A program made the translations under genes and the position numbers. A stretch of DNA of 64,000 nt from the NCBI RefSeq assembly GCF_900111495.1, contig NZ_FOIU01000002.1:1-64000 (forward strand), read 5' to 3'. Every line of letters starts with the position of its first letter. Position 1 is the first letter of the stretch. The stretch is from Chryseobacterium wanjuense (GTDB taxonomy: Bacteria; Bacteroidota; Bacteroidia; Flavobacteriales; Weeksellaceae). This document shows positions 1 to 64,000 of this stretch, one piece after another. The notes under the pieces are model-generated. The model was given only the letters and a program-made list of their open reading frames with translations. It was not told where the DNA came from and searched no databases.

Positions 1-91
1 TTTTTCTCTAGTTTATTTCTCCCGGAGCTAATCTCTATGCCCATCTAAAGGCTCTTCTGCGCTACCTACTAACATCTCGTTTTCAGTGGGG

Positions 92-124
92 CAAAGATAG
101 GGTGTTTGCCTAATACAAAACAAA
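92..124 (-). promoter_or_regulatory. Leftward promoter at the window edge
   Basis: Read on the minus strand, TATCTTTG at 99-92 fits the Bacteroidota -7 consensus TAnnTTTG. Two candidate -33 TTTG boxes lie upstream, at 119-116 (16-base spacer) and 124-121 (21-base spacer). Transcription would start near 85 and run out of the window. The roughly 85 transcribed bases visible contain no start codon followed by a convincing reading frame, so the product is either an untranslated leader or a stable RNA. An rRNA operon leader is possible but not shown. Confidence 0.5.
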
Positions 125-426
125 TCTATTTAACATAAAATATTTAATTGTGGGAAAGTATTTTATTTAACTTGTTGATATATTTAGATTTATGTAATTG
201 TTAACAGTTATCCACAATGAGTGGATTTTTTGTACATGGTGTTTGGAGTGTGATTTAAATGGATTACAACAGTGATTTCAGTATTATCTATGGATAAAAA
301 AGTTCTAAATCTATTTGAGGTTTTGTATGGAGATCCTTTCAGGATGACAAACTTGGAGGATATTTTTCTAATATTGAAAAATATTGAATTACCAGCTGCT
401 ACCCTAGCCCCGATAGGAACGACATC

Positions 427-471
427 CTTTTTGGTTGCGGCCGGAGCGAAGCGGAGGCCGTAACCAAAAAG
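427..471. repeat. Palindromic dispersed-repeat-like element
   Basis: Arms at 427-442 and 456-471 are complementary over 16 bases with one mismatch (CTTTTTGGTTGCGGCC against GGCCGTAACCAAAAAG), around a 13-base loop. The flanks (CTACCCTAGCCCCGAT before, AGTGGATAGCGGGATTAAG after) resemble, from memory, a palindromic element scattered through intergenic regions of Chryseobacterium genomes. It is the only copy in this window. GC content is well above that of the surrounding DNA. It could fold in RNA or DNA; no protein is encoded. Confidence 0.55.
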
Positions 472-596
472 ATATAGTGGATAGCGGGATTAAGCTCCTT
501 ATTGAGTGGGAGGGTTTATGGGTTGGAGGGTATGAGGGTATGAGTGTTTGAGGGAGGAATGTTTGGAAGTGAGTGTGGGGTGAGTTTCTTGATCGT
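472..596. other. G/T-rich non-coding stretch
   Basis: After the palindrome the plus strand becomes strongly G- and T-rich, with short near-repeats of the type GGGTATGA and GTTTGAGGGAGG. Short open frames here on both strands lack any recognisable protein features. I see no gene, promoter or terminator in it. Confidence 0.4.
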
Positions 597-956
597 TTAG
601 AGAAAACGTTTGGCAAGTACCTTATATATATAGTAGCCGATGAGACAGCCGATGGTATCTGCTATGATATCTAAGTTTTCCATGGATCTGCCTAGTCCCA
701 TTTCTTCCTGGAGAATCTCGGTAAGGAAGGCATATATAAGGATGATCTGAATAAAGTAAGAAAACTTGATTCTGGGGAATGCAGCCATGAAACAGAATCC
801 CAGTGCTGCAAATATGCTTAAGTGTAAAGCTTTGTCGATGCCGCTGAACATAAACCAATATTCGTGGTTTTCTTCACCGGGCTTGAGAAGCATATAAGTA
901 AGAAATGCCCAATAAATGGGCAATATCTTACTAAATATTTTTGAAATTTTATCCAA
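597..956 (-). CDS. VanZ-like family membrane protein
   Basis: This encodes a small integral membrane protein of the VanZ-like type, a family named after a teicoplanin-resistance protein whose biochemical role is unclear. Four hydrophobic segments are visible in about 119 residues, with the family's Asp/His segment (GIDKALHLSIFAALGF) after the first loop and a Leu/Ile-rich C-terminal helix ending in a basic tail. An ATG at 1013 would make 138 residues but would lie 65 bases inside gcvH. I prefer the TTG at 956, which overlaps only the last codons of gcvH and gives an N-terminus starting MDKISKIF. The overlap implies co-transcription and translational coupling with gcvH. The exact start is uncertain. 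Confidence 0.75.
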   Translation of the reverse strand: MDKISKIFSKILPIYWAFLTYMLLKPGEENHEYWFMFSGIDKALHLSIFAALGFCFMAAFPRIKFSYFIQIILIYAFLTEILQEEMGLGRSMENLDIIADTIGCLIGYYIYKVLAKRFL

Positions 957-1326
957 TGATTGCCTGATATTCTTCAGCAGATAGCAATTCTGAATGATCA
1001 GCACCTTCAGCAACTTCTAATTTGATGATCCATCCGTTTCCGTAAGGGTCTGTATTTAACAATTCCGGCTGGTCTTCTAATTCTGAATTGAATTCTATCA
1101 CTTTTCCTGAAATTGGTAAGAATAAGTCTGAAACTGTTTTTACAGCTTCTACACTTCCGAAAACATCTCCTCCATTAAGATCCTCATCTACAGTATCCAC
1201 ATCTACATAAACGATATCTCCCAACTCTCCCTGTGCAAAGTCTGTAATACCGATTGTAGCAACGTTACCTTCGATCTTAATCCATTCGTGATCTTTGGTG
1301 TACTTTAATTCTGATGGTGTGTTCAT
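949..1326 (-). CDS. gcvH: Glycine cleavage system H protein
   Basis: This is the lipoyl carrier of the glycine cleavage complex. It shuttles the aminomethyl group from glycine between the P, T and L proteins in the cytoplasm. The 125-residue length is typical. The lipoylated lysine is K63 in the conserved GSVEAVKTVSD segment, and the surrounding hammerhead domain (YTKDHEW at the start, GNGWIIKLE near the end) is intact. P, T and L genes are not in the window, as is common in Bacteroidota, where gcvH is often unlinked. A consensus promoter lies upstream at 1347-1377, and the VanZ-like gene overlaps its 3' end. Confidence 0.95.
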   Translation of the reverse strand: MNTPSELKYTKDHEWIKIEGNVATIGITDFAQGELGDIVYVDVDTVDEDLNGGDVFGSVEAVKTVSDLFLPISGKVIEFNSELEDQPELLNTDPYGNGWIIKLEVAEGADHSELLSAEEYQAIIG

Positions 1327-1346
1327 TTTTTAATTTTTATTTTGTA

Positions 1347-1377
1347 CAAATGTATTCAAAATTCTACAAGGTTCAAA
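1347..1377 (-). promoter_or_regulatory. gcvH promoter
   Basis: Minus-strand TTTG (1377-1374), a 19-base spacer and TACATTTG (1354-1347) match the Bacteroidota sigma-A consensus exactly. The -7 box lies about 20 bases before the gcvH start, giving a very short leader. Confidence 0.75.
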
Positions 1378-1390
1378 TATCGGATATAAA

Positions 1391-1418
1391 AAATGTCCTC
1401 CAAAATTGAAGGACATTT
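1391..1418 (-). terminator. sprA terminator
   Basis: Arms AAATGTCCTCCAA (1391-1403) and TTGAAGGACATTT (1406-1418) form a 13-base stem with one mismatch. On the minus strand the hairpin is followed by a T-run (TTTTTTATAT). It lies just after the sprA stop codon and upstream of the gcvH promoter. Confidence 0.75.
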
Positions 1419-1437
1419 AAATTTATTTTAATTCTAA

Positions 1438-4400
1438 TTAGAAACCTCCGCCTGAGTCCCCGAATGTAAACGTCGCAGAAATACCTGCTCTGATCGTTGA
1501 CAATGGGAATGCCGTTGAGATCTTGTATTTAGAAGTCATCTGTTCGTAGAATACTCTTAAGTTCAGGTTTTCAGATACATTGTAGTCTGCAGAGATCTTA
1601 ATGTTCATCAATTTCTGGCCTCCTGTTATCTGTGAGTCATCCAATAAGATATTCGTAATACTTGTTTTACTATCTCTTAATGAGAAGTCTCCTCTGATGT
1701 TAAGATCACTTCCTTTCGCTTTTCCTCTTCCTCTCACATTGGTCATTCCCAATCTGAAGTTTCTGATGATATATCCAACTCTTACAACATATTCACTGTT
1801 TGAATCTTCTGTTAAAGTCTGATTTACCAATCCTAGCAATAACGTTCTTAATCTGTTATACTGAATACCGAACTGCATATTGTTTCTCATCGTAACATCT
1901 ACCCCAATCAAAGGTGAGAAGTTTTCCACGTAACCTACCTGAGCGAAGGTAAACGGATTGATGTAATCATCATTAATATCTCTTCCGGAGCTTGTCAATG
2001 AATTAAGTCTGTTGAAATAATCAATACTTGACTGAATCCCTGTTGCCGTATATGTTGCCTGATAAGCATGTAAGATATCAAACTTCGAGAACTGTCCGTT
2101 GATGATCGGAATATTTCTTAATCCTGAATAAGTAATCTTCCAGTTTGGAATCGGAAGTCCCGCTTTTTTAGGATTGGTCATCTGTTTCGGAGATTTTCCT
2201 TCCACCGCTGCTCTGAACGCCGGAATCAAAATATAAGCATTTGAAATTCCGTACCCGTCTTTGAATCCGTTTGATTCTAATTGCCCTGGCATTTGCTGAG
2301 ACAATATTCTCGCATTTTCCCTGATGGACTGATACACTGCAGCACCATCTTTAAATGCCGTTTTCAGAAGTACCACAGAGTTTGAATATGTTACCAGATC
2401 ATTCGCAAATGTGTAATCCGGATTTGCAATTCCCGTAATCGGATCACGATAATTGAATCCGGTATGCGAGAAGTTTCTGTTATAGTTATGCAATGCACTG
2501 ATGTCAATTCTAAGATCATTCATCGGCATTACCTGCAAATTCGCCCGTATTTCCCTCGTAGACATTCGGATGTAAGGATCTGTCATAAATTCAGAATCAC
2601 TTACCCAACCGTTTTCCATTACGGCTCTTCTGATATCTGCCTGTGAACCCAATAGGAATCCGATGGTTGGCCCCCCTAATGTTTGCCCATATCCGTACCA
2701 GTTTGGAGCAGATAATAATCCCGGAAGTACTGTACCGTTATTTTCCGAATAATTAATATCCAATTGCTTGATCGATGTCAGCAAATACGCCATACTCTGT
2801 AGCGGAGTCAGTCTGTTTTTAAACTTATACTTTTTATAAGCATATCTGTTTTTCTCCCAAGCCTGAGTGTACACGTTATTTAATGAATCAATTTCCTGCT
2901 TACGTTTCTGAAGTTTTGTCGAAAGATTTTTAAAATATTTAAACTGACCAAAGAACTTCGTAAAATCTGCAGACGCCGTAGCCTGAATCACATTCGTGTT
3001 CTGACCAATTGATCCTAAGCTTCCGTCCGGACTGGAAAGTAAAACTGTAGATCTTGAATTCCAGTTGTATGTAAATCCGTACCCAATTTCTGCATCGATG
3101 AAATCTAAATATGGAAGATACTGGAACGGTAATTTATAATTCAACTGTACTCTGTGGTTATACAATACAGGTCTTCCGGCTCTGAACACATTTCCGAAAA
3201 TCGAATTATTATCCATTGAATTGACATCCACATTATCATTCAGCGTTCTTGTCGCAGAGTTGATTTCAAGTTTTAAAGATTTGGTAAAATTAAATCCTAA
3301 ACCATATTGCCAACCGAAATAGAAGTTTCTGTTTTTGATGGCTCCGAAATCATCATTATAATTTCCACTCAAGATTGCATCGATATTTCTGAATTCTAGT
3401 TCATTGTAATTTCTGTCAACCTCAGTTCTGAAAGAGAATCTTGTCGGAACCGGATTGAAATTGAATTCTTTCACCCATTTCAGATATTTTGTAGACTTCG
3501 CCGTGTCGCTGATCATTTTATTAAATGGCTTAATTACCCACGGTTTGAAAGTATAATTATAATCAATATATCCTCTCAAATATTGTCTGTAATTTCTCTT
3601 GGTATAAATATCTCTATAGAAATCGTCGTTATAAACGGCAGTTACAGAAAGGTTTTCCACGTCATAGAATTTTGGTTTTCTATTCTGATTCATTCTTTCT
3701 TTATGCATATTTACAACACCGATACTTCTTTGTTGAGTATAGGTTCTTGCTACTTTTTTCAGCTGTTCTTTATTCGCTGCATTCTTGAACTCCACATCGG
3801 TATCCAAAGGATTATATTTCGGATCTTCGATTGTCTGAGAGTATGAATAATTCACAGGGATTTTCACACCACTCTTTTCCGGTAGGAACTTGTCAACATT
3901 AATTGCTGTATTGATACTGAAAGCAGATTGTGTCGACTGATTTCTTTCCGCCGGTTTTGAATCTATATTTCCGAAACCAACTGAAGTATAAGATGCGCTT
4001 GTATTTACTGTAGCAAAATCTCCAAGGTTGAAATTCAAACTTGCATTTCCTGCGTAACCTCCATCGTTTTCGATTTCAGAAAGACGGATTTCGTTTACCC
4101 AAAGGACTCTGTCAATTGAAGTTCCCGTACTTCGTTGATCGCCATTTCTAATACCTACCATAATGGTAGTAACGTTTCCTAAACTAGGGCGACCTTTTAT
4201 ATAAATACTTTTAAATGTATTACCTGGATCAAAAACCTCATCTTTTGTCCTTTCAACAATCTTATTAGACTTATTTTTATCTCTTCTTATTTTTGCATCT
4301 ACAAAATCCTGAATATTCAAATCCACATCATTTTCGAACGGCCAGATTTCTAGTGGTGCAGTTGCTGTACTTGGAGTAAGCTTCAAAGATGCTTCGTATT

Positions 4401-7400
4401 CATAGTAGTTATCAGTAGCATCACTTCCTAAACGAATAAAGAATTTCGTTTTTTCATCAATCTGACCAATATTAGGATCTCTGTTTCCCGGATCATGAGC
4501 ATGTACAAAAAGTTTTAATTTTTTATACCTTCTCATATCCAAAGAAGTATTTTTAAATACTCCTCTTGCTTCCGGAATTACAAGATTATTAGCCTTCAAA
4601 TATAAGGAAGCTTCATTTTGTCTTTGAGCTCCAGCGTTTCCGCTTAAAATCTGTCTGTCGATTCCCGGAGGCAGTACATATGGTGGCTGGTTTAATGCAT
4701 TTTCTTCAATATTTACACTTCCAACTTCAAGATTACTTGTATTAACATCCGTACTTCCTTCATCTTTTGCTGGATCAGGTATTACAATCCCAGTCCCATT
4801 ATTTATCCAATATTTTGCAATATTTTTCGGATACTTTCTCCAGTCTGATCTTACCAAATCCATGGTTCCAAATCTTAACGTTGATGTCTGATCGAATCCT
4901 TTTAATAATAATCTTGCGAATCTTACATTATTCAGAATTGAAGGATTTTTATCTCCACCAAGATTTGGTTTATTAGGATTATTAAAGTCTGAAACAGGGA
5001 TTCTAAATAAATACCACTTTACATCATCAGTTTGGCCATTTTGGAATGTTGCCTGAACAGTTTTCTGATCAACAATATAATTATCAACACCTGCTGCTAA
5101 ACTAGCTTGATCTAAATTAACAACATATTCATTATAACTTTCACTTTGATCCAGATTATAATCTTTATTAATATCTTCCGCATCCGGAGTCTGAGAAGCT
5201 ACTTCCAAAGAATTACTCTGAGAGTTTCCTTCCGGACCTCTGAAATATTTGTATCGCTGAATTACTGAAGAAGCCTGGTTTCCCGTAAATTTATCAGACA
5301 TATAGAATACAAAGTCATCTACTGCAGGGTCGGAAACATTCGTTACCGGGTTCACAAAAGTATTCCCGAATAAAGCTGCTTCCTGATCGGAGCTTAAACC
5401 ATCGTATCCGGCATCCTGAGCGATTCTGTCTCCACCTTCACTTGAGAAAGCATAAAGAATCGGTGGCTGCTTAGGTTGAGTCCCCCAATTTGAATTGGTG
5501 GTTGTAGACGGAGCTGAAGGTGTAGGAAGACCATTTTCATACTGCATTTGTCCGTCTTTCAGGATGTCTTCAGAAACGTTTCCTAATTGCAGTAAAAGTT
5601 TCGGAGTTGTTCCCAGTGTATTTCCGTCTGCATAAGGATCCATCAACCAGAATTCAACATATTCTATATTTGAATCTACAAAATTGGAAACTGAAACAGG
5701 TCTCATGATCCCGGCCCATCTTTGCGTTGTACTTTCCGGTACCGAGTTTGCGTTGTAAGGTCCTTTTTCAGTAGGATAATACGAGATATCAAAAGTATTT
5801 GTAAAGGTTTGCTCACCAGCCACAAAGTCTCTGTTGTTGTAAATTTCAGAGAATTGAACCCTTCTTGATGCGTGGTTTGAAACTGACTGCGGAGTAATTC
5901 CCGTTGGAGCTTTACCTCCCACTCCCCAGAATCTTGGGTCAATGTTATACCAGGACAATAGACCTCTTCCGTATCCTTCCGTAATATCATTATTCTTACC
6001 GGCTCCTTGGAAAAGAGGATCATCTTGATTCTTTTCAGGTTTTGAAGCTAAGCTCCATGCTGTCGGTTCTTTAAGGGTAATTTTCGAAGTCGTCTGTTCA
6101 AAATCGTCGATGTACGACTGATCGTTGATTCCTTTATTGAGTCCCGGAAGCAAATAAGCCGCCTCCATTTTGAAGTTCAAATTAGATGGAGCTTCTGTAT
6201 TTACTAATGGAATTTTATCTGTTAATCTTGTCAGGAACGGAAGCTGATTGTTGTACATCAAATTGATTCCCGCCATAGTATTGTTCACGGCTTCCTGACC
6301 ATAGCTTACTTTTTGGGTAAGCGGTGATTCGGAATAATTGACAACCGTAGCTCCCAAGATAAAGTTTTCATTAAATCTTCTTTCTAAATTCAATCCTAAG
6401 AACCGTTTTCTCTGGGTATTAAATGTTAATTGATTTTCTAATGAAATATTAATAGCCTGTCCGGATTGTTTTACCTGTTCATTAATGATAGTCACCGTTC
6501 CCAGCATATAATCTACCGTATAGTCGATACCTTCCGTCAGCTGAACTCCATTTGCGGAAACTTTTACCGAACCTTGCGGAACGTTTACAGCACCCAAAGA
6601 AATTCCTTGTCCCTGAATTCCTTTATAACGGCCTTCAAGGGTGTATCGCTGTGCCAGGTTACTGGATATTGCCGACTGTTTTTGCTTCGAATAGAGATCC
6701 GAGAATACATACTGCGGATCATTACTTCCTATCACACTCTGAATATAGCTACCAAATGGCTGAACTTTCGTAAAGATCACCCTCCCCGTTTCTGGGCGGA
6801 TGGTGATTCCGTTGACAAAGTCGAAAATACCATCTCCTGTTGTACTCCCGTTGTTCTGTAAATCGCCGTTTACGTTTAGCCTATCCCAATTTAATAGTTT
6901 AATTAATGGAATACTGCTTACCTGAGGCATATTATTAACAGGAAGATAGTTCACTTTACCTCCAGACTGCGGATCTCTGTACAATACATTTAAAATAAAT
7001 CCGTCCTGATTCACTTGTCCTGCATCCAGAGAATAGATGTTTTTCATCATCAAATTCCACATCGGGGACGAAGTGTTTACCGTTGTATTCGGTTTTAAAA
7101 CTTTAGTAACCAAAACCGTACTTTCTTCCGAGAACTCCCCTACTTTGTACACCTGATTACTTCCATTCACAGTATAAGAGAATGAAACCGCTAAAAGCTG
7201 ATTAAAATTTAGTTTCTGATTCAATGAAATGTATCCCAGCTGCGGCTGTAAGGTATATTCGTTTTGATTTAATCTTCTTGCTTTTTTGCTAAAAATGAAA
7301 TGCTCCCCGTCTACATAAGGTTCCGGACCTCCTCCTGTAGCTACCGGAAGACTGGTTCCTTTTATCGCATCATAGGCTGTACTTGCATCCCTGATTCCCG

Positions 7401-8574
7401 GCAATGCACTCACTGTAGAGTATAAATTGAAGCCTGTCTGATCATTGTTTGGAAGACCTCCTCCGTCACCTAAATCCCTGATTCCGACAATACTTTTCTG
7501 ATATTGCAAATTGGTATTTCCCTGGTCAAGCACCCAGACTTCCATTCTTGTAATGCTGATTTTCGAATTGATCTGAGGATAATTAAGCAATGAATTATCA
7601 TAATTATTAAGGAAATAATGCCCTAAAAAGTAGTGCTGGTTGTCTTCATAATCAATTGCATTCAATTTAAATGTATTCATGACACCGCCACCCTGAACGG
7701 TAATATTTCTCGCTTCCCCCTGTTGTTGGGAAAGCACTACTGTTCCGTATGTTTTGCCCAGCTGGAACTCGGTTTTCACCCCGAATAAAGATTGCGAACC
7801 GCGTATCAAACTGGTTGACAGCGGCATATTTACGTTACCAAATTCTACTCTTTTGATGATTTTATCTTCTCCCCCGGAATTAGGCTTGTCTACATCATTC
7901 AAGCCCTTCTGCTGAAGATCTTTCCAGCTTCCTTTTGCCTGCCAAACCAAATTCATCCTATTCTCAAATGCAAAACCGCTCTGGGTATCATAGTTGGCTT
8001 TCAACTGCAGGTTATCTCCCACTTTTCCTAATAAACCAAGCTGAATTCTCTGGTTGATATCAAACGTAAAACTTGTTCTGTTTTGAGGTAAGATCAACGG
8101 ATTATCAATTTTTTGATACAACCCTCCAAAGTCGAAAGATGCGTATCCGGAAGGGATAATTTCAATTTTATTGCTTCCGAAAATTGTTTCGAAAAGCTTG
8201 TTGTTAATCGTTAAAGAAGGAATTAAACCTTTTCTCGCCGCATCGCTTTTATCTTTTCTAAACATCAAACTGTAACGGTCTGATTTCTCTTTATAATAAG
8301 CCTTTGTCTGTGCCGCCATCATGAACTCTTTGTAGTCTTCAGGGGACATCGCGGTCGGAGGTCCTGTAATCGTATTCCCAATCTTCGGATATACGTAATA
8401 CATGCCGGTTTTTATATCATAGTAGGCTTCATACTGGGTAGGATCCGCCAACTGATAATCTTTTTTAATAATTGCCGTATCACGTACAGGCCTCTGCTGC
8501 GCAAAGGCAGTGACTGACATGCACAAGAACGACAGGAACAAAAATATATTGAGATACTTATTATTTGCCACCAA
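1438..8574 (-). CDS. sprA: T9SS outer-membrane translocon protein SprA (SovA)
   Basis: SprA forms the giant beta-barrel channel through which the type IX secretion system exports folded cargo, and it is needed for gliding in flavobacteria that glide. At 2,378 residues it is close to the roughly 2,400 expected of the family. A signal peptide is clear (hydrophobic residues 8-24, ending AFAQ). Long repeated beta-strand segments with aromatic ends run to the C-terminus, which finishes in a phenylalanine-containing strand (ATFTFGDSGGGF) as outer-membrane barrels do. It starts 3 bases after ruvA, a gene order I know from other flavobacteria, and ends at a hairpin terminator. Partners such as PorV, PPI and Plug are not in the window, but two T9SS cargo genes are (41,075 and 59,742). 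Confidence 0.96.
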   Translation of the reverse strand: MVANNKYLNIFLFLSFLCMSVTAFAQQRPVRDTAIIKKDYQLADPTQYEAYYDIKTGMYYVYPKIGNTITGPPTAMSPEDYKEFMMAAQTKAYYKEKSDRYSLMFRKDKSDAARKGLIPSLTINNKLFETIFGSNKIEIIPSGYASFDFGGLYQKIDNPLILPQNRTSFTFDINQRIQLGLLGKVGDNLQLKANYDTQSGFAFENRMNLVWQAKGSWKDLQQKGLNDVDKPNSGGEDKIIKRVEFGNVNMPLSTSLIRGSQSLFGVKTEFQLGKTYGTVVLSQQQGEARNITVQGGGVMNTFKLNAIDYEDNQHYFLGHYFLNNYDNSLLNYPQINSKISITRMEVWVLDQGNTNLQYQKSIVGIRDLGDGGGLPNNDQTGFNLYSTVSALPGIRDASTAYDAIKGTSLPVATGGGPEPYVDGEHFIFSKKARRLNQNEYTLQPQLGYISLNQKLNFNQLLAVSFSYTVNGSNQVYKVGEFSEESTVLVTKVLKPNTTVNTSSPMWNLMMKNIYSLDAGQVNQDGFILNVLYRDPQSGGKVNYLPVNNMPQVSSIPLIKLLNWDRLNVNGDLQNNGSTTGDGIFDFVNGITIRPETGRVIFTKVQPFGSYIQSVIGSNDPQYVFSDLYSKQKQSAISSNLAQRYTLEGRYKGIQGQGISLGAVNVPQGSVKVSANGVQLTEGIDYTVDYMLGTVTIINEQVKQSGQAINISLENQLTFNTQRKRFLGLNLERRFNENFILGATVVNYSESPLTQKVSYGQEAVNNTMAGINLMYNNQLPFLTRLTDKIPLVNTEAPSNLNFKMEAAYLLPGLNKGINDQSYIDDFEQTTSKITLKEPTAWSLASKPEKNQDDPLFQGAGKNNDITEGYGRGLLSWYNIDPRFWGVGGKAPTGITPQSVSNHASRRVQFSEIYNNRDFVAGEQTFTNTFDISYYPTEKGPYNANSVPESTTQRWAGIMRPVSVSNFVDSNIEYVEFWLMDPYADGNTLGTTPKLLLQLGNVSEDILKDGQMQYENGLPTPSAPSTTTNSNWGTQPKQPPILYAFSSEGGDRIAQDAGYDGLSSDQEAALFGNTFVNPVTNVSDPAVDDFVFYMSDKFTGNQASSVIQRYKYFRGPEGNSQSNSLEVASQTPDAEDINKDYNLDQSESYNEYVVNLDQASLAAGVDNYIVDQKTVQATFQNGQTDDVKWYLFRIPVSDFNNPNKPNLGGDKNPSILNNVRFARLLLKGFDQTSTLRFGTMDLVRSDWRKYPKNIAKYWINNGTGIVIPDPAKDEGSTDVNTSNLEVGSVNIEENALNQPPYVLPPGIDRQILSGNAGAQRQNEASLYLKANNLVIPEARGVFKNTSLDMRRYKKLKLFVHAHDPGNRDPNIGQIDEKTKFFIRLGSDATDNYYEYEASLKLTPSTATAPLEIWPFENDVDLNIQDFVDAKIRRDKNKSNKIVERTKDEVFDPGNTFKSIYIKGRPSLGNVTTIMVGIRNGDQRSTGTSIDRVLWVNEIRLSEIENDGGYAGNASLNFNLGDFATVNTSASYTSVGFGNIDSKPAERNQSTQSAFSINTAINVDKFLPEKSGVKIPVNYSYSQTIEDPKYNPLDTDVEFKNAANKEQLKKVARTYTQQRSIGVVNMHKERMNQNRKPKFYDVENLSVTAVYNDDFYRDIYTKRNYRQYLRGYIDYNYTFKPWVIKPFNKMISDTAKSTKYLKWVKEFNFNPVPTRFSFRTEVDRNYNELEFRNIDAILSGNYNDDFGAIKNRNFYFGWQYGLGFNFTKSLKLEINSATRTLNDNVDVNSMDNNSIFGNVFRAGRPVLYNHRVQLNYKLPFQYLPYLDFIDAEIGYGFTYNWNSRSTVLLSSPDGSLGSIGQNTNVIQATASADFTKFFGQFKYFKNLSTKLQKRKQEIDSLNNVYTQAWEKNRYAYKKYKFKNRLTPLQSMAYLLTSIKQLDINYSENNGTVLPGLLSAPNWYGYGQTLGGPTIGFLLGSQADIRRAVMENGWVSDSEFMTDPYIRMSTREIRANLQVMPMNDLRIDISALHNYNRNFSHTGFNYRDPITGIANPDYTFANDLVTYSNSVVLLKTAFKDGAAVYQSIRENARILSQQMPGQLESNGFKDGYGISNAYILIPAFRAAVEGKSPKQMTNPKKAGLPIPNWKITYSGLRNIPIINGQFSKFDILHAYQATYTATGIQSSIDYFNRLNSLTSSGRDINDDYINPFTFAQVGYVENFSPLIGVDVTMRNNMQFGIQYNRLRTLLLGLVNQTLTEDSNSEYVVRVGYIIRNFRLGMTNVRGRGKAKGSDLNIRGDFSLRDSKTSITNILLDDSQITGGQKLMNIKISADYNVSENLNLRVFYEQMTSKYKISTAFPLSTIRAGISATFTFGDSGGGF

Positions 8575-8577
8575 ATG

Positions 8578-9162
8578 TTAAATGTTTTTTAAAATTTGTT
8601 TTACCAACTCTTCTATTGAAATGTTAGGATCTTGTTTTATTATTTTATCTGCAAGCTTCTCGCTCATTCGCTTAGGAATCCCTAAAACTTCTAATGCAGA
8701 TAACGATTCTTCCTTAATTTTATTATTTACAAATGTAGAAATATTTTCTTCCGGATCACTGAATTTCTGGACTTTATCTTTAAGGTCTACAATAATTCTT
8801 TCGGCAGTTTTGGCTCCGATTCCTTTTGCTTTTTGAATCAGGGCACTGTTGCGGGAAAGGATCGCCGAAGCAATCTCTTCAAGACTTAAAGTCGACAGTA
8901 AAATAAGGGCAGAAACTGCTCCTACTCCATTAACGCTTATTAACAAATTGAACATCTCTTTTTCTGAACGAGTGTTAAAACCAAAAAGCAAATGGGCGTC
9001 TTCTCTAATGATCTGTTGAATAAAAAGAAAGGTTTCCTGATTGGGATTCAGTGATTGTGAGGTCATTAGGCTTATGCCGACATAGTAACCAACTCCTTGT
9101 ACGTTGATCACTGCGTAGGTAGGCGTAAGTTCCTGAACAATACCTTGTAGTGAAAATATCAT
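8578..9162 (-). CDS. ruvA: Holliday junction branch migration protein RuvA
   Basis: RuvA binds four-way DNA junctions and loads the RuvB motor for branch migration during recombination and repair. The 194-residue length is normal. The N-terminal OB domain (residues 1-65, beginning MIFSLQGIVQE), the helix-hairpin-helix DNA-binding pair (LLISVNGVGAVSALILLS and KAKGIGAKTAERIIVDLKDK) and the C-terminal RuvB-binding domain (residues 145-194) are all recognisable. It is the first gene of a pair with sprA. A -7-like TATATTTG lies at 9189-9182, about 20 bases before the start codon. Confidence 0.96.
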   Translation of the reverse strand: MIFSLQGIVQELTPTYAVINVQGVGYYVGISLMTSQSLNPNQETFLFIQQIIREDAHLLFGFNTRSEKEMFNLLISVNGVGAVSALILLSTLSLEEIASAILSRNSALIQKAKGIGAKTAERIIVDLKDKVQKFSDPEENISTFVNNKIKEESLSALEVLGIPKRMSEKLADKIIKQDPNISIEELVKQILKNI

Positions 9163-9280
9163 TATTAATTTTTAAAACTCCCAAATATAGCAAATTAAAC
9201 TAATTAATGTTTTCATTTCACGCACGAATGATTTTTAACTTAATTTTTGTTGCCGGATTTAAAGATTTAATACAAAAACA

Positions 9281-9305
9281 AAAGACTCCAAAATCTGGAG
9301 TCTTT
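9281..9305 (-). terminator. maeB terminator
   Basis: A perfect 10-base stem (AAAGACTCCA at 9281-9290, TGGAGTCTTT at 9296-9305) with a 5-base loop lies after the malic enzyme stop. The minus strand continues TTGTTTTTG, a suitable U-rich tail. Confidence 0.8.
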
Positions 9306-9371
9306 GTAAAATTATTATTGTTTCTGAATTATTTAATTAAAAAAATACTTTAATTAATCTAAATTTAAAAA

Positions 9372-11666
9372 CTATTTTTTATCCTTCTTCTCTCTTCTCT
9401 GAGCATCCAAAACAGCAATGGTTGCCAAATTCACAATTTCGTCAACACTTGAACGCATTTGCAGAACGTGAACAGGTTGTTTTAATCCCATTAAGATTGG
9501 CCCGATCACTTGTGCTACTTTCATTCCTCTGATGATCTTGTAAGACAGGTTTGCACTTTCAAGATTCGGGAAAATGAAGGTATTTGCAGGGGTAGTTTCC
9601 AGTTTTGAGAAAGGATAATCGCTCAAATGATCTGCATTCATCGCAAAATCCGGCTGAATCTCTCCGTCCACGATCATTTTCGGATATTTTTCGTGAAGAA
9701 TGTTTACCGCTTTTGCCACCTTCTTTGAAGTTTCAGAAATTGCTGCAAAATTTTCAAATCCAAGCATTGCAATTCTCGGTTCGATAGCGAAAGATTTCAC
9801 TGTAAATTCTGCCATTTTAGCAATATTCACCAGATCTTCGGCTGTAGGATTCTGATTAATGGACGTATCTGCGAAGAAAATAGGCTTCTTTTCAGACAAA
9901 ATCATCATCATTGCCGCTACTTTATCAACTCCTTTATCTTTTTCGATTATTTCTAAAACAGGTCTTAAAACAGACGTATAATTTTTAGAGAATCCTACGA
10001 TCAAACCATCCGTATCACCATGTCTCAACATCAAAGGTCCGAAATAATCTCTCTGGCGAACAAATCTTTTCGCTTTGTATTCGTTCATCCCCTTTCTCTG
10101 GCGAAGTTTCCAAAGAGTTTCTCTGTATTTCTTTCTGTTTTCTTTCTGGTCGTCATCACTTGGATCGATAATCGGAACATCAAGATTGATTCCGAAACGC
10201 TCCATCTGTTCTTGGATATATTTTTTGTTTCCTAACAAGCTAGGATATGCAATTCCTTCTTCATAAAGAATCTGAGCCGCTTTCAAGACGTTGTATTCTT
10301 CTGCATTTCCTAAAGTAATTCTCTTCGGATTTGATTTTGCACGGCTCTGCATCATTCTTACCAGCTTCTCGTCTCTTCCCATACGATCAAGAAGGCTGTT
10401 TTCATATTCACTAAAATCTGTGATGGTTTTTCTTGCAATTCCGCTGTCAATCGCTGCTTTTGCCACTGCGCTTGAAACTTTAGTAATCAATCTGTTATCA
10501 AAAGGTTTTGGAATAAAATATTCTCTTCCAAACTGCAGATTCTGAACATTATAAGCCAAAATTACCGCTTCAGGAACCGGCTCTTTCGCCAAATCGGCAA
10601 TCGCATGAACGGCAGCCAGTTTCATTTCTTCATTAATTCCTTTTGCCTGAACATCCAAAGCCCCTCTAAAAATATACGGGAAACCAAGAACGTTGTTTAC
10701 CTGATTAGGATAATCACTTCTTCCTGTCGCCATGATCACATCTTTACGCGTTTCGATCGCCAAGTCGTAAGCAATTTCCGGATCTGGGTTTGACAACGCA
10801 AAAACGATAGGATTTTCGCTCATACTTAATAACATTTCGGGAGTCATTACATTTCCTTTCGACAATCCTACGAAAACGTCTGAACCTTTTACGGCATCTT
10901 CCAACGTATCGATATCTGTATTGGCAATGAAATCTATTTTTTCTGATGTAAGATTTTCTCTTTTATGATTGATCACCCCTTTGCTGTCGCACATCAACAC
11001 GTTTTCTCTTTTTAAACCAAGAGAAATATACAGGTTGGTACAAGCAATGGCTGCAGCACCGGCTCCATTTACGACCATTTTCACTTCTTCGATCTTTTTG
11101 TTGGCGATCTGTAAAGAGTTGATCAGGGCAGCGGCGGAAATAATTGCCGTTCCGTGCTGATCATCGTGCATTAAAGGAATATCTAATTCTTCTTTCAGTC
11201 TCTTTTCGATATAAAATGCTTCAGGAGCTTTAATATCTTCAAGGTTGATTCCTCCGAAAGTAGGAGCAATACCTTTTACGATATCAATAAATTTATCCGG
11301 ATCCTTTTCATTGATTTCAATATCAAAAACATTGATATCTGCAAAAATTTTGAACAAAAGACCTTTTCCTTCCATTACGGGCTTTGAAGCCTCTGCACCA
11401 ATATCTCCCAATCCAAGAACCGCAGTACCATTGGAAATAACAGCCACCAGATTTCCTTTTCCTGTGTAGTCGTACACGGTTTCCGGTTTTTCGTGGATTT
11501 CCATACAAGGAACTGCAACCCCCGGCGAATACGCCAATGACAAATCTCTCTGAGATGAGTGTGGTTTTGAAGGGATCACTTCGATTTTTCCTTTAGGTTC
11601 GGCTTTGTGGTAATCTAACGCGGCCTGATTAAAGTTCTTTTCGTCGCGGTGGGTTTTACTTGACAT
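9372..11666 (-). CDS. maeB: NADP-dependent malic enzyme with phosphotransacetylase-like domain
   Basis: The enzyme decarboxylates malate to pyruvate with reduction of NADP, supplying NADPH in the cytoplasm. The 764 residues show the malic N-terminal domain (about 20-160, including [12 protein letters not shown] and the metal/substrate region [11 protein letters not shown]), an NAD(P)-binding domain (about 165-400, [14 protein letters not shown]) and a C-terminal phosphate acetyl/butyryltransferase-like domain (about 430-760). This is the MaeB architecture; the C-terminal domain is usually regulatory, binding acetyl-CoA. The BadF-type kinase gene lies 19 bases upstream on the same strand, so the two are probably co-transcribed, and a terminator follows. 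Confidence 0.94.
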
Positions 11667-11685
11667 ATAGTATTTTGTTTTTTAT

Positions 11686-12534
11686 TTATAGTATGTATTT
11701 AATGTGGTAATTGACTAAACTTTCGATAGGTTTCTGTACAATATGTCCCACATTAAGATTAAGCTCTGCAGCGGCAGAACGTAAAATATCTTCGTAGTAA
11801 TAAGCAATAGAGCCGATGAAATTGATCTCGGCTGTTTTTGATTCTTCGTAAGGAAGAACCTGGAAATCGAAGAAGCTTATCATTTCATCAAAAACCATTT
11901 TTTGGAAATAAGGATGACCTTTCCTTTCTACCACAAACTTGTTGAAGTTGGCAAGGTAAGCATTCGGCATTGAAGTATGGTACATATTTTTCAACACCTC
12001 TTCGATGGTTAGCTGGTAAGTTTTTTCAAATTCCTGATGAAGATCCTGCGGAAGTTTTTGCATAAAAAATCTGCGAACCAGCTGTTTTCCGATGGAACAT
12101 CCGTTTCCGTCGTCCATAAGAAAGCCCAGTGAAGGCAGCTTCACTTTCAGATCTGTTCCGTCGAAATAACAAGAATTCGAGCCTGTTCCCAAGATACAGA
12201 CTACTGCGGGTTTACCGTTGTATGCTGCATAAGCGGCAGCCGTAAGATCTTCTTTTACTATTATTTCAGCTTTGGTAAAAAACTTTTGAAGTTCATCCTG
12301 AATGATTGCCCGGTTTGAAGCCACTCCACAGCCTGATCCGTAGAAAAAGACTTTGGTTATAGAGTTCTTTACCGCCCCAAGACTGATGTTTTTTTCAATT
12401 TCGGGTACAATAAGTTCTGCTTCGATATTATTAGGATTGAAACCAATGGTTTCCGTTTTTAAAAAGACCTTGTGAAAGTCATCCAAAATCACCCAATCAC
12501 ATTTTGTAGAGCCACCATCGACAATAGCAACCAT
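11686..12534 (-). CDS. BadF/BadG/BcrA/BcrD-type ATPase (N-acetylglucosamine kinase-like)
   Basis: This is a member of the ASKHA sugar-kinase/ATPase fold in the BadF/BcrA family. Proteins of this size in the family act as N-acetylglucosamine kinases, but the substrate cannot be read from the sequence. The N-terminal phosphate-binding loop (VDGGSTKCDW), a second phosphate motif (CILGTGSNSCYF) and the following LGFLMDDGNGCSIGK segment are intact. Length is 282 residues, somewhat shorter than human NAGK. It is upstream of maeB with a 19-base gap. No dedicated amino-sugar genes flank it. Confidence 0.8.
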   Translation of the reverse strand: MVAIVDGGSTKCDWVILDDFHKVFLKTETIGFNPNNIEAELIVPEIEKNISLGAVKNSITKVFFYGSGCGVASNRAIIQDELQKFFTKAEIIVKEDLTAAAYAAYNGKPAVVCILGTGSNSCYFDGTDLKVKLPSLGFLMDDGNGCSIGKQLVRRFFMQKLPQDLHQEFEKTYQLTIEEVLKNMYHTSMPNAYLANFNKFVVERKGHPYFQKMVFDEMISFFDFQVLPYEESKTAEINFIGSIAYYYEDILRSAAAELNLNVGHIVQKPIESLVNYHIKYIL

Positions 12535-12619
12535 ATTTTACATTTTAGTTTAAGGATGCTAAATTATGAATTTATCTTTAAACCGCCCTTACAAACAGCC
12601 GGGAAGCTGTCTAAAATCA

Positions 12620-12883
12620 TTAATGTTTTATCTCAGTCTTTTTTTCGTTGAATTGTATTAACCAATCTTCGATTTCGTCTTCCAAATATGAAGTCTGAAG
12701 GATCATTGCATTAATAAAATCATCCGGCACGGGTTCACCGCTGGAGTTTTCGAGATTCCAAAGTTCATTGGACATGTTTTCGTATTCTGAGTACACACGT
12801 TTGAAGCGTGAATTCTCTCTCTCAAGAGCCTCAATATTTTTTTGCTGAAGCTGGAATTTTCTGTATTTGTTTTGACGTTTCAT
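12620..12883 (-). CDS. Small hypothetical protein, charged helical
   Basis: I do not recognise this 87-residue protein. It starts with a very basic segment (MKRQNKYRKFQLQQ), continues as a predicted long helix rich in Glu, Arg and Asn, and ends with acidic residues and EDWLIQFNEKK. There is no signal peptide, membrane segment or cysteine. An in-frame ATG at 12,937 would add 18 residues but would run into the region upstream of the divergent GtrA gene; the ATG at 12,883 gives a more typical N-terminus. It could be a nucleic-acid or ribosome-associated protein, but nothing proves it. Confidence 0.6.
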   Translation of the reverse strand: MKRQNKYRKFQLQQKNIEALERENSRFKRVYSEYENMSNELWNLENSSGEPVPDDFINAMILQTSYLEDEIEDWLIQFNEKKTEIKH

Positions 12884-13114
12884 ACAAATATTATTAAAGT
12901 GTGGTCGTAAAAATTTTTGATCGTATGCTCCAATCACGGACTACAAGATAGAAAAAACCATCAACAGAAAGAGTTGAAAATGAATTTATTATCAGGTTAT
13001 ATTTACATCATTCTGAAACTTAAATTTAGAAATTATTTTGAATCTAAAAAAATATTTAACAACTTTTTTTACTGTTTAACATATAGTTATAAATTTGCAT
13101 ATCATATAAATCGG

Positions 13115-13573
13115 ATGAGAGATATACTACTACGTCAGAAACAGGTTTTGTTTTTCGTCATCGCAGGCGGACTGAGTGCCATTGTGGAAATCGGGAGCTT
13201 TAAGGTTTTCAGCACCTACTTTCCTCACTTCTTTCCCAGTGAGACAGATTTTCACGGAATACATTACCCTTTGAGTAATATTTTCTCTACGAGCTGCGGG
13301 ATTATTACCAATTATTTCCTGAGCATTTGGTTTGTTTTTGAGAGAGGAAAACATTCAAAAAGAAGAGAATTTGCTTATTTTATGGTGGTTTCTTTCATTT
13401 CAACTTTATTGAGTCTTGGTTTTTTCCAGGTTTTTTACAGCTCCATATTTAAAGATAATATCGATGTGATCATTTATACATTGAGTCCTGAGATGATCAG
13501 TAAGATTGCAGCTATTTTATTGGTTTCCATTCTTAATTATTCTGTAAAAAAGAAAGTAATTTTTAACGGCTAA
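13115..13573 (+). CDS. GtrA family membrane protein
   Basis: GtrA-type proteins are small four-helix membrane proteins thought to flip polyprenyl-linked sugars for cell-envelope glycans. The 152 residues show four hydrophobic segments (about 10-28, 50-70, 85-107 and 122-142). The first is the GtrA signature (LLRQKQVLFFVIAGGLSA), and the second is the N-Y-F-L-S-I-W-F-V-F segment. I start at the ATG at 13,115 because a -7 box TAAATTTG lies at 13,090-13,097. A longer open frame from 12,917 would be translated across that promoter. The plsC-like gene follows after 5 bases, so the pair forms an operon. Confidence 0.85.
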   Translation: MRDILLRQKQVLFFVIAGGLSAIVEIGSFKVFSTYFPHFFPSETDFHGIHYPLSNIFSTSCGIITNYFLSIWFVFERGKHSKRREFAYFMVVSFISTLLSLGFFQVFYSSIFKDNIDVIIYTLSPEMISKIAAILLVSILNYSVKKKVIFNG

Positions 13574-13578
13574 GAATT

Positions 13579-14304
13579 GTGAGAAAAATTTTAAATTACC
13601 TCTGGAGATTCTGGCTGCTTTTATTGGCGTTTGTTTTCACCGTACTTTTCGGGATTCCGGTTTTTATTTTATCATTCAGTAAGAAACACTACAAATATGC
13701 TTACCAATTCATCAGATGCTGGAGCTACTGTATGTTTTTCGGGATGGGTCTGAGATATGAACTGACGAAACTTTCTAACCAGAAACTTGAAAAAAACCAG
13801 CAATACGTTTTTATTTCCAACCACACTTCCATTATGGATATTATGCTGATGTGCATTTTATGTGCAGATCATCCGATTTGTTTTGTGGGAAAAAAGGAAC
13901 TGGTAAAAATCCCGATTTTCGGTACCATATATAAAAGGATCTGTGTGATGGTAGACCGAAGCAGTGCAAGAAGCCGTGCCGATGTGTACAGAAGATGCGC
14001 CGAAAAAATGGAAGAAGGAAACAGCATCGTTATTTTTCCTGAAGGCGGAGTACCCGATGACACCTCTATTATTCTCGATGAATTCAAGGATGGAGCCTTT
14101 ACGCTTTCTTCCAAACACAACTCGCCGATCGTTGTTTTTACTTTCGTGGGATTGAAGGAAATTTTCCCTTTTGATAATACAAAAGGTTATCCGGGAAAGG
14201 CAAAAGCTTACTTGAATGGAATTTTACCCCCATCTGATTCTCCGAAAGACCTGAAATCAGAGGCATTTGATATTATAAAAAAAACCTTGGTGGAACGCGG
14301 TTAA
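13579..14304 (+). CDS. plsC: 1-acyl-sn-glycerol-3-phosphate acyltransferase family protein
   Basis: PlsC-type enzymes transfer an acyl chain to lysophosphatidate, making phosphatidate for phospholipid synthesis at the inner membrane. The 241 residues begin with a hydrophobic anchor (about 8-32). They then show the catalytic HX4D motif (NHTSIMD, with H and D in register), the substrate-binding FPEGG motif and a downstream PIVVFTFVG strand. The start is a GTG at 13,579, 5 bases after the GtrA stop. Coupling with GtrA suggests an envelope lipid role, but lysophospholipid or aminolipid acyltransferases of the same fold cannot be excluded. Confidence 0.88.
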   Translation: MRKILNYLWRFWLLLLAFVFTVLFGIPVFILSFSKKHYKYAYQFIRCWSYCMFFGMGLRYELTKLSNQKLEKNQQYVFISNHTSIMDIMLMCILCADHPICFVGKKELVKIPIFGTIYKRICVMVDRSSARSRADVYRRCAEKMEEGNSIVIFPEGGVPDDTSIILDEFKDGAFTLSSKHNSPIVVFTFVGLKEIFPFDNTKGYPGKAKAYLNGILPPSDSPKDLKSEAFDIIKKTLVERG

Positions 14305-14349
14305 TCAAAGAAATGATTTATATTTGTTTTCTTAATTTTATATAAATCT

Positions 14350-16110
14350 ATGGAATCAAAACAGCAACAGACCAAATGGTCACAGTTCCTATCCTTAATT
14401 GTAGTCTTCTTTTTCTGGGGATTTGTCGCAGCAAGTAATGATATTCTAATTCCGGTTTTCAAGAAATGGTTTGTACTTTCCCAAGTGCAGAGTCAGCTTG
14501 TTGCCTGGGCATTCTATGTAGCTTATTTTGTAGGATCAGTCATCTTTTTCCTGATCTCTCTGAAAAGCGACATCCTTCAAAAATTCGGCTATAAAAAAAC
14601 ACTGGCTGTAGGACTGGGATTATCCGCATTAGGAGCTTTCTTGTTTGTACCTGCCGCTGCTGCTGCCAATTTCTGGTTTTTCTTAACGGCACTTTTCATT
14701 GTTGGACTAGGATTTTCCGTTCAACAAATCGTCGCCAATCCTTTAGCTATTAAAATGGGAAGCCCACAGACCGGAGCTCACCGTTTGACGTTAGCGGGAG
14801 GAATCAACTCTTTGGGAACTACGATCGGGCCTATCTTAGTAGGTATTGCCCTTTTCGGAATGGGAAATAAAGAAGATTCTGCTCCCAAAAATCAGAATTT
14901 ATCCAAAATTGAAATCGTAAAAAACGAATATCAAACTCATAAGGATGAACTTTCTAAAAACATTATTGAATTAAAAAAAGATACGCAGGATGATCCTGTA
15001 AAAGTAAATGAAGTAATTTCTACTATTGAAAAAAACATTGCTGATATTGACAGTCAAATAACATCAATCGATCAAAACAGCGGTGCTTCTGATGCTCAGG
15101 TAGATCAGTATTCTGCCAAGCTTGGAGAGATTAAACAAAAATCTACCAACATTACCTATCCTCTGGAGTTTGTGAAGGAGAATTTAAAAATGGTAAAAGT
15201 TCCATTTATTGTTCTTGGTGTTGCCTTTATTTTGGTGGCCATCTTTATGCTTTTCTCAAAAATTGAAGATCCTGCCAAAGAAGAGGAAGCCCTGATCGAT
15301 GAACCTGCAAAATTCAACATCTTCCATTATCCACAGCTGTATTTAGGAATGCTGGCAATTTTCATCTATGTAGGAGTTGAAGTATCCATCATCAGTAACC
15401 TTCCGGCTTTATTGCATACTAAGGAATTCGGAGGCGTTCTGGAACACAATATCGCTCCTTTCGTTTCTTTGTATTGGGGAAGTTTAATGATCGGTAGATG
15501 GAACGGAAGTATCAACGTATTCAATACGTCTAAAACGACGAACCTTATTCTAAAATTCGTAGTTCCTTTCATCGCATTCGGAATTATCATATTCTCTAAT
15601 GAATTAAGCGGTAAAGACGTTTCTGCTTTCTACATCTATGCATTATGGATTGTTGCCTTTATTATCATGAGCTTCATCGGTGGTAAAAACGCAGGGAAAA
15701 CATTAATGATATTCGGAATTGCAGGAGTAGTGATGATGTTTTTGGGACTTGTATATCCGGATAAAGATCTTGCTAAATATTTCTTTATTTCAGGAGGTCT
15801 TTTCTGTTCGATCATGTGGCCGTCTATTTTTGACCTTGCCATTGCAGGACTTGGAAAAAATACCGGTAAAGCATCATCATTCCTGGTAATGATGATTTTA
15901 GGAGGAGGAATTATTCCTTTGGTTCAAGGATGGATTTGTGATTTCGACAAATCAAGCCCCGATGGAATTATGGGAATTACATGGACACATTTTTCATACG
16001 TGATTCCTATTCTGTGCTTTGTTTATCTTGCTTTTTACGGTTTTGTCACACCGAAAATCCTTAAAAAACAGGGTATTGAAATGGGTGAAACAACATCCGG
16101 TGGTCACTAA
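14350..16110 (+). CDS. Sugar MFS transporter (FucP/FHS-like) with long central loop
   Basis: A major facilitator superfamily permease of the fucose/glucose-galactose-proton symporter type. The N-terminal helix (FFFWGFVAASNDILIPVFK) and the FSVQQIVANPLAIKMG segment are typical of this family. It has 586 residues, while relatives usually have 400-450. The excess is a hydrophilic, coiled-coil-like insert at about residues 178-275 between helices 6 and 7 (rich in Lys, Glu, Asp and Gln, no hydrophobic segment). The C-terminal half has six more membrane segments. A -7 box TATATTTG lies at 14,319-14,326. The substrate is unknown. The DUF3810 gene follows after 1 base. Confidence 0.85.
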   Translation: MESKQQQTKWSQFLSLIVVFFFWGFVAASNDILIPVFKKWFVLSQVQSQLVAWAFYVAYFVGSVIFFLISLKSDILQKFGYKKTLAVGLGLSALGAFLFVPAAAAANFWFFLTALFIVGLGFSVQQIVANPLAIKMGSPQTGAHRLTLAGGINSLGTTIGPILVGIALFGMGNKEDSAPKNQNLSKIEIVKNEYQTHKDELSKNIIELKKDTQDDPVKVNEVISTIEKNIADIDSQITSIDQNSGASDAQVDQYSAKLGEIKQKSTNITYPLEFVKENLKMVKVPFIVLGVAFILVAIFMLFSKIEDPAKEEEALIDEPAKFNIFHYPQLYLGMLAIFIYVGVEVSIISNLPALLHTKEFGGVLEHNIAPFVSLYWGSLMIGRWNGSINVFNTSKTTNLILKFVVPFIAFGIIIFSNELSGKDVSAFYIYALWIVAFIIMSFIGGKNAGKTLMIFGIAGVVMMFLGLVYPDKDLAKYFFISGGLFCSIMWPSIFDLAIAGLGKNTGKASSFLVMMILGGGIIPLVQGWICDFDKSSPDGIMGITWTHFSYVIPILCFVYLAFYGFVTPKILKKQGIEMGETTSGGH

Positions 16111-16111
16111 T

Positions 16112-17161
16112 ATGATTACTTTATATAAGAAAAAAAGATTTTGGGCGGGTTTATTACTTGCCCAATTTCTTTTGTTTTATGTTTTCTCAAAATCCGGTGT
16201 AATGATTTCTTTTTTTGAACGTTTTTTTGAACTTCAGAAAGCCGTTCACCAGATCATTTTCTCCTGGATTCCTTTTTCGTTGGGGGATGTGCTTTATATT
16301 TTGCTTGGTATTTTTCTGATGTATTGTATTATTAAATGTTTTAAAAAGACAAGCAGAAACATTTCATTATTAAGAATTTTACTCATTATTAATGTCTTTT
16401 ATTTCGTCTATCAGATATTTTGGGGGATGCTTTACTTCCAGATTCCGATTATTAAAAAATTATCGAGTCAGGAAGAGCCGACCGTGGCTAAAGCAAAAGT
16501 ATTAGCATTAAAATATTTAACCCAATGTAAAGAAACAAGGAAAAAAGTAAAGCAAGACCACAATGGAATTTTTGTAGTGACTGATCTGAAATCTATTCAA
16601 AAAGAAATCCTTTTTCAGCAATCGAAACTACCGGAATATATCTCCGATAAAAAAGCGCCACAGGTTAATTCCTTTAAACCAAGTTTGTTTAAAAATGTGA
16701 TGAGTTTTACTGGGATTCTGGGCTATTACAACCCTTTCACGGCAGAAGCGCAATATAATTCTGAATTGCCCAATACATATATTCCTTTTACATCTGCACA
16801 CGAAAGCTCGCATCAGCTTGGCTTCGCACGAGAACAGGAAGCAAATTTTGTAGGCTATCTTATCGGTATTCATTCGAAAAACATCGAATTGCGCTACAGC
16901 ACAGAATATTTTACGTTAAAAAGTTTATTGAACTTTATTGTAGATGAAGATCCTGAATTTGTAAAATCTGTTTTGGCCAACTATTCTCCCGAAATGAAAA
17001 AAGACAGAGCTTACGAAAAAAGTTTTGTGCTAAAACATCAGGGATTTCTGAATGAGTTTTTCGGTTTCACAAACAACCTTTTTCTGAAGAGCAATCAGCA
17101 GGAAGGATCTGTAACATATTCCTATTTTATTGACCTTTTATTAAATTATGAAAAGGTCTAA
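16112..17161 (+). CDS. DUF3810 family membrane protein with zinc-peptidase motif
   Basis: This 349-residue protein has three N-terminal hydrophobic segments (about 8-25, 48-68 and 80-105) followed by a soluble domain. That domain contains HESSH (H230, E231, H234), a fit to the HExxH zinc-peptidase motif, followed by REQEANF with E241 or E243 as a possible third ligand. I recognise the family as DUF3810; its substrate is not known to me. The start at 16,112 is only 1 base after the transporter stop, implying coupled translation. A longer frame from 16,019 is rejected because it would overlap the transporter. Confidence 0.82.
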   Translation: MITLYKKKRFWAGLLLAQFLLFYVFSKSGVMISFFERFFELQKAVHQIIFSWIPFSLGDVLYILLGIFLMYCIIKCFKKTSRNISLLRILLIINVFYFVYQIFWGMLYFQIPIIKKLSSQEEPTVAKAKVLALKYLTQCKETRKKVKQDHNGIFVVTDLKSIQKEILFQQSKLPEYISDKKAPQVNSFKPSLFKNVMSFTGILGYYNPFTAEAQYNSELPNTYIPFTSAHESSHQLGFAREQEANFVGYLIGIHSKNIELRYSTEYFTLKSLLNFIVDEDPEFVKSVLANYSPEMKKDRAYEKSFVLKHQGFLNEFFGFTNNLFLKSNQQEGSVTYSYFIDLLLNYEKV

Positions 17162-17162
17162 A

Positions 17163-17252
17163 AAACAAAAAGAATCGTATCAGGCGATACGATTCTAAAA
17201 ACACAAATGATGAAAAAAAATTTATTACCTTGACTTGTTCCCTCATTCAAGG
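17163..17252 (-). ncRNA. Candidate small RNA, about 90 nt
   Basis: On the minus strand TACTTTTA (17,265-17,258) resembles a -7 box, with transcription expected to start near 17,252. The transcript would begin with a 6-base stem (CCTTGA / TCAAGG) closing a 13-base loop that contains GAGGGAACAAG, then an A/U-rich linker. It ends in a strong hairpin with U-tail at 17,196-17,171. No good reading frame is present. The unit is compact: promoter, structured 5' end, terminator. It is antisense to nothing except possibly the last bases of the DUF3810 gene. A conserved flavobacterial RNA family is possible, but I cannot assign one. Confidence 0.45.
17171..17196 (-). terminator. Intrinsic terminator (minus-strand orientation)
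   Basis: A perfect 11-base stem (AGAATCGTATC at 17,171-17,181 and GATACGATTCT at 17,186-17,196) has a 4-base loop. On the minus strand it is followed by TTTTTGTTTTTT; on the plus strand it is followed by A-rich DNA. It therefore ends leftward transcription, fitting the candidate small RNA rather than the plus-strand gene that stops at 17,161. Confidence 0.8.
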
Positions 17253-17265
17253 CGATGTAAAAGTA

Positions 17266-17541
17266 CAACATATTTTAGAAATATAAAAACATTTTGACTT
17301 TTTTTTAAAACTTTATGAAAACTTTAAGAATTTTTAAGTATTTTTGAATTTTGTCACTTTTGAATGACATATTAATAAATCATTAAATAAATATAAAAAT
17401 ATTATTCTTAATTTAATTTTAACTTAAAAAAAGCATTTTTGTAAACATTTGTTTAATAATTCATAATTTTTACTTTACAATTTTCTTACGACGAATATTT
17501 TGAAACTTTTACTGTAATATGTTGAGTAAATTACGACTAAA
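17266..17541. other. AT-rich intergenic stretch
   Basis: This stretch between the candidate small RNA and the last gene of the RiPP operon is extremely A/T-rich, with poly-A and poly-T tracts. I see no reading frame and no clear terminator for the operon that ends at 17,542. Confidence 0.4.
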
Positions 17542-19740
17542 TTAGTTTTTCGAATTTGTAGGTTGAAAATTAGCAAGGTTAAGCTGCCAACCTATGAAAG
17601 CAAAAATCTTCCCTACTTCTTCATACGCTTTTTCATAAGAAACACTTCCTCCATGTCCGCCCTCATAATCAATTTTTAAAAGGATTGGATTCTGAGAAGC
17701 ATCATTCGCCATTAATTTTGCAGCAAATTTTGAAGGCATCCAAGAAACGACACGCCCATCATTCATTCCAGCAGTAATAAGCGTTGCAGGATATTTTTCA
17801 CCATATTTTATGTGATGGAAAGCATCCATTTCTAGTAATGCTTTAAATTCATCCTGTTTAGATACAGTCCCAAATTCAGGAACATTTCCGGGACCATTAG
17901 GAGTAATCTCATCTCTTAGCATATTGGTGGCACCAACTTCTATGACAGCTACCTTAAATAAATCCGGTCTTTCAGTAATTGCCCTACCTACTGTAATTCC
18001 ACCCGCACTTTTACCCCAAATTGCAACTTTATCCTTTGAAGTATATCCATTATTAATTAAAAATTCTGTGCAATCAATTAAGTCTCGCCATGTATTTGGT
18101 TTTGTTTCTTTATATCCTGCTTTATGCCATCTATCTCCCTTTTCTCCTCCACCTCTCACGTGCGCAATAGCAATAATTCCGCCCTGCTTAGCCCACATCA
18201 AATAACTTCTTGCAAAAAAGGGAGTGTAAGACGTCCCATATGCACCATAAGCTTGTATTATAACTGGAATCTGCTTATTCTTATTAATATTTTTGTCATG
18301 AATCAAAGTTAGAGGAATACTTTCTCCATCTCGCGCTTTGATAGAAGTTTCTTCAACAATGATATCTTTGAATTCCGAATACTCAATCAGAGGATAAAGA
18401 TTTTCTAAAACAAAACTGTTTGTTGTCAAATTATACTTATATCTTCGTTGTTCATTTGCCCACCCAGAGCAATAGATCCAAACATCAGAATATTCTTTTC
18501 CTTTTGTTTCAATTGTAATATCTCCCGCCACAAATGGCAATTTTATAGGAATATCTTTTCCATTTTTATAAAGATAAAATTTAGCCTCAACACCATTTTT
18601 GGTTGTTGTATAATAAACACCATCCTTTGTAAGTGTAAAACTTCGAATTACTTCGTCTTTTTTTTCAGGAACTAAAATTTTAGGATTTTTAAAATCCGGC
18701 TTCTCAAGATTTGTTTTACATAGTTTAAAATTTGGAGAATTATATCCCGACATAAAATACACTTCTTTTCCCATAGGCATTTTATCAAATACTTTGTCTG
18801 CTTTATGATATAATGGTTTCCAACTTTTAATTCCTTTTTCAAAATCTTTTCTGTCTATAATAAAAGTGTCAGTATAATCATCGACATCTCCTAAATTACC
18901 TATAAAATAAGGATCCCCTTGATTAAACTGAACAATCCCAGGAAACCTACCTTCGTCAATATTCAATTCAGGATTATTTACTCTTGAAAAAACATTCTTA
19001 CGGTTCTTAGGGTCGTCCCCTAATCTATAAAATGTAACTTCCGTATTCTTCGTATATTCAGGAGAATCAGTATCTATGACCGGAAAATAAGTATAGAAAA
19101 AGCTAGAATTATCTTCAAGCCATTTTACTTGGCCGACTGAGGTAGGCTCTAGGTTAGTAATTACTTGCGGATAGATATATTTGGTTTTGACATCCATTAT
19201 AATAACTTCAGAAATTTCCTTCCCATTTTCAGACATGGAAATAGCAATTTTACTCCCATCCCAGCTAGGGCTAATGAAATTAATAACAAAATTATGCTGT
19301 TGCTTAGATTCGGGATCAAACGATGAAATAAATATGGAAGGATCATACAGAAATTCTTCTTTTCCTTTAAAGCTTTTTCGATAATATAATTTCGGTATAT
19401 TTTCATGCGCTTCTTTTTTTAAATAAAAATAAAGGTCATTTCCCGTAATTTTTAATTCATTAACAAAAAAACCAGCTTTTTTATCAAATTTCATCCTTTC
19501 ATTTAAATAATAATCTTTATACGGAAGATCTTTAAGAACAGAATCTGTATAATCTGCTTGTCTTTTCATCCAATTGATTGTTTCAGTATCTTTTAGGTTT
19601 TCAAGATTTCTATATTCATCAACTACTTTAGTCCCGAAATATTCATCAGTAATGGGATTTGATGAAGCAAGATTATTTTTCTGAGCACTAATTACTCCCA
19701 ATGTTAATTGAGTAAAAATTATAAAATATTTTTTTTTCAT
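17542..19740 (-). CDS. Secreted prolyl oligopeptidase family protein (S9A), copy 1
   Basis: Prolyl oligopeptidases cut short peptides (usually under about 30 residues) after proline. The 732 residues show a signal peptide (MKKKYFIIFTQLTLGVISAQ), a beta-propeller N-terminal domain (about 75-440) and an alpha/beta hydrolase domain. The catalytic triad reads Ser578 (WGKSAGG), Asp661 (GMNDGR) and His696 (GGHGG). A secreted enzyme of this family and length is known from Elizabethkingia, in the same bacterial family. The gene is the last of the six-gene RiPP operon, 16 bases after the S15-type peptidase gene. It is clearly paralogous to the peptidase at 24,562, with long identical stretches around the active site. 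Exact cleavage site and substrate are unknown; peptide maturation, immunity or degradation are all possible. Confidence 0.93.
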   Translation of the reverse strand: MKKKYFIIFTQLTLGVISAQKNNLASSNPITDEYFGTKVVDEYRNLENLKDTETINWMKRQADYTDSVLKDLPYKDYYLNERMKFDKKAGFFVNELKITGNDLYFYLKKEAHENIPKLYYRKSFKGKEEFLYDPSIFISSFDPESKQQHNFVINFISPSWDGSKIAISMSENGKEISEVIIMDVKTKYIYPQVITNLEPTSVGQVKWLEDNSSFFYTYFPVIDTDSPEYTKNTEVTFYRLGDDPKNRKNVFSRVNNPELNIDEGRFPGIVQFNQGDPYFIGNLGDVDDYTDTFIIDRKDFEKGIKSWKPLYHKADKVFDKMPMGKEVYFMSGYNSPNFKLCKTNLEKPDFKNPKILVPEKKDEVIRSFTLTKDGVYYTTTKNGVEAKFYLYKNGKDIPIKLPFVAGDITIETKGKEYSDVWIYCSGWANEQRRYKYNLTTNSFVLENLYPLIEYSEFKDIIVEETSIKARDGESIPLTLIHDKNINKNKQIPVIIQAYGAYGTSYTPFFARSYLMWAKQGGIIAIAHVRGGGEKGDRWHKAGYKETKPNTWRDLIDCTEFLINNGYTSKDKVAIWGKSAGGITVGRAITERPDLFKVAVIEVGATNMLRDEITPNGPGNVPEFGTVSKQDEFKALLEMDAFHHIKYGEKYPATLITAGMNDGRVVSWMPSKFAAKLMANDASQNPILLKIDYEGGHGGSVSYEKAYEEVGKIFAFIGWQLNLANFQPTNSKN

Positions 19741-19756
19741 ATCTATTAATCGTAAC

Positions 19757-21472
19757 TTAATATTTTAAAATTGGTATTTCTACAAAACTGTTGTTATAAA
19801 ATTTAATTTCCAAAGGCTCATTTGCATCTGCGATCGTTTCATCGCTTACATCTTTTCCGGTTCCGTAATTGAGCTGCCAGAAAGGGCTCTTCACAATACC
19901 AACTATTAAAACCAGTCTGCTTCCATTTTTTATTTTCTTACTTATAAAATCGTAATTATTAATGGGAATAGTTTCAATTTTGCCCGGAGTCAACAGGTTT
20001 CTTTTCTCATTATCCTTTGCAAAACTGGCTCTGGATACATAAGAAGACAACAAAAAATATTGCCCTTCTGATGTTTCTTCGTATAAACTTACATAAAAAT
20101 CTACATCCTTTTTATTAATTGAAAAGCTCAAACTTCCTGAAAAATTTCCTGTCAATTCAAAAGGTTGAGCAAAGGGTTTTGTTTTAAAAAGTAAATTATT
20201 TTTAGTATAAATAAAATGATCAAGAATATTATACTTTAGATTCAATAGTTCTGTAGCATCGGTTCTATCTTTAAGGTCAACCCTTAAAGATGAAAAATTT
20301 TCTTTTTTGTTTTTTGATTGTGATAAGGTCAAATTATTTCCATCATTGTCTAAGTAAAACTTTATTTTATTTTTATTAAAAATGTCAAGCGAATGGGCAC
20401 TCTCCCATCGATTGGCACTCATAACCTGAAAATTAATTTTATCCTTTAAAAATTCAGGTTTTGGTTTATTTTTTAAAACATAATCAAACCACTCCAGCCA
20501 AATTTTATTTAAATCAATGGAAGAAGCGACGGAATCAGTTTTATAACCTCTCAATTCTTTTTTAATAAAACCTTGTGCGCCCCAATGATCGTAAGGTCCA
20601 ATGATCAGATAGTGCTCAGCATTTTGATTATACTGATAATGTTGTTTAAAATAGTACAACACTCCGGATTTGTCTACATCATAATATCCCGTCACAGAAA
20701 GAACCGGAATATTGATTTTTGAAAATTCTTCTTTATAAGGAATCATTTTTTTCCAGTAGTCATCATAAGCAGGATGGTTTAACCACTTTTGAAAAATCGC
20801 ATTCGATTTTCCACTGATTGAATCCAGTTTCCGGAAAGATTTTCCACTTTCATACCATTTTTTAAAAATTGAATTCCATTTTTTTTGATCATAAAAACTT
20901 TTAGCATCAATCATTTTATTGCTGGTTACAAAATCCAGCCACTGCAATGAGTAGCATATGAAAATATTATTATTCATCGGTAAGCTCATGGTTCCGACAC
21001 CTGTTGCAGCTTCTGGGATAATCGTTTTCAAAGCCGGATTGAGTCTTTTCATTGCCGCCCACTGACTAAATCCCGAATAACTTCCCCCGATCATTCCCAC
21101 TTTCCCGTTGCTCCAGGGTTGTTTGATGATCCAGCTAATTGCTTCATTAATATCATCGGCTTCATGTTCGAAAGGCTCAATCTCATTATCACTCAAATAT
21201 TTTCCCCTTGTATGAAGGATTGCACCGACATATCCATTAAGTACGAAATTTTTAACGAGATCAATATTTTTTTTATCCGGATAAATGGTATTGACCAGAA
21301 TGGTGTTTTGAGGTTGCTGATTTTTATTAAAAACCAAAGTCAGAGACAGTGTTGCATTGTCTTTTGTCCGAATGATAATGCTGTCGCGAACGACCATATC
21401 CTTCGTTTCAATTTTTTGAGGAAAGAAAAAACTGAAGGCAAAAAGAAAATATATGAGGAAACTTTTTTCCAT
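19757..21472 (-). CDS. CocE/NonD family hydrolase (X-Pro dipeptidyl-peptidase S15-like)
   Basis: A member of the S15/CocE alpha/beta hydrolases, which include X-Pro dipeptidyl peptidases and acylases. The 571 residues start with a hydrophobic export-type segment (SFLIYFLFAFSFFFPQ). The nucleophile is Ser131 in GGSYSG, the GxSYxG motif of the family. The acid and base are expected in the VTGYYDVDKSG and GPYDHWGAQG segments. The C-terminal third is a jelly-roll (PepX C-like) domain. It lies 18 bases after the LanB elimination-domain gene and 16 before the prolyl oligopeptidase. A second proline-directed peptidase in the operon makes a role in trimming a peptide plausible, but that is inference. 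Confidence 0.87.
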   Translation of the reverse strand: MEKSFLIYFLFAFSFFFPQKIETKDMVVRDSIIIRTKDNATLSLTLVFNKNQQPQNTILVNTIYPDKKNIDLVKNFVLNGYVGAILHTRGKYLSDNEIEPFEHEADDINEAISWIIKQPWSNGKVGMIGGSYSGFSQWAAMKRLNPALKTIIPEAATGVGTMSLPMNNNIFICYSLQWLDFVTSNKMIDAKSFYDQKKWNSIFKKWYESGKSFRKLDSISGKSNAIFQKWLNHPAYDDYWKKMIPYKEEFSKINIPVLSVTGYYDVDKSGVLYYFKQHYQYNQNAEHYLIIGPYDHWGAQGFIKKELRGYKTDSVASSIDLNKIWLEWFDYVLKNKPKPEFLKDKINFQVMSANRWESAHSLDIFNKNKIKFYLDNDGNNLTLSQSKNKKENFSSLRVDLKDRTDATELLNLKYNILDHFIYTKNNLLFKTKPFAQPFELTGNFSGSLSFSINKKDVDFYVSLYEETSEGQYFLLSSYVSRASFAKDNEKRNLLTPGKIETIPINNYDFISKKIKNGSRLVLIVGIVKSPFWQLNYGTGKDVSDETIADANEPLEIKFYNNSFVEIPILKY

Positions 21473-21490
21473 TTCCCTAAATTAATCAAT

Positions 21491-22336
21491 TTACCTGATC
21501 TGATGATTTTGAAAACGAACCGATTTGTAATATCTGAACAAGTAATCATAGATGATCATTTCGAAAACTCTTTGATTTGAGATGAAAATCCTGTTGATAT
21601 TCATGTGAAATATACTCTCGAAAAATCTTTGCAAAGACTGTTTGTCGGTTTTCTCGATAATACTTTCCAGAATTTCATGACAATCAGTTATTTCATTAAT
21701 TATCGTTTCCTTAAAATATTGATAATCCTCAGCTTGCAGAAAATCCAGATATTTGATTTTAAATTCTCTGTATTTTTTATCCAGCTGGCTGTTTAATTTT
21801 TTATCGGCATTAAATTCTTTTTTAAATCCAATATTAGAATATTCAACCCAACTTAGTTTTTCATGAATTGAAAGCCCCAGTCGATTAAGTATCTGATCTA
21901 TATAAAAAACGGAAATAATAATTTTTTCTTCGTCATCAAAATCTAAATATTCCTGCAATACAAGCCTACTATTTTTATAGAAAAGAAATTCTGCTTCCTC
22001 GATAGTCTGCTTTCCATACCTCTCAATCTCTCTGTTATAGGTATCAAATACTAAATTGGAAATTTCTCCGGAAGTGATATATTTTTCTAAAAAGTGATTG
22101 ATCTGAGAGAGAACGATATTATATTGATCAATAGTTATTAACTCAAATCTTATTCTTACATGAGGTTTAGGATCATTATAGCGAATAAAAAACCATTTTT
22201 TGATATATTTTTTTTCTAACAACCAATCGGTTAAAGGTAATATACCTTCATTTAAAACAATATCTGCCGTTTTAATTCCTGTGTAAATTTTAAAGTACAA
22301 CCATTCACTTCCGGGTATAAATTTTCTTTTCATCAT
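21491..22336 (-). CDS. Stand-alone LanB elimination-domain protein (thiopeptide-type)
   Basis: This is the C-terminal half of a class I lanthipeptide dehydratase encoded as its own gene (SpaB C-terminal / thiopeptide-type bacteriocin biosynthesis domain). In known systems it eliminates glutamate from glutamylated Ser/Thr to give dehydroamino acids. The family opening is clear: W-L-Y-F-K-I-Y-T-G near the start, then LLEKKYIKKWFFIRYNDPKP and HVRIRF. I start at the ATG at 22,336, 10 bases after the previous stop, giving 281 residues; a frame from 22,420 would overlap the LanB gene. Other known uses of this fold (pyridine synthase, peptide ligases) cannot be excluded. Confidence 0.88.
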   Translation of the reverse strand: MMKRKFIPGSEWLYFKIYTGIKTADIVLNEGILPLTDWLLEKKYIKKWFFIRYNDPKPHVRIRFELITIDQYNIVLSQINHFLEKYITSGEISNLVFDTYNREIERYGKQTIEEAEFLFYKNSRLVLQEYLDFDDEEKIIISVFYIDQILNRLGLSIHEKLSWVEYSNIGFKKEFNADKKLNSQLDKKYREFKIKYLDFLQAEDYQYFKETIINEITDCHEILESIIEKTDKQSLQRFFESIFHMNINRIFISNQRVFEMIIYDYLFRYYKSVRFQNHQIR

Positions 22337-22346
22337 TGTGCAGCTT

Positions 22347-24560
22347 TTATTGTACTTTATACATTGGAAAAATAAATTCACGTTTAAAATCATCATTTTC
22401 ATTAAATAAAAACTCTTCAATGATTATTGATTTTTCATGTTTTACAGCATCTATAAACATTTTTACCAAGTCATAATTTTCAAGGTTTATCGTGAGTTTG
22501 TTGTCAGACTTTACCCATTGGATCCATTCCGGAATTTTCCTTTCATTTCGCCATTTTCTTATTTCTGAGATGAAATGTTTTTCATCAGAAATTACCCCGA
22601 TTAAAAAATCCTGATCTTTTTCATTAAGCTTCCACTGAGCTTTAGAAAGGATCATATTTTTATATTCCACTCTTGGTAAAAAATGGTAAATATTTTCTAG
22701 CCCATCCCAATCAAAATACAAACCTTTTCTACGATTCTGAGAATTAAAATCTGATAAAAAATGGTAGACCGGCAATGTATTAGAAAAATAATTATGAGCA
22801 TTCGTCAAAAAAGGTTTTACTTCTTTGTTCAATCTTTTAGAGCGCAAAACCATTGTATCATTTTTCAACGAAACATATAAATCATCAATGAGTATTTGAT
22901 TTTCCTTTGGAAGGATAGACTGCGCCAAATAAGGAATCTCATATTTCCTTAGAGTAGGTCTCCGGATAACGTTGCCGATTCTCGCTTCGGGCAAATGGAT
23001 AATTTCTGCCAAAATACAATCAGGATCCAGCTCCTCTTCTTTTTTCACAATCGACTTTGTTAGATTCTGTATTTCCGATCTTTCTGAACAAAATCGTCCC
23101 AAAAGATTGGCTGCACCACTTCCGCTGCTTCCTTCTAGAGATAACTTTTCCTGATTGCTTTCTGAAATAATTTCAGCCATAAAAGAAATTGCATCGGGTA
23201 AATCATCCCAATTTTCTTCAAAATCTTTAAAGTCTTCATCTGATAACTGAATTACTGTTTCATTTTTCCATAAAGCTTCCTGTAATTTTTCATTGAGAAT
23301 CTTATGTACAGAAGTAAGTTTGATATCAATAGTATCTTTTAAGGTTCCCAAAAAATCTAATCCATCCAAGTAAGGATGAACTCCCTTTGCAGAACCATTT
23401 TTTTTATATCCGATCCCAACTTCGGCATCCAAAACATAAGCTAATGGCATTTCCTGGGTTTCAAATCTTTCATGAAATGCTTTTTTAAACTTTTCAAAAT
23501 GAGTTTCCTTTTGAGCCCGAGTAATTTTGTTTAGAAAAATAACAGCATTCTTTAAATCCTTTTTCCAATTTGATGGTACTATAAATTCATTTTTGCTATA
23601 AAGATCTGTTTGAAAAAGAAATTTCTTCTCATAATCAGTTTCGAAATCTTTGATTAAGTCTTCAATCTCAGAATAGACTGAAATTGAATTTCCTAATTGC
23701 TGATCAATCTTATCGAGTTTCTTCTTTATTGAGAGTAATATTTCGGTTTCTTTTTTTGCATTTATTTTAGTTAAAACACAAATTAATTTATCTAAAAAAT
23801 CATCTCCTGAAACATTAGGTTCAATTTCACTTACTAAAACTTGATTTTCAATTAATTCTTCTATGAATTCCCGGGCTTCAGTTTCTGTTATGTGTTCATT
23901 AACTAGTATATCTGTAAGTTGCGTAGTCGTCTTACCAATTCTCGAAAATTCTAATATTTTATGTAATTCCTCTGAAAATGGAGCAGATGAAATGATATAA
24001 TCTCGCTTTCCATGAATATATTCAAATTCAACGTAGCGAATATAATCTCCTACTCTATAAATCGTGTTATTTGGAAAAAATAATAATTGATTTTTTATTT
24101 CTGCCTTTTTTTCAAAACTCTGAGCCAGACAAACCAGAAAATACATATCCAATTTTGTATCCCGGATTTGGTTTTTGGTTGTTAGTTTTTGGTTGTTAGT
24201 TGCAAGTTGACGGTTTTGGGGCGTTGGATTATTCTCGAAGTGACCCAAACCGACTTGTGAAAATAAGCCGAACGGCGTACAACGGGTACTTATTCGGCTA
24301 TAGTATTTTAATATGGTGTTTTTTAGTTTTTGAAATTCTTTTAAAGGCAATTTTTTCCCACCCATCCATTGCTGAATTTCTTCATACAAATATGGAGACG
24401 CCAAATAAATTGCTTCCTGAAAAACAGGATCAACACAGATATTTTTTAATTCATCATCTGTTATCTTTCTCTCACCAAATTCTTGCTTAAAGTTTTTGTA
24501 TGAAAACATAGGAGTACGGATAATGTACTCTTCAAAGAAGTGATAGGGGAAACGGGACAT
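22347..24560 (-). CDS. Lantibiotic dehydratase, glutamylation-domain protein (split LanB)
   Basis: The N-terminal LanB domain transfers glutamate from Glu-tRNA to Ser/Thr side chains of a precursor peptide bound through its leader. The family N-terminus (FEEYIIRTPMFSYKNF) and the motif TRCTPFGLFSQVGLG near residue 95 are typical, as are LEGSSGSGAANLLGRFC and the LAEIIHLPEARIGNVIRRP segment in the second half. The length of 737 residues covers only glutamylation; the elimination domain is the next gene. A 14-base tandem duplication (24,172-24,199) encodes a low-complexity loop near residue 121. The gene starts 1 base after the stop of the upstream peptidase. No LanC cyclase is encoded in the window. 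Confidence 0.92.
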   Translation of the reverse strand: MSRFPYHFFEEYIIRTPMFSYKNFKQEFGERKITDDELKNICVDPVFQEAIYLASPYLYEEIQQWMGGKKLPLKEFQKLKNTILKYYSRISTRCTPFGLFSQVGLGHFENNPTPQNRQLATNNQKLTTKNQIRDTKLDMYFLVCLAQSFEKKAEIKNQLLFFPNNTIYRVGDYIRYVEFEYIHGKRDYIISSAPFSEELHKILEFSRIGKTTTQLTDILVNEHITETEAREFIEELIENQVLVSEIEPNVSGDDFLDKLICVLTKINAKKETEILLSIKKKLDKIDQQLGNSISVYSEIEDLIKDFETDYEKKFLFQTDLYSKNEFIVPSNWKKDLKNAVIFLNKITRAQKETHFEKFKKAFHERFETQEMPLAYVLDAEVGIGYKKNGSAKGVHPYLDGLDFLGTLKDTIDIKLTSVHKILNEKLQEALWKNETVIQLSDEDFKDFEENWDDLPDAISFMAEIISESNQEKLSLEGSSGSGAANLLGRFCSERSEIQNLTKSIVKKEEELDPDCILAEIIHLPEARIGNVIRRPTLRKYEIPYLAQSILPKENQILIDDLYVSLKNDTMVLRSKRLNKEVKPFLTNAHNYFSNTLPVYHFLSDFNSQNRRKGLYFDWDGLENIYHFLPRVEYKNMILSKAQWKLNEKDQDFLIGVISDEKHFISEIRKWRNERKIPEWIQWVKSDNKLTINLENYDLVKMFIDAVKHEKSIIIEEFLFNENDDFKREFIFPMYKVQ
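24172..24199 (-). repeat. 14-base tandem duplication inside the LanB gene
   Basis: TTTTTGGTTGTTAG occurs twice, head to tail (24,172-24,185 and 24,186-24,199), within the dehydratase reading frame. The unit is not a multiple of three, so gain or loss of one copy would shift the frame about 120 codons after the start. The encoded segment is Asn/Gln/Thr-rich. Confidence 0.75.
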
Positions 24561-24561
24561 T

Positions 24562-26739
24562 TTACTTTTTCGTGGGTTCTTTGGGCTGGTAGTCTGGGTG
24601 TCCTAGTTGCCATAATGCAAAGGCAAACATATCTCCTAAATTAGCATATCGTTGTGCTGGAGGAATATTACCTCCATGGCCTCCTTCAAAATCTATTTTC
24701 AATAAAGTAGGATTATTAGAAGCGTTATTAGCCATTAACTTTGCTGCAAATTTTACAGGTTCCCAAACGGTAACTCTCTGATCATTTATTCCTCCAGATA
24801 TAAAAGTTGCAGGATATTTTACTCCTTTTTTAATATGGTGATAAGAATCCATTTCTAGCAGAGCTTTAAATTCTTTTGGATCCTTTATTGTACCAAATTC
24901 TTTTGGCTGCCCATTCGGTGTTGTCTCATCTCTAAGAGGATTCATTACGCCAACCTCTGCAATAACCGCCTTAAATAAATCTGGTCTTTCAGTCATTGCT
25001 CTTCCAACTGTAATTCCTCCGGCGCTGGCTCCCCAAATAGCAACTTTATCTTTTGAGGTATATTTTTCCTTTATCAAATATTCTGTACAGTCTATTAAAT
25101 CCCTCCAAGTATTAGGTTTTGTTTCTTTGTATCCTCCTAAACGCCATTTTTCTCCTTTTTCTCCTCCACCTCTCACATGAGCTACTGCAACCATTCCTCC
25201 CTGATTAATCCATAATAAATACATTTTAGCGAAAAAAGGAGTATAGGATATTCCATATGAACCATAGCTATCAATAAGCACCATATTTTTACCATCTTTT
25301 CTGAGATTCTTATTATATATTAATGATACCGGAATTTCTTCTCCGTCTCTAGCTTTTATGGAAATTTCATTGACTGTTATATTTTTGAATTCAGGATATT
25401 CTGTAATAGGTGTAAGATTCTCAGGCTTCAAAGCATTAATCTTTACATCATATTTAAAACGTTGTCCCTCATTTGCCCAGCCTGAGCATGTTATCCAAAA
25501 ATCAGAGTAATTTACCCCTTTATTTTCTAAATTAATATTTCCAGATGGATAAGGAAGCTGAATAGGACTATCTTTTCCATCTTTGTATACATATAATTTT
25601 GCTTCTACTCCGTTTTTGGTGGTGGTATAATAAATACCATCTTTGGTGATTCTATAACTTTTAATGATTTCATCTTTTTTTTCAGGAACTAAAACTTCTG
25701 GGTTTTTAAAGTTGAAATTATTAATACTCGTTTTACATAGTTTATTAAAAGATGAATTATAGCCCGAAACAAAAACAATGTCATTATTCCATATCTCTAA
25801 ATTTTTTGCTTTATCATTTGGATCAGATAAAGGCTTCCAATTTTTTTTACCCTCTAATAAATCTTTTTTGCTAATGATAAAGGTTTTTCTGTAATAACTA
25901 TAGTCAACAACCATACCTATATAATACTGATCTTCTTGATCAAAATCTAAAAGCATTGGGAACTGATCTTCAGTTATTTTTAATTCAGGATTATTTTTAG
26001 CAGAAAAAATTTCAATTAAATTCGTTGAATCTGTTCCAATTTTGTATAAAACAGTTCTTGTATTTTTATAAAAATCTTTAGATTTAGAATCAATTGTAGA
26101 AAAAGCTACACAAAAAAAGCCAGTGTTATCATTTAGCCATTTAATTCCATCAAAAGAAGCAGGTGCTGTATTAGTAAGAATTTCTGGCTGAATATATTTT
26201 GTTTTAACATCCATAATAATTACATCTGCTAACTCATTCCCTTTTTCAGACATAGAAATAGCAATTTTACTACCATCCCAACTAGGACTTATGTAATTAA
26301 TAACGAAATCATGATTGCGTTCGTTATTTTTATAATTAACAGGATCATAGAGCAATTCTTCTTTTCCTGAAAGTCCATCCTTATAATAAAGCTTAGCTAC
26401 TTTTTCATTTTCGTTTTTCTTTAAATAAAAGTACTTATCATTACCTGTTATTTTCAAATCAGATACAGAATATCCTTGCCTTTTATCAAGTTCTAATCTT
26501 TTCTCTACATAATAATTCCTTTTGGGAATTTGATCAAGAATTGAGTTGGTGTAAGCTGTTTGAGATTTTATCCAATTAATAGTATTAGGATCTTCTAAAC
26601 TTTCCAAATTTCGGTATTCATCAATGACCTTAGTTCCAAAATAACTTTCTGTGACTGGTTTAGAAGGTGATAAGTTAGTTTTCTGGGAATAAGAAAAAAT
26701 CGAAAAAAAACAAATAATGATAAATATTTTTATTTTCAT
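24562..26739 (-). CDS. Secreted prolyl oligopeptidase family protein (S9A), copy 2
   Basis: The second prolyl oligopeptidase of the RiPP operon, 725 residues. A signal peptide (MKIKIFIIICFFSIFSYSQ) is followed by the propeller domain and the hydrolase domain with Ser572 (WGASAGG), Asp653 (GINDQR) and His688 (GGHGG). It is closely related to the copy at 17,542 (same KPNTWRDLIDCTE and ARDGE segments), so one arose from the other. Its position is telling: it lies between the precursor gene (12 bases upstream) and the LanB gene (1 base downstream), where a leader or core protease would fit. The precursor core has one proline. Export means it would act after the peptide leaves the cytoplasm. Confidence 0.93.
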   Translation of the reverse strand: MKIKIFIIICFFSIFSYSQKTNLSPSKPVTESYFGTKVIDEYRNLESLEDPNTINWIKSQTAYTNSILDQIPKRNYYVEKRLELDKRQGYSVSDLKITGNDKYFYLKKNENEKVAKLYYKDGLSGKEELLYDPVNYKNNERNHDFVINYISPSWDGSKIAISMSEKGNELADVIIMDVKTKYIQPEILTNTAPASFDGIKWLNDNTGFFCVAFSTIDSKSKDFYKNTRTVLYKIGTDSTNLIEIFSAKNNPELKITEDQFPMLLDFDQEDQYYIGMVVDYSYYRKTFIISKKDLLEGKKNWKPLSDPNDKAKNLEIWNNDIVFVSGYNSSFNKLCKTSINNFNFKNPEVLVPEKKDEIIKSYRITKDGIYYTTTKNGVEAKLYVYKDGKDSPIQLPYPSGNINLENKGVNYSDFWITCSGWANEGQRFKYDVKINALKPENLTPITEYPEFKNITVNEISIKARDGEEIPVSLIYNKNLRKDGKNMVLIDSYGSYGISYTPFFAKMYLLWINQGGMVAVAHVRGGGEKGEKWRLGGYKETKPNTWRDLIDCTEYLIKEKYTSKDKVAIWGASAGGITVGRAMTERPDLFKAVIAEVGVMNPLRDETTPNGQPKEFGTIKDPKEFKALLEMDSYHHIKKGVKYPATFISGGINDQRVTVWEPVKFAAKLMANNASNNPTLLKIDFEGGHGGNIPPAQRYANLGDMFAFALWQLGHPDYQPKEPTKK

Positions 26740-26751
26740 TAGAAACTGAAA

Positions 26752-26922
26752 TTATTGTTGACCCATAGTTTGACGAATGGTTGGATTATGATCATCATCT
26801 CCATTAAAATTTAAACCTGCTTGGGCTCCACTACCTCCATTAATTGTTTTCATGTCAGTAATCTTCATCAAACGTACTTTGTTTAAAGATAATTTTTTTT
26901 CTTTTTTGACTTGTTTTTTCAT
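26752..26922 (-). CDS. RiPP precursor with lanthipeptide-type leader and cysteine-free core
   Basis: A 56-residue peptide gene at the head of the operon. Residues 1-30 look like the leader of Bacteroidota class I lanthipeptide precursors: Lys-rich start (MKKQVKKEKK), then LSLNKVRLMKITDMKTI and a double-glycine N-G-G at 28-30. The presumed 26-residue core begins SGAQAGLNFN, has an acidic GDDDHNP segment and ends TIRQTMGQQ. It has one Ser, two Thr, one Pro and no Cys, so lanthionine rings cannot form within it. Dehydration of Ser31, Thr49 or Thr53 is possible in principle. Cleavage after Pro48 would release a nine-residue C-terminal piece; that is inference. The lack of Cys and of LanC is the oddest feature of the operon. 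Confidence 0.85.
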   Translation of the reverse strand: MKKQVKKEKKLSLNKVRLMKITDMKTINGGSGAQAGLNFNGDDDHNPTIRQTMGQQ

Positions 26923-26947
26923 TTGTAATTTATTTTAAATTGAAATG

Positions 26948-27004
26948 CAAATAAAAGGATATTTTTCAAATTATCAATAAAATTGTACTATAGATTTATA
27001 AATC
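26948..27004 (-). promoter_or_regulatory. RiPP operon promoter with operator-like palindrome
   Basis: GATTTATAAATC at 26,993-27,004 is a perfect 12-base palindrome, extended on the minus strand to GATTTATAAATCTA (ending at 26,991). A -7-like TTTATTTG lies at 26,955-26,948, 36 bases further on, about 26 bases before the precursor start codon. The same ATTTATAAATCTA sequence with the same 36-base offset precedes the bacteriocin peptides at 29,045-29,100. It is a strong candidate binding site for the regulator encoded between them. Confidence 0.6.
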
Positions 27005-27101
27005 CTTCCTATTAAAATAAAGCATAATAAATTAATTTCCAAATATTTATATACACTTACACGAGAATTTATATTAATAGTTTTATTGATTAAGAAAAGT
27101 G

Positions 27102-27109
27102 TAAATTTG
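27102..27109 (+). promoter_or_regulatory. -7 box of the regulator gene
   Basis: TAAATTTG fits TAnnTTTG and lies 16 bases before the regulator start codon. The -33 region is only weakly matched. The operator sequence seen in front of the two target operons is not repeated here. Confidence 0.5.
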
Positions 27110-27124
27110 TAGCATTTTACAAAA

Positions 27125-28915
27125 ATGATGAAAGTAATATTTTCTATTTTACTATTTTTGAGTGGCTTTATTTATGCTCAAAAAAGTATAGTTGATGCTT
27201 TAAGTGAATTCAATTATTCTCAATTGAAAAGTAAGTTTGATGATTACTATGATAATGATAAAGTTTCCGAATCTAAAATAATTGCGCAATACTATTTACA
27301 AAAAGCAAAGAAAGAGAAAAACAACCTCCAAATTGCGGAAGGCTATATCCTAATACATTTTAATGAAGACTTTCCTACAGCCTTAAAATATATTGATAGT
27401 CTTGAGATTATTACAAAAAACATAAAAGGAAGTTTATACCCTACCAGAACATACTTGATGAAGGGAAATCTATATTTCAAGTATGATTATTTAAAGAAAG
27501 CATTAGACAACTATATTATAGCTTTACAATATGCAAAAGACCAAAAAGATCAAAAGCAAATTGCTTATGCCAATATAAATATTGCTTATTTAAATAATTA
27601 TTTGGGTAAGTATGCAGAAGCAGCCAAAATATTCAGGTATTATCTATATAATCCTAATAATATAACCAATGAATCCCAGCATAATCAAATAAGGGTAAGT
27701 CTTATCAATTGCTATATTGAGCTTAATAAATTAGATTCTGCCAATATTTTAATCAAAGAAGGCCAAACATCTGCGTTTACAGGTAAAAGCAAATATAGTG
27801 TTAATCAATATTTATACTTTTCTGGATATTCTAATCTTAAACAAAAAAAATATACAATTGCCATAAACGAATTAGCAAAGACTTATAATTTTTTTTCCAG
27901 TATCAATGATAATAATGCCAATTATGCATTATATAGTTTGGGCAAATGTTATGATGGATTAAATAATAAAGAAAAGGCTGTTGAATATTTTATCAGATTA
28001 GACTCTAATATACAAAAAACTAATATTACTTTCCCAGAGCTTCGAGAAGTATATACTTATATTATAGACTATTACAAAAAAAAGAATGATAAAGAAAAAC
28101 AATTATATTATATTGATAGATTTTTAAAAGTAGATAAAAAATTAGATGAGCAGTTTGAATATTTATCTACAGAATTACCTAAAAAATATGATACACCAAA
28201 GCTTTTGCAAGAAAAAGAAGACATCATCAACGATCTAAAAAACAGGAAAACATTTTTATACACTTCTATAGGTCTTCTTTTAATAATTTTATTAATACTC
28301 GCCTATTTATATTATAATTCTAAAAAAACAGAAAAAAAACACAAACAAATTGCACAAGATTTAATTCATTCTATTGAACATAAAAATCTTGAAGTTTCTG
28401 ATAAATCAAATGTAGTCTTATTACAAGAACTTGAATCAGCGACAGAAAATCTTCCATTAGATTCATTTGAAAATAATGTTATTCAGAATAATGAAAGTCT
28501 AACGGAAGAAGTTGTTGAAAAGATAGAGATTAAAGCAAATAAAACAATTCCTGAGGATGTAATACAAAATATTCTTAAAGAACTAAGAAATTTCGAAGCC
28601 AAAGAACTCTTTTTAAAAAAAGGGATTACCCTAGCCAATTTAGCAAAAAGTTTGAAAACCAATACTGCTTATCTGTCAGAAATAATCAACACCCATAAAG
28701 GTAAAAATTTTGCCGCTTATCTTAACGACCTCCGGATAAATTATGCTCTCAATCAGCTGGTGGTAGACCGTAGATTTCGTTCTTATAAATTGTCTGTTAT
28801 TGCCGAAGAATTAGGATACAATAATGAGCAGGCTTTTTCTTTAGCTTTTAAGAAAAAAACAGGAACAACATTGTCTATTTATATCAAAGAAATTGAAAAT
28901 TCTCATCAATACTAA
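27125..28915 (+). CDS. TPR-domain, membrane-anchored AraC-type transcriptional regulator
   Basis: The 596-residue protein begins with a signal or anchor segment (VIFSILLFLSGFIYAQ). Tetratricopeptide-type helical repeats follow (about 30-340, e.g. YPTRTYLMKGNLYFKYDYLK). A membrane helix (about 377-397, FLYTSIGLLLIILLILAYLYY) comes next, then a charged linker and a C-terminal AraC-type double helix-turn-helix (about 490-596; ITLANLAKSLKTNTAYLSEI and LSVIAEELGYNNEQAFSLAF). This topology puts the repeats outside the inner membrane and the DNA-binding domain inside, so it could sense a periplasmic ligand and control genes directly. It sits between and divergent to the RiPP operon, next to the bacteriocin peptides, and the two share an operator-like site. 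Which signal it senses is not known; a mature peptide is a natural guess. Confidence 0.85.
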   Translation: MMKVIFSILLFLSGFIYAQKSIVDALSEFNYSQLKSKFDDYYDNDKVSESKIIAQYYLQKAKKEKNNLQIAEGYILIHFNEDFPTALKYIDSLEIITKNIKGSLYPTRTYLMKGNLYFKYDYLKKALDNYIIALQYAKDQKDQKQIAYANINIAYLNNYLGKYAEAAKIFRYYLYNPNNITNESQHNQIRVSLINCYIELNKLDSANILIKEGQTSAFTGKSKYSVNQYLYFSGYSNLKQKKYTIAINELAKTYNFFSSINDNNANYALYSLGKCYDGLNNKEKAVEYFIRLDSNIQKTNITFPELREVYTYIIDYYKKKNDKEKQLYYIDRFLKVDKKLDEQFEYLSTELPKKYDTPKLLQEKEDIINDLKNRKTFLYTSIGLLLIILLILAYLYYNSKKTEKKHKQIAQDLIHSIEHKNLEVSDKSNVVLLQELESATENLPLDSFENNVIQNNESLTEEVVEKIEIKANKTIPEDVIQNILKELRNFEAKELFLKKGITLANLAKSLKTNTAYLSEIINTHKGKNFAAYLNDLRINYALNQLVVDRRFRSYKLSVIAEELGYNNEQAFSLAFKKKTGTTLSIYIKEIENSHQY

Positions 28916-29019
28916 ACTTAGAAAAATAAATTGACATATTTTTTTGAGCCTATTAAATAGATTCCAAACATATTTCCAAAACACACACAAACCATTTAAA
29001 TTCAACTATTTAAACATTA

Positions 29020-29100
29020 TAGATTTATAAAATTATAGTTGTGTATTTATAAATCTAGGATTCATTTGCTTTTTTAGTGTTTAGTTCTTGTGCATCTTTG
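29020..29100 (+). promoter_or_regulatory. Peptide-cluster promoter with inverted operator repeat
   Basis: TAGATTTATAAA (29,020-29,031) and TTTATAAATCTA (29,046-29,057) are exact inverted 12-base arms 14 bases apart. A -7-like CATCTTTG at 29,093-29,100 begins 36 bases after the second arm, the same offset as in front of the RiPP operon. TTTG at 29,065-29,068 is a possible but long-spaced -33 box. The rest of the 28,916-29,230 interval is A/T-rich leader without a convincing gene. Confidence 0.6.
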
Positions 29101-29147
29101 TCTCAGGCAAAAACACAAATTCTATTTTCTTTTTATATGTGCGCAGT

Positions 29148-29219
29148 ATGAAAAGTAAATATAAAGCTGATCAGCAAAAAAGCCCATGTCAGGGATTGTA
29201 TGACAAAAAGAAACTTTAA
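29148..29219 (+). CDS. Possible 23-residue leader peptide
   Basis: An ATG at 29,148 opens a 23-codon frame (starting MKSKYKADQQ, one Cys, ending in a run of Lys) that stops 11 bases before the first double-glycine peptide. It lies in the leader after the putative promoter. It has no secretion leader and no recognised motif. It may be a chance frame. Confidence 0.25.
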   Translation: MKSKYKADQQKSPCQGLYDKKKL

Positions 29220-29230
29220 AATTTAAAAAA

Positions 29231-29359
29231 ATGAAATTAACGTTTTTAACAACAAATGAGCTATTAACAATTGAAGGTGGCTCAACTGGTGGAGACCCAC
29301 AAACAATTAATATTCTTGGTAATGTTATATATACAGGTACTCCACCTTTAAATCCTTAA
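29231..29359 (+). CDS. Double-glycine leader peptide 1 (short core)
   Basis: A 42-residue peptide with a 17-residue leader (MKLTFLTTNELLTIEGG) of the C39-processed type: a Glu-Leu-Leu segment a few residues before Gly-Gly. The 25-residue core is Thr-, Asn- and Pro-rich (STGGDPQTINILG and then NVIYTGTPPLNP) with no Cys and no strongly amphipathic helix. It differs from the next three peptides in being short. It could be a bacteriocin or an inducing peptide; I cannot tell. It begins the four-peptide cassette that precedes the exporter genes. Confidence 0.7.
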   Translation: MKLTFLTTNELLTIEGGSTGGDPQTINILGNVIYTGTPPLNP

Positions 29360-29375
29360 TAACAATTAAATTAAA

Positions 29376-29552
29376 ATGAATTTAGAAAAATTAAACTTAG
29401 TAGAGCTTGAAGCTCATGAAACTATAATAGTAAACGGTGGCGGTAATGGCGGCTGGTGGTGGCTAGCTGAACAGGTTATTGATAATTGGAGCGAAATTAA
29501 AGATGGCCTTTCAGACGGATGGAATGGTCATTACAATCCACCAAAAAAATAA
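29376..29552 (+). CDS. Double-glycine leader peptide 2 (Trp-rich)
   Basis: A 58-residue peptide whose leader (MNLEKLNLVELEAHETIIVNGG) ends in Gly-Gly at 21-22. The core starts G-N-G-G-W-W-W-L and continues as a likely amphipathic helix with five Trp in total (AEQVIDNWSEIKDGLSDGW), ending in a basic PPKK tail. No Cys. The make-up fits an unmodified class II-type bacteriocin. It is 16 bases after peptide 1 and 19 before peptide 3. Confidence 0.75.
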   Translation: MNLEKLNLVELEAHETIIVNGGGNGGWWWLAEQVIDNWSEIKDGLSDGWNGHYNPPKK

Positions 29553-29571
29553 TAATTAAAAAATAAATAAT

Positions 29572-29727
29572 ATGAAAAACTTAGAAACACTTACAAGCTC
29601 TGAATTATTAGCAGTTAACGGAGGTGATGGTTTTTGGTATGATGTAGCTTATGCAGTCGGTGCTCTAGCACATGAATATGTACATCAGGTTGCATTGGCA
29701 GGCTATTATGCTAGTGCTGGTCATTAA
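29572..29727 (+). CDS. Double-glycine leader peptide 3 (paralogue of peptide 4)
   Basis: A 51-residue peptide with leader MKNLETLTSSELLAVNGG and a core starting DGFWYDVAYAVGA. Leader and first 13 core residues are almost identical to peptide 4, then the two diverge: here the core runs through LAHEYVHQVALAGYY to a short Gly-His end. Small residues spaced at helix intervals (G, A) suggest helix packing in a membrane. The pair may be a two-component bacteriocin or simply a duplication. Confidence 0.78.
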   Translation: MKNLETLTSSELLAVNGGDGFWYDVAYAVGALAHEYVHQVALAGYYASAGH

Positions 29728-29762
29728 TTCTCATTAAATTATTTAATTAAAAAATCTACAAT

Positions 29763-29945
29763 ATGAAAAATTTAGAAACACTTACAAACGATGAACTATT
29801 ATCAATTAATGGCGGTGATGGATTCTGGTATGATGTTGCTTATGCAATCGGAGCTGGTGCTCATGCTGCAGCTAATGCAATAGTAGCTGCCGCAGATACA
29901 ATCGCTTCGCATCCTGTTGGAGGACCGAGAGGTGGTTATAATTAA
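29763..29945 (+). CDS. Double-glycine leader peptide 4 (Ala-rich core)
   Basis: A 60-residue peptide with leader MKNLETLTNDELLSINGG and core starting DGFWYDVAYAIGAG. An Ala-rich helix (AHAAANAIVAAADTIASH) follows, then a flexible VGGPRGGYN end. The GAGAHAAAN pattern gives several small-xxx-small helix contacts. It is 35 bases after its paralogue, and a terminator-like hairpin follows at 29,966. A pore-forming, unmodified bacteriocin is the most likely role. Confidence 0.8.
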   Translation: MKNLETLTNDELLSINGGDGFWYDVAYAIGAGAHAAANAIVAAADTIASHPVGGPRGGYN

Positions 29946-29965
29946 TAATATTAATTATTAAAAAT

Positions 29966-30000
29966 TGCTACCTTTATAATAAGGTAGCATTTTATTATTT
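29966..30000 (+). terminator. Partial terminator after the peptide cassette
   Basis: TGCTACCTT (29,966-29,974) and AAGGTAGCA (29,981-29,989) form a perfect 9-base stem with a 6-base loop, followed by TTTTATTATTT. It separates the four peptide genes from the CPBP and exporter genes. No strong new promoter is obvious before 30,001, so read-through at lower level probably expresses the downstream genes. Confidence 0.75.
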
Positions 30001-30444
30001 ATGAAAAAGCTAGTTATTTTCTTTATAATTTCATTTGTCTTTGCTGTACTAAATGGATATTTTTTTAATTATATCAATGATATGTATCTACATTTTGATG
30101 TAAATCAAAATAAAAATCCAAACATTTCAAAAAATGAACTAAACTTTATTGCCATTCTCGTTGCTCCTTTTATAGAAACTTTTATATTCCAATATCTTCC
30201 ATACTTGATTTTAACCAAATGGATGAAAGTAAAGAATGAGTTGATTTGTATAATTATTATGAGTATGATCTTTTCGTCAATGCATTACTATAATTGGTTA
30301 TATATTGTTATGACATTTTTTGGGGGATTAATTTTAAATAATCTTTATGTTTATTATTATAAACATGCTCGTAAGTATAGTTTTATTTTAACAGCCATTT
30401 TTCATGTGCTATTTAATCTTTACGGTTTTTTATTTGTAATGTAA
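30001..30444 (+). CDS. CPBP (Abi/Rce1-like) family membrane protein, possible immunity protein
   Basis: A 147-residue membrane protein with about four hydrophobic helices. It shows the CPBP-type motifs in reduced form: A-P-F-I-E-T-F-I-F-Q (in place of EExxxR), FSSMHYYN (FxxxH) and HVLFN (HxxxN). The first motif has one Glu instead of two, and Gln in place of Arg, so catalytic competence is uncertain. In bacteriocin clusters of other phyla, CPBP proteins often give self-immunity. The position directly after four bacteriocin-like peptides and 15 bases before the HlyD gene supports the same job here. Confidence 0.75.
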   Translation: MKKLVIFFIISFVFAVLNGYFFNYINDMYLHFDVNQNKNPNISKNELNFIAILVAPFIETFIFQYLPYLILTKWMKVKNELICIIIMSMIFSSMHYYNWLYIVMTFFGGLILNNLYVYYYKHARKYSFILTAIFHVLFNLYGFLFVM

Positions 30445-30459
30445 AAATCACTTTTTTCA

Positions 30460-31542
30460 ATGTTTAAAAAATCAATTTATATAGGAATTTTAATTCTTGT
30501 AATTACACTCCTATGCATTTTACCAATAATAAAAGTTCCCATTTCCTCATCTTCAAGAGGAGTGATACGATCTGTTCAGGAGAACACAAAAATTTCTGCT
30601 ATTGTTTCTGGGAGAATTATTTATAGTAAACTAGAAAAGAATAATCAGGAGATAAAACAAGGGGATACTTTGCTCATCGTAACAGCAGAGCAGCTGGATA
30701 CTCAAAAGAATTTGCAAAACAGCCAAAGTTCAGATTATTCAGCACAGTTGCAAGACTTAAATAAACTTACAAGAGGACAAATTTCCGGTTTACAAACCGG
30801 GCAATATCAAAGAGAATTATCCGCTATGCAGGAGAAAATTGCTCAGGTACAAACACAATTGTCTCTAGCTCAAAAAGATTTTGACAGAGCAGCAACTCTT
30901 TACAATCAAGGGGTAATTCCAAAAGCAGAATATGATAAGTTTTTCTACAATCTTCAAGGACTTAAAAACCAGATTGCAGGAATAAGAGAACAACAAATTG
31001 CCCAATGGCAAACGCAGAAAAGAGAAGTAGAAAGGCAAATCCGTTCTTTAGGTTCAGAAGTGCAACGTATTAATCAGGAGCAAAAAAACTATATCATCAC
31101 AGCACCTATTTCTGGTAGGCTTGTTAATTTCTCCGGAATACAGAAAAATAATTTTCTAACGCAAGGACAAGACATAGGAGAAATTTCACCGGAAGTTTCA
31201 CTGGTTGCAGAATGTTTGGTTTCCCCAAAAGATATAGGTTTTATTCATACAGGTCAGACCGTAAAATACCAGATCGATACTTATAATTACAATCAATGGG
31301 GCTTATTGGAAGGCAGGGTTTCTGAAATTGATCAGAATATTAAAATTAACGAACAAACCGGAGAAGCTTTCTTTAGGGTTCTCTGCCAAATGGATAAAAA
31401 CTATTTACAATTGAAAAACGGCTACAAAGGACAAATTGATAAAGGAATGACCTTTACAGCACGCTTTCATCTAATTGACCGCACATTATGGCAGTTATTA
31501 TTTGACCGTGTTGACGATTGGTTCAACCCTAAACTAAAATAA
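30460..31542 (+). CDS. HlyD family periplasmic adaptor, set 1
   Basis: A membrane-fusion protein that links an inner-membrane ABC exporter to an outer-membrane channel. The 360 residues show an N-terminal membrane anchor (about 5-25), a biotinyl-lipoyl-like half (ISAIVSGRIIYSKLEKNNQE), a long coiled-coil hairpin (about 100-200, Gln-rich), the returning lipoyl half (ITAPISGRLVNFSG) and beta-barrel segments. It is followed after 58 bases by a C39 ABC exporter, its likely partner. No outer-membrane channel gene is present; a shared TolC-like protein elsewhere is likely. Confidence 0.88.
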   Translation: MFKKSIYIGILILVITLLCILPIIKVPISSSSRGVIRSVQENTKISAIVSGRIIYSKLEKNNQEIKQGDTLLIVTAEQLDTQKNLQNSQSSDYSAQLQDLNKLTRGQISGLQTGQYQRELSAMQEKIAQVQTQLSLAQKDFDRAATLYNQGVIPKAEYDKFFYNLQGLKNQIAGIREQQIAQWQTQKREVERQIRSLGSEVQRINQEQKNYIITAPISGRLVNFSGIQKNNFLTQGQDIGEISPEVSLVAECLVSPKDIGFIHTGQTVKYQIDTYNYNQWGLLEGRVSEIDQNIKINEQTGEAFFRVLCQMDKNYLQLKNGYKGQIDKGMTFTARFHLIDRTLWQLLFDRVDDWFNPKLK

Positions 31543-31600
31543 GCCTTTATGTAAAATACCATGAAAACTTTTACTATAATTTTAAAGTTTTAACGCACAA

Positions 31601-33760
31601 ATGAAAAAAAATATATTGATTCGCCAACATGACATCAAAGACTGTGGTGCTGCTTGTCTTGCTTCCGTTGCCATCCATTACGGATTAAAAATGCCTATCG
31701 CCAAGATCAGGCAGATCTGCCATACTGATACAAGGGGAACGAATGTTTTAGGTTTAATACAGGGGTTGGAGCAAATGGGTTTCAATGCAAAAGGGGTAAA
31801 AGGAGGTATTGATGCTTTGCCGGAACTTCCATTGCCAGCTATTGCTCATGTTGTTGTTAACGGGCAAATGCATCATTATGTGGTCGTTTACAAAGTTGCA
31901 AAAGACAAAATTACAGTGATGGATCCCGCAAGAGGAAAATTGGAGGATTATAAAATAGAAGAGTTTTCAAAAATATGGACAGGAGTTCTTATCCTATTAG
32001 AACCTAATGAATATTTTGAACAAAGAAATGAAAAAACAAGCCTCTACAAAAGATTCTGGAACTTAGTCCAACCTCACAAAAGTATTTTAATCCAAGCTTT
32101 ATTAGGCGCATTAGTATATACTATTTTAGGATTATCAACCTCTATTTATATTGAAAAAATAACAGATTATGTTCTGATAGACGGAAATAAACGACTTTTA
32201 AATCTACTTTCTGTAGGAATGATTGTAATACTATTGTTTCAAATTTTTATTGGAGCTATGAAAAGTATTTTAGTATTACAGACAGGACAAAAGATGGACA
32301 AACACCTTATTCTCGGTTATTACAAACATTTACTAAAACTTCCGCAGCGTTTTTTTGATACTATGAAAGTTGGAGAAATTATCTCAAGGGTAAATGATGC
32401 TGTGAAAATAAGGACTTTTATTAATGATGTTTCCATACAGATTTTTGTAAATATTTTTATTATTATTTTTTCATTTGCTTTAATGTTCACTTATTATTGG
32501 AAGCTGGCATTAATTACAGCATTGGTGATACCTTTTTATTTTTTAGTGTATTGGATTACCAATAAATTAAATAAAAAAGCAGAAAGGCAATTAATGGAAG
32601 AAAGTGCCGAATTGGAATCTCATTTGGTTGAATCAATAACATCTGTAAAAACCATTAAGCAATTTGGAGTAGAAACTTTTGCTAATAATAAAACGGATAA
32701 TACTTTTTCAAAATTATTAAAAACAATTTATGCTTCGGTAATGAATGCTTTGTTTTCAGGAAATTCATCAGAGTTTTTATCCCGAATATTTACCATTGTA
32801 TTACTTTGGGCAGGTTCAGGTTATGTTATTGATAGAGTTATCACGCCTGGAGAATTGCTGTCTTTTTATGCTTTAATCGGATATTTTACAAGTCCTGTGT
32901 CACAACTAATAGGAATGAATAAAACTATTCAAAATGCTTTGATTGCCGCTGACCGCCTTTTTGAAATCATGGATTTGGAACGTGAAGAGAATACTGAAAA
33001 AATAGATATTACAAGTGAAAATATTGGAGATATTCAATTTAAAGATGTTAGTTTTAGCTATGGTAGTAGAACAGAAGTTTTTACAAATTTTAATTCTCTT
33101 ATAAAAAAAGGAGAAACAACAGCTATTGTTGGAGAAAGTGGTAGTGGTAAAACAACTTTAGCTTCTCTAATTCAAAATTTATATCCACTTAAAACAGGTA
33201 AAATCATGATTGGAGATTATGATATTAATTATATATCTAATTATTCTTTAAGAAATTTAGTTTCCGTGGTTCCTCAACAAATAGATTTGTTTTCAGGAAA
33301 CGTTATTGAAAATATTGCTTTAGGAGAGGATTTTCCAGATATACATAAAATTTTAGACATTACTAAAAAGCTTGGAATATTAAATTTTGTAGAAAAACTT
33401 CCAAACGGTTTTCAAACTTATTTAGGTGAAAACGGAGCTTTGCTATCCGGTGGACAGAAACAAAGAATTGCCATTGCAAGAGCTTTATATAAAAATCCTG
33501 AGATTTTAATTTTGGACGAAGCTACTTCTTCATTGGATACAGAATCGGAATTAGTTATTCAAAATACATTGCAAGAATTTAAAAATCAAGGGAAAACTAT
33601 GATTGTCATTGCACATCGTTTGAGTACGATTGCCAATGCTAATACGATTTTGGTAATGAAAGATGGACAAATTATAGAACAAGGCAGTCATATAGAACTT
33701 CTTGATAAAGATTCCGTTTATAAATCTATGTGGGAAAAACAAGGCAAAAAACTAACTTAA
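31601..33760 (+). CDS. Peptidase-domain ABC exporter (C39), set 1
   Basis: This bifunctional exporter cuts double-glycine leaders and pumps the core peptide out. The 719 residues hold a C39 peptidase domain (1-140) with Cys15 in KDCGAACLA, His in QMHHYVVVY and Asp in VMDPARG. Six membrane helices (about 160-440) follow. The ATPase domain has Walker A (GESGSGKTT), signature (LSGGQKQR), Walker B (ILILDEATSSLD) and the switch His (IAHRLS). Located after the peptide cassette and an HlyD gene, it most likely matures peptides 1-4. It may also serve the RiPP precursor, whose operon has no exporter. Confidence 0.94.
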   Translation: MKKNILIRQHDIKDCGAACLASVAIHYGLKMPIAKIRQICHTDTRGTNVLGLIQGLEQMGFNAKGVKGGIDALPELPLPAIAHVVVNGQMHHYVVVYKVAKDKITVMDPARGKLEDYKIEEFSKIWTGVLILLEPNEYFEQRNEKTSLYKRFWNLVQPHKSILIQALLGALVYTILGLSTSIYIEKITDYVLIDGNKRLLNLLSVGMIVILLFQIFIGAMKSILVLQTGQKMDKHLILGYYKHLLKLPQRFFDTMKVGEIISRVNDAVKIRTFINDVSIQIFVNIFIIIFSFALMFTYYWKLALITALVIPFYFLVYWITNKLNKKAERQLMEESAELESHLVESITSVKTIKQFGVETFANNKTDNTFSKLLKTIYASVMNALFSGNSSEFLSRIFTIVLLWAGSGYVIDRVITPGELLSFYALIGYFTSPVSQLIGMNKTIQNALIAADRLFEIMDLEREENTEKIDITSENIGDIQFKDVSFSYGSRTEVFTNFNSLIKKGETTAIVGESGSGKTTLASLIQNLYPLKTGKIMIGDYDINYISNYSLRNLVSVVPQQIDLFSGNVIENIALGEDFPDIHKILDITKKLGILNFVEKLPNGFQTYLGENGALLSGGQKQRIAIARALYKNPEILILDEATSSLDTESELVIQNTLQEFKNQGKTMIVIAHRLSTIANANTILVMKDGQIIEQGSHIELLDKDSVYKSMWEKQGKKLT

Positions 33761-33842
33761 ATATAATTGATGATTGATCTAATCTTAACCATACTTTTAT
33801 TTATATTAGGAACAATATAAATCACATAAAATTGAAAAACCA

Positions 33843-33873
33843 TTTGTTTTTTTCAAACATCTGCGTATTTTAG
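33843..33873 (+). promoter_or_regulatory. Promoter of the VKOR-exporter set
   Basis: TTTG (33,843-33,846), a 19-base spacer and TATTTTAG (33,866-33,873) match the Bacteroidota consensus with one mismatch in the -7 box. It lies 15 bases before the VKOR fusion gene and suggests that the second export set has its own promoter. Confidence 0.55.
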
Positions 33874-33887
33874 TTAAAAATATTAAT

Positions 33888-35393
33888 ATGCTATTGGATA
33901 AACTCATCAACTATCTCAAACTCGATAAACAGGAGTTTCTTTTTCAGTTCAGTTCACATCCTAATTACCCTTCAGCATTGGCTTTTAGCGATACTTTGAA
34001 CTTTATGGGAGTAAGAAATGATGCGTACGAACTGGACAAAGAATATTGGGATGAACTACCTGAAGAATTTATCGCTATTGTTGATAATACCTTCTCTTTG
34101 GTTAAGAAAACAGGAAATAATTATTCAATATATTCAGATAAAGCGAAAACTTTAAATAAAGATGAGCTTCATAAAAAATCTACCGATTTCGTTTTGTTAT
34201 TTGAAAAGGAAAATGCAGACACCAAAACGGTCACAAGCTATAAGCCTTTTATCTATGTCACACTTGCAATCATTGCGATTTATTCACTTCTGAATCACGC
34301 CTGGTATCAATTGGTATTCAATATTTTATCAATGATCGGAGTATATATTTCTCTGGAGATTTTCAACCAAAAATTTGGAAATACATCAGCAGTTATAGGA
34401 AGTATTTGTGGTGATACGGCAGACAGGCAGACTGTAAATTCCTGTAATAAAATCATCAATCAGGATAAAACAAGCATACTTGGATTAAAGTTTTCAGATT
34501 TTTCATTAATTTATTTTATCGGAATTACTATTCTCGGTTTATTTTTACCGGCCACTTCATTTATTATAAAAGGATTCACTTTTGCATCGGTGATTGCCAT
34601 TGGATATTCATTATATATTCAGGGATTTGTAGAGAAAACTTTCTGCAGGGTTTGCCTGGTGATCATTTCAATTTTGGTTGCTCAACTGGTAATTGCGGTT
34701 TTCTTTTTTGATAACATTTATTTTGATTTAAAAACATCTTTATTAAGCCTTATCTTATGGATCACCTCTTTCTCATTGGTTTTATATTTAAACAATACAT
34801 TAAACGAAAAGGACAGTCTACAAAAATCCAATACCAAAAACCTAAGATTTAAAAGAAATTATGACCTTTTTAAAAGAGAACTGACAGAAAAAGAAAAAAT
34901 TACATTCAGTGACAATGAAACGTTCTCTGTAGGAAATAAAGATGCCAGATTGAAAATTTCAATTATATCAAATCCCTATTGTGGATTTTGTAAAGACGCC
35001 CACAAGATTATGGAAAATCTGCTGGAAAAATATCCCGATGAGATTTCCGTACAGATGAGATTTAATTATTCTCCCGACAAACAGAACGAAAAGTTCACCC
35101 ATCTTATTTCAGATTTCACGTATGTCTACAAAAACAAGCCTGAAAAAGATTTTCTACAGACTGTTGAATATTGGTTCGAAACAAGAGATGAAGAAAAAAT
35201 AAGACAAAAAACCGGCGCGACTTCAAGTCATGAAGATCTTACACCTTTAGTGAATATGTCTGCCGAAAACAGAGATGCCGGATTGAACTTCACTCCTATT
35301 ATATTGCTCAACGGATATCAGTTCCCGGATAAGTATGACCGTGAAGATATCTATTATTTTATTGATGAATTGATAGAAGATGAAGAAATGTAA
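33888..35393 (+). CDS. VKOR-DsbA-like fusion with inactive C39-like N-domain
   Basis: This 501-residue protein probably makes disulfides in exported peptides. Residues 1-110 look like a C39 peptidase fold without the catalytic Cys (HPNYPSALAFSDTLNFMGV). A vitamin K epoxide reductase-type membrane domain (about 120-310) has the loop cysteines C174 and C186 and the active pair C253-R-V-C256. The C-terminal thioredoxin/DsbA-like domain has C365-G-F-C368 and a cis-proline segment (NFTPIILL). Electrons would pass from the DsbA-like domain to the VKOR domain and then quinone. The six-cysteine peptide at 37,739 in the same set is the obvious substrate. The inactive C39-like part might bind double-glycine leaders; that is inference. 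Confidence 0.87.
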   Translation: MLLDKLINYLKLDKQEFLFQFSSHPNYPSALAFSDTLNFMGVRNDAYELDKEYWDELPEEFIAIVDNTFSLVKKTGNNYSIYSDKAKTLNKDELHKKSTDFVLLFEKENADTKTVTSYKPFIYVTLAIIAIYSLLNHAWYQLVFNILSMIGVYISLEIFNQKFGNTSAVIGSICGDTADRQTVNSCNKIINQDKTSILGLKFSDFSLIYFIGITILGLFLPATSFIIKGFTFASVIAIGYSLYIQGFVEKTFCRVCLVIISILVAQLVIAVFFFDNIYFDLKTSLLSLILWITSFSLVLYLNNTLNEKDSLQKSNTKNLRFKRNYDLFKRELTEKEKITFSDNETFSVGNKDARLKISIISNPYCGFCKDAHKIMENLLEKYPDEISVQMRFNYSPDKQNEKFTHLISDFTYVYKNKPEKDFLQTVEYWFETRDEEKIRQKTGATSSHEDLTPLVNMSAENRDAGLNFTPIILLNGYQFPDKYDREDIYYFIDELIEDEEM

Positions 35394-35498
35394 ACATTGA
35401 TAAAAAATCCTTAATTTAGAAAAGTTTAAAAAAAATCCAAGCAGAAAAAAACTGTCGTCACCATGACGGCAATTTATTTTAATACAAATCGATAAAAA

Positions 35499-37691
35499 TT
35501 GAAATCTTTTCCCTTTTACCGCCAACCTGACTCCAAAGACTGCGGACCGACCTGTCTTCGTATTGTAAGCAAACATTACGGAAAAACCATTTCCTTACAA
35601 CAAATCCGTAACCTCTCGGAAACGACCAGGGAAGGGAGCAGCCTGCTTGGGTTAAGTGATGCTGCCGAAGATTTGGGATTTCGTTCTTTGGGTGTTCAGA
35701 TTAATTTCGAAACACTTGCCGAAGAAGTTCCTTTTCCATGCATTGTTCACTGGAACAAAAACCATTTCGTAATTGTCTATAAAATTGATAAAAATAATAA
35801 AGTCTATATTTCAGATCCGAGTTATGGCCTGATTACCTACAATAGAGAAGAATTCATAAAACTCTGGATCGGCGAAAATGCAAACGAAAAAACAGAAGAA
35901 GGAATTGCCTTAATCCTGGAAACCACGCCTGCTTTTTTTCAGACAGAGTTTGATGATCATGAAAGTAAGGCCAGCTTTAGCTTTTTGTCAAAATATTTAT
36001 TAAAATACAAATCACTTGTCATTCAGCTTGCCGTCGGACTTTTGGCGGGAAGTTTACTGTCGCTTATTTTTCCTTTCCTTACGCAGAGTATTGTCGATGT
36101 CGGGATTCAGAATCAGGATCTTAATTTTATTTACCTTGTTCTTTTAGCACAAATAATGCTTTTTCTGGGCAGAATGGGAATTGAGGTGATCCGAAGCTGG
36201 ATTTTACTTCACCTTTCTGCAAGAATCAATATTTCAATTATTTCCGATTTCTTTATTAAGCTCATGAAGCTGCCCATCAGTTTCTTTGATACGAGAATGA
36301 CCGGAGATATCATGCAGAGAATCAACGACCATCACAGAATTGAACAGCTTCTTACAAGCTCTTCGCTCAACACCCTGTTTTCATTGGTCAACCTGATCAT
36401 TTTCAGTATTGTTCTTTTACTTTATGATTACAGGCTGTTCATCGTTTACCTTGTCGGAGCCATTGCCTACATCGGATGGATCAGTTTTTTCCTTAATAAA
36501 AGAAAAGAACTCGACTACAAAAGATTCTCTCAGGTTTCTCAGGAGCAAAGTAAAGTGATTGAGCTTATCAACGGGATGCAGGAAATTAAAATGCATAATG
36601 CCGAAAAACAAAAACGCTGGGATTGGGAATTTTTGCAGGTAAAATTATTTAAAATAAGAATAAAATCGCTCTCCCTTGAACAATGGCAGTCTGTTGGAGG
36701 AAATTTTATCAACCAAATGAAAGATATTCTGGTAAGTTTTCTATCTGCTAAGCTTGTTTTAAGTGGAAATTTAACGTTGGGGATGATGCTTTCCGTTCAG
36801 TACATTATTGGGCAGCTGAATAGTCCGTTGTTACAATTGATTGATTTTATTAAACAAACCCAGGATGCCAAAATTTCATTGGAACGATTGGGTGAAATTC
36901 ACGATAAGGATGATGAAGAAAGCAAAGACGAGCAGTATATTCACGATCTTCCCCAAAAAGATATTGAAATAGATAATGTTTCTTTCAGATATATTGGTTC
37001 GGATGCTTATGTTTTCGAAAATTTAACGTTAAATATTCCTTTTCAAAAAACAACAGCCATCGTAGGAGCCAGCGGGAGCGGAAAAACGACTCTTTTAAAA
37101 TTATTAATGAAATTTTACGAACCTACACAGGGCGAAATAAAACTGGGAAACACAAAACTGAAAAATATTTCTCCAAGATTCTGGAGAGATCACTGCGGAG
37201 TTGTCATGCAGGAAGGTTATGTTTTCAATGATACGATTGCGAATAATGTTGCTGTGGGGGAAGATTATGTGGATAAGCAAAAGTTGAGAAGAGCTGTAGA
37301 AATCGCCAATATTAAAGACTTTATCGAAGAATTGCCCTTAAGCTACAACACCAAAATCGGTAACGAAGGATTGGGAATAAGCGGCGGTCAAAAGCAAAGA
37401 CTTTTCATTGCCAGAGCCGTTTACAAATCTCCCGAATATATTTTCTTTGATGAAGCCACCTCTGCGCTTGACGCCAATAATGAGAGAGTTATCATGGAAA
37501 ATCTCGAACAATTCTTCAAAGGAAAAACCGCAATTGTCATTGCACACAGACTTTCCACAGTGAAACACGCCGATAAGATCGTTGTTTTGGATAAAGGAAA
37601 AGTTGTGGAAGAAGGAAATCATGCCGAATTGGTCGCTTTGAAGGGCGAATACTACAGATTGGTAAAAAATCAATTGGAATTAGGAAATTGA
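35499..37691 (+). CDS. Peptidase-domain ABC exporter (C39), set 2
   Basis: The second leader-cutting exporter, 730 residues. The C39 domain has Cys15 (KDCGPTCLR), His in NKNHFVIVY and Asp in YISDPSYG. The ATPase has GASGSGKTT, ISGGQKQR, IFFDEATSALD and IAHRLS. The start appears to be TTG at 35,499, since the C39 motif begins directly after it. It follows the VKOR fusion after 105 bases (with a weak hairpin at 35,454-35,470) and precedes the six-Cys peptide by 47. It is only moderately similar to the set 1 exporter, so the two are probably separate acquisitions or old duplicates. Confidence 0.93.
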   Translation: MKSFPFYRQPDSKDCGPTCLRIVSKHYGKTISLQQIRNLSETTREGSSLLGLSDAAEDLGFRSLGVQINFETLAEEVPFPCIVHWNKNHFVIVYKIDKNNKVYISDPSYGLITYNREEFIKLWIGENANEKTEEGIALILETTPAFFQTEFDDHESKASFSFLSKYLLKYKSLVIQLAVGLLAGSLLSLIFPFLTQSIVDVGIQNQDLNFIYLVLLAQIMLFLGRMGIEVIRSWILLHLSARINISIISDFFIKLMKLPISFFDTRMTGDIMQRINDHHRIEQLLTSSSLNTLFSLVNLIIFSIVLLLYDYRLFIVYLVGAIAYIGWISFFLNKRKELDYKRFSQVSQEQSKVIELINGMQEIKMHNAEKQKRWDWEFLQVKLFKIRIKSLSLEQWQSVGGNFINQMKDILVSFLSAKLVLSGNLTLGMMLSVQYIIGQLNSPLLQLIDFIKQTQDAKISLERLGEIHDKDDEESKDEQYIHDLPQKDIEIDNVSFRYIGSDAYVFENLTLNIPFQKTTAIVGASGSGKTTLLKLLMKFYEPTQGEIKLGNTKLKNISPRFWRDHCGVVMQEGYVFNDTIANNVAVGEDYVDKQKLRRAVEIANIKDFIEELPLSYNTKIGNEGLGISGGQKQRLFIARAVYKSPEYIFFDEATSALDANNERVIMENLEQFFKGKTAIVIAHRLSTVKHADKIVVLDKGKVVEEGNHAELVALKGEYYRLVKNQLELGN

Positions 37692-37738
37692 TTAATATTT
37701 TCATTAAATTTAAATAACCAACTCAAAATCTTATAGTT

Positions 37739-37942
37739 ATGAAAAATTTAAGAAAAATCGAAAGAAAAAACTTAAGAGAAGTGCATGGTGCAGGTCCAAT
37801 TCCTGTATTTCCTTGCAATTGTTTCTGTTACATCAACAATGTGAAACAATGGAATGCATGCAACCGTTATTGTCCGGATGGTGACATTCCGGGAGTAGAA
37901 CCGGGTAATAATCCTAAATGTGATTATACATTACCATTATAA
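37739..37942 (+). CDS. Six-cysteine bacteriocin-like peptide
   Basis: A 67-residue peptide with a short basic leader (MKNLRKIERKNLREVHGAG) of the type common in Chryseobacterium bacteriocin-like peptides, but ending in Gly-Ala-Gly rather than Gly-Gly. The core has six cysteines: three close together in F-P-C-N-C-F-C-Y, two in NACNRYCPDG and one near the end (NPKCDY). Three disulfides are possible, fitting the VKOR-DsbA fusion encoded upstream. A strong terminator follows immediately. Confidence 0.8.
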   Translation: MKNLRKIERKNLREVHGAGPIPVFPCNCFCYINNVKQWNACNRYCPDGDIPGVEPGNNPKCDYTLPL

Positions 37943-37975
37943 GAATTTTCAGTAATCTTGAAATTGAGATTATTG

Positions 37976-38013
37976 AAACCCCTTTCAGAGTTTTCGAACT
38001 CTGAAAGGGGTTT
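37976..38013 (+). terminator. Strong terminator after the six-Cys peptide
   Basis: A perfect 17-base stem (37,976-37,992 with 37,997-38,013) is closed by a TTCG tetraloop. A run of Ts within and after the stem completes it. It lies between the six-Cys peptide and the second HlyD gene, so the adaptor is probably made from read-through. Confidence 0.85.
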
Positions 38014-38032
38014 ATAAAATTTTAAACAACAA

Positions 38033-39334
38033 ATGACACAAAAAGACATTTTAGACAATATTGAACTACGCTCCGAAAGCGTTCAGGATATTCTCACACA
38101 ACCTCCTCATTGGATGATCCGCTGGGGAAATAGCATTATTTTTATCATTCTTGTGCTCATTTTAATCATGAGCTATATAATAAAATACCCGGAATTTGTT
38201 CCTGCCCCGATTGTGGTAACCTCCCAGAATCCACCGGAAAAACTGGAAGCAAGAACCAATTCTAAAATCGAAAAAATATTCATTAAAAACCATCAACAGG
38301 TTAAAAAAAATGAAGTTTTGATGGTGATGCAGTCTACGGCAAACTATAAAGATGTTTTAGAACTAAAAAGATTGATCGATTCGATTGCTCCCAACCAGCT
38401 GGCTTCTTTTCCGCTTCAGGAAACTTCGCATTTTAAATTAGGCGAATTGCAGGGTGATTACAACAATTTTGCAAAAGCTTTTCAGGATGAAGCTTTATTT
38501 ACAAGACTTCAGCCTTATGCCCCGGAAAATTTAGCCGCTAATCAGAGTCTTTCCGAATATAAAATAAGAACGGCAACGCTCAGACAACAAAAAAGCCTGG
38601 AACAGGCAAAATATGAGCTGACCAAGAAAAATTATCAGCGTTCCCAGGAATTATTCAACCAGGGTGTTATCGCTGCCGTAGAACTGGAAAACGAAAAAAT
38701 AAAATACCTTCAGGCTCAACAAAATCTGGAAAACATTACGATTTCCCTTTCTCAGATCGAAGAAGGAATTTCAAATCTCAATAAAACAAAAAGTGGAACC
38801 GCCATCAATACAGAAAAAGATAAGATTACTTACTCTTCTCAGACACTGCAGTTATTTGAGCAATTAAGAAAATCATTAAAACAATGGGAACAAAGCTACC
38901 TGATCATTTCCAATACGGAAGGTCTTGCAAGTTTTCAGCAGTTTTTTGGCGAAAATCAGTTTGTAAAGGCTGGAGATGTCATTATCTCTATCTTACCTAA
39001 AAACAAGGAAAATTTGGTAGGCAGAATGGCTGTACCGGCAACCAATTCAGGGAAGGTGACTCCCGGAGAAAAAGTTTTAATCAAACTTGACAATTACCGC
39101 TATCAGGAATATGGCATTGTAGAAGGTAAAGTGCAAAATATTTCCCTCTCACCTGACAAAGACGGAAATTATTATGTTGATGTTATTCTTCCTAAAGGTT
39201 TAAAAACAAGCTATCATAAAAATCTTCCTTTTGATAAAGAGCTTAAAGGTAATGCTGAAATCGTTACACAGGATTTAAGATTAATCGAAAGATTTTTCTA
39301 TCAAATGAGAAAATTGCTAGGATATCAAAGCTAA
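38033..39334 (+). CDS. HlyD family periplasmic adaptor, set 2
   Basis: A 433-residue membrane-fusion protein. A cytoplasmic N-terminal tail (residues 1-32, including ILTQPPHWMIRWG) precedes one membrane helix (about 34-54). Split lipoyl halves follow (LEARTNSKIEKIFIKNHQQV and later EGLASFQQFFGENQFVKAGD) with a coiled-coil between (about 180-270). A beta-barrel end completes it. It completes the second export set with the ABC protein at 35,499. The order differs from set 1, where the adaptor precedes the exporter. Confidence 0.88.
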   Translation: MTQKDILDNIELRSESVQDILTQPPHWMIRWGNSIIFIILVLILIMSYIIKYPEFVPAPIVVTSQNPPEKLEARTNSKIEKIFIKNHQQVKKNEVLMVMQSTANYKDVLELKRLIDSIAPNQLASFPLQETSHFKLGELQGDYNNFAKAFQDEALFTRLQPYAPENLAANQSLSEYKIRTATLRQQKSLEQAKYELTKKNYQRSQELFNQGVIAAVELENEKIKYLQAQQNLENITISLSQIEEGISNLNKTKSGTAINTEKDKITYSSQTLQLFEQLRKSLKQWEQSYLIISNTEGLASFQQFFGENQFVKAGDVIISILPKNKENLVGRMAVPATNSGKVTPGEKVLIKLDNYRYQEYGIVEGKVQNISLSPDKDGNYYVDVILPKGLKTSYHKNLPFDKELKGNAEIVTQDLRLIERFFYQMRKLLGYQS

Positions 39335-39357
39335 GACAGGAAATCTATAGAAAAATA

Positions 39358-39385
39358 AAAACCGAAACATATCTGTTTCGGTTTT
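39358..39385. terminator. Bidirectional terminator
   Basis: AAAACCGAAACA (39,358-39,369) and TGTTTCGGTTTT (39,374-39,385) form a perfect 12-base stem. The plus strand ends in TTTT and the minus strand continues TTATTTTT. It serves the HlyD gene on the plus strand and the tRNA on the minus strand. Confidence 0.85.
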
Positions 39386-39393
39386 ATATTTTG

Positions 39394-39467
39394 TAGCGAA
39401 GACGGGATTTGAACCCGTGACCTTTGGGTTATGAATCCAACGCTCTAACCACCTGAGCTACCTCGCC
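39394..39467 (-). tRNA. tRNA-Met (CAT anticodon, elongator type)
   Basis: A 74-base cloverleaf: acceptor GGCGAGG/CTTCGCT with two G-U pairs, D-arm GCTC...GAGC, anticodon loop TTCATAA with CAT, and T-arm ACGGG-TTCAAAT-CCCGT. CCA is not encoded. One mismatch (A-C) closes the anticodon stem. The first pair is G-U, not the mismatched C-A of initiator tRNA, so it is elongator Met rather than initiator. A tRNA-Ile with modified CAT is less likely. Confidence 0.93.
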
Positions 39468-39511
39468 GTTTTCGTGGTGCAAATATAGGAAAATATTCGC
39501 TACCACCAAAT

Positions 39512-40798
39512 TTATTTTAACTTAAAATATTCCAAAACATCGCCAACATGATCTGGTTTACTGATTATCTTATTGTTAGCATCCAAAATAAAATACGTCG
39601 GAGTTGCATGAACATTGTACGTATCTACATAAGTACTGTTCCATCCTCTCAATTCTGAATCATTGACCCAAGGAAATGCCGATATTTTTTTAGTATAAGA
39701 GTCTTTGTCTACATCCAATGACAATCCTACTACCTGAACGTTTTTAGTCTTCAGATCGTTGTATTTTGCCAGTAATTGAGGAAGTTCGCTTTCACAGTGT
39801 GAGCAGGTAGAAGACCAGAATACCACAACTTTTTTATCAGCTTTGATATCGTAAAGCGATTTTGCAGTTGTATTTACTGGTGCCTGGAACTTATAGTTAG
39901 GAAATCCAGCTCCCATTTCCACATTCGCATTGGATTTTAAAGTAGAGGCCAACCTGTCTGTGATCGTACATTTAAGGTCTTTGGCTAGGTTAAGGTATTT
40001 ATTTTTATAGTCTGCCATTTCATAGACATCAAAAATATCAATCAGCTCAGATAAAACTACCTGTCCTCTTGGTGTTTCTACTTTTAATCTGTCTAAAAGC
40101 TTATCTACAGAAGCTGTAACATTGGTATTTCCTCCGGAATTAAGATATCCCACCAAAATAGGTCTTAATAGTGATGATGTCTCCAACATGTCATTAGACT
40201 TATCAATAAAAGTAATAATCTCCTCCTGGTTTACCTTTTTAGAGGCATCATTAGAAAGATATTTATTGTAGTTTGTATTATAATAATAAATGAATGGATG
40301 CTGAGTCTGATCAACTCCGCTTAATCCTCCGGAAAGTCTGTTGATTTCTGTTTTCAAAGCTTTTCCAAACTCTGTATCATCTTTATAATATTCTTTGATT
40401 TGAGACAACGCTGGTAGAATCAATTCCTTTTTCTGAGATCCTTCCTGAATTTTGCTCATAATATCATTCGCTTCATCCAGGTAAACCACGTTTTTAATTT
40501 TATTGGTTTGAGTCTCAAGCTTAACATTTACATTTTTATTTTCAGAAATAAAATTGAATGTATTGTTTGAACTAGGGAAATAGACTTTCATCATTCCCAT
40601 ATAATTTTTCGGATACTTGAAAGTCCAGGTATTGTTTTTACTTTGCTCTTTCGATACAATGATATCCTTAGAACCATTTAAAGTATATAGAATCGCATCT
40701 TGATCTTTGAAATCCGGCGGCGTCTGAATCGTAACAGTAAACTGAGCCTGTATAGAAAATGCAGCTAATAATGCTGAAATTGTATAAATCTTTTTCAT
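39512..40798 (-). CDS. TlpA-like thioredoxin-fold protein
   Basis: A periplasmic thiol-disulfide protein. The 428 residues have a signal peptide (IYTISALLAAFSIQAQ), an N-terminal helical and beta region of about 270 residues as in Bacteroidota TlpA/AhpC-TSA fusions (DUF4369-like start), and a C-terminal thioredoxin domain. That domain has the active-site pair in WSSTCSHCESELPQL and the cis-Pro in HATPTYFIL. It is monocistronic, with a terminator upstream at 40,814 ending the preceding transcription unit. Its redox partners are not visible in the window. Confidence 0.88.
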   Translation of the reverse strand: MKKIYTISALLAAFSIQAQFTVTIQTPPDFKDQDAILYTLNGSKDIIVSKEQSKNNTWTFKYPKNYMGMMKVYFPSSNNTFNFISENKNVNVKLETQTNKIKNVVYLDEANDIMSKIQEGSQKKELILPALSQIKEYYKDDTEFGKALKTEINRLSGGLSGVDQTQHPFIYYYNTNYNKYLSNDASKKVNQEEIITFIDKSNDMLETSSLLRPILVGYLNSGGNTNVTASVDKLLDRLKVETPRGQVVLSELIDIFDVYEMADYKNKYLNLAKDLKCTITDRLASTLKSNANVEMGAGFPNYKFQAPVNTTAKSLYDIKADKKVVVFWSSTCSHCESELPQLLAKYNDLKTKNVQVVGLSLDVDKDSYTKKISAFPWVNDSELRGWNSTYVDTYNVHATPTYFILDANNKIISKPDHVGDVLEYFKLK

Positions 40799-40813
40799 AT
40801 CGTAAAAATAAAA

Positions 40814-40839
40814 AAACTCTCTGAGTAAACAGAGAGTTT
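40814..40839 (-). terminator. Terminator of the T9SS-cargo transcript
   Basis: AAACTCTCT (40,814-40,822) and AGAGAGTTT (40,831-40,839) pair perfectly over 9 bases. The minus strand continues TTTTATTTTT, so it ends transcription of the genes at 40,860-43,033. Confidence 0.8.
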
Positions 40840-40859
40840 AATATTATTTTAATAAAATT

Positions 40860-41069
40860 TTATATTTTATTGCTTGAATATTTCTTTGTAAAGAATGCAA
40901 TAAACATTACTGCAATCATACCCAGAACATATACATACATATCAATCGGCGAAGCCGGTGCTCCCGGACCTACACCTCCACCACCACTTCCTGGATTTGG
41001 CGGTTGTGCATTAACCAATAAAACGGCTAAAAGAAAAAGAGCTGATACTAGTTTATTTATAGTTTTCAT
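40860..41069 (-). CDS. Small secreted or membrane protein with Pro/Gly linker
   Basis: A 69-residue protein with a signal peptide (INKLVSALFLLAVLLVNAQ), a Pro/Gly linker (PPNPGSGGGGVGPGAPASP), a single membrane helix (about 43-60) and a basic tail (KKYSSNKI). Small proteins of this layout occur beside T9SS cargo genes in Chryseobacterium; I know of no function. The layout resembles a short bacterial sorting anchor, but no sorting enzyme is known to match it here. It is 5 bases after the T9SS cargo gene and shares its terminator. Confidence 0.7.
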   Translation of the reverse strand: MKTINKLVSALFLLAVLLVNAQPPNPGSGGGGVGPGAPASPIDMYVYVLGMIAVMFIAFFTKKYSSNKI

Positions 41070-41074
41070 ATATT

Positions 41075-43033
41075 TTATTTTAAGATTTTTGTGTTAACAG
41101 TTTCTCCCTTGTCTGAAACGATTTTTACTACATAAGAATTTTTAATTTTACCATCAAGTTCAATTACAAAATCTGTAGAAGTACTAACCGCTTTTTTAGA
41201 GATTACTAATTTACCACTCATATCATAAACCTCAATATCTGCTTTTTTCCAGTTCGGATCAAATCTAACAACGTAGTTTGTAATTTGTGGGTTATAAACT
41301 ACCATTGTTCTTGAAGGAGTAACGTCTGGCTTACTTACCGCCAACACAACGCTACTAGGTTCTCCATAGTATAGATCAAATTCTGCTGCACTTGCAGGAA
41401 CAACATCTCCTTGCTTAGCTTGCTGAGCAATTCCGTTTGGTGCTTTAAAATAGAATCCAGTTCCAGAAGATAAGGCATGAGTCCCGTCACTTACCAATTC
41501 TGCATTTTCTCTAATTTCGAATTTGTAAGATTTAACTTTATTCATGTCATAGTTTACTAACTTAATATTTTTTCCTTTGAAATTATTTTCGTTAGCTTCA
41601 TTAATATATAACCAGTACTGACCAGTATAGTTATTGTCATAACCACCAGTTAGAGCTTCTTCGAAAGTACCCACAAGGTCAGCTGAAGTTGCTTTTACCT
41701 GAGTTTTTGCATCTGTAGAAGAGTGTCCCGTCGTTCCGTTAGGATAAACTACATAGTACGTTCTGCCTACTTCTTTTCCGTTAGCATCAAGAGCAACAAC
41801 TCCTAATTGCTTAACAGTTCCAATTTTTGCAGCATTTTTATTAGCAACAACGCTATAATCAGTTCCTGCTGCTCTACTATAATAATTAAATCTTCTAAGA
41901 TTCGCAAAATTAAACGAATCAGAAGCTGTATTATTAAGTAACTTAATTGCAAAAGTACCCATAGGTCTTACCATCATATAATCTACGTCACCTGTAGGTA
42001 CCCCTGAAGTAAACGTAATAAATTTATATGAAGCTGAACCTGTACCACCTGTTTGAGTAGTAGTTACTCCGGAAACTTCTAATCTAACCCCTTGAATAGT
42101 TGTTAAATTAACACCATCTCCATTAGGGCCTTCATTAACAGCAATTCTTGACAAATCTAAGTTGGTTAAGAAGGGATTTGAGAACTGATACCAGTTCTTA
42201 CCATAACTACCCTGCCAAGGTGTAGTTTCGAAACCATCCTGCAGATAAGTATTATACTTCTCGTTATACTGGTTTGTAGAGTTACCGTTTGTACCAAAAT
42301 TTACAGAAGCACCAGCTCCTTGTAAAGGAATCGCTGTAGCAGCATCATCCGCAACCGGACGACCTTTTACAACTCTAGTAGTATTACTCACGTCAAGACC
42401 AGTACCACCCAACATATAATAAGCAGTTCCCGGCTTAGCTACTCCTAATTTTGATGAAGTAGAGAAGTTTTCAGAAACTACAGTTGAGTTATTCCAAGTA
42501 AGAATCTCATTTTTAGAATACCTTGTATTAGTAAAAGTTTTACCTAACTCCGCACTCAATGTAGAGGCAGTTTTATCATAGAAAGGCAAACCAATCTGTT
42601 GGTAAGTTCCATGATTTACAGCTCTAAATTCCTGATCTACAATACCTGTAAGGTTTGCTTGAGGAATCCCTGAAATGAATAATTGTCCGTAAGTATAAAC
42701 GGGAGTAGCAGAAGAACTATTCGTATTTACCTGATTGTAAGCAGTAGGTTCGTTAAGCATGTTAACGAAATTACCACCACCGGTAGCTTCTGTTTTATCT
42801 ACGTTAGAAGCATCAATTGTTTTAAAAGAATCTGATGCAGCTCCGGAAACCATAATGTTTCCATGATTTTCAACTTTCCCCGTAGCTTTCATTTGTAGGC
42901 CACCACCACTGTATAGTAGGGTGCCTTTACTCACATACGTTGTAGCAGCGTCATCTACGTGTACTAGAACATTCTGCGCCTGAACAGAACTTACCACTGC
43001 CAATAATCCAATAGCAAATAAACTTTTTCTCAT
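41075..43033 (-). CDS. Secreted protein with T9SS type A sorting domain
   Basis: A 652-residue exported protein. A signal peptide (SLFAIGLLAVVSSVQAQ) is followed by a long Thr/Ser/Asn/Gly-rich beta region without a recognised enzyme domain. The C-terminal sorting domain (about 575-652) has the usual features: YNPQITNYVVRF, the EVYDMSGKLV segment, and a short basic end (VNTKILK). It should leave the cell through the SprA channel. The promoter at 43,074 fits the consensus exactly and may be strong. Function is unknown; a surface or adhesion role is typical of such proteins. Confidence 0.85.
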   Translation of the reverse strand: MRKSLFAIGLLAVVSSVQAQNVLVHVDDAATTYVSKGTLLYSGGGLQMKATGKVENHGNIMVSGAASDSFKTIDASNVDKTEATGGGNFVNMLNEPTAYNQVNTNSSSATPVYTYGQLFISGIPQANLTGIVDQEFRAVNHGTYQQIGLPFYDKTASTLSAELGKTFTNTRYSKNEILTWNNSTVVSENFSTSSKLGVAKPGTAYYMLGGTGLDVSNTTRVVKGRPVADDAATAIPLQGAGASVNFGTNGNSTNQYNEKYNTYLQDGFETTPWQGSYGKNWYQFSNPFLTNLDLSRIAVNEGPNGDGVNLTTIQGVRLEVSGVTTTQTGGTGSASYKFITFTSGVPTGDVDYMMVRPMGTFAIKLLNNTASDSFNFANLRRFNYYSRAAGTDYSVVANKNAAKIGTVKQLGVVALDANGKEVGRTYYVVYPNGTTGHSSTDAKTQVKATSADLVGTFEEALTGGYDNNYTGQYWLYINEANENNFKGKNIKLVNYDMNKVKSYKFEIRENAELVSDGTHALSSGTGFYFKAPNGIAQQAKQGDVVPASAAEFDLYYGEPSSVVLAVSKPDVTPSRTMVVYNPQITNYVVRFDPNWKKADIEVYDMSGKLVISKKAVSTSTDFVIELDGKIKNSYVVKIVSDKGETVNTKILK

Positions 43034-43073
43034 TGTATATAATTATTTGTGTGTTAATACAATATCTCAACTG

Positions 43074-43104
43074 CAAAGGTATGTTTTTTTACAGAAAAAA
43101 CAAA
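43074..43104 (-). promoter_or_regulatory. Promoter of the T9SS-cargo gene
   Basis: Minus-strand TTTG (43,104-43,101), a 19-base spacer and TACCTTTG (43,081-43,074) match the consensus exactly. The leader before the start codon is about 35 bases. Confidence 0.75.
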
Positions 43105-43111
43105 ATATTTT

Positions 43112-44299
43112 TTATTTATTAACAAAAATATTATCTTCTGTTAATATTATTTCCTTTTCTTCACCTATTGAAAACATATAGTCTTCAAGCACTTTTTCGG
43201 TAGTTCCGCGAAGTCCTCTCGCCCCTAATCCTTTTTCAATAGTTTCCTCAACAATCTTTTCAATTGCGCCATCTGTGAATACCAAATTTGTGCCATCCAT
43301 TTTGAAAAGCTCTATAAATTGATTCACAATAGAGTTTTTCGGCTCCTTCATGATTCTTACCATCGTCTCTTTTGTGAGTTTATCGAGATAAGTAATGATT
43401 GGAAATCTTCCCAAAAGTTCGGGAATTAATCCGAAAGAACGAAGGTCAATTGCATTAATATTTGTTAATATATATTCTTCTTCGTCTGTTTTATTGATTT
43501 TTTCGAAGCTGAAACCAATGGCCTGCTTGTTCATTCTTCGCTCAATGATTTCTTTAATTCCGTCAAAAGCACCTCCGGCGATGAACAAAATATTCTGTGT
43601 ATTTACCTGAATATATTTCTGATCCGGATGTTTTCTTCCTCCCTGAGGCGGTACATTTACAATACTTCCTTCCAGCAATTTCAACAATCCCTGCTGAACT
43701 CCCTCTCCCGAAACATCTCTTGTAATGCTCGGATTATCAGATTTTCTGGCAATTTTATCAATCTCATCGATAAATACGATTCCTCTTTCCGCTTTTTCTA
43801 CATCATAATCTGCAACCATTAAAAGTCTGGAAAGAATGCTTTCAACATCTTCTCCTACATAGCCGGCTTCCGTTAAAATAGTGGCATCGACGATACAGAA
43901 CGGAACATTAAGTTCTCTTGCGATGGTTTTTGCCAACAAAGTTTTACCGGTTCCCGTTTCACCAATCATGATGATGTTCGATTTTTCCAGCTCGACCTCT
44001 CTGTTTTCGTCCTGAGCATGAAGCAGTCTTTTATAATGATTATAAACCGCAATCGATAATTGTTTTTTAGCCTGATCCTGTCCTATTACGTACTGATCAA
44101 GAAATTCTTTAATCTCTTTAGGCTTTTTAAGTTCGTCTATATTTTCTGCAGGTGAATATCCCGCCTTTGAAGAACTGTCTTTTACAATTGCATGAGCCTG
44201 TTCTATACAGTTTTCGCAAATAAAGCCATTCTGACCGGAAATCAGCATCTGCACTTCATTTCTTTTTCTTCCGCAGAAAGAACATTGGTTTGAATTCAT
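43112..44299 (-). CDS. clpX: ATP-dependent Clp protease ATP-binding subunit ClpX
   Basis: ClpX unfolds proteins and feeds them to ClpP. The 395 residues include the N-terminal zinc-binding domain (Cys6, Cys9, Cys28, Cys31), Walker A (GETGTGKTLL), the pore loop GYVGED, Walker B (IVFIDEIDK) and the ClpP-docking IGF loop (QAIGFSF). The C-terminal domain has the RGLRGTTEKVLEDYMF segment. The length is a little under that of E. coli ClpX. clpP is not adjacent. A hairpin upstream at 44,332 separates it from the HIT gene. Confidence 0.96.
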   Translation of the reverse strand: MNSNQCSFCGRKRNEVQMLISGQNGFICENCIEQAHAIVKDSSSKAGYSPAENIDELKKPKEIKEFLDQYVIGQDQAKKQLSIAVYNHYKRLLHAQDENREVELEKSNIIMIGETGTGKTLLAKTIARELNVPFCIVDATILTEAGYVGEDVESILSRLLMVADYDVEKAERGIVFIDEIDKIARKSDNPSITRDVSGEGVQQGLLKLLEGSIVNVPPQGGRKHPDQKYIQVNTQNILFIAGGAFDGIKEIIERRMNKQAIGFSFEKINKTDEEEYILTNINAIDLRSFGLIPELLGRFPIITYLDKLTKETMVRIMKEPKNSIVNQFIELFKMDGTNLVFTDGAIEKIVEETIEKGLGARGLRGTTEKVLEDYMFSIGEEKEIILTEDNIFVNK

Positions 44300-44331
44300 T
44301 TTTTATATATAATATATAAGGTATAGATTAA

Positions 44332-44364
44332 AGAAACTCGTAAAAGTTGGTTTTACGAGTTTCT
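44332..44364. terminator. Hairpin terminator after the HIT gene
   Basis: AGAAACTCGTAAAA (44,332-44,345) and TTTTACGAGTTTCT (44,351-44,364) form a perfect 14-base stem. The T-rich tail is better on the plus strand, but the position just after the minus-strand HIT stop fits termination of that transcript. Confidence 0.7.
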
Positions 44365-44373
44365 GTTATTTTT

Positions 44374-44763
44374 TTAAGAATTAATAATCGAGTTCTGAAT
44401 CTCAGTATACTCTTCGTTTGACAATTTCAATCTCTCATTCCTAAAGTTCATATCCTCCATTTTATTCAAAGGAATCAGGTGAATATGTGCATGAGGAACT
44501 TCCAATCCTACAACAGCCACTCCTACTCTCACACATGGGATCGCGTTTTTAATTTTTTTGGCAACTTCCTGAACAAATCCCCAAAGGTTTTTGTACTCTT
44601 CGCTTTCCATATCAAAAATTAAATCAACTTCTTTTTTGGGAACAACCAACGTGTGTCCTTTTACCAAAGGCATTGCGTCCAGAAACGCAATGAAGTTTTC
44701 ATCTTCGGCAATTTTATAGGAAGGAATTTCGCCGTTGATGATCTTTGTGAATATTGTACTCAT
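44374..44763 (-). CDS. HIT family protein (histidine triad hydrolase)
   Basis: A small histidine-triad nucleotide hydrolase of the Hint branch; such enzymes hydrolyse nucleoside phosphoramidates, though true substrates are often unknown. The 129 residues begin with IFTKIINGEIPSYKI and contain the catalytic HAHIHLIP triad near the end. No signal peptide. It follows greA by 66 bases on the same strand, a gene order seen in other Bacteroidota, and may be co-transcribed with it. Confidence 0.92.
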   Translation of the reverse strand: MSTIFTKIINGEIPSYKIAEDENFIAFLDAMPLVKGHTLVVPKKEVDLIFDMESEEYKNLWGFVQEVAKKIKNAIPCVRVGVAVVGLEVPHAHIHLIPLNKMEDMNFRNERLKLSNEEYTEIQNSIINS

Positions 44764-44829
44764 TTTATAGAAATTAGATTTTAGAAGTTAGAAATTAGTT
44801 AAAAATTGTTCTAATAATTTAATAATTAA

Positions 44830-45300
44830 TTATAGAGTAATGTCTAATACTTCAAAAGACAGCTTGTTTCCGTTCGGCAAAGTGATTTCTGCGGTTTCAC
44901 CCACAACTTTTCCCAACAATCCTTTTGCAATCGGCGTGTTTACAGAAATTTTCCCTGTTTTAAGGTCACTTTCGTTATCCGGGACCAATGTAAATACCTG
45001 CTCCTGTTTTGTCACGTTATTTTTAAGTTTCACCGTTGTAAGGATCGAAACTTTTGAAGTATCTAGCTGACTTTCGTCTATGATTTTTGAAGTAGAAATA
45101 ACATCCTTCAGCTTAGAAATTCTCATTTCAAGCATTCCTTGCGCTTCTTTCGCTGCATCGTATTCTGCATTTTCAGACAAATCTCCTTTGTCTCTGGCTT
45201 CTGCAATCTGCTGAGTAATTTTTGGTCTTTCCACAGTTTCCAACTGTTCCAGCTCAGCTTTCATTTTCTCTAATCCCTCCTTTGTAACATAGCTTGCCAT
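44830..45300 (-). CDS. greA: Transcription elongation factor GreA
   Basis: GreA rescues backtracked RNA polymerase by stimulating transcript cleavage. The 156 residues show the N-terminal coiled coil with the acidic tip (ARDKGDLSENAEYDAAKE) and the FKBP-like C-terminal domain (TPIAKGLLGKVVGE). I choose the ATG at 45,300, since MASYVTKEGLEKMK is the usual N-terminus; three extra codons upstream are unlikely. A -7-like TATATTTG is at 45,392-45,385. Confidence 0.96.
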   Translation of the reverse strand: MASYVTKEGLEKMKAELEQLETVERPKITQQIAEARDKGDLSENAEYDAAKEAQGMLEMRISKLKDVISTSKIIDESQLDTSKVSILTTVKLKNNVTKQEQVFTLVPDNESDLKTGKISVNTPIAKGLLGKVVGETAEITLPNGNKLSFEVLDITL

Positions 45301-45409
45301 AATTTTCAAAATTTAGTTTTAGTATAAAAAAATAATCCGACATTTGCCGGACAATGTTTTCGTGATGTAATCGTTTAATTTCTACAAATATATAAAAATT
45401 TAAATTGAA

Positions 45410-45862
45410 ATGAAAAAAACTTTTTCAATCTTAACTATAACCACATTATTGATTTTCAGTAATTTATCTATAAATTCATGTGGAAGCAGGGAAGATACCG
45501 TGAGTTGTTTCCCCAATAATCCCATCAATGTAACATTAAACCTGAATCTTCCCGCTTATTATTCTCTGAACCAGGTTGGAGGCTGGGTTTATATCAATGA
45601 GCAGCAATCCGGAACGAGAGGACTTATCGTGGTAAGAGCTTCCGATAATACCTTCAAAGTTTACGACCGAAATGCACCACATATTTGTCCCGACAACAAC
45701 ACAACTCTTGAAGTGAAGGACAATATTAAAGTAGTTTGCCCGAAAGACAATGCACAATGGATTTTGCTTACCGGACAGCCGACTGCAGTAGCAAACGTCC
45801 CTCCAAAAACTTATCTTTATAATTATGATCCTGCGGGAAAAATTTTAAATATTTATTATTAA
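45410..45862 (+). CDS. Lipoprotein with degenerate Rieske-like fold
   Basis: A 150-residue protein with a lipobox (L-S-I-N-S-C at about residue 24), so probably membrane-anchored by lipid. The rest resembles a Rieske domain: APHICPDN where a CxH motif is expected, then VVCPKDNAQWILLTGQPT where the second ligand motif (CxxH...DxxTG) lies, and PPKTYLYNYD at the end. The metal ligands are not conserved (Lys-Asp in place of the second Cys-His), so it probably does not hold a 2Fe-2S cluster. It is 4 bases upstream of dtd. Function unknown. Confidence 0.7.
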   Translation: MKKTFSILTITTLLIFSNLSINSCGSREDTVSCFPNNPINVTLNLNLPAYYSLNQVGGWVYINEQQSGTRGLIVVRASDNTFKVYDRNAPHICPDNNTTLEVKDNIKVVCPKDNAQWILLTGQPTAVANVPPKTYLYNYDPAGKILNIYY

Positions 45863-45866
45863 AAAA

Positions 45867-46316
45867 ATGAAAGTCGTTATACAGAGAGTTTCCGAGTCCC
45901 ATGTAAAAGTAGATGGAAAAATAGTGGGTGAGATCGGAAAAGGATTAATGCTTTTGGTAGGAATTGATGAAAATGATTCAAAAGCGGATGCTGACTGGAT
46001 AGTTCAGAAAATTTTAAACTTAAGAATTTTCGGGGATGATGAAGGAAAGCTCAATTTATCTGTCGTTGATATAGCCGGAGAGATACTGTGTATCAGTCAG
46101 TTTACCTTAATTGCAGATTATAAAAAAGGAAACCGCCCTTCTTTCATTAAAGCGGCAAAACCCGATACCGCTATTCCTCTTTTTGATTATTTTAAAGAAG
46201 AAATTTCAAAATCCGGACTGAAAACCGAAAGCGGAATCTTCGGTTCAGATATGAAAGTTTCATTAATTAACGACGGACCCGTAACAATTGTTATGGATTC
46301 CATCACAAAAGCCTAA
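45867..46316 (+). CDS. dtd: D-aminoacyl-tRNA deacylase
   Basis: Dtd removes D-amino acids and glycine wrongly attached to tRNA. The 149 residues match the family from start to end: MKVVIQRVSESHVKVDG, the active-site SQFTL motif and the GP motif (NDGPVTIV) near the C-terminus. It follows the Rieske-like lipoprotein gene by 4 bases and precedes the FKBP gene by 31. Confidence 0.96.
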   Translation: MKVVIQRVSESHVKVDGKIVGEIGKGLMLLVGIDENDSKADADWIVQKILNLRIFGDDEGKLNLSVVDIAGEILCISQFTLIADYKKGNRPSFIKAAKPDTAIPLFDYFKEEISKSGLKTESGIFGSDMKVSLINDGPVTIVMDSITKA

Positions 46317-46347
46317 ATTTACAACTTATTATATTTTAAATTAAAAA

Positions 46348-47031
46348 ATGAAAAAAACATTAATTACCTTAGTTCTTCTTACAGCAACTACTTTTTCTTA
46401 TGCTCAGACCAACTATACTGAGGACCAAAAAGCATCTTACTACATCGGTTTGGATATTGCCCAAAACATGAAAAGACAAGGATTTTCTATAGATCCGAAT
46501 CTTATGGCTCAGGCGATAAAAGATGAATTTTCGGATAAGCCGAAATTATTACCTGCCGGGGAAAAAGACACTTTCCTACAAGGTTTTATGCAGAAGCAAA
46601 ATGAAAAAAGACAGGCTGAAGCCAAGGTAAAAGCTGAAGAAAATAAAAAGAAAGGGGCAGAGTTTCTTGCCAAAAACAAACTGAACAAAAACGTAAAAAC
46701 AACAGCCAGCGGTTTGCAATATGAAGTATTGAAGGAAGGTGACGGAAAAGCAAAACCTACCGCATCAAGCACTGCTACCGTAACATACACCGGAAAACTG
46801 ACAGACGGTACCGTTTTCGATTCTACCGATAAAAACGGCGGAAAACCGATCGAGATGAACCTTTCCGGAGTGATCCCGGGCTGGACAGAAGGTATCCAAC
46901 TGATGAGCAAAGGCGCTAAATACAGATTTTACATCCCATCAAACCTTGCCTACGGAGATAATGGCGCAGGTGGAGTAATTCCTCCGGGAGCACCACTTAT
47001 TTTTGATGTTGAGCTTGTGGATTTTAAATAA
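46348..47031 (+). CDS. FKBP-type peptidyl-prolyl cis-trans isomerase
   Basis: A periplasmic folding helper. The 227 residues carry a signal peptide (TLITLVLLTATTFSYAQ), an N-terminal dimerisation-type domain with charged helices (about 25-120) and an FKBP domain (about 130-227) with TVTYTGKLTDGTVFDST, a GWTEGIQLM segment and a GVIPPGAPLIFDVELVD end. Similar proteins are FkpA and Mip. The gene is last in a three-gene plus-strand run, followed by a terminator. Confidence 0.93.
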   Translation: MKKTLITLVLLTATTFSYAQTNYTEDQKASYYIGLDIAQNMKRQGFSIDPNLMAQAIKDEFSDKPKLLPAGEKDTFLQGFMQKQNEKRQAEAKVKAEENKKKGAEFLAKNKLNKNVKTTASGLQYEVLKEGDGKAKPTASSTATVTYTGKLTDGTVFDSTDKNGGKPIEMNLSGVIPGWTEGIQLMSKGAKYRFYIPSNLAYGDNGAGGVIPPGAPLIFDVELVDFK

Positions 47032-47086
47032 TTTTACTGAACACCTTGTTTAACTAACTTAAAATTTAAACAACTTTTAAAAATAA

Positions 47087-47119
47087 AAAACGTCTTTCAA
47101 TATTTTTGAAAGACGTTTT
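47087..47119. terminator. Bidirectional terminator
   Basis: AAAACGTCTTTCAA (47,087-47,100) and TTGAAAGACGTTTT (47,106-47,119) form a perfect 14-base stem with a 5-base loop. A T-rich tail on the plus strand and A-tract complement on the minus strand suit both the FKBP gene and the convergent lipoprotein gene. Confidence 0.85.
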
Positions 47120-47140
47120 CTTTAATAAACTTTTATAAAA

Positions 47141-47653
47141 CTATTTCGCAGGAACACTGCTAAAATTAAGAGCAACTCTAAGGTTCATATCCGAACTTGT
47201 CTGGTTTTTCAATACATAAACCGTTCTTACGGTAACACCTGTACTTTTCACCACTTCATCCAAAAATCCGGTATTTTCCAAATCCAGATTTAAGCTTGAT
47301 GCATCAGTAGAAATATCAGATCTTGAAGCCACCAGTCTTTCGCCGGTTCCGCTTGAAGAGATATAAACTTTAATTGATTTAAAAGCGCTCAGATTTCCGC
47401 CCGAAGGTGAAACCACAGAAACTTTTGCATCTGAAATTCTTACATCTTTAATTTTTGCATTGTTGTTGCCTCCGAACCATGTCTGAACATTGGAAGCTGT
47501 GGCAGTGGAAGAAACCTCTTTATCAGCAGGAACTCCTGTGGATACTAAAACATTGGCTGTATAAGGAAATGTATTCTGAACCAACGACTGCACTGTTCCA
47601 CAACTCACTAAAGCAACCGAAGCTACTGCCGCTGTCAAAAATATATTTTTCAT
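47141..47653 (-). CDS. Putative lipoprotein, unknown function
   Basis: I do not recognise this 170-residue protein. It has a lipoprotein signal (AAVASVALVSC, Cys18) and a Ser/Val/Asn-rich beta-strand body with segments such as DVRISDAKVSVVSPSG and VYVLKNQTSSDMNLRV. The pattern suggests an outer-membrane or periplasmic immunoglobulin-like domain. It is separated from the next minus-strand gene by 52 bases; no operon partner gives a hint. Confidence 0.7.
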   Translation of the reverse strand: MKNIFLTAAVASVALVSCGTVQSLVQNTFPYTANVLVSTGVPADKEVSSTATASNVQTWFGGNNNAKIKDVRISDAKVSVVSPSGGNLSAFKSIKVYISSSGTGERLVASRSDISTDASSLNLDLENTGFLDEVVKSTGVTVRTVYVLKNQTSSDMNLRVALNFSSVPAK

Positions 47654-47705
47654 AATAGTAAATTTTAAAGTTTTATTTGCAGAAATTATACCAAATTAAT
47701 TAAAA

Positions 47706-48245
47706 TCATTCCACACTTACCGTAAAGCTTCCTTTTGTATTTCCGGAAGCCATATTGCTTTTCCCGATAATCAGCCAAACTTCTCCCTTATCTTTCACAT
47801 CGTAAGAAATTTCTCTTCCGAAAGGCCCGTCGTAATCGCCGTTGGGCAGTTTTATCTGGTTGAAGCGGATATTAAAATCCTTCTCTTTTGTTGAAATTTT
47901 GGCTTTGATATTCGGTTTATTAAAATCCGTTATTTTCAAAATAAATTCCTGATCATCTTTTGTAAATTCTTCACCCAAAGTAAAAGGAAGCTGTTCTGCA
48001 TCTGCAGTTCTGATAATCTGCCCGTCTTTCGTGCTTCTCATCACTCCTTTTCTTAAAACTTCCTTGGTTTTAGGAGCATTGTTAATGATTGAATCTTTCT
48101 TCCTCAGTGCAGCAGAATCTACTTTTTCTGCAGGAGCAGGCTGTTCCGTAACCGCCACCGAATCTTTATTCTGAGTTTCCAAAACTTCAGGGTCTTTTTT
48201 ACAGGAAATCATAATCAATGGGATTAGCAATAAGGATTTTTTCAT
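47706..48245 (-). CDS. Putative lipoprotein, unknown function
   Basis: A 179-residue lipoprotein (LLLIPLIMISC, Cys15). A low-complexity linker rich in Glu, Ala, Pro, Ser and Asp (about 20-60) precedes a compact beta domain (about 75-179) with ITDFNKPNIKAKISTKE and a DGPFGREISYDVKDKGEVW segment. I see no known family. The Pro/Glu linker suggests it spans part of the periplasm. Confidence 0.7.
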   Translation of the reverse strand: MKKSLLLIPLIMISCKKDPEVLETQNKDSVAVTEQPAPAEKVDSAALRKKDSIINNAPKTKEVLRKGVMRSTKDGQIIRTADAEQLPFTLGEEFTKDDQEFILKITDFNKPNIKAKISTKEKDFNIRFNQIKLPNGDYDGPFGREISYDVKDKGEVWLIIGKSNMASGNTKGSFTVSVE

Positions 48246-48369
48246 AATATATATTTTTAAATGATAATTTTAAAAGCTTTCGGCTTTTGAATAGATTTTG
48301 ATGCCAAAATTGTTCCATTGACAAAATTTTCAACTTAAAAAAATATTAGATTTACTCTTTGAATCGTTT

Positions 48370-49050
48370 TTAATGTGCTTGAAAATACGATGTCCTATTA
48401 ATATTCTTCATCGACTTCATCATAAAATACATAAAATTGAGCATGATTCCCATTAAAATCGTCACTCCCCAGGTTTTCGTATATTCCATCGGATAGATGA
48501 TTCTCACAATAATATCATTGAACAAACCGAAAGGATTATTAAGAATATCCCAGCTGTTCCATCTCAAAAATCTTCCGAGATACACGCCGAAACTTGTCAG
48601 AAATAAAAAGGAAATCGTTATAAGGCTGATCGTTGATTTTTTGAAATAGGCTGAAAGTAATTTTTCGATATCCAGCAAGCTGATAAATCCGCAGAAAAGC
48701 CCTGTCCATGCATACGAAAGAATCACCACGAGGTCATACCAGATTGGTACTGAGCTTCTGATTTTCAGGTGAAAAAGGTCGGTCAAAATATAAGGTGAAT
48801 TCGGAAAAAACAAGATCCAGACAGCGATAGCAACAACCAACGAAATTTTACTTTTAATATTAAAAATCAATAAAAAACTACTGATAATAAACGGAATCCA
48901 GGCCAGAAACAAATTCCAGTTCAGAAAAAAGAACACTTTTGTTTCACTGATATAATACCTGAACATGGAAAGGCTGAAGCAGAATAACGTCATGAAAATG
49001 AGCAGTACAGTCACTTCAAATCTTTGATTTTCCTTTAATTTTTTTATCAT
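48370..49050 (-). CDS. DUF1361 family membrane protein
   Basis: A 226-residue protein with about six membrane helices. The segments RYYISETKVFFFLNWNLFLA and FFPNSPYILTDLFHL are typical of the DUF1361 family, whose function is unknown. It is the last gene in a minus-strand run of membrane proteins (51,630 down to 48,370) that appears to start at an operator-controlled promoter. The C-terminus is short and basic. Confidence 0.8.
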   Translation of the reverse strand: MIKKLKENQRFEVTVLLIFMTLFCFSLSMFRYYISETKVFFFLNWNLFLAWIPFIISSFLLIFNIKSKISLVVAIAVWILFFPNSPYILTDLFHLKIRSSVPIWYDLVVILSYAWTGLFCGFISLLDIEKLLSAYFKKSTISLITISFLFLTSFGVYLGRFLRWNSWDILNNPFGLFNDIIVRIIYPMEYTKTWGVTILMGIMLNFMYFMMKSMKNINRTSYFQAH

Positions 49051-49099
49051 TTTTAAAAATTTTATTAAAATTTCACTTTAATCAGCGAGCTGTAATTTT

Positions 49100-50470
49100 T
49101 TATTTAAATGTTTCGTAATAAAGAATTTTTGAGAAAAACTTTTCTTTTTGTTCCGGTTTTATTTTGTTTAAAATTTCAGCTTTTAATTTTGAATCCTTTT
49201 TTTCTTCTGCATATTTTAAGAGAATTTTTTCATTGAAATGAATCTTATCTTTATGATAATCTACAACAAAATCTTTGCGTTTCATATTCTCTGAAGTGAT
49301 GATTCCGCCCCAGTTGATGTAGCTGCAAACCAGGATAAATCCGTAAAGATACCAGGTCATTGTATTGAAAAGGAAAGCATTTCTTTTCTTTTGCTGAATT
49401 TTTATAAAAGTCATTATCAAACCAATTAAGGCTAAAATCAAAAATCCGTAAACGCCCAATCTTTTGTAAGTAAACCCATAATTGATAATGTATTCTGAGT
49501 TTTTTACCATTGCAGAAACGACAAGAATAGCATTCAGGAAAATCCAGATTTTAGCTAAAATTTTCATCGAGCCTGCCTTTGTATCAAAGTTAAAATTTGA
49601 TTTAAAATAAAACATGATCACTAGAATGGCCATCACAATAGACATGATCACTGCATTTACCCTTTCGTGTGTTTCTTCCGAAAGCTGGGCCGGAGTTTTT
49701 GAGACTTCATAAAACTGCTCGTAATTGTAGGTAATGATGAAAAAAATCAACAAAATATTTAATGCAAAGAAAGAAATTACACCACTCATTCTCTCGGCAT
49801 CCAGGTCAAGAAATGAATAGGTCGATTTTTGAATTTTGTCCTTTTCCTGAAAATCATTGTTTAACAAATGATTACTCTTGTAAATAATTTTTTCGACCAC
49901 ATAATTCCAATAATTAAAGGCTATAAAAAAGCCCAGAACCGTGATGGCTAACAGCTGCCAAAAATTAATATCAAATTCAATATTGGTGAAAAGATTTGCA
50001 AAATGATCACTTCCGGCAGAATAAATTCCAAAGAAAATAGAAATCAGAATTAAAGGAATTAACACAAAAGCCATTGTTTTCTGCCACAATCCCGGAACAT
50101 CTTTTCTTGGAAGCCATTCATCAAAACTGAAAAACCGGCAAAGCGCTGTAAAACAATTTGTAACGAAAACCGGGATCAGGAAAAGGATTTTCATTCTTCT
50201 GTTTTTCGAACGGTACCCTAAGAGCAAAAACGAACTTAAAACCGCCAGTAATGAAGGAAAATCACGGTACCAAGCAAAAGCGATATCCGAAAGAATGCTT
50301 GCTGCAAAAAGGAAAAAGAATGTTTTTGTCCTGTTCTTTTCCGGCGTTCTGAAAAGAGTAAGCAGAGAATAAATAATCCCGATGATTCCTACATTCAAGG
50401 CAAGTTCCTGATCGTAAAATACGATGATAAATAAGGCTGTCGTAAGAAATATATAGTGATGTGTTTTCAT
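49100..50470 (-). CDS. DUF4173 family membrane protein
   Basis: A 456-residue protein with about eleven membrane helices and a soluble C-terminal tail rich in Lys and Glu (about 400-456). I recognise the layout of DUF4173, including the loop before MSGVISFFALNILLIFF and the following YNYEQFYE segment. The function is unknown. It is 16 bases from the small membrane protein gene upstream (50,486) and 49 from the DUF1361 gene. Confidence 0.78.
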   Translation of the reverse strand: MKTHHYIFLTTALFIIVFYDQELALNVGIIGIIYSLLTLFRTPEKNRTKTFFFLFAASILSDIAFAWYRDFPSLLAVLSSFLLLGYRSKNRRMKILFLIPVFVTNCFTALCRFFSFDEWLPRKDVPGLWQKTMAFVLIPLILISIFFGIYSAGSDHFANLFTNIEFDINFWQLLAITVLGFFIAFNYWNYVVEKIIYKSNHLLNNDFQEKDKIQKSTYSFLDLDAERMSGVISFFALNILLIFFIITYNYEQFYEVSKTPAQLSEETHERVNAVIMSIVMAILVIMFYFKSNFNFDTKAGSMKILAKIWIFLNAILVVSAMVKNSEYIINYGFTYKRLGVYGFLILALIGLIMTFIKIQQKKRNAFLFNTMTWYLYGFILVCSYINWGGIITSENMKRKDFVVDYHKDKIHFNEKILLKYAEEKKDSKLKAEILNKIKPEQKEKFFSKILYYETFK

Positions 50471-50485
50471 TTTTTTAATTTTAAA

Positions 50486-50791
50486 TTATAGGTTGAGGGA
50501 TTCTAAACTGCAGAATATAAAGAAGTAAGCTATTGCAATCGGAATATTCAGAAGAATCAGCAGGGCAGAATTTCCGTGGGATTTTTTATAGGTTACATCG
50601 ATTATAAACGCAAAAAATTCATGGAAAAAGACAATCACATTAATGACGATTGCAGCTAATACATAATAAAATCCAATCCCGGCAAAAATCCATGATTTAG
50701 TGAAAATGTAACCCAACAATAAAATGGTTCCCAACAGCCATGATGCGAGAAATGTCACTTTCCCTTCCTTACTGAATTTTATATTTTTCAT
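50486..50791 (-). CDS. Small membrane protein, unknown
   Basis: A 101-residue protein with three clear membrane helices (about 12-30, 33-58 and 76-97). I do not recognise a family. It lies 8 bases after the Coq4-like gene and 15 before the DUF4173 gene, so it is in the same transcript. Confidence 0.7.
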   Translation of the reverse strand: MKNIKFSKEGKVTFLASWLLGTILLLGYIFTKSWIFAGIGFYYVLAAIVINVIVFFHEFFAFIIDVTYKKSHGNSALLILLNIPIAIAYFFIFCSLESLNL

Positions 50792-50799
50792 AAAAATTA

Positions 50800-51285
50800 T
50801 TAATAAATTACGGCTGTTTCTTTCTGTTGGATAAAATCTTTCAAGTGATCAAAATTCTGCCAAAGCAAAGCTTCAAAATCCCAATGGTAAAACGGACGCA
50901 TATTTTGTCCTTTTTTAAATGCTCTTATATACATTTTTAAATATTCCGGCAAAATCAGAGTTCCTAAAACAACGGCGGCCAAAAGATGGGCATTCAGTTT
51001 TCCGTTTCCCAGAAGGAGAAACTGCATGGCAATTTCATCTTCGAAATTGGTTCCGCAACCTGTAATGAGATGGTGAACATCATGATTTTCCATTTTCGGA
51101 ATCATGGTAAAGCCATGTTTTTTGTAAAATTCCCCAAGTTTTCTTCCCAGAGAATCTTCCTGAAATTCAAGCAATTGCTTTTCTGTAAACTGCCATTGTC
51201 TTTTCTTCTTTTTGAAGTATTTTCTGTACAGCTTTTGAGTTTTTTCGTATACAAAAAGCAGGAATTGAACACGTATTTTTTTCAT
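50800..51285 (-). CDS. Coq4-like protein
   Basis: A 161-residue protein with the metal-binding motif of Coq4: H68-D69-x-x-H72, then eleven residues and E84 (HDVHHLITGCGTNFEDE). Coq4 proteins take part in ubiquinone synthesis in other organisms, but Bacteroidota use menaquinone, so the job here is probably different. The rest is alpha-helical, with a very basic N-terminus (KKKKRQW). It lies in the membrane-protein operon, 54 bases after the 51,340 gene. Confidence 0.72.
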   Translation of the reverse strand: MKKIRVQFLLFVYEKTQKLYRKYFKKKKRQWQFTEKQLLEFQEDSLGRKLGEFYKKHGFTMIPKMENHDVHHLITGCGTNFEDEIAMQFLLLGNGKLNAHLLAAVVLGTLILPEYLKMYIRAFKKGQNMRPFYHWDFEALLWQNFDHLKDFIQQKETAVIY

Positions 51286-51339
51286 AGTTTTTTAATAATT
51301 TATTAAATTCATAAATATTTGACGATGTCATTAATGATC

Positions 51340-51630
51340 TTAACTTCCCGCAAACGGACTTCCGAAAATCCCGACTGCCAGTTCTGCCCAGATCAGCATG
51401 AGTGCAGCCAAAATACCTACACAGATCATTAATTTTGAGAAAAATTCTTTTTTTGAATTAACAACCAGATTGACGAAAAAAGCAGTTCCGAAAAGCAATA
51501 CGGCTGCAATGATGAAATCGAAAGGAGACCAGTCCCATCCTTCTACAAAAAGGTTTCCGAGAAATGCTGCGGACAACAATAAAGCCGGAACAGCGAAAAT
51601 AAACGTCGATTTTTGTTTTGTTGTAATCAT
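51340..51630 (-). CDS. Small membrane protein, first gene of the operator-controlled operon
   Basis: A 96-residue protein with three membrane helices (about 10-28, 36-54 and 66-88) and no recognised family. Its promoter region carries the palindrome ACTTTG-N5-CAAAGT (51,657-51,673), which overlaps a -7-like TAACTTTG. It therefore probably heads the operon down to 48,370, repressed by the winged-helix regulator encoded just upstream. Confidence 0.72.
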   Translation of the reverse strand: MITTKQKSTFIFAVPALLLSAAFLGNLFVEGWDWSPFDFIIAAVLLFGTAFFVNLVVNSKKEFFSKLMICVGILAALMLIWAELAVGIFGSPFAGS

Positions 51631-51656
51631 ATTTTTAAGTTTTGTTATTTTAAAGT

Positions 51657-51675
51657 ACTTTGTATTTCAAAGTTA
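51657..51675 (-). promoter_or_regulatory. Operator 2: palindrome over the -7 box
   Basis: ACTTTGTATTTCAAAGT (51,657-51,673) is a 6-5-6 inverted repeat. On the minus strand TAACTTTG (51,675-51,668) is a TAnnTTTG -7 box, so half of the palindrome lies inside the promoter. The identical 17-base sequence, in reverse orientation, lies in front of the gene at 52,043-52,660. Confidence 0.75.
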
Positions 51676-51696
51676 AATGATAAAAAAATTTTGCTC

Positions 51697-51987
51697 TTAT
51701 TTACCCAATAATTTTTCCAAAGCATTTAAATGCTCGGTGAAAGCCTGCCTTCCGCTTTGGGTAACACGGTAAGATGTTCGTGGTTTTTTACCTACAAATT
51801 CTTTTTTCACTTCAATATATCCAGCTTTTTCCAAAGCGTTGCTGTGACTGGCCATATTACCATCCGTAACCTCCAGTAAGCTTTTCATCTCCGAAAAATC
51901 AACCCAGTCGTTGACCATAAGAACGGACATAATGCCCAATCTTACACGGCTTTCGAATTCTTTGTTGAGTTGATTTATTTTTATCAT
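51697..51987 (-). CDS. Winged-helix transcriptional regulator
   Basis: A 96-residue protein that is one winged helix-turn-helix domain (MarR/ArsR-like, HTH_34 type). The recognition region is TDGNMASHSNALEKAGYIEV and the wing is KKPRTSYRVTQSG. It lacks a sensor domain, so the signal may act through its level or a partner. Two identical palindromes flank it: one in front of the upstream membrane-protein gene (with which it appears to form an operon, 55-base gap) and one in front of the next operon. This layout suggests autorepression plus control of the membrane operon. Confidence 0.85.
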   Translation of the reverse strand: MIKINQLNKEFESRVRLGIMSVLMVNDWVDFSEMKSLLEVTDGNMASHSNALEKAGYIEVKKEFVGKKPRTSYRVTQSGRQAFTEHLNALEKLLGK

Positions 51988-52042
51988 AATAGAAAATTGT
52001 GCAGATTGTTAAAACTGTTTTTAAAGCCTGCAAATTTATGTT

Positions 52043-52660
52043 TTATTTATATTTTTTGTGCATTATCAAACCATAAACGATATGCAAAACTCCAAACCCA
52101 AATGCCCAGAACAATAATCCCCAACCCAAAAAGAATAAAGAAATAAGCCCCAAAACAATCTGACAGTAACCTAAATATTTTATATCAGTGAGTGTATATC
52201 TTTCTGCGCCAACAAGGGCGATACCGTAAAAAATCAATGTTGCAGGAGCAATTAATACAAAAAGATGATGGTAAAGCAATCCAAGGCAAAAAATACCCCC
52301 CGTCACCAAAGGAACGGCAAAGGTTACTAAAAGTCTCTTCGTTGTAGCATCCCAAATCTTTAATCCTTTCTTTTTACTTTTATTTGCTGTAAAAATATAA
52401 CCACTGAGAATCGCTGTTAAAAGAATTACGGTACCGATAATTACAAGTTCTTTAACCAAAGCCGGTCCGAAAATATTTCTTTCACCATCAAAATAATCTA
52501 TTCCCTCCCTCTGAAAAACAAAATACACATAGCCAGCGCCAATAAGTGCCGCCATCCCGGCGAAAACTCCGGATAACCCGCTTAAGGAAATAAACCGGGA
52601 AGAACGTTCCATCATAGAACGAATATGTGACAGATCTTCGTGATAGTTTTTTGAATCCAT
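52043..52660 (-). CDS. Membrane protein linked to the winged-helix regulator
   Basis: A 205-residue protein with a hydrophilic start (MDSKNYHEDLSHIRSMMERS) and about six membrane helices. I do not recognise a named family, although such proteins often sit directly before this type of regulator in Bacteroidota. The ATG at 52,660 is preferred over one at 52,681 because the latter lies inside the operator and -7 box. It may be a membrane partner that informs the regulator; that is inference. Confidence 0.72.
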   Translation of the reverse strand: MDSKNYHEDLSHIRSMMERSSRFISLSGLSGVFAGMAALIGAGYVYFVFQREGIDYFDGERNIFGPALVKELVIIGTVILLTAILSGYIFTANKSKKKGLKIWDATTKRLLVTFAVPLVTGGIFCLGLLYHHLFVLIAPATLIFYGIALVGAERYTLTDIKYLGYCQIVLGLISLFFLGWGLLFWAFGFGVLHIVYGLIMHKKYK

Positions 52661-52667
52661 ATAAAGA

Positions 52668-52708
52668 ACTTTGAAATACAAAGTTATTGTTTTTTTTGAA
52701 TCGACAAA
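52668..52708 (-). promoter_or_regulatory. Operator 1 and consensus promoter
   Basis: Minus-strand TTTG (52,708-52,705), an 18-base spacer and TAACTTTG (52,686-52,679) give an exact consensus promoter. The palindrome ACTTTGAAATACAAAGT (52,668-52,684) covers the -7 box and the start region, so a bound repressor would block initiation. It is the reverse complement of the palindrome at 51,657-51,673. Confidence 0.8.
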
Positions 52709-52734
52709 ATATTAAATTACATTTATCAAATAAA

Positions 52735-52758
52735 AACCCTGCTTAAAAAAGCAGGGTT
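52735..52758 (-). terminator. susD terminator
   Basis: AACCCTGCTT (52,735-52,744) and AAGCAGGGTT (52,749-52,758) form a perfect 10-base stem. The minus strand continues TTTATTTG. It ends the susC-susD transcript. Confidence 0.85.
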
Positions 52759-52789
52759 ACTAAAAAATATTAAAAATTGTTATGAATAT

Positions 52790-54301
52790 TTATAAAGGGT
52801 TTTGCTCTATAAGCGGATTTGCATTGATCTCAGCTTTAGGAATCAAAAACTCCCATCGTTTATCTGTGCTTGAAACCGTCATTACATTGTTGTCTACAAT
52901 TGAAGAATGATTAGCTCCGGTTCTGTCAAGATCCTGATTTAATCTTTTTAAGTCAAAGAATCTGAATCCTTCACCCCATAACTCCAATCTTCTGCTATTC
53001 AGAATTTCATTTATATAAGCTGTTCCTGTTGTAGACGCTCCCGGATATGACGGATTCCTGTTTTTTGTAAATGCATTAAATACTATTTTAGAATTTGCCT
53101 CATCTCCCAATCTAACCAATGCTTCAGCTTCAATAAGATACATTTCTGCAGCTCTCATATAAGGTACATCTACTCTACTGTCTGAAACACTTGCAGATAA
53201 AAACTTCTGGCTTGTGTAAGGGAATTTCGCAAAATTCGAAGGTAGCCCTAAAGAAGTATGAGCTCCCGTCGGATCAAAAATCTTTGTTCTTACATCTGTC
53301 GTCGGGAATATATTATACAATTTACTATTCACAGCTTTAGGCGCCTGACGGATATTGGTAGAATTATAATTACGAGACATATACGCTCCAAAATTTCCAA
53401 AATAATCAGTTTGATCAGAAATAATAGTAGCTCCCCACATCCATTCTCCATTTCCTGCCAAATTATTGAATCCAGCCATATAAGTAGCATTATCCATCAG
53501 GTTGAAGCCGGCTCTTGCCGCTTTAGCAGAAGATGCTGCCAAAGCATAATTCCCTTGTGTCAAAGCTACTCTTGCTTTTAAGCCTAAAACAACTTTTTCG
53601 TCAAAATGCGATTTTGTTGTTCTCGTACTTCCGGCAAGTCTGTTCTGTGCCTCATTCAAATCATTATTAATTTGAATATAAACATCCGCTACAGAGTTTC
53701 TTTTCATAGGAGATTCATCGGCAATTAATCTTAATGGCACTCCCAATTGTGTATTTAAAATACCCGGCACAAATCTTTTTCCATAAATCTGCACGAGCAT
53801 ATAGTAACAGAAAGCTCTGAAAGCATAGGCTTCACCAATAGCTTGTTTTACTGTAGCAGCATCCGCAGCAGTTGGTGTAGGAACGCTAGGTCCATTAGCT
53901 ATAACCATATTGGCATTTCTGATCAGTGCATAATAAAACTGGTATGGGTAAAAATCATTTGAAGCATTTTCATTTACCTGATCCTGCCATCTTACTGTAC
54001 TGATGTACCATCCGTTTCCTGTAGACGGGAATACAAGGTCTTCGCCTAATGCATCCATCATAATCATAATTCCACCTTGCCCGTTTTGTCCTTGGTTAGA
54101 ATTCTGACGAGAATACATATCCCTATGCATCCCATTAATAATTGCCATCAGGTTACCTGCCGTAGAGAAAGCTGCCTGCTCCGAAACTGCAGTAGTAGGA
54201 TCTGTATCTAAATAATCGCTGTGACAAGAGCTCAACGCAAGTACGGCCAATACTGAAGAAGCCACTAATATTCTTTTTGAATGTTTTCTGATATTTTTCA
54301 T
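52790..54301 (-). CDS. SusD/RagB family nutrient-binding lipoprotein
   Basis: SusD-type lipoproteins cap a SusC barrel and capture oligosaccharides or peptides at the cell surface. The 503 residues have a lipobox (LAVLALSSCHSDYLDT, Cys26), tetratricopeptide-like helices and the conserved YNEGFRF-type segment (RLELWGEGFRFFDLKRLNQ) near the C-terminus. It follows susC by 11 bases. No glycosidase, peptidase or regulator gene adjoins the pair, so the substrate cannot be named. Confidence 0.93.
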   Translation of the reverse strand: MKNIRKHSKRILVASSVLAVLALSSCHSDYLDTDPTTAVSEQAAFSTAGNLMAIINGMHRDMYSRQNSNQGQNGQGGIMIMMDALGEDLVFPSTGNGWYISTVRWQDQVNENASNDFYPYQFYYALIRNANMVIANGPSVPTPTAADAATVKQAIGEAYAFRAFCYYMLVQIYGKRFVPGILNTQLGVPLRLIADESPMKRNSVADVYIQINNDLNEAQNRLAGSTRTTKSHFDEKVVLGLKARVALTQGNYALAASSAKAARAGFNLMDNATYMAGFNNLAGNGEWMWGATIISDQTDYFGNFGAYMSRNYNSTNIRQAPKAVNSKLYNIFPTTDVRTKIFDPTGAHTSLGLPSNFAKFPYTSQKFLSASVSDSRVDVPYMRAAEMYLIEAEALVRLGDEANSKIVFNAFTKNRNPSYPGASTTGTAYINEILNSRRLELWGEGFRFFDLKRLNQDLDRTGANHSSIVDNNVMTVSSTDKRWEFLIPKAEINANPLIEQNPL

Positions 54302-54312
54302 ATTTGTATTTT

Positions 54313-57276
54313 TTAGAATGATAAATTAGCACCAATTGAAATGATTCTTGCCGGAGTATATCTGTTTGTTGTAGTACCATTAAATGACTGCCCAGGTTCT
54401 AACCCTTTTCTTGCTGTTTTGCTCCAAAGATTTTCCCCTGATAAAATCAATTTTAAAGAGGTAAGCCCATATCTTGAAATTTCCTCAGGATTAAAGCTGT
54501 AGCTTAAAGTTGCTTGTCTTAATGATATAAAATCAGATTTTACCAACCATCTGCTTGAGGTAGCATTAGAATTCAGATAAGTTGCAGAATTTAATGCCGG
54601 AACATCCGTTATTTGTCCAGGAGTTGTCCATCGATCCAGAATATCTGTACTAAGAGCCCCTCCCTGAGAATAGCTCGACATTAAAGTCTGATAATTAGAA
54701 TCATATGTCTTACCTCCGATCTGATAAGTAAACATTGTTGATAAAGCCCATTGCTTATAATTTAAAGATGTTCCAAAGCTACCAAACACTTTAGGAATAG
54801 CAGATCCTGAGTAATCAAGCTTAGCTTTATTATGGTTGGTAGTAACCAAAACACCATTCACGGTTCTAATATCTGAAGCCGGAGTATTGGCATATGCATC
54901 GGCAACTAAAAATAATGGTGATCCATCTGCCGGGTCTACGCCATACCATTGTTTCATCCAATAATCATATACCGAATGTCCTACCGATATTTTTTTAGAA
55001 CCATTAATAATTTCTGTAATTCCGTCTGATAATTGTGTGATTTCATTTTTAAGAGTAGAAGCATTGGCATTTAAGCTCCACACGAAATTCGGAGTTTTGA
55101 TTACATCTGCATTTAAGCCGATTTCAAATCCTCTGTTGTACATTGTTCCTACATTCTTGTAAATAGCATTCCCCGGAATACCCGCAGAAACAGGTTGTGG
55201 AACAGGGAATATCATATCCTTTGTAATTCTATTGTAATATTCTACAGTCCCCGTAATTCGGTTATTGAAAAGCCCGAAGTCCAAAGCCAAATCAGATTGG
55301 TTATTTGATTCCCATGTAATTGTAGGGTCAGCTTTTACATTAAATAATATCCCCGCTTCCTGGGCATTATTATACCCTAGACTAAAGGTGTTTTGATACA
55401 TATAAAAATTCTGAGCGTTGTCACTCGTGTTGGTATTATCATTCCCAACTTGCCCATATGATCCCCTTAATTTCAACTCACTTATTGTACTAGAGTTTTT
55501 AAGGAAATCTTCACCTTTCACTCTCCATCCTGCACCTATTGACCAGAACGGATGCCATCTTACATCCTTAGCAAATCTTGATGAGGCATCCCATCTTACA
55601 GATCCCGATAATAAATATTTTGATTTATAATCATAATTTAACCTTGAGAAAAAACTCTCCTTACGATAGTTATCTGTCTGGGAAGTTAAAGCAGTAGGGG
55701 TAATGAAGTTAATTAATTCTGAATTATTATCAACAACCTGCCCTGTTTTGTATCCGTACAAATATTCGTACATATATTTGTAGTTTTCATGACCTAGCAA
55801 AAACTCAAAATTATGCGAGCCGAATTTTCTTTTATAATTTAATAATTGATTAAAGGTAAGTGTCTGCTCAATGATAGAAGTTCTTTCAGCTGATCCTGCA
55901 GGAGCCGCATCACCAATAATTTTATTTCCATATCTGCTTCTTCTGTTATTTCTTACATCATATCCTACATTGGTAGATAGCGTAAGATAAGGATCTATCT
56001 TAAATTCGGCATATGCTCTTGAAACAATATAAAAGTTTTTAGAAACATCGCTATTTAAAAGGTTTTCCTGAATAACGTTTCTCCCTGACGCAGCATCTGC
56101 ACCTCTTGCAGAATTGTCATAAATTACATTTCCGTTGGCATCATAAAGAGTCGCAAACGTATTAGCATCATGGGCAAATGGGCTATAAATAGGACCAATA
56201 TTTCTTATCCAGTTGTAGGGGTTGACATAAGAACTGTTGCTGCTAGCTCCGTCTATTGCATTATTTCCGTAAGAGGATACAGCATTGAGACTTGTTCCCA
56301 ATTTTAGCCAGTCTCTTATTTGCGAGTCTACTTTTAATTTTGCCGTAAATCTCTCAAAGTCTGATTTTACAAGATATCCGGATTCATTCGTGTACCCTAC
56401 TGATGAATAATATGTGGTTTTGTTTGTCCCGCCACTGTAATTCAATTCGTAATTTTGTCTGAAACCTGTTCTGATCAATGGTTTTTGCCAATCAAGATCA
56501 GTATATTTTAATCTTGCATTAGGGTTCAGAATTCCATCTACCACCAACAAATTATTGGGAACGTCAAAAGCATTTTGCTTTAAAACACCCGGAATCAAGT
56601 TAGTAGAAGCATAGGCATTTGCATTTGCCAAAGTACTTCCAATTGCCAATTGTCCGTTTCTGATCGCTTCCCAGATAAGAGGATAATACTGATAGGCATT
56701 TACCCTGTCATATTCAGGTATTGACCTTCCTACATATCCGGTACTCATATTAAAATTAAGTATATCCCGGCCACCTTTTCTTCCGGATTTTGTCGTAATC
56801 AGGATTACCCCGTTGGCAGCTGCAGATCCGTAAAGGGATGTAGATGCGGCATCTTTCAAAATGTTAAAAGAGGCGATATCATTTGTATTAATAGCTGATA
56901 ATGAACCTGTAAAAGGAGTTCCGTCTAAGATAATTAACGGATCGTTCGAGCCCGCATAAGAACTGATTCCTCTAATCTGAATACTGGGAGCACTTCCCGG
57001 CTGCCCTGTTCCTGTACTTATTTTCACCCCGGGGCTCGCTCCATCAATAGCCTGCCCGATATTGGTAATAGGTCGGTCTGCAAATTGCTTGGCTTTGATC
57101 TCAGTATTGGAACCAACAAGTGTTTCCTTTTTCTGAGAACCATAGGCCACAATCACAACTTCGTCAATTTGCTTTTCTTTGGCCAGCGTGTCACTTTTCT
57201 TTTTTTGTGCAGATAGGTTTTGACCAATAAAGAATACTGTTGCAACGCTGAGCGTGCAAAACTTTAGTTTCATCAT
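54313..57276 (-). CDS. SusC/RagA family TonB-linked outer-membrane protein
   Basis: The TonB-dependent importer of the pair, 987 residues. A signal peptide (LSVATVFFIGQNLSAQ) is followed almost at once by a TonB box-like segment (IDEVVIVAYGSQKKE) and the plug domain (about 60-175, including PSIQIRGISS and LIILDGTPF). The barrel ends in ISIGANLSF with a terminal Phe. The N-terminal carboxypeptidase-D-like domain of many SusC proteins is missing. There is no sigma/anti-sigma (signalling) extension either. A consensus-like promoter lies at 57,304-57,335. Confidence 0.94.
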   Translation of the reverse strand: MMKLKFCTLSVATVFFIGQNLSAQKKKSDTLAKEKQIDEVVIVAYGSQKKETLVGSNTEIKAKQFADRPITNIGQAIDGASPGVKISTGTGQPGSAPSIQIRGISSYAGSNDPLIILDGTPFTGSLSAINTNDIASFNILKDAASTSLYGSAAANGVILITTKSGRKGGRDILNFNMSTGYVGRSIPEYDRVNAYQYYPLIWEAIRNGQLAIGSTLANANAYASTNLIPGVLKQNAFDVPNNLLVVDGILNPNARLKYTDLDWQKPLIRTGFRQNYELNYSGGTNKTTYYSSVGYTNESGYLVKSDFERFTAKLKVDSQIRDWLKLGTSLNAVSSYGNNAIDGASSNSSYVNPYNWIRNIGPIYSPFAHDANTFATLYDANGNVIYDNSARGADAASGRNVIQENLLNSDVSKNFYIVSRAYAEFKIDPYLTLSTNVGYDVRNNRRSRYGNKIIGDAAPAGSAERTSIIEQTLTFNQLLNYKRKFGSHNFEFLLGHENYKYMYEYLYGYKTGQVVDNNSELINFITPTALTSQTDNYRKESFFSRLNYDYKSKYLLSGSVRWDASSRFAKDVRWHPFWSIGAGWRVKGEDFLKNSSTISELKLRGSYGQVGNDNTNTSDNAQNFYMYQNTFSLGYNNAQEAGILFNVKADPTITWESNNQSDLALDFGLFNNRITGTVEYYNRITKDMIFPVPQPVSAGIPGNAIYKNVGTMYNRGFEIGLNADVIKTPNFVWSLNANASTLKNEITQLSDGITEIINGSKKISVGHSVYDYWMKQWYGVDPADGSPLFLVADAYANTPASDIRTVNGVLVTTNHNKAKLDYSGSAIPKVFGSFGTSLNYKQWALSTMFTYQIGGKTYDSNYQTLMSSYSQGGALSTDILDRWTTPGQITDVPALNSATYLNSNATSSRWLVKSDFISLRQATLSYSFNPEEISRYGLTSLKLILSGENLWSKTARKGLEPGQSFNGTTTNRYTPARIISIGANLSF

Positions 57277-57303
57277 TTATTTAGTGTTTTTTTGTTTTAA
57301 CAG

Positions 57304-57335
57304 CAAATGTGTTAATAAAAATTAATACTGCCAAA
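57304..57335 (-). promoter_or_regulatory. susCD promoter
   Basis: Minus-strand TTTG (57,335-57,332), a 20-base spacer and CACATTTG (57,311-57,304) fit the consensus with one mismatch in the -7 box. The start codon lies about 28 bases further on. Confidence 0.6.
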
Positions 57336-57432
57336 AAAATTATTAAATAATCGATTAACCTTAATTATTTATTATAAACTGATAAAAATTAAACGTTAAT
57401 TGTATTGATTATTTAAATTAAATTTATTAAAA

Positions 57433-57471
57433 AAAGCTTTAAAATGTAAAATTTACACTTTAAAGCTTTTC
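57433..57471 (-). terminator. Terminator of the enoyl-CoA hydratase gene
   Basis: AAAAGCTTTAAA (57,433-57,444) pairs with TTTAAAGCTTTT (57,460-57,471), and an inner TGTAAA/TTTACA extends the stem past one mismatch. The minus strand continues with a run of Ts. It lies 60 bases after the stop of the gene at 57,534. Confidence 0.75.
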
Positions 57472-57533
57472 GTTTTATAAAATTCATTAATAGTAATATA
57501 AAATAAACAGTTATATTGTTTTTAACTAAAAAT

Positions 57534-58298
57534 TTACTTCACCCTCAACCTTTCTTTAATAGATTCTATGCTTTTTTTCGCAGAATCTTCCAAAATCAGG
57601 CTTGCGCTCATATGGATTCTTGCAGGCATTAAATCATTGAAATGATCTGTTCCCTCCCAAGATACTTTTTTAATTAAAGCTAATGCATCACTGCTTCTTG
57701 AAGCCAAAGTCTGAAGGAATTTTTCCAATTTTGCATCCATTTCTTCGATAGTTGCTGAGACTGAATGATAAACATTATGCTGTTCCGCCCATTCCGCTGA
57801 TCTGAAATCTGCATCGATTGCCATTGCTGAAAACTGGGACTTCCCGATTTTTCTTTCTACATAAGGCCCGATCACGAAAGGTCCGATTCCCAGATTAATT
57901 TCCGTTAAAGCCAAAGCAGAATCTTTTGTGGCAAAACAATAATCTGCACCGCAGGCAATTCCGACACCGCCGCCCGTAGTTTTTCCTTGAACTCTTACAA
58001 CAACAATTTTACCGCAGTTTCTCATCGCATTCAAAACTTTGGCAAAACCACCGAAAAATTTCGTTGACGCTTCCAGCTCTTCGATAGCTAAAAGTTCGTC
58101 GAAACTGGCTCCAGCACAAAACGCTTTTTCACCTTCACTTTTTATGAGAATGGCTTTTACCTCATCTTTTACGCCTTCATCTAAAATGGTCTGTGCTAGT
58201 TTTTCTAGAATAGCTCCCGGAAGAGAATTACTTTTTGGAGTTCCGAATGTGATCTCGGCGATATTGTTTTTAAGTTCTGAAACTACGAATTCGTTCAT
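57534..58298 (-). CDS. Enoyl-CoA hydratase/isomerase family protein
   Basis: A crotonase-fold enzyme of 254 residues. The oxyanion-hole segments are present (KAFCAGASFDEL and KTTGGGVGIACGADY). The usual second catalytic Glu position falls in LTEINLGIGPFVIGPYVERK. The ATG at 58,298 gives the usual N-terminus; a longer frame from 58,340 is unlikely. The paaZ gene at the right edge raises the possibility that it takes part in phenylacetate breakdown, but the two are 5 kb apart and unlinked by transcription. A -7-like TATTTTTG lies at 58,329-58,322. Confidence 0.88.
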   Translation of the reverse strand: MNEFVVSELKNNIAEITFGTPKSNSLPGAILEKLAQTILDEGVKDEVKAILIKSEGEKAFCAGASFDELLAIEELEASTKFFGGFAKVLNAMRNCGKIVVVRVQGKTTGGGVGIACGADYCFATKDSALALTEINLGIGPFVIGPYVERKIGKSQFSAMAIDADFRSAEWAEQHNVYHSVSATIEEMDAKLEKFLQTLASRSSDALALIKKVSWEGTDHFNDLMPARIHMSASLILEDSAKKSIESIKERLRVK

Positions 58299-58397
58299 TT
58301 TTAAATTAAATTGGATTGATACAAAAATACGAAATACCATGGTTTCAAGGAAAATTTAAAGCATATAAATTAGGGTCTGCTTTTTGCTACAATTCTC

Positions 58398-58417
58398 ATT
58401 ACGTAGAAATACGTAAT
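58398..58417. promoter_or_regulatory. Operator-like inverted repeat upstream of the tail-collar genes
   Basis: ATTACGTA (58,398-58,405), GAAA, TACGTAAT (58,410-58,417): perfect 8-base arms with a 4-base centre. It lies about 150 bases before the first tail-collar gene. A -7-like TTACTTTG follows at 58,464-58,471, without a -33 box at the usual distance, which would suit an activator-dependent promoter. Confidence 0.55.
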
Positions 58418-58568
58418 CTTCAATTTGGTATTTTCTACTCTACATCCTGCCTTTTTAATGTTGTTACTTTGGATTGTCAATATTTAATACATATAAAGAC
58501 AAAAAAGGCGGTCTCCGAAAAGCCGGGAAAAGAGTAGGAAAATTTAAAACTGAAAAAAAATAGTAACC

Positions 58569-59117
58569 ATGGAAGAAATTATGGGAGTAATCAAATCGTT
58601 CTCAGGAAACTTTGCCCCTGTAAACTTTATGTTCTGCGATGGAAGATTATTAAGTATTGCTCAAAATACGGCACTTTTCTCCATTTTAGGAACTACTTAT
58701 GGCGGCGACGGCATCAACACCTTTGCTTTGCCAAACCTGAACGGGCGTTATCCTTTGGGACCAGGGTCAAACGGGGGTCAGTCTTATGTACTGGGCGAAC
58801 AGTCGGGAACTCCGCAAACGACTCTTATGTCTATGAATTTGCCTACCATTACAAGTCAGCTGAAAGTTGCGAATGCAAATGCTACTTCTGCATCACCTTC
58901 TGCGACATCGACACTTGCAATTACTGGAACACAATCGGGAAGAGATTTCACTGCCATTCCAAGTTATATCAATAATGCGGATCCTTCATCAGTGACGCTT
59001 CTTAATCCTCAATCTGTCATATTTCAGGGACAAAACCAGCCTATTGACAATATGATGCCTTATATAGGAATGAACTACATCATTTGTGTACAGGGAATTT
59101 ATCCTTCCAGAAGCTAA
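58569..59117 (+). CDS. Tail-collar domain protein 1 (microcystin-dependent-protein-like)
   Basis: A 182-residue protein with an N-terminal phage tail collar domain (IKSFSGNFAPVNFMFCDG, then FSILGTTYGGDGINTFALP and NLNGRYPLGPG). An Ala/Ser/Thr-rich middle follows, and the end is MNYIICVQGIYPSRS. Bacterial members of this family outside phages are known but poorly understood. It has no signal peptide. The gene starts a plus-strand run with a close paralogue 44 bases on. No other phage gene is nearby. Confidence 0.87.
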   Translation: MEEIMGVIKSFSGNFAPVNFMFCDGRLLSIAQNTALFSILGTTYGGDGINTFALPNLNGRYPLGPGSNGGQSYVLGEQSGTPQTTLMSMNLPTITSQLKVANANATSASPSATSTLAITGTQSGRDFTAIPSYINNADPSSVTLLNPQSVIFQGQNQPIDNMMPYIGMNYIICVQGIYPSRS

Positions 59118-59161
59118 CCACAACTATTCACAAATTAATAATTAAAAAACTAAAAAATACC

Positions 59162-59704
59162 ATGGAAGAATACTTAGGAACCATTAAAATGTTTGCAGGA
59201 AACTTTGCACCTAGAGGCTATATGTACTGCAACGGAGCGATATTAAGCATTGCTCAGAACCAGGCTCTTTTTTCTCTTTTAGGAACAACTTACGGAGGAA
59301 ATGGGACTACAACTTTCGCGTTGCCCAACCTAAACGGCCGTGCTCCGATCGGTGCAGGAATTGCCAATACAGGAAAATCTGTGAATCTTGGTGAAGTGGG
59401 AGGATCTCCTGCAACAACTTTATTAAATACAAACTTACCAACTTTCGCAAGTCAGCTAAGAATATCTAAATCCAACGCAGCAACAGCTTCTCCATCATCA
59501 GCATCATCTATTGCTGTGACAGGGACACAGTCCGGAAGAGATTTTACAGCCGTTCCCAGCTTTGTAGATACAGCTCCGGATACAGTGATCAACGCAGGTT
59601 CAGTGACTTTCGTAGGCGCTAATGTACCTGTTGAAAACATGTCTCCTTATTTAGGAATGAACTATATTATTTGTGTAGAAGGGATCTATCCTTCAAGACC
59701 ATAA
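59162..59704 (+). CDS. Tail-collar domain protein 2
   Basis: A 180-residue paralogue of the preceding protein, sharing the collar domain and the GTQSGRDFTA motif, and ending NYIICVEGIYPSRP. About half of the positions are identical by eye. The ATG at 59,162 is used; a frame from 59,084 would overlap the first copy. Both copies lack Cys-rich or enzymatic parts. They are likely to form trimers, as collar domains do in phage tails. Confidence 0.87.
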   Translation: MEEYLGTIKMFAGNFAPRGYMYCNGAILSIAQNQALFSLLGTTYGGNGTTTFALPNLNGRAPIGAGIANTGKSVNLGEVGGSPATTLLNTNLPTFASQLRISKSNAATASPSSASSIAVTGTQSGRDFTAVPSFVDTAPDTVINAGSVTFVGANVPVENMSPYLGMNYIICVEGIYPSRP

Positions 59705-59741
59705 ATAAAAAAAACTAAAAAACAACCTAAAATTTACTATC

Positions 59742-60569
59742 ATGAAAAGGACTATACTTTTTATTATCTGCAGTCTTTTCATATCGATTTTTTCATTTGG
59801 ACAGACCAGCACAGAGCAGTTTGAGACAGAATCTCACGGAAGTGCAAGTTTTACAGACAACGGAGTGATCTTTAATATCATTTCCCATGTAAATACTTAC
59901 GACATCCAGGCAAATTACCCGGGAACGGGATGGAACGGTACCGGAGTTGACAATAGGTATATTGATAATTCAGCGCCGGGAAATCAGGCAAGTGGAACTT
60001 CATTTAGTATAAAAACCACCTCTAATTTATTTAAAGTAAATAGATTCTGGGTGTATGCTTCTGCTGCCAATCTGGATCTTTCAGTAGCCGGAACTCTTAC
60101 CGTTACAGGAAAACTAAGCGGAGTGACCAAGTTTACCCAAACTAAAACTACAGGTTTTACAACGTCTCTTGCTACTACCAATGGTTTTACCCTGATCGAT
60201 ATGACGAATCTTAATGGCCAGAATTACAGCAATATCATTATCGACGAATTGCAAATTACCGGAGGAGGAGGTTATGTATACCTTTCTTTAGATGCCTTTA
60301 CCTGGGTAAAAGATACTAACGTAGTCTTGGCAGCAAACGAAGTGAAACCTTCTAAAAAAGACTTAAATATCTACCCTAACCCGACTAGCGGTCCCCTTAC
60401 CATTACAACTGATGATCAGAAAAAACTGGAAATCTACAGCCAATCCGGGCAGTTGATAAAAACAGTTGAAGCCAGAAAAGGCGAAAATCAAACAGATATT
60501 TCAGAACTTCCAAAAGGAGTTTATATCCTAAAATCTTCTTCGGAATCTTATAAGATTATTAAAAGGTAA
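59742..60569 (+). CDS. Secreted protein with T9SS type A sorting domain
   Basis: A 275-residue exported protein. A signal peptide (ILFIICSLFISIFSFGQ) precedes a beta-rich domain (about 20-190) that ends in an LQITGGGGYVYLSLDAFTW segment. The T9SS sorting domain (about 205-275) shows NIYPNPTSGPLTI and EIYSQSGQLIKTVEAR and closes with YKIIKR. It follows tail-collar gene 2 by 37 bases and may be co-expressed with it. The N-terminal domain resembles short PEP-CTERM-like surface domains; function unknown. Confidence 0.88.
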   Translation: MKRTILFIICSLFISIFSFGQTSTEQFETESHGSASFTDNGVIFNIISHVNTYDIQANYPGTGWNGTGVDNRYIDNSAPGNQASGTSFSIKTTSNLFKVNRFWVYASAANLDLSVAGTLTVTGKLSGVTKFTQTKTTGFTTSLATTNGFTLIDMTNLNGQNYSNIIIDELQITGGGGYVYLSLDAFTWVKDTNVVLAANEVKPSKKDLNIYPNPTSGPLTITTDDQKKLEIYSQSGQLIKTVEARKGENQTDISELPKGVYILKSSSESYKIIKR

Positions 60570-60671
60570 CAAGATGCTTATTATTAAAGTTAGAACTAAT
60601 AACCACGAAAACTTTAGTATAAATAATAAGCGATTGTACCGCGAAAGATTCTAATGCATAAGTGTGATGAG

Positions 60672-60701
60672 ATCCCTTGAAGCAATTCAGGGGATTTTTT
60701 T
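60672..60701 (+). terminator. Terminator after the tail-collar/T9SS run
   Basis: ATCCCTTGAA (60,672-60,681) and TTCAGGGGAT (60,686-60,695) form a 10-base stem with one G-U pair and a GCAA loop, followed by seven Ts. A larger inverted repeat (GCTTATTATT at 60,576-60,585, AATAATAAGC at 60,622-60,631) precedes it; its role is unclear. Confidence 0.8.
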
Positions 60702-60739
60702 ATCTAAAAACCAATCATTAAATATTAAAAAACAAAACC

Positions 60740-61666
60740 ATGGCTACAACATTTAACCAAAATTGGATGAACCGTCTAGACGGTAATAAAAAACTGACAG
60801 AAATTACCATTCCCGGAACCCATGACAGCGCAACCTATGACACGGTTTTTATGCCTGCGCAATGTCAGAAAATGAGTTTTACAGATCAGCTGAATTCCGG
60901 AATCCGCTTTTTGGATTTCCGTTTGAAAAGAGGCTTCGATGCAGATAAAGATCACGTTTTATGGTTCTACCACGGCAGCCTGGGTCTAAATCTTCATTTT
61001 GGACAGGTCATCAATATGCTGGTAGATTTTCTGCAACGCCATCCGAGTGAAACCATCTTAATGTGCGTGAAAAATGAATCTGATCCCAGCAGTGAAAGCA
61101 AGCAGGAAAAGTTTTACAATGATTTTAATATTACCATCTCCAACAATTATCCCTCTTTTTTCTACAGGGAAAACAGAATTCCTACGCTTGATGAGGTAAG
61201 AGGCAAAATAGTTTTCGTAAAAAGATTCGCCACCGGAACGGTTGACAGCAGTAAAGACGGACTTAATCTTTTCAGTCAATGGCCAAATGATTCTACCATC
61301 TCTTTTGAAAACAATGGCATCAAATATTACGTTCAGGATAATTATTACAATTGGGGTAAAGAAAGAGAAGATAAATTCACCCAGTACGTAAAGCCGGCTT
61401 TGATTGCCGCAGCAAATGGAGAGCAGGACAGATTATATTTTAATTTTTCGAGCGGAACAGGCTTCTCAGGCGGAGTTCTACCTGATACAACAAGACCCTG
61501 GGATCTGGCAAAAGTCGTTAATCCTTTATTTTTAGAATACATAAGACAACATCCAAAAGGCCGATACGGAATTATTCCCATGGATTATCCGGAGCATCCT
61601 GACAACAAAAATTTAATCATAAGCTTAATTAATTCTAATGAGTTCAAAACGGTTCCTGCATTATAG
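60740..61666 (+). CDS. Phosphatidylinositol-specific phospholipase C-like protein
   Basis: A 308-residue PI-PLC X-domain protein. Such enzymes cleave phosphatidylinositol or related lipids. The first catalytic His is in TIPGTHDSATYD, the second in LWFYHGSLGLNL, and the substrate region FLDFRLKRGFD follows the family pattern. Bacterial PI-PLCs are normally secreted, but I see no signal peptide: the protein begins MATTFNQNWMNRLDG. It might leave the cell by another route or act inside. It has its own terminator and lies between the tail-collar run and a glycosylase gene. Confidence 0.86.
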   Translation: MATTFNQNWMNRLDGNKKLTEITIPGTHDSATYDTVFMPAQCQKMSFTDQLNSGIRFLDFRLKRGFDADKDHVLWFYHGSLGLNLHFGQVINMLVDFLQRHPSETILMCVKNESDPSSESKQEKFYNDFNITISNNYPSFFYRENRIPTLDEVRGKIVFVKRFATGTVDSSKDGLNLFSQWPNDSTISFENNGIKYYVQDNYYNWGKEREDKFTQYVKPALIAAANGEQDRLYFNFSSGTGFSGGVLPDTTRPWDLAKVVNPLFLEYIRQHPKGRYGIIPMDYPEHPDNKNLIISLINSNEFKTVPAL

Positions 61667-61696
61667 AAATTAACGGTTCTAAAACATAGATGAAAG

Positions 61697-61725
61697 TCCT
61701 CTGATTTTTTTTTCAGGGGATTTTT
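61697..61725 (+). terminator. PI-PLC gene terminator
   Basis: TCCTCTGA (61,697-61,704) and TCAGGGGA (61,713-61,720) form an 8-base stem with one G-U pair, followed by TTTTT. It slightly overlaps the stop codon of the convergent gene at 61,724. Confidence 0.7.
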
Positions 61726-62407
61726 ATTGTTTTAAAGCTAAAATATATTTATCAATATACAACTGTTTCTCCTTCAATTTGTATTGCTGAATAAACCTCG
61801 GATGTTCCAGAATCGTCATTATATCAAAAAGTTTTGCTTCCTGATTGAGTTTTGAAATAAAATCCGCATTCTTTTTCCCTAAAATAAAAACTTCGGAAGT
61901 ATAGAGATTCAGGTTAATGTGTTTCTTTAATGAATCGATCATAAAATCTTTTACGTCCTTAAAAAGCTCTTTATCATCATAATAATTGGCATTGATCCAA
62001 TTTCCTTTTGATTTTCTTATAATCGCCAACGGAAAAGGTGAATTAATGTAAATATCTTTATAAAATTCTTCCGCGCCTCCATATTCCTGAATCATGTCAT
62101 AGATAAAAACAGATGAAATCTCGTGGGTATGGGCAGACTGCATTTTGATTCCGCAGACAGTTTCCAGCCGTTTTGTATCGGTAAAAGGAATACCTGTAAC
62201 TCCGGCTCCATTACGGCTCGGATTGATTCCGACAATGAATTTTCTTTTGTTGGAGTCGTTGTAATATTTATGATAAAACTTTTGCATGACTTCCATGGTT
62301 TCGGGATTATCCAAGTACGGATTTAATACTTGAAAATCGTCGGGAAGTTTTCCATCATATTTTAAATTTTGATTAAACTCAACAACTTGGTCAGCGAAGG
62401 TTTTCAT
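61724..62407 (-). CDS. SMUG2-like uracil-DNA glycosylase family protein
   Basis: A DNA-repair glycosylase of the uracil-DNA glycosylase superfamily, closest in my reading to SMUG2 (formerly DUF4918). The 227 residues contain the catalytic-loop motif GINPSRNGAGVTGIPFTD and the C-terminal LEHPRFIQQYK loop with the His-Pro pair. It would remove uracil or related bases from DNA. It is monocistronic and lies against a REP palindrome on its upstream side. Confidence 0.82.
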   Translation of the reverse strand: MKTFADQVVEFNQNLKYDGKLPDDFQVLNPYLDNPETMEVMQKFYHKYYNDSNKRKFIVGINPSRNGAGVTGIPFTDTKRLETVCGIKMQSAHTHEISSVFIYDMIQEYGGAEEFYKDIYINSPFPLAIIRKSKGNWINANYYDDKELFKDVKDFMIDSLKKHINLNLYTSEVFILGKKNADFISKLNQEAKLFDIMTILEHPRFIQQYKLKEKQLYIDKYILALKQ

Positions 62408-62452
62408 GGATTAAATGTAATAATTTAAAATAGAATAAGAAAGGTCTTTGAT

Positions 62453-62485
62453 ATCCTTGTCAAGGTTTAAAACCTTGACAAGGAT
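62453..62485. repeat. REP palindrome, copy 1
   Basis: A perfect 33-base palindrome with a single central base: ATCCTTGTCAAGGTTT and AAACCTTGACAAGGAT around one A. It lies between the glycosylase and transposase genes, downstream of the transposase stop. It shares the CCTTGTCAAGGTT/AACCTTGACAAGG arms with copies 2 and 3. Confidence 0.85.
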
Positions 62486-62504
62486 TGTATTTAATTAACA
62501 ACAA

Positions 62505-63119
62505 TTAAAAATCAAAATCAATTATCTTTTGATGTGACATTATAAAATTTTCTCTGTTATCAAATAATTCAATGACCTCATTTCTCTTCAATAAAGTCTT
62601 AGATTTACTTAAAATCGATTGATAAGAGGAATAATTGTACAGTGAAAAATCATCCATAACAGAATGGTTTTGTGGATTTTGATGAATATAAATAATTGTA
62701 TTTATCAGATACCCCTCCGAAGTAATCAATTTTCTTTTAAATGGAGATTCTATTAAAGATCCATGCCTGTTATTTTCCTTGTTAAAAGCTTGGGAATAAG
62801 AATTGAAAATTCGGGAAAATTGTTTTGAAAAAATATTCTGAGGAGAATGAAGCCCTCTGCCAGAAGCCTTGTCAAGGTTCGAAACCTTGACAAGGCTCTC
62901 CAACTCAACATTAGATTTTATCTTAACTAAAAAATGAAAATGATTAGGCATAAGACAGTACGCATATACATCACACACAGGAACAAGAAATTCAGAAATT
63001 TTATTGAGAAAGAACAAATAATTCCGATCTGATTTAAAAATATTTTCTCCGTTAATTCCTCTATTATAAATATGATAGAAGCAATCTGCTTCAATAGGTG
63101 TAGTTCTAATGTCTGTCAT
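62505..63119 (-). CDS. REP-associated tyrosine transposase (RAYT, Y1/HUH family)
   Basis: A single-domain HUH transposase of 204 residues. The family start (CFYHIYNRGINGENIF, then RNYLFFLNKI) is intact, as are the metal-binding MPNHFHFLVK motif and the tyrosine region (INTIIYIHQNPQNH). The ATG at 63,119 is used; a frame from 63,170 would begin within REP copy 3. An in-frame REP palindrome (62,866-62,896) encodes a segment SLVKVSNLDKASGRG that is not part of the usual family plan. RAYTs are thought to move REP sequences; the activity of this one is unknown given the insertion. Confidence 0.87.
   Translation of the reverse strand: MTDIRTTPIEADCFYHIYNRGINGENIFKSDRNYLFFLNKISEFLVPVCDVYAYCLMPNHFHFLVKIKSNVELESLVKVSNLDKASGRGLHSPQNIFSKQFSRIFNSYSQAFNKENNRHGSLIESPFKRKLITSEGYLINTIIYIHQNPQNHSVMDDFSLYNYSSYQSILSKSKTLLKRNEVIELFDNRENFIMSHQKIIDFDF
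62866..62896. repeat. REP palindrome, copy 2, inside the transposase gene
   Basis: GCCTTGTCAAGGTT (62,866-62,879) and AACCTTGACAAGGC (62,883-62,896) are perfect 14-base arms with a 3-base loop. It lies in the transposase reading frame without breaking it. Confidence 0.85.
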
Positions 63120-63141
63120 TTCATTTGTGTATTTTACTATA

Positions 63142-63174
63142 ATCCCTGTCAAGGTTTTGAACCTTGACAAGGAT
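63142..63174. repeat. REP palindrome, copy 3
   Basis: ATCCCTGTCAAGGTT and AACCTTGACAAGGAT arms around a 3-base loop (TTG), with one mismatch (C against T in the left arm). It lies just upstream of the transposase start codon, so the gene is flanked by REP copies on both sides. Confidence 0.85.
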
Positions 63175-63187
63175 AAGAATTAAAAAA

Positions 63188-63213
63188 TCCCTTTCAGTAA
63201 AAACCAAAAGGGA
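63188..63213 (-). terminator. paaZ terminator
   Basis: TCCCTTT (63,188-63,194) and AAAGGGA (63,207-63,213) form a 7-base stem with a 12-base loop. The minus strand continues with six Ts. It lies 25 bases after the paaZ stop. Confidence 0.7.
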
Positions 63214-63238
63214 CCATAAAGTTATATTTTATTTTAAA

Positions 63239-64000
63239 TTAAATCAATCCAAACTGCTCAAAGTGATGCGTAAAATGCTTCTTATGCATCAGTTCCCACA
63301 TTTCTTTATTTAATTTTCCGAATACAAAATTCATGTGTTCTGCCTGTGGATTTTCTTTGTAGTAAATAGAGAATTTCTTCAAATTATCCATGAAAGACTG
63401 TTTTGCAGCATCTAAATTTTTATGTCTTAGATCCAACAATTTTTCATCTTCTTCCAAGAAAGGTGCTGGAAAATCTTTCGGCATTTTTCTGTGATTATAA
63501 AGAGAATCCTGCCATTTTTCCAGTTGTTCTTCCGGGGTGAAACATTTGTCGGCTTCCGGTTCGCCCAAGCTTACCAAGACGCCATGTTCCAAATGTTCAA
63601 TCATTTGCTGTGGAGACATTTTGCCCCAGCTTGGCTGAGTCGATTCAGTTAAACCATTTAAAGCTTTTTGAATATTTTTTAAGTTTAAATCAATAAAAGG
63701 AGATTGCTTCGCTACTAATGTTAAAATTGTCGCTACACAAACCACTTCATCTCTCTGATTCACAACCTCAACCAGCCATTTTACAACACCGGAAGGAATA
63801 TTTCTCCCTTTTACTCCTCTATTGATTTTTTCTTTCGCCGTTAAATAAACCGTGATTGTATCTCCCGCATAAACAGGCTTAAAGAACGAACAGTTTTCCA
63901 ATCCGTAATTTGCGATAACAGGTCCTTTTTTACCGGAAACGAACAATCCTGCGGCTGCAGAAAGGATAAAATATCCGTGAGCCACTGTTTTATCGAAAAT
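63239..64000 (-). CDS. paaZ: PaaZ C-terminal part (MaoC domain) with DUF1569-like extension, cut by the window edge
   Basis: The 3' end of a larger gene; its frame stays open to position 64,000. The visible MaoC-type part (to about codon 115 from the edge) starts DKTVAHGYFILSAAAGLF and runs through PVYAGDTITVYLTAKEKINR. Both are typical of PaaZ, the aldehyde dehydrogenase/oxepin-CoA hydrolase of aerobic phenylacetate breakdown. The last 140 residues are an extra domain with the DinB/DUF1569 pattern (WGKMSPQQMIEHLEHG, KKHFTHHFEQFGLI). That domain is absent from E. coli PaaZ. I expect the dehydrogenase domain beyond the edge. Confidence 0.85.
   Translation of the reverse strand: MFDKTVAHGYFILSAAAGLFVSGKKGPVIANYGLENCSFFKPVYAGDTITVYLTAKEKINRGVKGRNIPSGVVKWLVEVVNQRDEVVCVATILTLVAKQSPFIDLNLKNIQKALNGLTESTQPSWGKMSPQQMIEHLEHGVLVSLGEPEADKCFTPEEQLEKWQDSLYNHRKMPKDFPAPFLEEDEKLLDLRHKNLDAAKQSFMDNLKKFSIYYKENPQAEHMNFVFGKLNKEMWELMHKKHFTHHFEQFGLI

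Follow-up and report, generated by a model that had tools for sequence, protein, structure and literature searches.

A split-LanB operon of Chryseobacterium beside a TPR-AraC regulator gene, interpreted as a putative dehydropeptide signalling cassette for adjacent antimicrobial operons

Pinensin is a class I lanthipeptide of Bacteroidota. Split LanB proteins that act without LanC and generate Dha/Dhb are known from goadsporin (GodF/GodG) and thiopeptide (TbtB/TbtC) biosynthesis, and pheromone control of class II bacteriocins is exemplified by the plantaricin and blp systems. Peptide signals are also read by the RRNPP receptors, which include Rap, PlcR, Rgg and ComR. Class I LanABC clusters of Bacteroidota have been described in Chryseobacterium sp. 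OV715 and Runella (PMC9993889). FlaP, the prolyl oligopeptidase of the class III lanthipeptide flavipeptin, is reported to cut after a leader proline (PMC10885120). A LanC-keyed survey (PMC7268733) selected its loci by PF05147, and such a selection would overlook the cassettes described below unless a LanC lies close by.

Here we analysed 64,000 nucleotides of Chryseobacterium wanjuense (GCF_900111495.1, contig NZ_FOIU01000002.1, positions 1-64,000), the whole of which is hereafter referred to as the window. It contains six co-linear genes, all on the minus strand, in the order precursor, S9A, LanBn, LanBc, S15-type and S9A:

26752..26922, minus strand: double-glycine precursor of 56 aa, with leader MKKQVKKEKKLSLNKVRLMKITDMKTINGG (ending in TINGG) and core SGAQAGLNFNGDDDHNPTIRQTMGQQ, which has no Cys, one Ser and two Thr
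24562..26739, minus strand: S9A serine hydrolase with a signal-peptide-like N-terminal segment; triad Ser572, Asp653 and His688 kept; POP S1 Trp missing
22347..24560, minus strand: LanBn, the glutamylation half of a class I dehydratase split into two proteins (Lant_dehydr_N)
21491..22336, minus strand: LanBc, the glutamate-elimination half (Lant_dehydr_C); 281 aa from the ATG start, the listed TTG open reading frame extending to 22420
19757..21472, minus strand: S15/CocE-NonD-type serine hydrolase with a signal-peptide-like segment and the motifs GGSYSG, GYYD and GPYDH
17542..19740, minus strand: second S9A serine hydrolase with a signal-peptide-like segment and the motifs GKSAGG, NDGRV and EGGHG

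The genes are separated by 12, 1, 10, 18 and 16 bases, which confirms the arrangement given in an earlier, sequence-only reading of this DNA (six genes on one strand, gaps of 1-18 bases). Pfam assigned Peptidase_S9 and S9_N to both S9A proteins, Lant_dehydr_N (454 bits), Lant_dehydr_C (209 bits) and Peptidase_S15 (129 bits); it revealed no exporter, recognisable immunity gene, YcaO, azole enzyme or [4+2] cyclase among the six genes. Alignment to the catalytic residues listed for MadB (PMC12241602) showed that the two LanB halves retain nine of nine, namely R89, R93, T95, D138, D319 and R489 of LanBn (MadB/NisB catalytic residues) and R63, R106 and H244 of LanBc (MadB/NisB elimination residues). 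The own-genome assembly (99.99% complete) has one PF14028 gene and no match to LanC (PF05147), and a LanC acting in trans within this genome was rejected on that ground. Since LanC is missing, the core lacks the Cys needed for (methyl)lanthionine formation with Ser/Thr, and the LanB active site is intact, the product should not be an ordinary lanthipeptide, as the sequence-only reading had argued. NCBIfam gave only sub-threshold matches to the window precursor (TIGR04149, 13.7 bits; NF038153, 13.5 bits) and none to the precursors of four relatives.

In porcine prolyl oligopeptidase (POP), Trp595 is the S1 tryptophan that stacks on the substrate proline. The S9A proteins have the hallmarks of this family, the Ser-Asp-His triad and the S9_N propeller; however, the S1 Trp is missing from the corresponding stretch in 73 of 78 S9A proteins, four being unscorable and the single one with a Trp being a distant S9. 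The specificity of the S9A proteins should thus not be that of a normal POP, and a simple prolyl specificity of the S9A pair was rejected. The closest PDB entries to the S15-type protein are cocaine esterase and alpha-amino acid ester hydrolases, and the PDB matches of S9A include Peptide cyclase 1 and OphP. The expression 'three proline-directed peptidases' in the sequence-only reading takes up a family designation and does not describe anything observed. The two hydrolase types are interchangeable, the one nearest LanBn being S9A in 73 loci and S15-type in 26.

To survey the family, we took 100 of the approximately 115 split PF14028 places among the matches listed, plus 20 further regions; removal of identical LanBn copies reduced 135 stretches to 123, comprising 104 loci of the same LanB clade and 19 of a sister clade. 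At least 92 of 173 genomes of the genus carry the clade, and LanC occurs somewhere in 54 of the 92 counted clade genomes and is missing from the other 38. A hydrolase (S9A or S15-type) lies upstream of LanBn in 99/104 clade loci, beginning within 2.6 kb in 97, LanBc follows LanBn in 103/104, and a regulator (see below) is present within the stretch in 98/104; in the sister clade, within the same genus, the slot before LanBn is occupied by LanC in 17/19 loci and the precursors, where seen, have multiple Cys residues. Related precursors were found by a leader HMM in 84/104 clade loci and by eye in nine more. In 11/104, neither approach found one adjoining the hydrolase; two of these loci (L031 and L033) end at contig ends, and L060 and L071 have a precursor about 10.5 kb away. 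Among 87 precursors, 46 have no Cys, 41 have exactly one and none has more, so that the lack of Cys noted earlier for the window precursor does not hold as a family trait. The set of regulator, precursor, hydrolase, LanBn and LanBc genes is met repeatedly throughout the genus, and three further genera of the family have it too; this recurrence is not due to chance and runs contrary to the idea, now rejected, that the precursor is not co-conserved with the LanB and peptidase genes. In two overlapping samples of 395 genomes each, one drawn at the order and one at the class level, no LanBn match of 47% or more lay outside the family, relatives there being at 34-42%.

The cassettes appear to travel as units. 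The same chromosomal neighbours have different cassette types beside them in different species, and the core type tracks the hydrolase and regulator types. Of the 84 loci with a precursor, 65 with S9A entered the Mantel tests (80 when S15 loci are included), and those on the 65 S9A loci gave correlations of 0.62 between core and hydrolase, 0.92 between hydrolase and regulator given LanBn, and 0.55 between core and the sensor half of the regulator given its HTH half. The sensor correlation disappeared when LanBn and hydrolase were controlled for (-0.05), and the link to the hydrolase was nearly equal for leader (0.49) and core (0.52). These values thus indicate cassette linkage, not proven ligand-receptor coevolution.

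The surroundings of the operon contain the following features:

27125..28915, plus strand: divergent TPR-TM-AraC regulator, with a signal-peptide-like start (by eye), TPR superhelix, membrane/coil helix and AraC-type HTH
26989..27003, minus strand: operator 1, ATTTATAAATCTATA, between the precursor and regulator genes, 66 bases from the precursor ATG, with a TTTG element in between
29018..29059, no strand assigned: operator 2, two imperfect site copies with a centre-to-centre distance of about 22 bases, preceding the b1-b4 operon and followed by a TTTG element
29231..29945, plus strand: four small double-glycine peptides, b1-b4, the proposed target operon
30001-30444, plus strand: CAAX-type membrane protease
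30460-31542, plus strand: HlyD adaptor
31601-33760, plus strand: C39-peptidase ABC exporter
33888-35393, plus strand: VKOR/thioredoxin protein, also seen beside some relatives' cassettes
35499-37691, plus strand: second C39 ABC exporter, also seen beside some relatives' cassettes

The divergent regulator (27125-28915) and the shared operator sites had no place in the sequence-only reading. A structural model of the regulator, a single TPR-TM-AraC protein instead of a histidine kinase and response regulator pair, comprises TPR helices (residues 31-344), a long membrane/coil helix (357-435) and an AraC-type HTH (477-595). The signal-peptide-like start, together with the membrane helix, suggests an extracytoplasmic TPR part. 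LGN, which is no pheromone receptor, is the top fold match of the model, with Rap proteins carrying bound pheromone ranking after it; the ligands of TPR domains are many. Among the neighbouring peptides, b4 exceeds the NCBIfam cut-off for the lactobin A/cerein 7B class IIb family (22.1 versus 21.5 bits), and b3 matches lactobin A/cerein 7B-type families below cut-off. The CAAX protease, HlyD and C39 ABC proteins (30001..33760) are a candidate exporter of b1-b4 and possibly of the precursor too. An Rfam search (E up to 0.1) returned a single match, under the gathering score, at 29917-30000.

Both operators of the window are accompanied by a TTTG element, which we take to be of the Bacteroidota -7 type. 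Allowing up to two mismatches on either strand, we found the operator at the precursor promoter in 31/31 loci of the window type (type 1; 29/31 on the forward strand alone) and a second operator ahead of the next operon in 26/31, as compared with 0-2 of 31 loci in 12 control windows and 79/3100 and 78/6200 matches in dinucleotide shuffles. The second operator is missing in L221, which has a graspetide neighbour, and in L101, L082, L087 and L088. Most operons next to the cassettes are of bacteriocin-like, graspetide or other peptide type; by manual sorting, the site is present in 22/23 loci whose next operon is of the bacteriocin-like, double-glycine, graspetide, VKOR/C39 or AMP-ligase kind and in 0/3 with a TAT-lipoprotein neighbour. 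Operator sequence tracks regulator type, type 2 loci having weaker sites (the pattern applied matches the promoter in 12/23). L210, from another genus, has four further sites, each starting 96-98 bases ahead of the start codon (ATG) of a gene for a small leader peptide; three of these peptides have GG and the fourth has AG. Common regulation of the precursor operon and the next operon is thus well supported at the sequence level. A genome-wide regulon in the own genome was not borne out: one-mismatch matches number five, equal to the five of a reversed-pattern control, and none of the three outside the window lies ahead of double-glycine peptides.

The best reading, and on balance a probable one, is that the locus is a dehydropeptide signalling cassette controlling adjacent antimicrobial operons: a short dehydrated peptide, processed outside the cytoplasm, probably acts through a membrane receptor to induce the cassette and the adjoining antimicrobial genes. 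As the conserved residues suggest, LanBn would place glutamate from Glu-tRNA on the core Ser/Thr residues and LanBc would eliminate it to yield Dha/Dhb; a nearby C39 exporter would cleave the leader at GG; and the S9A and S15-type hydrolases, with their signal-peptide-like starts and triads, may act on the core in the periplasm or beyond it, by trimming or some other kind of processing. The mature peptide, which we infer to be the signal, would be bound by the periplasmic TPR domain of the receptor, and its cytoplasmic AraC-type HTH would work at the operator sites seen at the precursor operon and the bacteriocin/export operon. Regulator, precursor and hydrolase would move jointly as a specificity cassette. 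The earlier guess of a peptide trimmed into a signal by secreted prolyl peptidases fits the regulator and operators best of the three offered then, except that 'prolyl' does not stand for the S9A pair.

Alternatively, the dehydrated peptide may itself be the antimicrobial, the regulator reading another cue and inducing all local antimicrobial operons, and the hydrolases maturing the toxin or protecting the producer. Characterised LanB products are mostly antibacterial, and an operator common to bacteriocin-like and graspetide operons fits such co-regulation equally well; nevertheless, neither an immunity nor an exporter gene can be recognised within the window operon, the types of core, hydrolase and regulator vary in concert, and the multi-Cys lanthipeptide/LanC clusters of L046, L047 and L212 have one-Cys precursors with a similar leader at their side, along with the regulator, as though under their control. 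We consider this explanation rather unlikely. More doubtful still is an ordinary class I lanthipeptide, in which ring closure of the lone Cys onto Dha/Dhb needs no LanC or relies on an unlinked cyclase, the window copy having lost its Cys. The frequency of one-Cys precursors, the type 2 spacing C....[ND].S, which places a Ser seven positions past the Cys in 22/24 precursors, and the presence of LanC in many clade genomes would agree with it, but the window's own genome and core lack LanC and Cys, respectively, 17/32 precursors from LanC-free genomes keep one Cys, and no precursor has two.

The exchange of LanC for a hydrolase in the slot before LanBn, the Peptide cyclase 1 and OphP matches and the missing S1 Trp could also point to an S9A or S15-type macrocyclase or acyl-transfer enzyme replacing LanC for head-to-tail closure of the exported dehydropeptide. 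Against this, S9A and S15-type proteins replace each other, and their secreted location implies action after export; we know of no bacterial S9A macrocyclase from a LanB cluster, and regard this possibility as very improbable. Lone LanB-like proteins of other RiPPs add amino acids to the precursor, and in L033 no LanBc lies within 10 kb after LanBn, as would suit a LanBn that is a PEARL-like peptide aminoacyl-tRNA ligase, adding an amino acid instead of dehydrating. LanBc nonetheless follows LanBn in every other clade locus, and that of the window keeps its three elimination residues; we give this last explanation hardly any credence.

If the signalling-cassette reading is true, Bacteroidota own a dedicated peptide signal that governs antimicrobial production, with lanthipeptide enzymes but no lanthipeptide, and the operator offers a handle on inducers of silent bacteriocin and graspetide clusters in Chryseobacterium. 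It is quite possible, at slightly less than even odds, that such cassettes represent a previously undescribed class of cell-cell signals. These would be short peptides dehydrated by LanB, either linear or carrying one thioether at most, which are exported, processed in the periplasm by S9A/S15-type hydrolases and sensed by a transmembrane TPR-AraC receptor; their specificity cassettes would be swappable and would serve many different antimicrobial operons across Weeksellaceae.

Compared with the class I lanthipeptides of Bacteroidota, the cassette has the same LanB Pfam families, KKLxLxK-type leader and predicted glutamyl-tRNA chemistry, but it differs in having no LanC, 0-1 Cys, an S9A/S15-type hydrolase in the LanC slot and a TPR-AraC regulator with shared operators. 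The split LanB without LanC and the predicted Dha/Dhb recall the goadsporin and thiopeptide pairs, whereas the window operon has secreted hydrolases and a regulator cassette in place of a YcaO/azole enzyme or [4+2] cyclase. FlaP is likewise an S9 peptidase encoded alongside a lanthipeptide-type enzyme, whereas the S9A proteins of the cassette form part of a LanB system, have no POP S1 Trp and appear to be secreted. With plantaricin and blp the cassette shares a double-glycine peptide, a nearby C39 exporter, a sensor-regulator and one operator at the signal and bacteriocin operons; it differs in its predicted LanB-modified peptide, its single TPR-AraC transmembrane protein, its secreted hydrolase and its host, a Gram-negative Bacteroidota. 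Finally, as in the RRNPP receptors, which contribute Rap-pheromone structures to the fold matches, a TPR domain is proposed to bind the processed peptide and control DNA binding; here, however, the sensor is predicted to lie outside the cytoplasm and is joined through a membrane helix to an AraC-type HTH, so that signalling would proceed without re-import of the peptide.

The putative RiPP operon of the window had been described in the sequence-only reading as six closely spaced genes on one strand. This description held, as the intergenic gaps are 12, 1, 10, 18 and 16 bases and the five enzymes match Pfam families far above the cut-offs; a Pfam search of the precursor gave zero matches. The gene order is as follows.

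Genes of the operon, all on the minus strand, in order
Double-glycine precursor
S9A hydrolase
LanBn (glutamylation half of a split class I dehydratase)
LanBc (glutamate-elimination half)
S15-type hydrolase
Second S9A hydrolase

The cyclase, noted earlier as missing from the operon, was also missing from the genome: LanC is absent from the whole C. wanjuense assembly (4.67 Mb, 9 contigs, 99.99% complete), which has one Lant_dehydr_C gene. All 14 named relatives among the matches listed were Chryseobacterium. According to PMC12241602, MadB keeps the essential NisB residues R89, R93, T95, D128, D308 and R483, together with R822, R864 and H1005. By hand count along the MadB alignments, R89, R93, T95, D138, D319 and R489 of the window LanBn and R63, R106 and H244 of LanBc align with these catalytic positions (9/9 kept), and the dehydratase looks active on this comparison.

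The three hydrolases had been taken for proline-directed peptidases, a label that we rejected. The S9A catalytic triad is invariant across 28 aligned sequences, but the Trp aligned in POP structures is missing from 73 of 78 S9A proteins (four of the others were unscorable, and the one positive is a distant S9), and the nearest PDB matches of the S15-type protein are cocaine esterase and alpha-amino acid ester hydrolases. Signal-peptide-like starts were scored, by a crude rule, in 60/78 S9A and 31/34 S15-type proteins. "Probably secreted serine hydrolases" is thus a fair description, and "proline-directed" not.

Within the genus, PF14028 is present in 134 of 173 genomes. An identity gap between 41% and 47% splits the LanBn relatives into an upper set, grouping with the window LanBn, and a lower, sister set. 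Upper-set LanBn occurs in at least 92 of the 173 genomes, and LanC is absent genome-wide from 38 of the 92 counted; it also occurs in at least 7 genomes from three other genera of the family, and none was found beyond the family among 395 genomes sampled at order level and 395 at class level. When the search for conserved synteny suggested by the sequence-only reading was run on 104 non-redundant upper-set and 19 lower-set loci, the gene set was recovered repeatedly. In 99/104 upper-set loci a same-strand S9A or S15-type hydrolase lies upstream of LanBn (nearest to LanBn, S9A in 73 and S15-type in 26; start within 2.6 kb in 97/104), LanBc follows LanBn in 103/104, and a leader HMM found 87 precursors in 84/104. 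The regulator lies inside the fetched stretch in 98/104 loci, and LanC is absent from that stretch in 101/104; the LanC of the other three (L128, L129, L206) is next to a second LanB. Whereas the hydrolase precedes LanBn in the upper set, LanC does so directly in 17/19 lower-set loci, and the hydrolase therefore occupies the LanC slot.

Several loci showed irregularities. The exception for LanBc, L033, has a clade LanBn and S9A but, after 4415, no LanBc over the next 10 kb. About 0.9 kb, which may be an insertion sequence, interrupts LanBn at about 10090-11000 of L043, and LanBn or hydrolase copies seem decayed in L044, L054 and L142. Four S9A pieces stand in a row upstream of LanBn in L132, and two in L036 and L142.

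Visual inspection added a precursor in nine further loci, its start being truncated or other than ATG. Among the 87 precursors, 46 have no Cys, 41 have one and none has more; in LanC-free genus genomes a single Cys is retained in 17/32. The core type tracks the hydrolase and regulator types, under type names that are our own. Type 1 (first S9A at least 65% identical to the window's; 31 precursors, 25 without Cys) has cores in which Pro follows an acidic residue and has Thr close by, for example DDPVPTPLQTPSGK. Every type 2 precursor (S9A below 65%, divergent regulator; 24 precursors) has a single Cys, and in 22/24 a Ser stands at the seventh position after it. Type 4 (S9A below 65%, co-directional regulator) lacks Cys in 10/13 precursors. 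The 14 S15-type precursors, with co-directional regulator, show T[IV].[DE].T in nine, GDTT in five and one Cys in six.

The strongest block in the aligned upstream regions of the 31 type 1 loci is ATTTATAAATCTATA, ahead of a TTTG element. Allowing two mismatches at most and both strands, the search placed it at the precursor promoter in 31/31 loci (29/31 on the forward strand alone) and again in 26/31 at 1.9-2.15 kb upstream, beyond the regulator and ahead of the next operon. Twelve control windows gave 0 to 2 of 31 loci, and dinucleotide shuffles 79/3100 and 78/6200. Palindromes that are related yet different stand at about the same position in the other three groups (type 2, type 4 and S15). 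When a 12-base segment taken from the type 1 site, TAAATTNATNAATTTA and CGAAATTNATNAATTTCG were compared per locus, the best fit was the type 1 segment in 28/31 type 1 loci, TAAATTNATNAATTTA in 15/23 type 2 loci (the remaining 8 fitted the type 1 segment best), and CGAAATTNATNAATTTCG in 9/13 type 4 and 13/14 S15 loci.

Operons next to the cassette in 31 type 1 loci, sorted by our reading of ORFs, with family searches on some loci only
C39 exporter with class II-like peptides: four loci, one of them the window
Other double-glycine peptides: three
Graspetide: nine
VKOR/C39: three
AMP-ligase: four
GLPGLI genes: two
Outer-membrane receptors: three
TAT lipoprotein: three

TIGR04192 (grasp-with-spasm maturase) scored above cut-off in L048, L122 and L213 but missed it in L098 and L105, where the pieces are incomplete; AMP-binding matched in L066, GLPGLI in L083 and outer-membrane barrels in L032 and L086. 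The remaining assignments rest on likeness of ORF reads. A second operator is present in 22/23 loci of the first five kinds, in 2/2 GLPGLI, 2/3 outer-membrane receptor and 0/3 TAT lipoprotein loci. The other locus types (2, 4 and S15) show operator-plus-neighbour cases as well. Between +5.4 and +11.3 kb from its precursor, L210 has four separate leader peptides rich in Cys, with an operator copy each, every extra site starting 96-98 bases ahead of the peptide's ATG. In L047 and L212, the neighbour is a multi-Cys lanthipeptide cluster that has LanC. There, a one-Cys type-2-like precursor stands with the regulator, and sites occur both at this precursor and just beyond the regulator, though at two mismatches chance, too, yields about two matches per stretch. 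L046 likewise has the one-Cys precursor and regulator beside a LanC cluster (S9A too in L046 and L047), and the LanC-cluster precursors of all three have TCCWC- or TCGLC-type cores.

In the window, the four double-glycine peptides at 29231-29945 resemble unmodified class II bacteriocins, here in a Gram-negative; two are near-duplicates past GG (DGFWYDVAYA), and the peptides are conserved in L035 at 82-93% identity. The leader region at 29060-29230, between the second operator and the first of these peptides, resembles those of some relatives; L035 and L057, for instance, repeat accidental ORF reads like KSPCQGLY. There may be an untranslated conserved RNA element ahead of these peptide operons; Rfam (E up to 0.1) gave nothing on 29060-29230.

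A signal cassette is the least strained account. The peptide would be dehydrated, exported, processed in the periplasm and recognised by the TPR part of the regulator, which would lead to transcription of the cassette and the antimicrobial operon. The divergent regulator gene (27125-28915) encodes TPR and AraC-type HTH domains by Pfam. Its predicted model (pLDDT 82.6, pTM 0.57) has TPR helices at 31-344, a long helix at 357-435 that includes the hydrophobic segment, and the HTH part at 477-595; in the Foldseek ranking LGN comes top, and Rap proteins with bound pheromone appear from rank 29 on.

For 65 S9A loci, Mantel tests gave 0.92 for hydrolase against regulator given LanBn, 0.62 for core against hydrolase (0.52 given LanBn) and 0.48 for core against LanBn. 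These values mean that the regulator is co-inherited with the precursor and hydrolase, partly apart from LanBn. Since the leader has much the same link to the hydrolase (0.49) as the core, and the sensor contributes nothing with LanBn and hydrolase controlled (-0.05), the tests indicate linkage and are not proof of recognition. From species to species, cassettes of differing type have genes like 16019-17161 and 14350-16110 as their shared downstream neighbours, which points to cassette exchange at a single chromosomal site.

A literature search, with most subscription journals outside its coverage, found no paper describing this gene set. Published accounts use PF05147 as a mining key (PMC7268733), count 56 genus-specific RiPP families in Chryseobacterium (PMC10734526), and report no LanB in Bacteroidales, treating TPR proteins near two clusters there as possible pheromone-linked regulators (PMC10352776). 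TPR proteins also lie near some graspetide loci in an account of Chryseobacterium graspetides (chryseoviridin), which leaves their role unclear (PMC8939145). The Chryseobacterium cluster of LanA, LanB and LanC that has been expressed, as PMC9993889 describes it, is a sister kind to that of the window.
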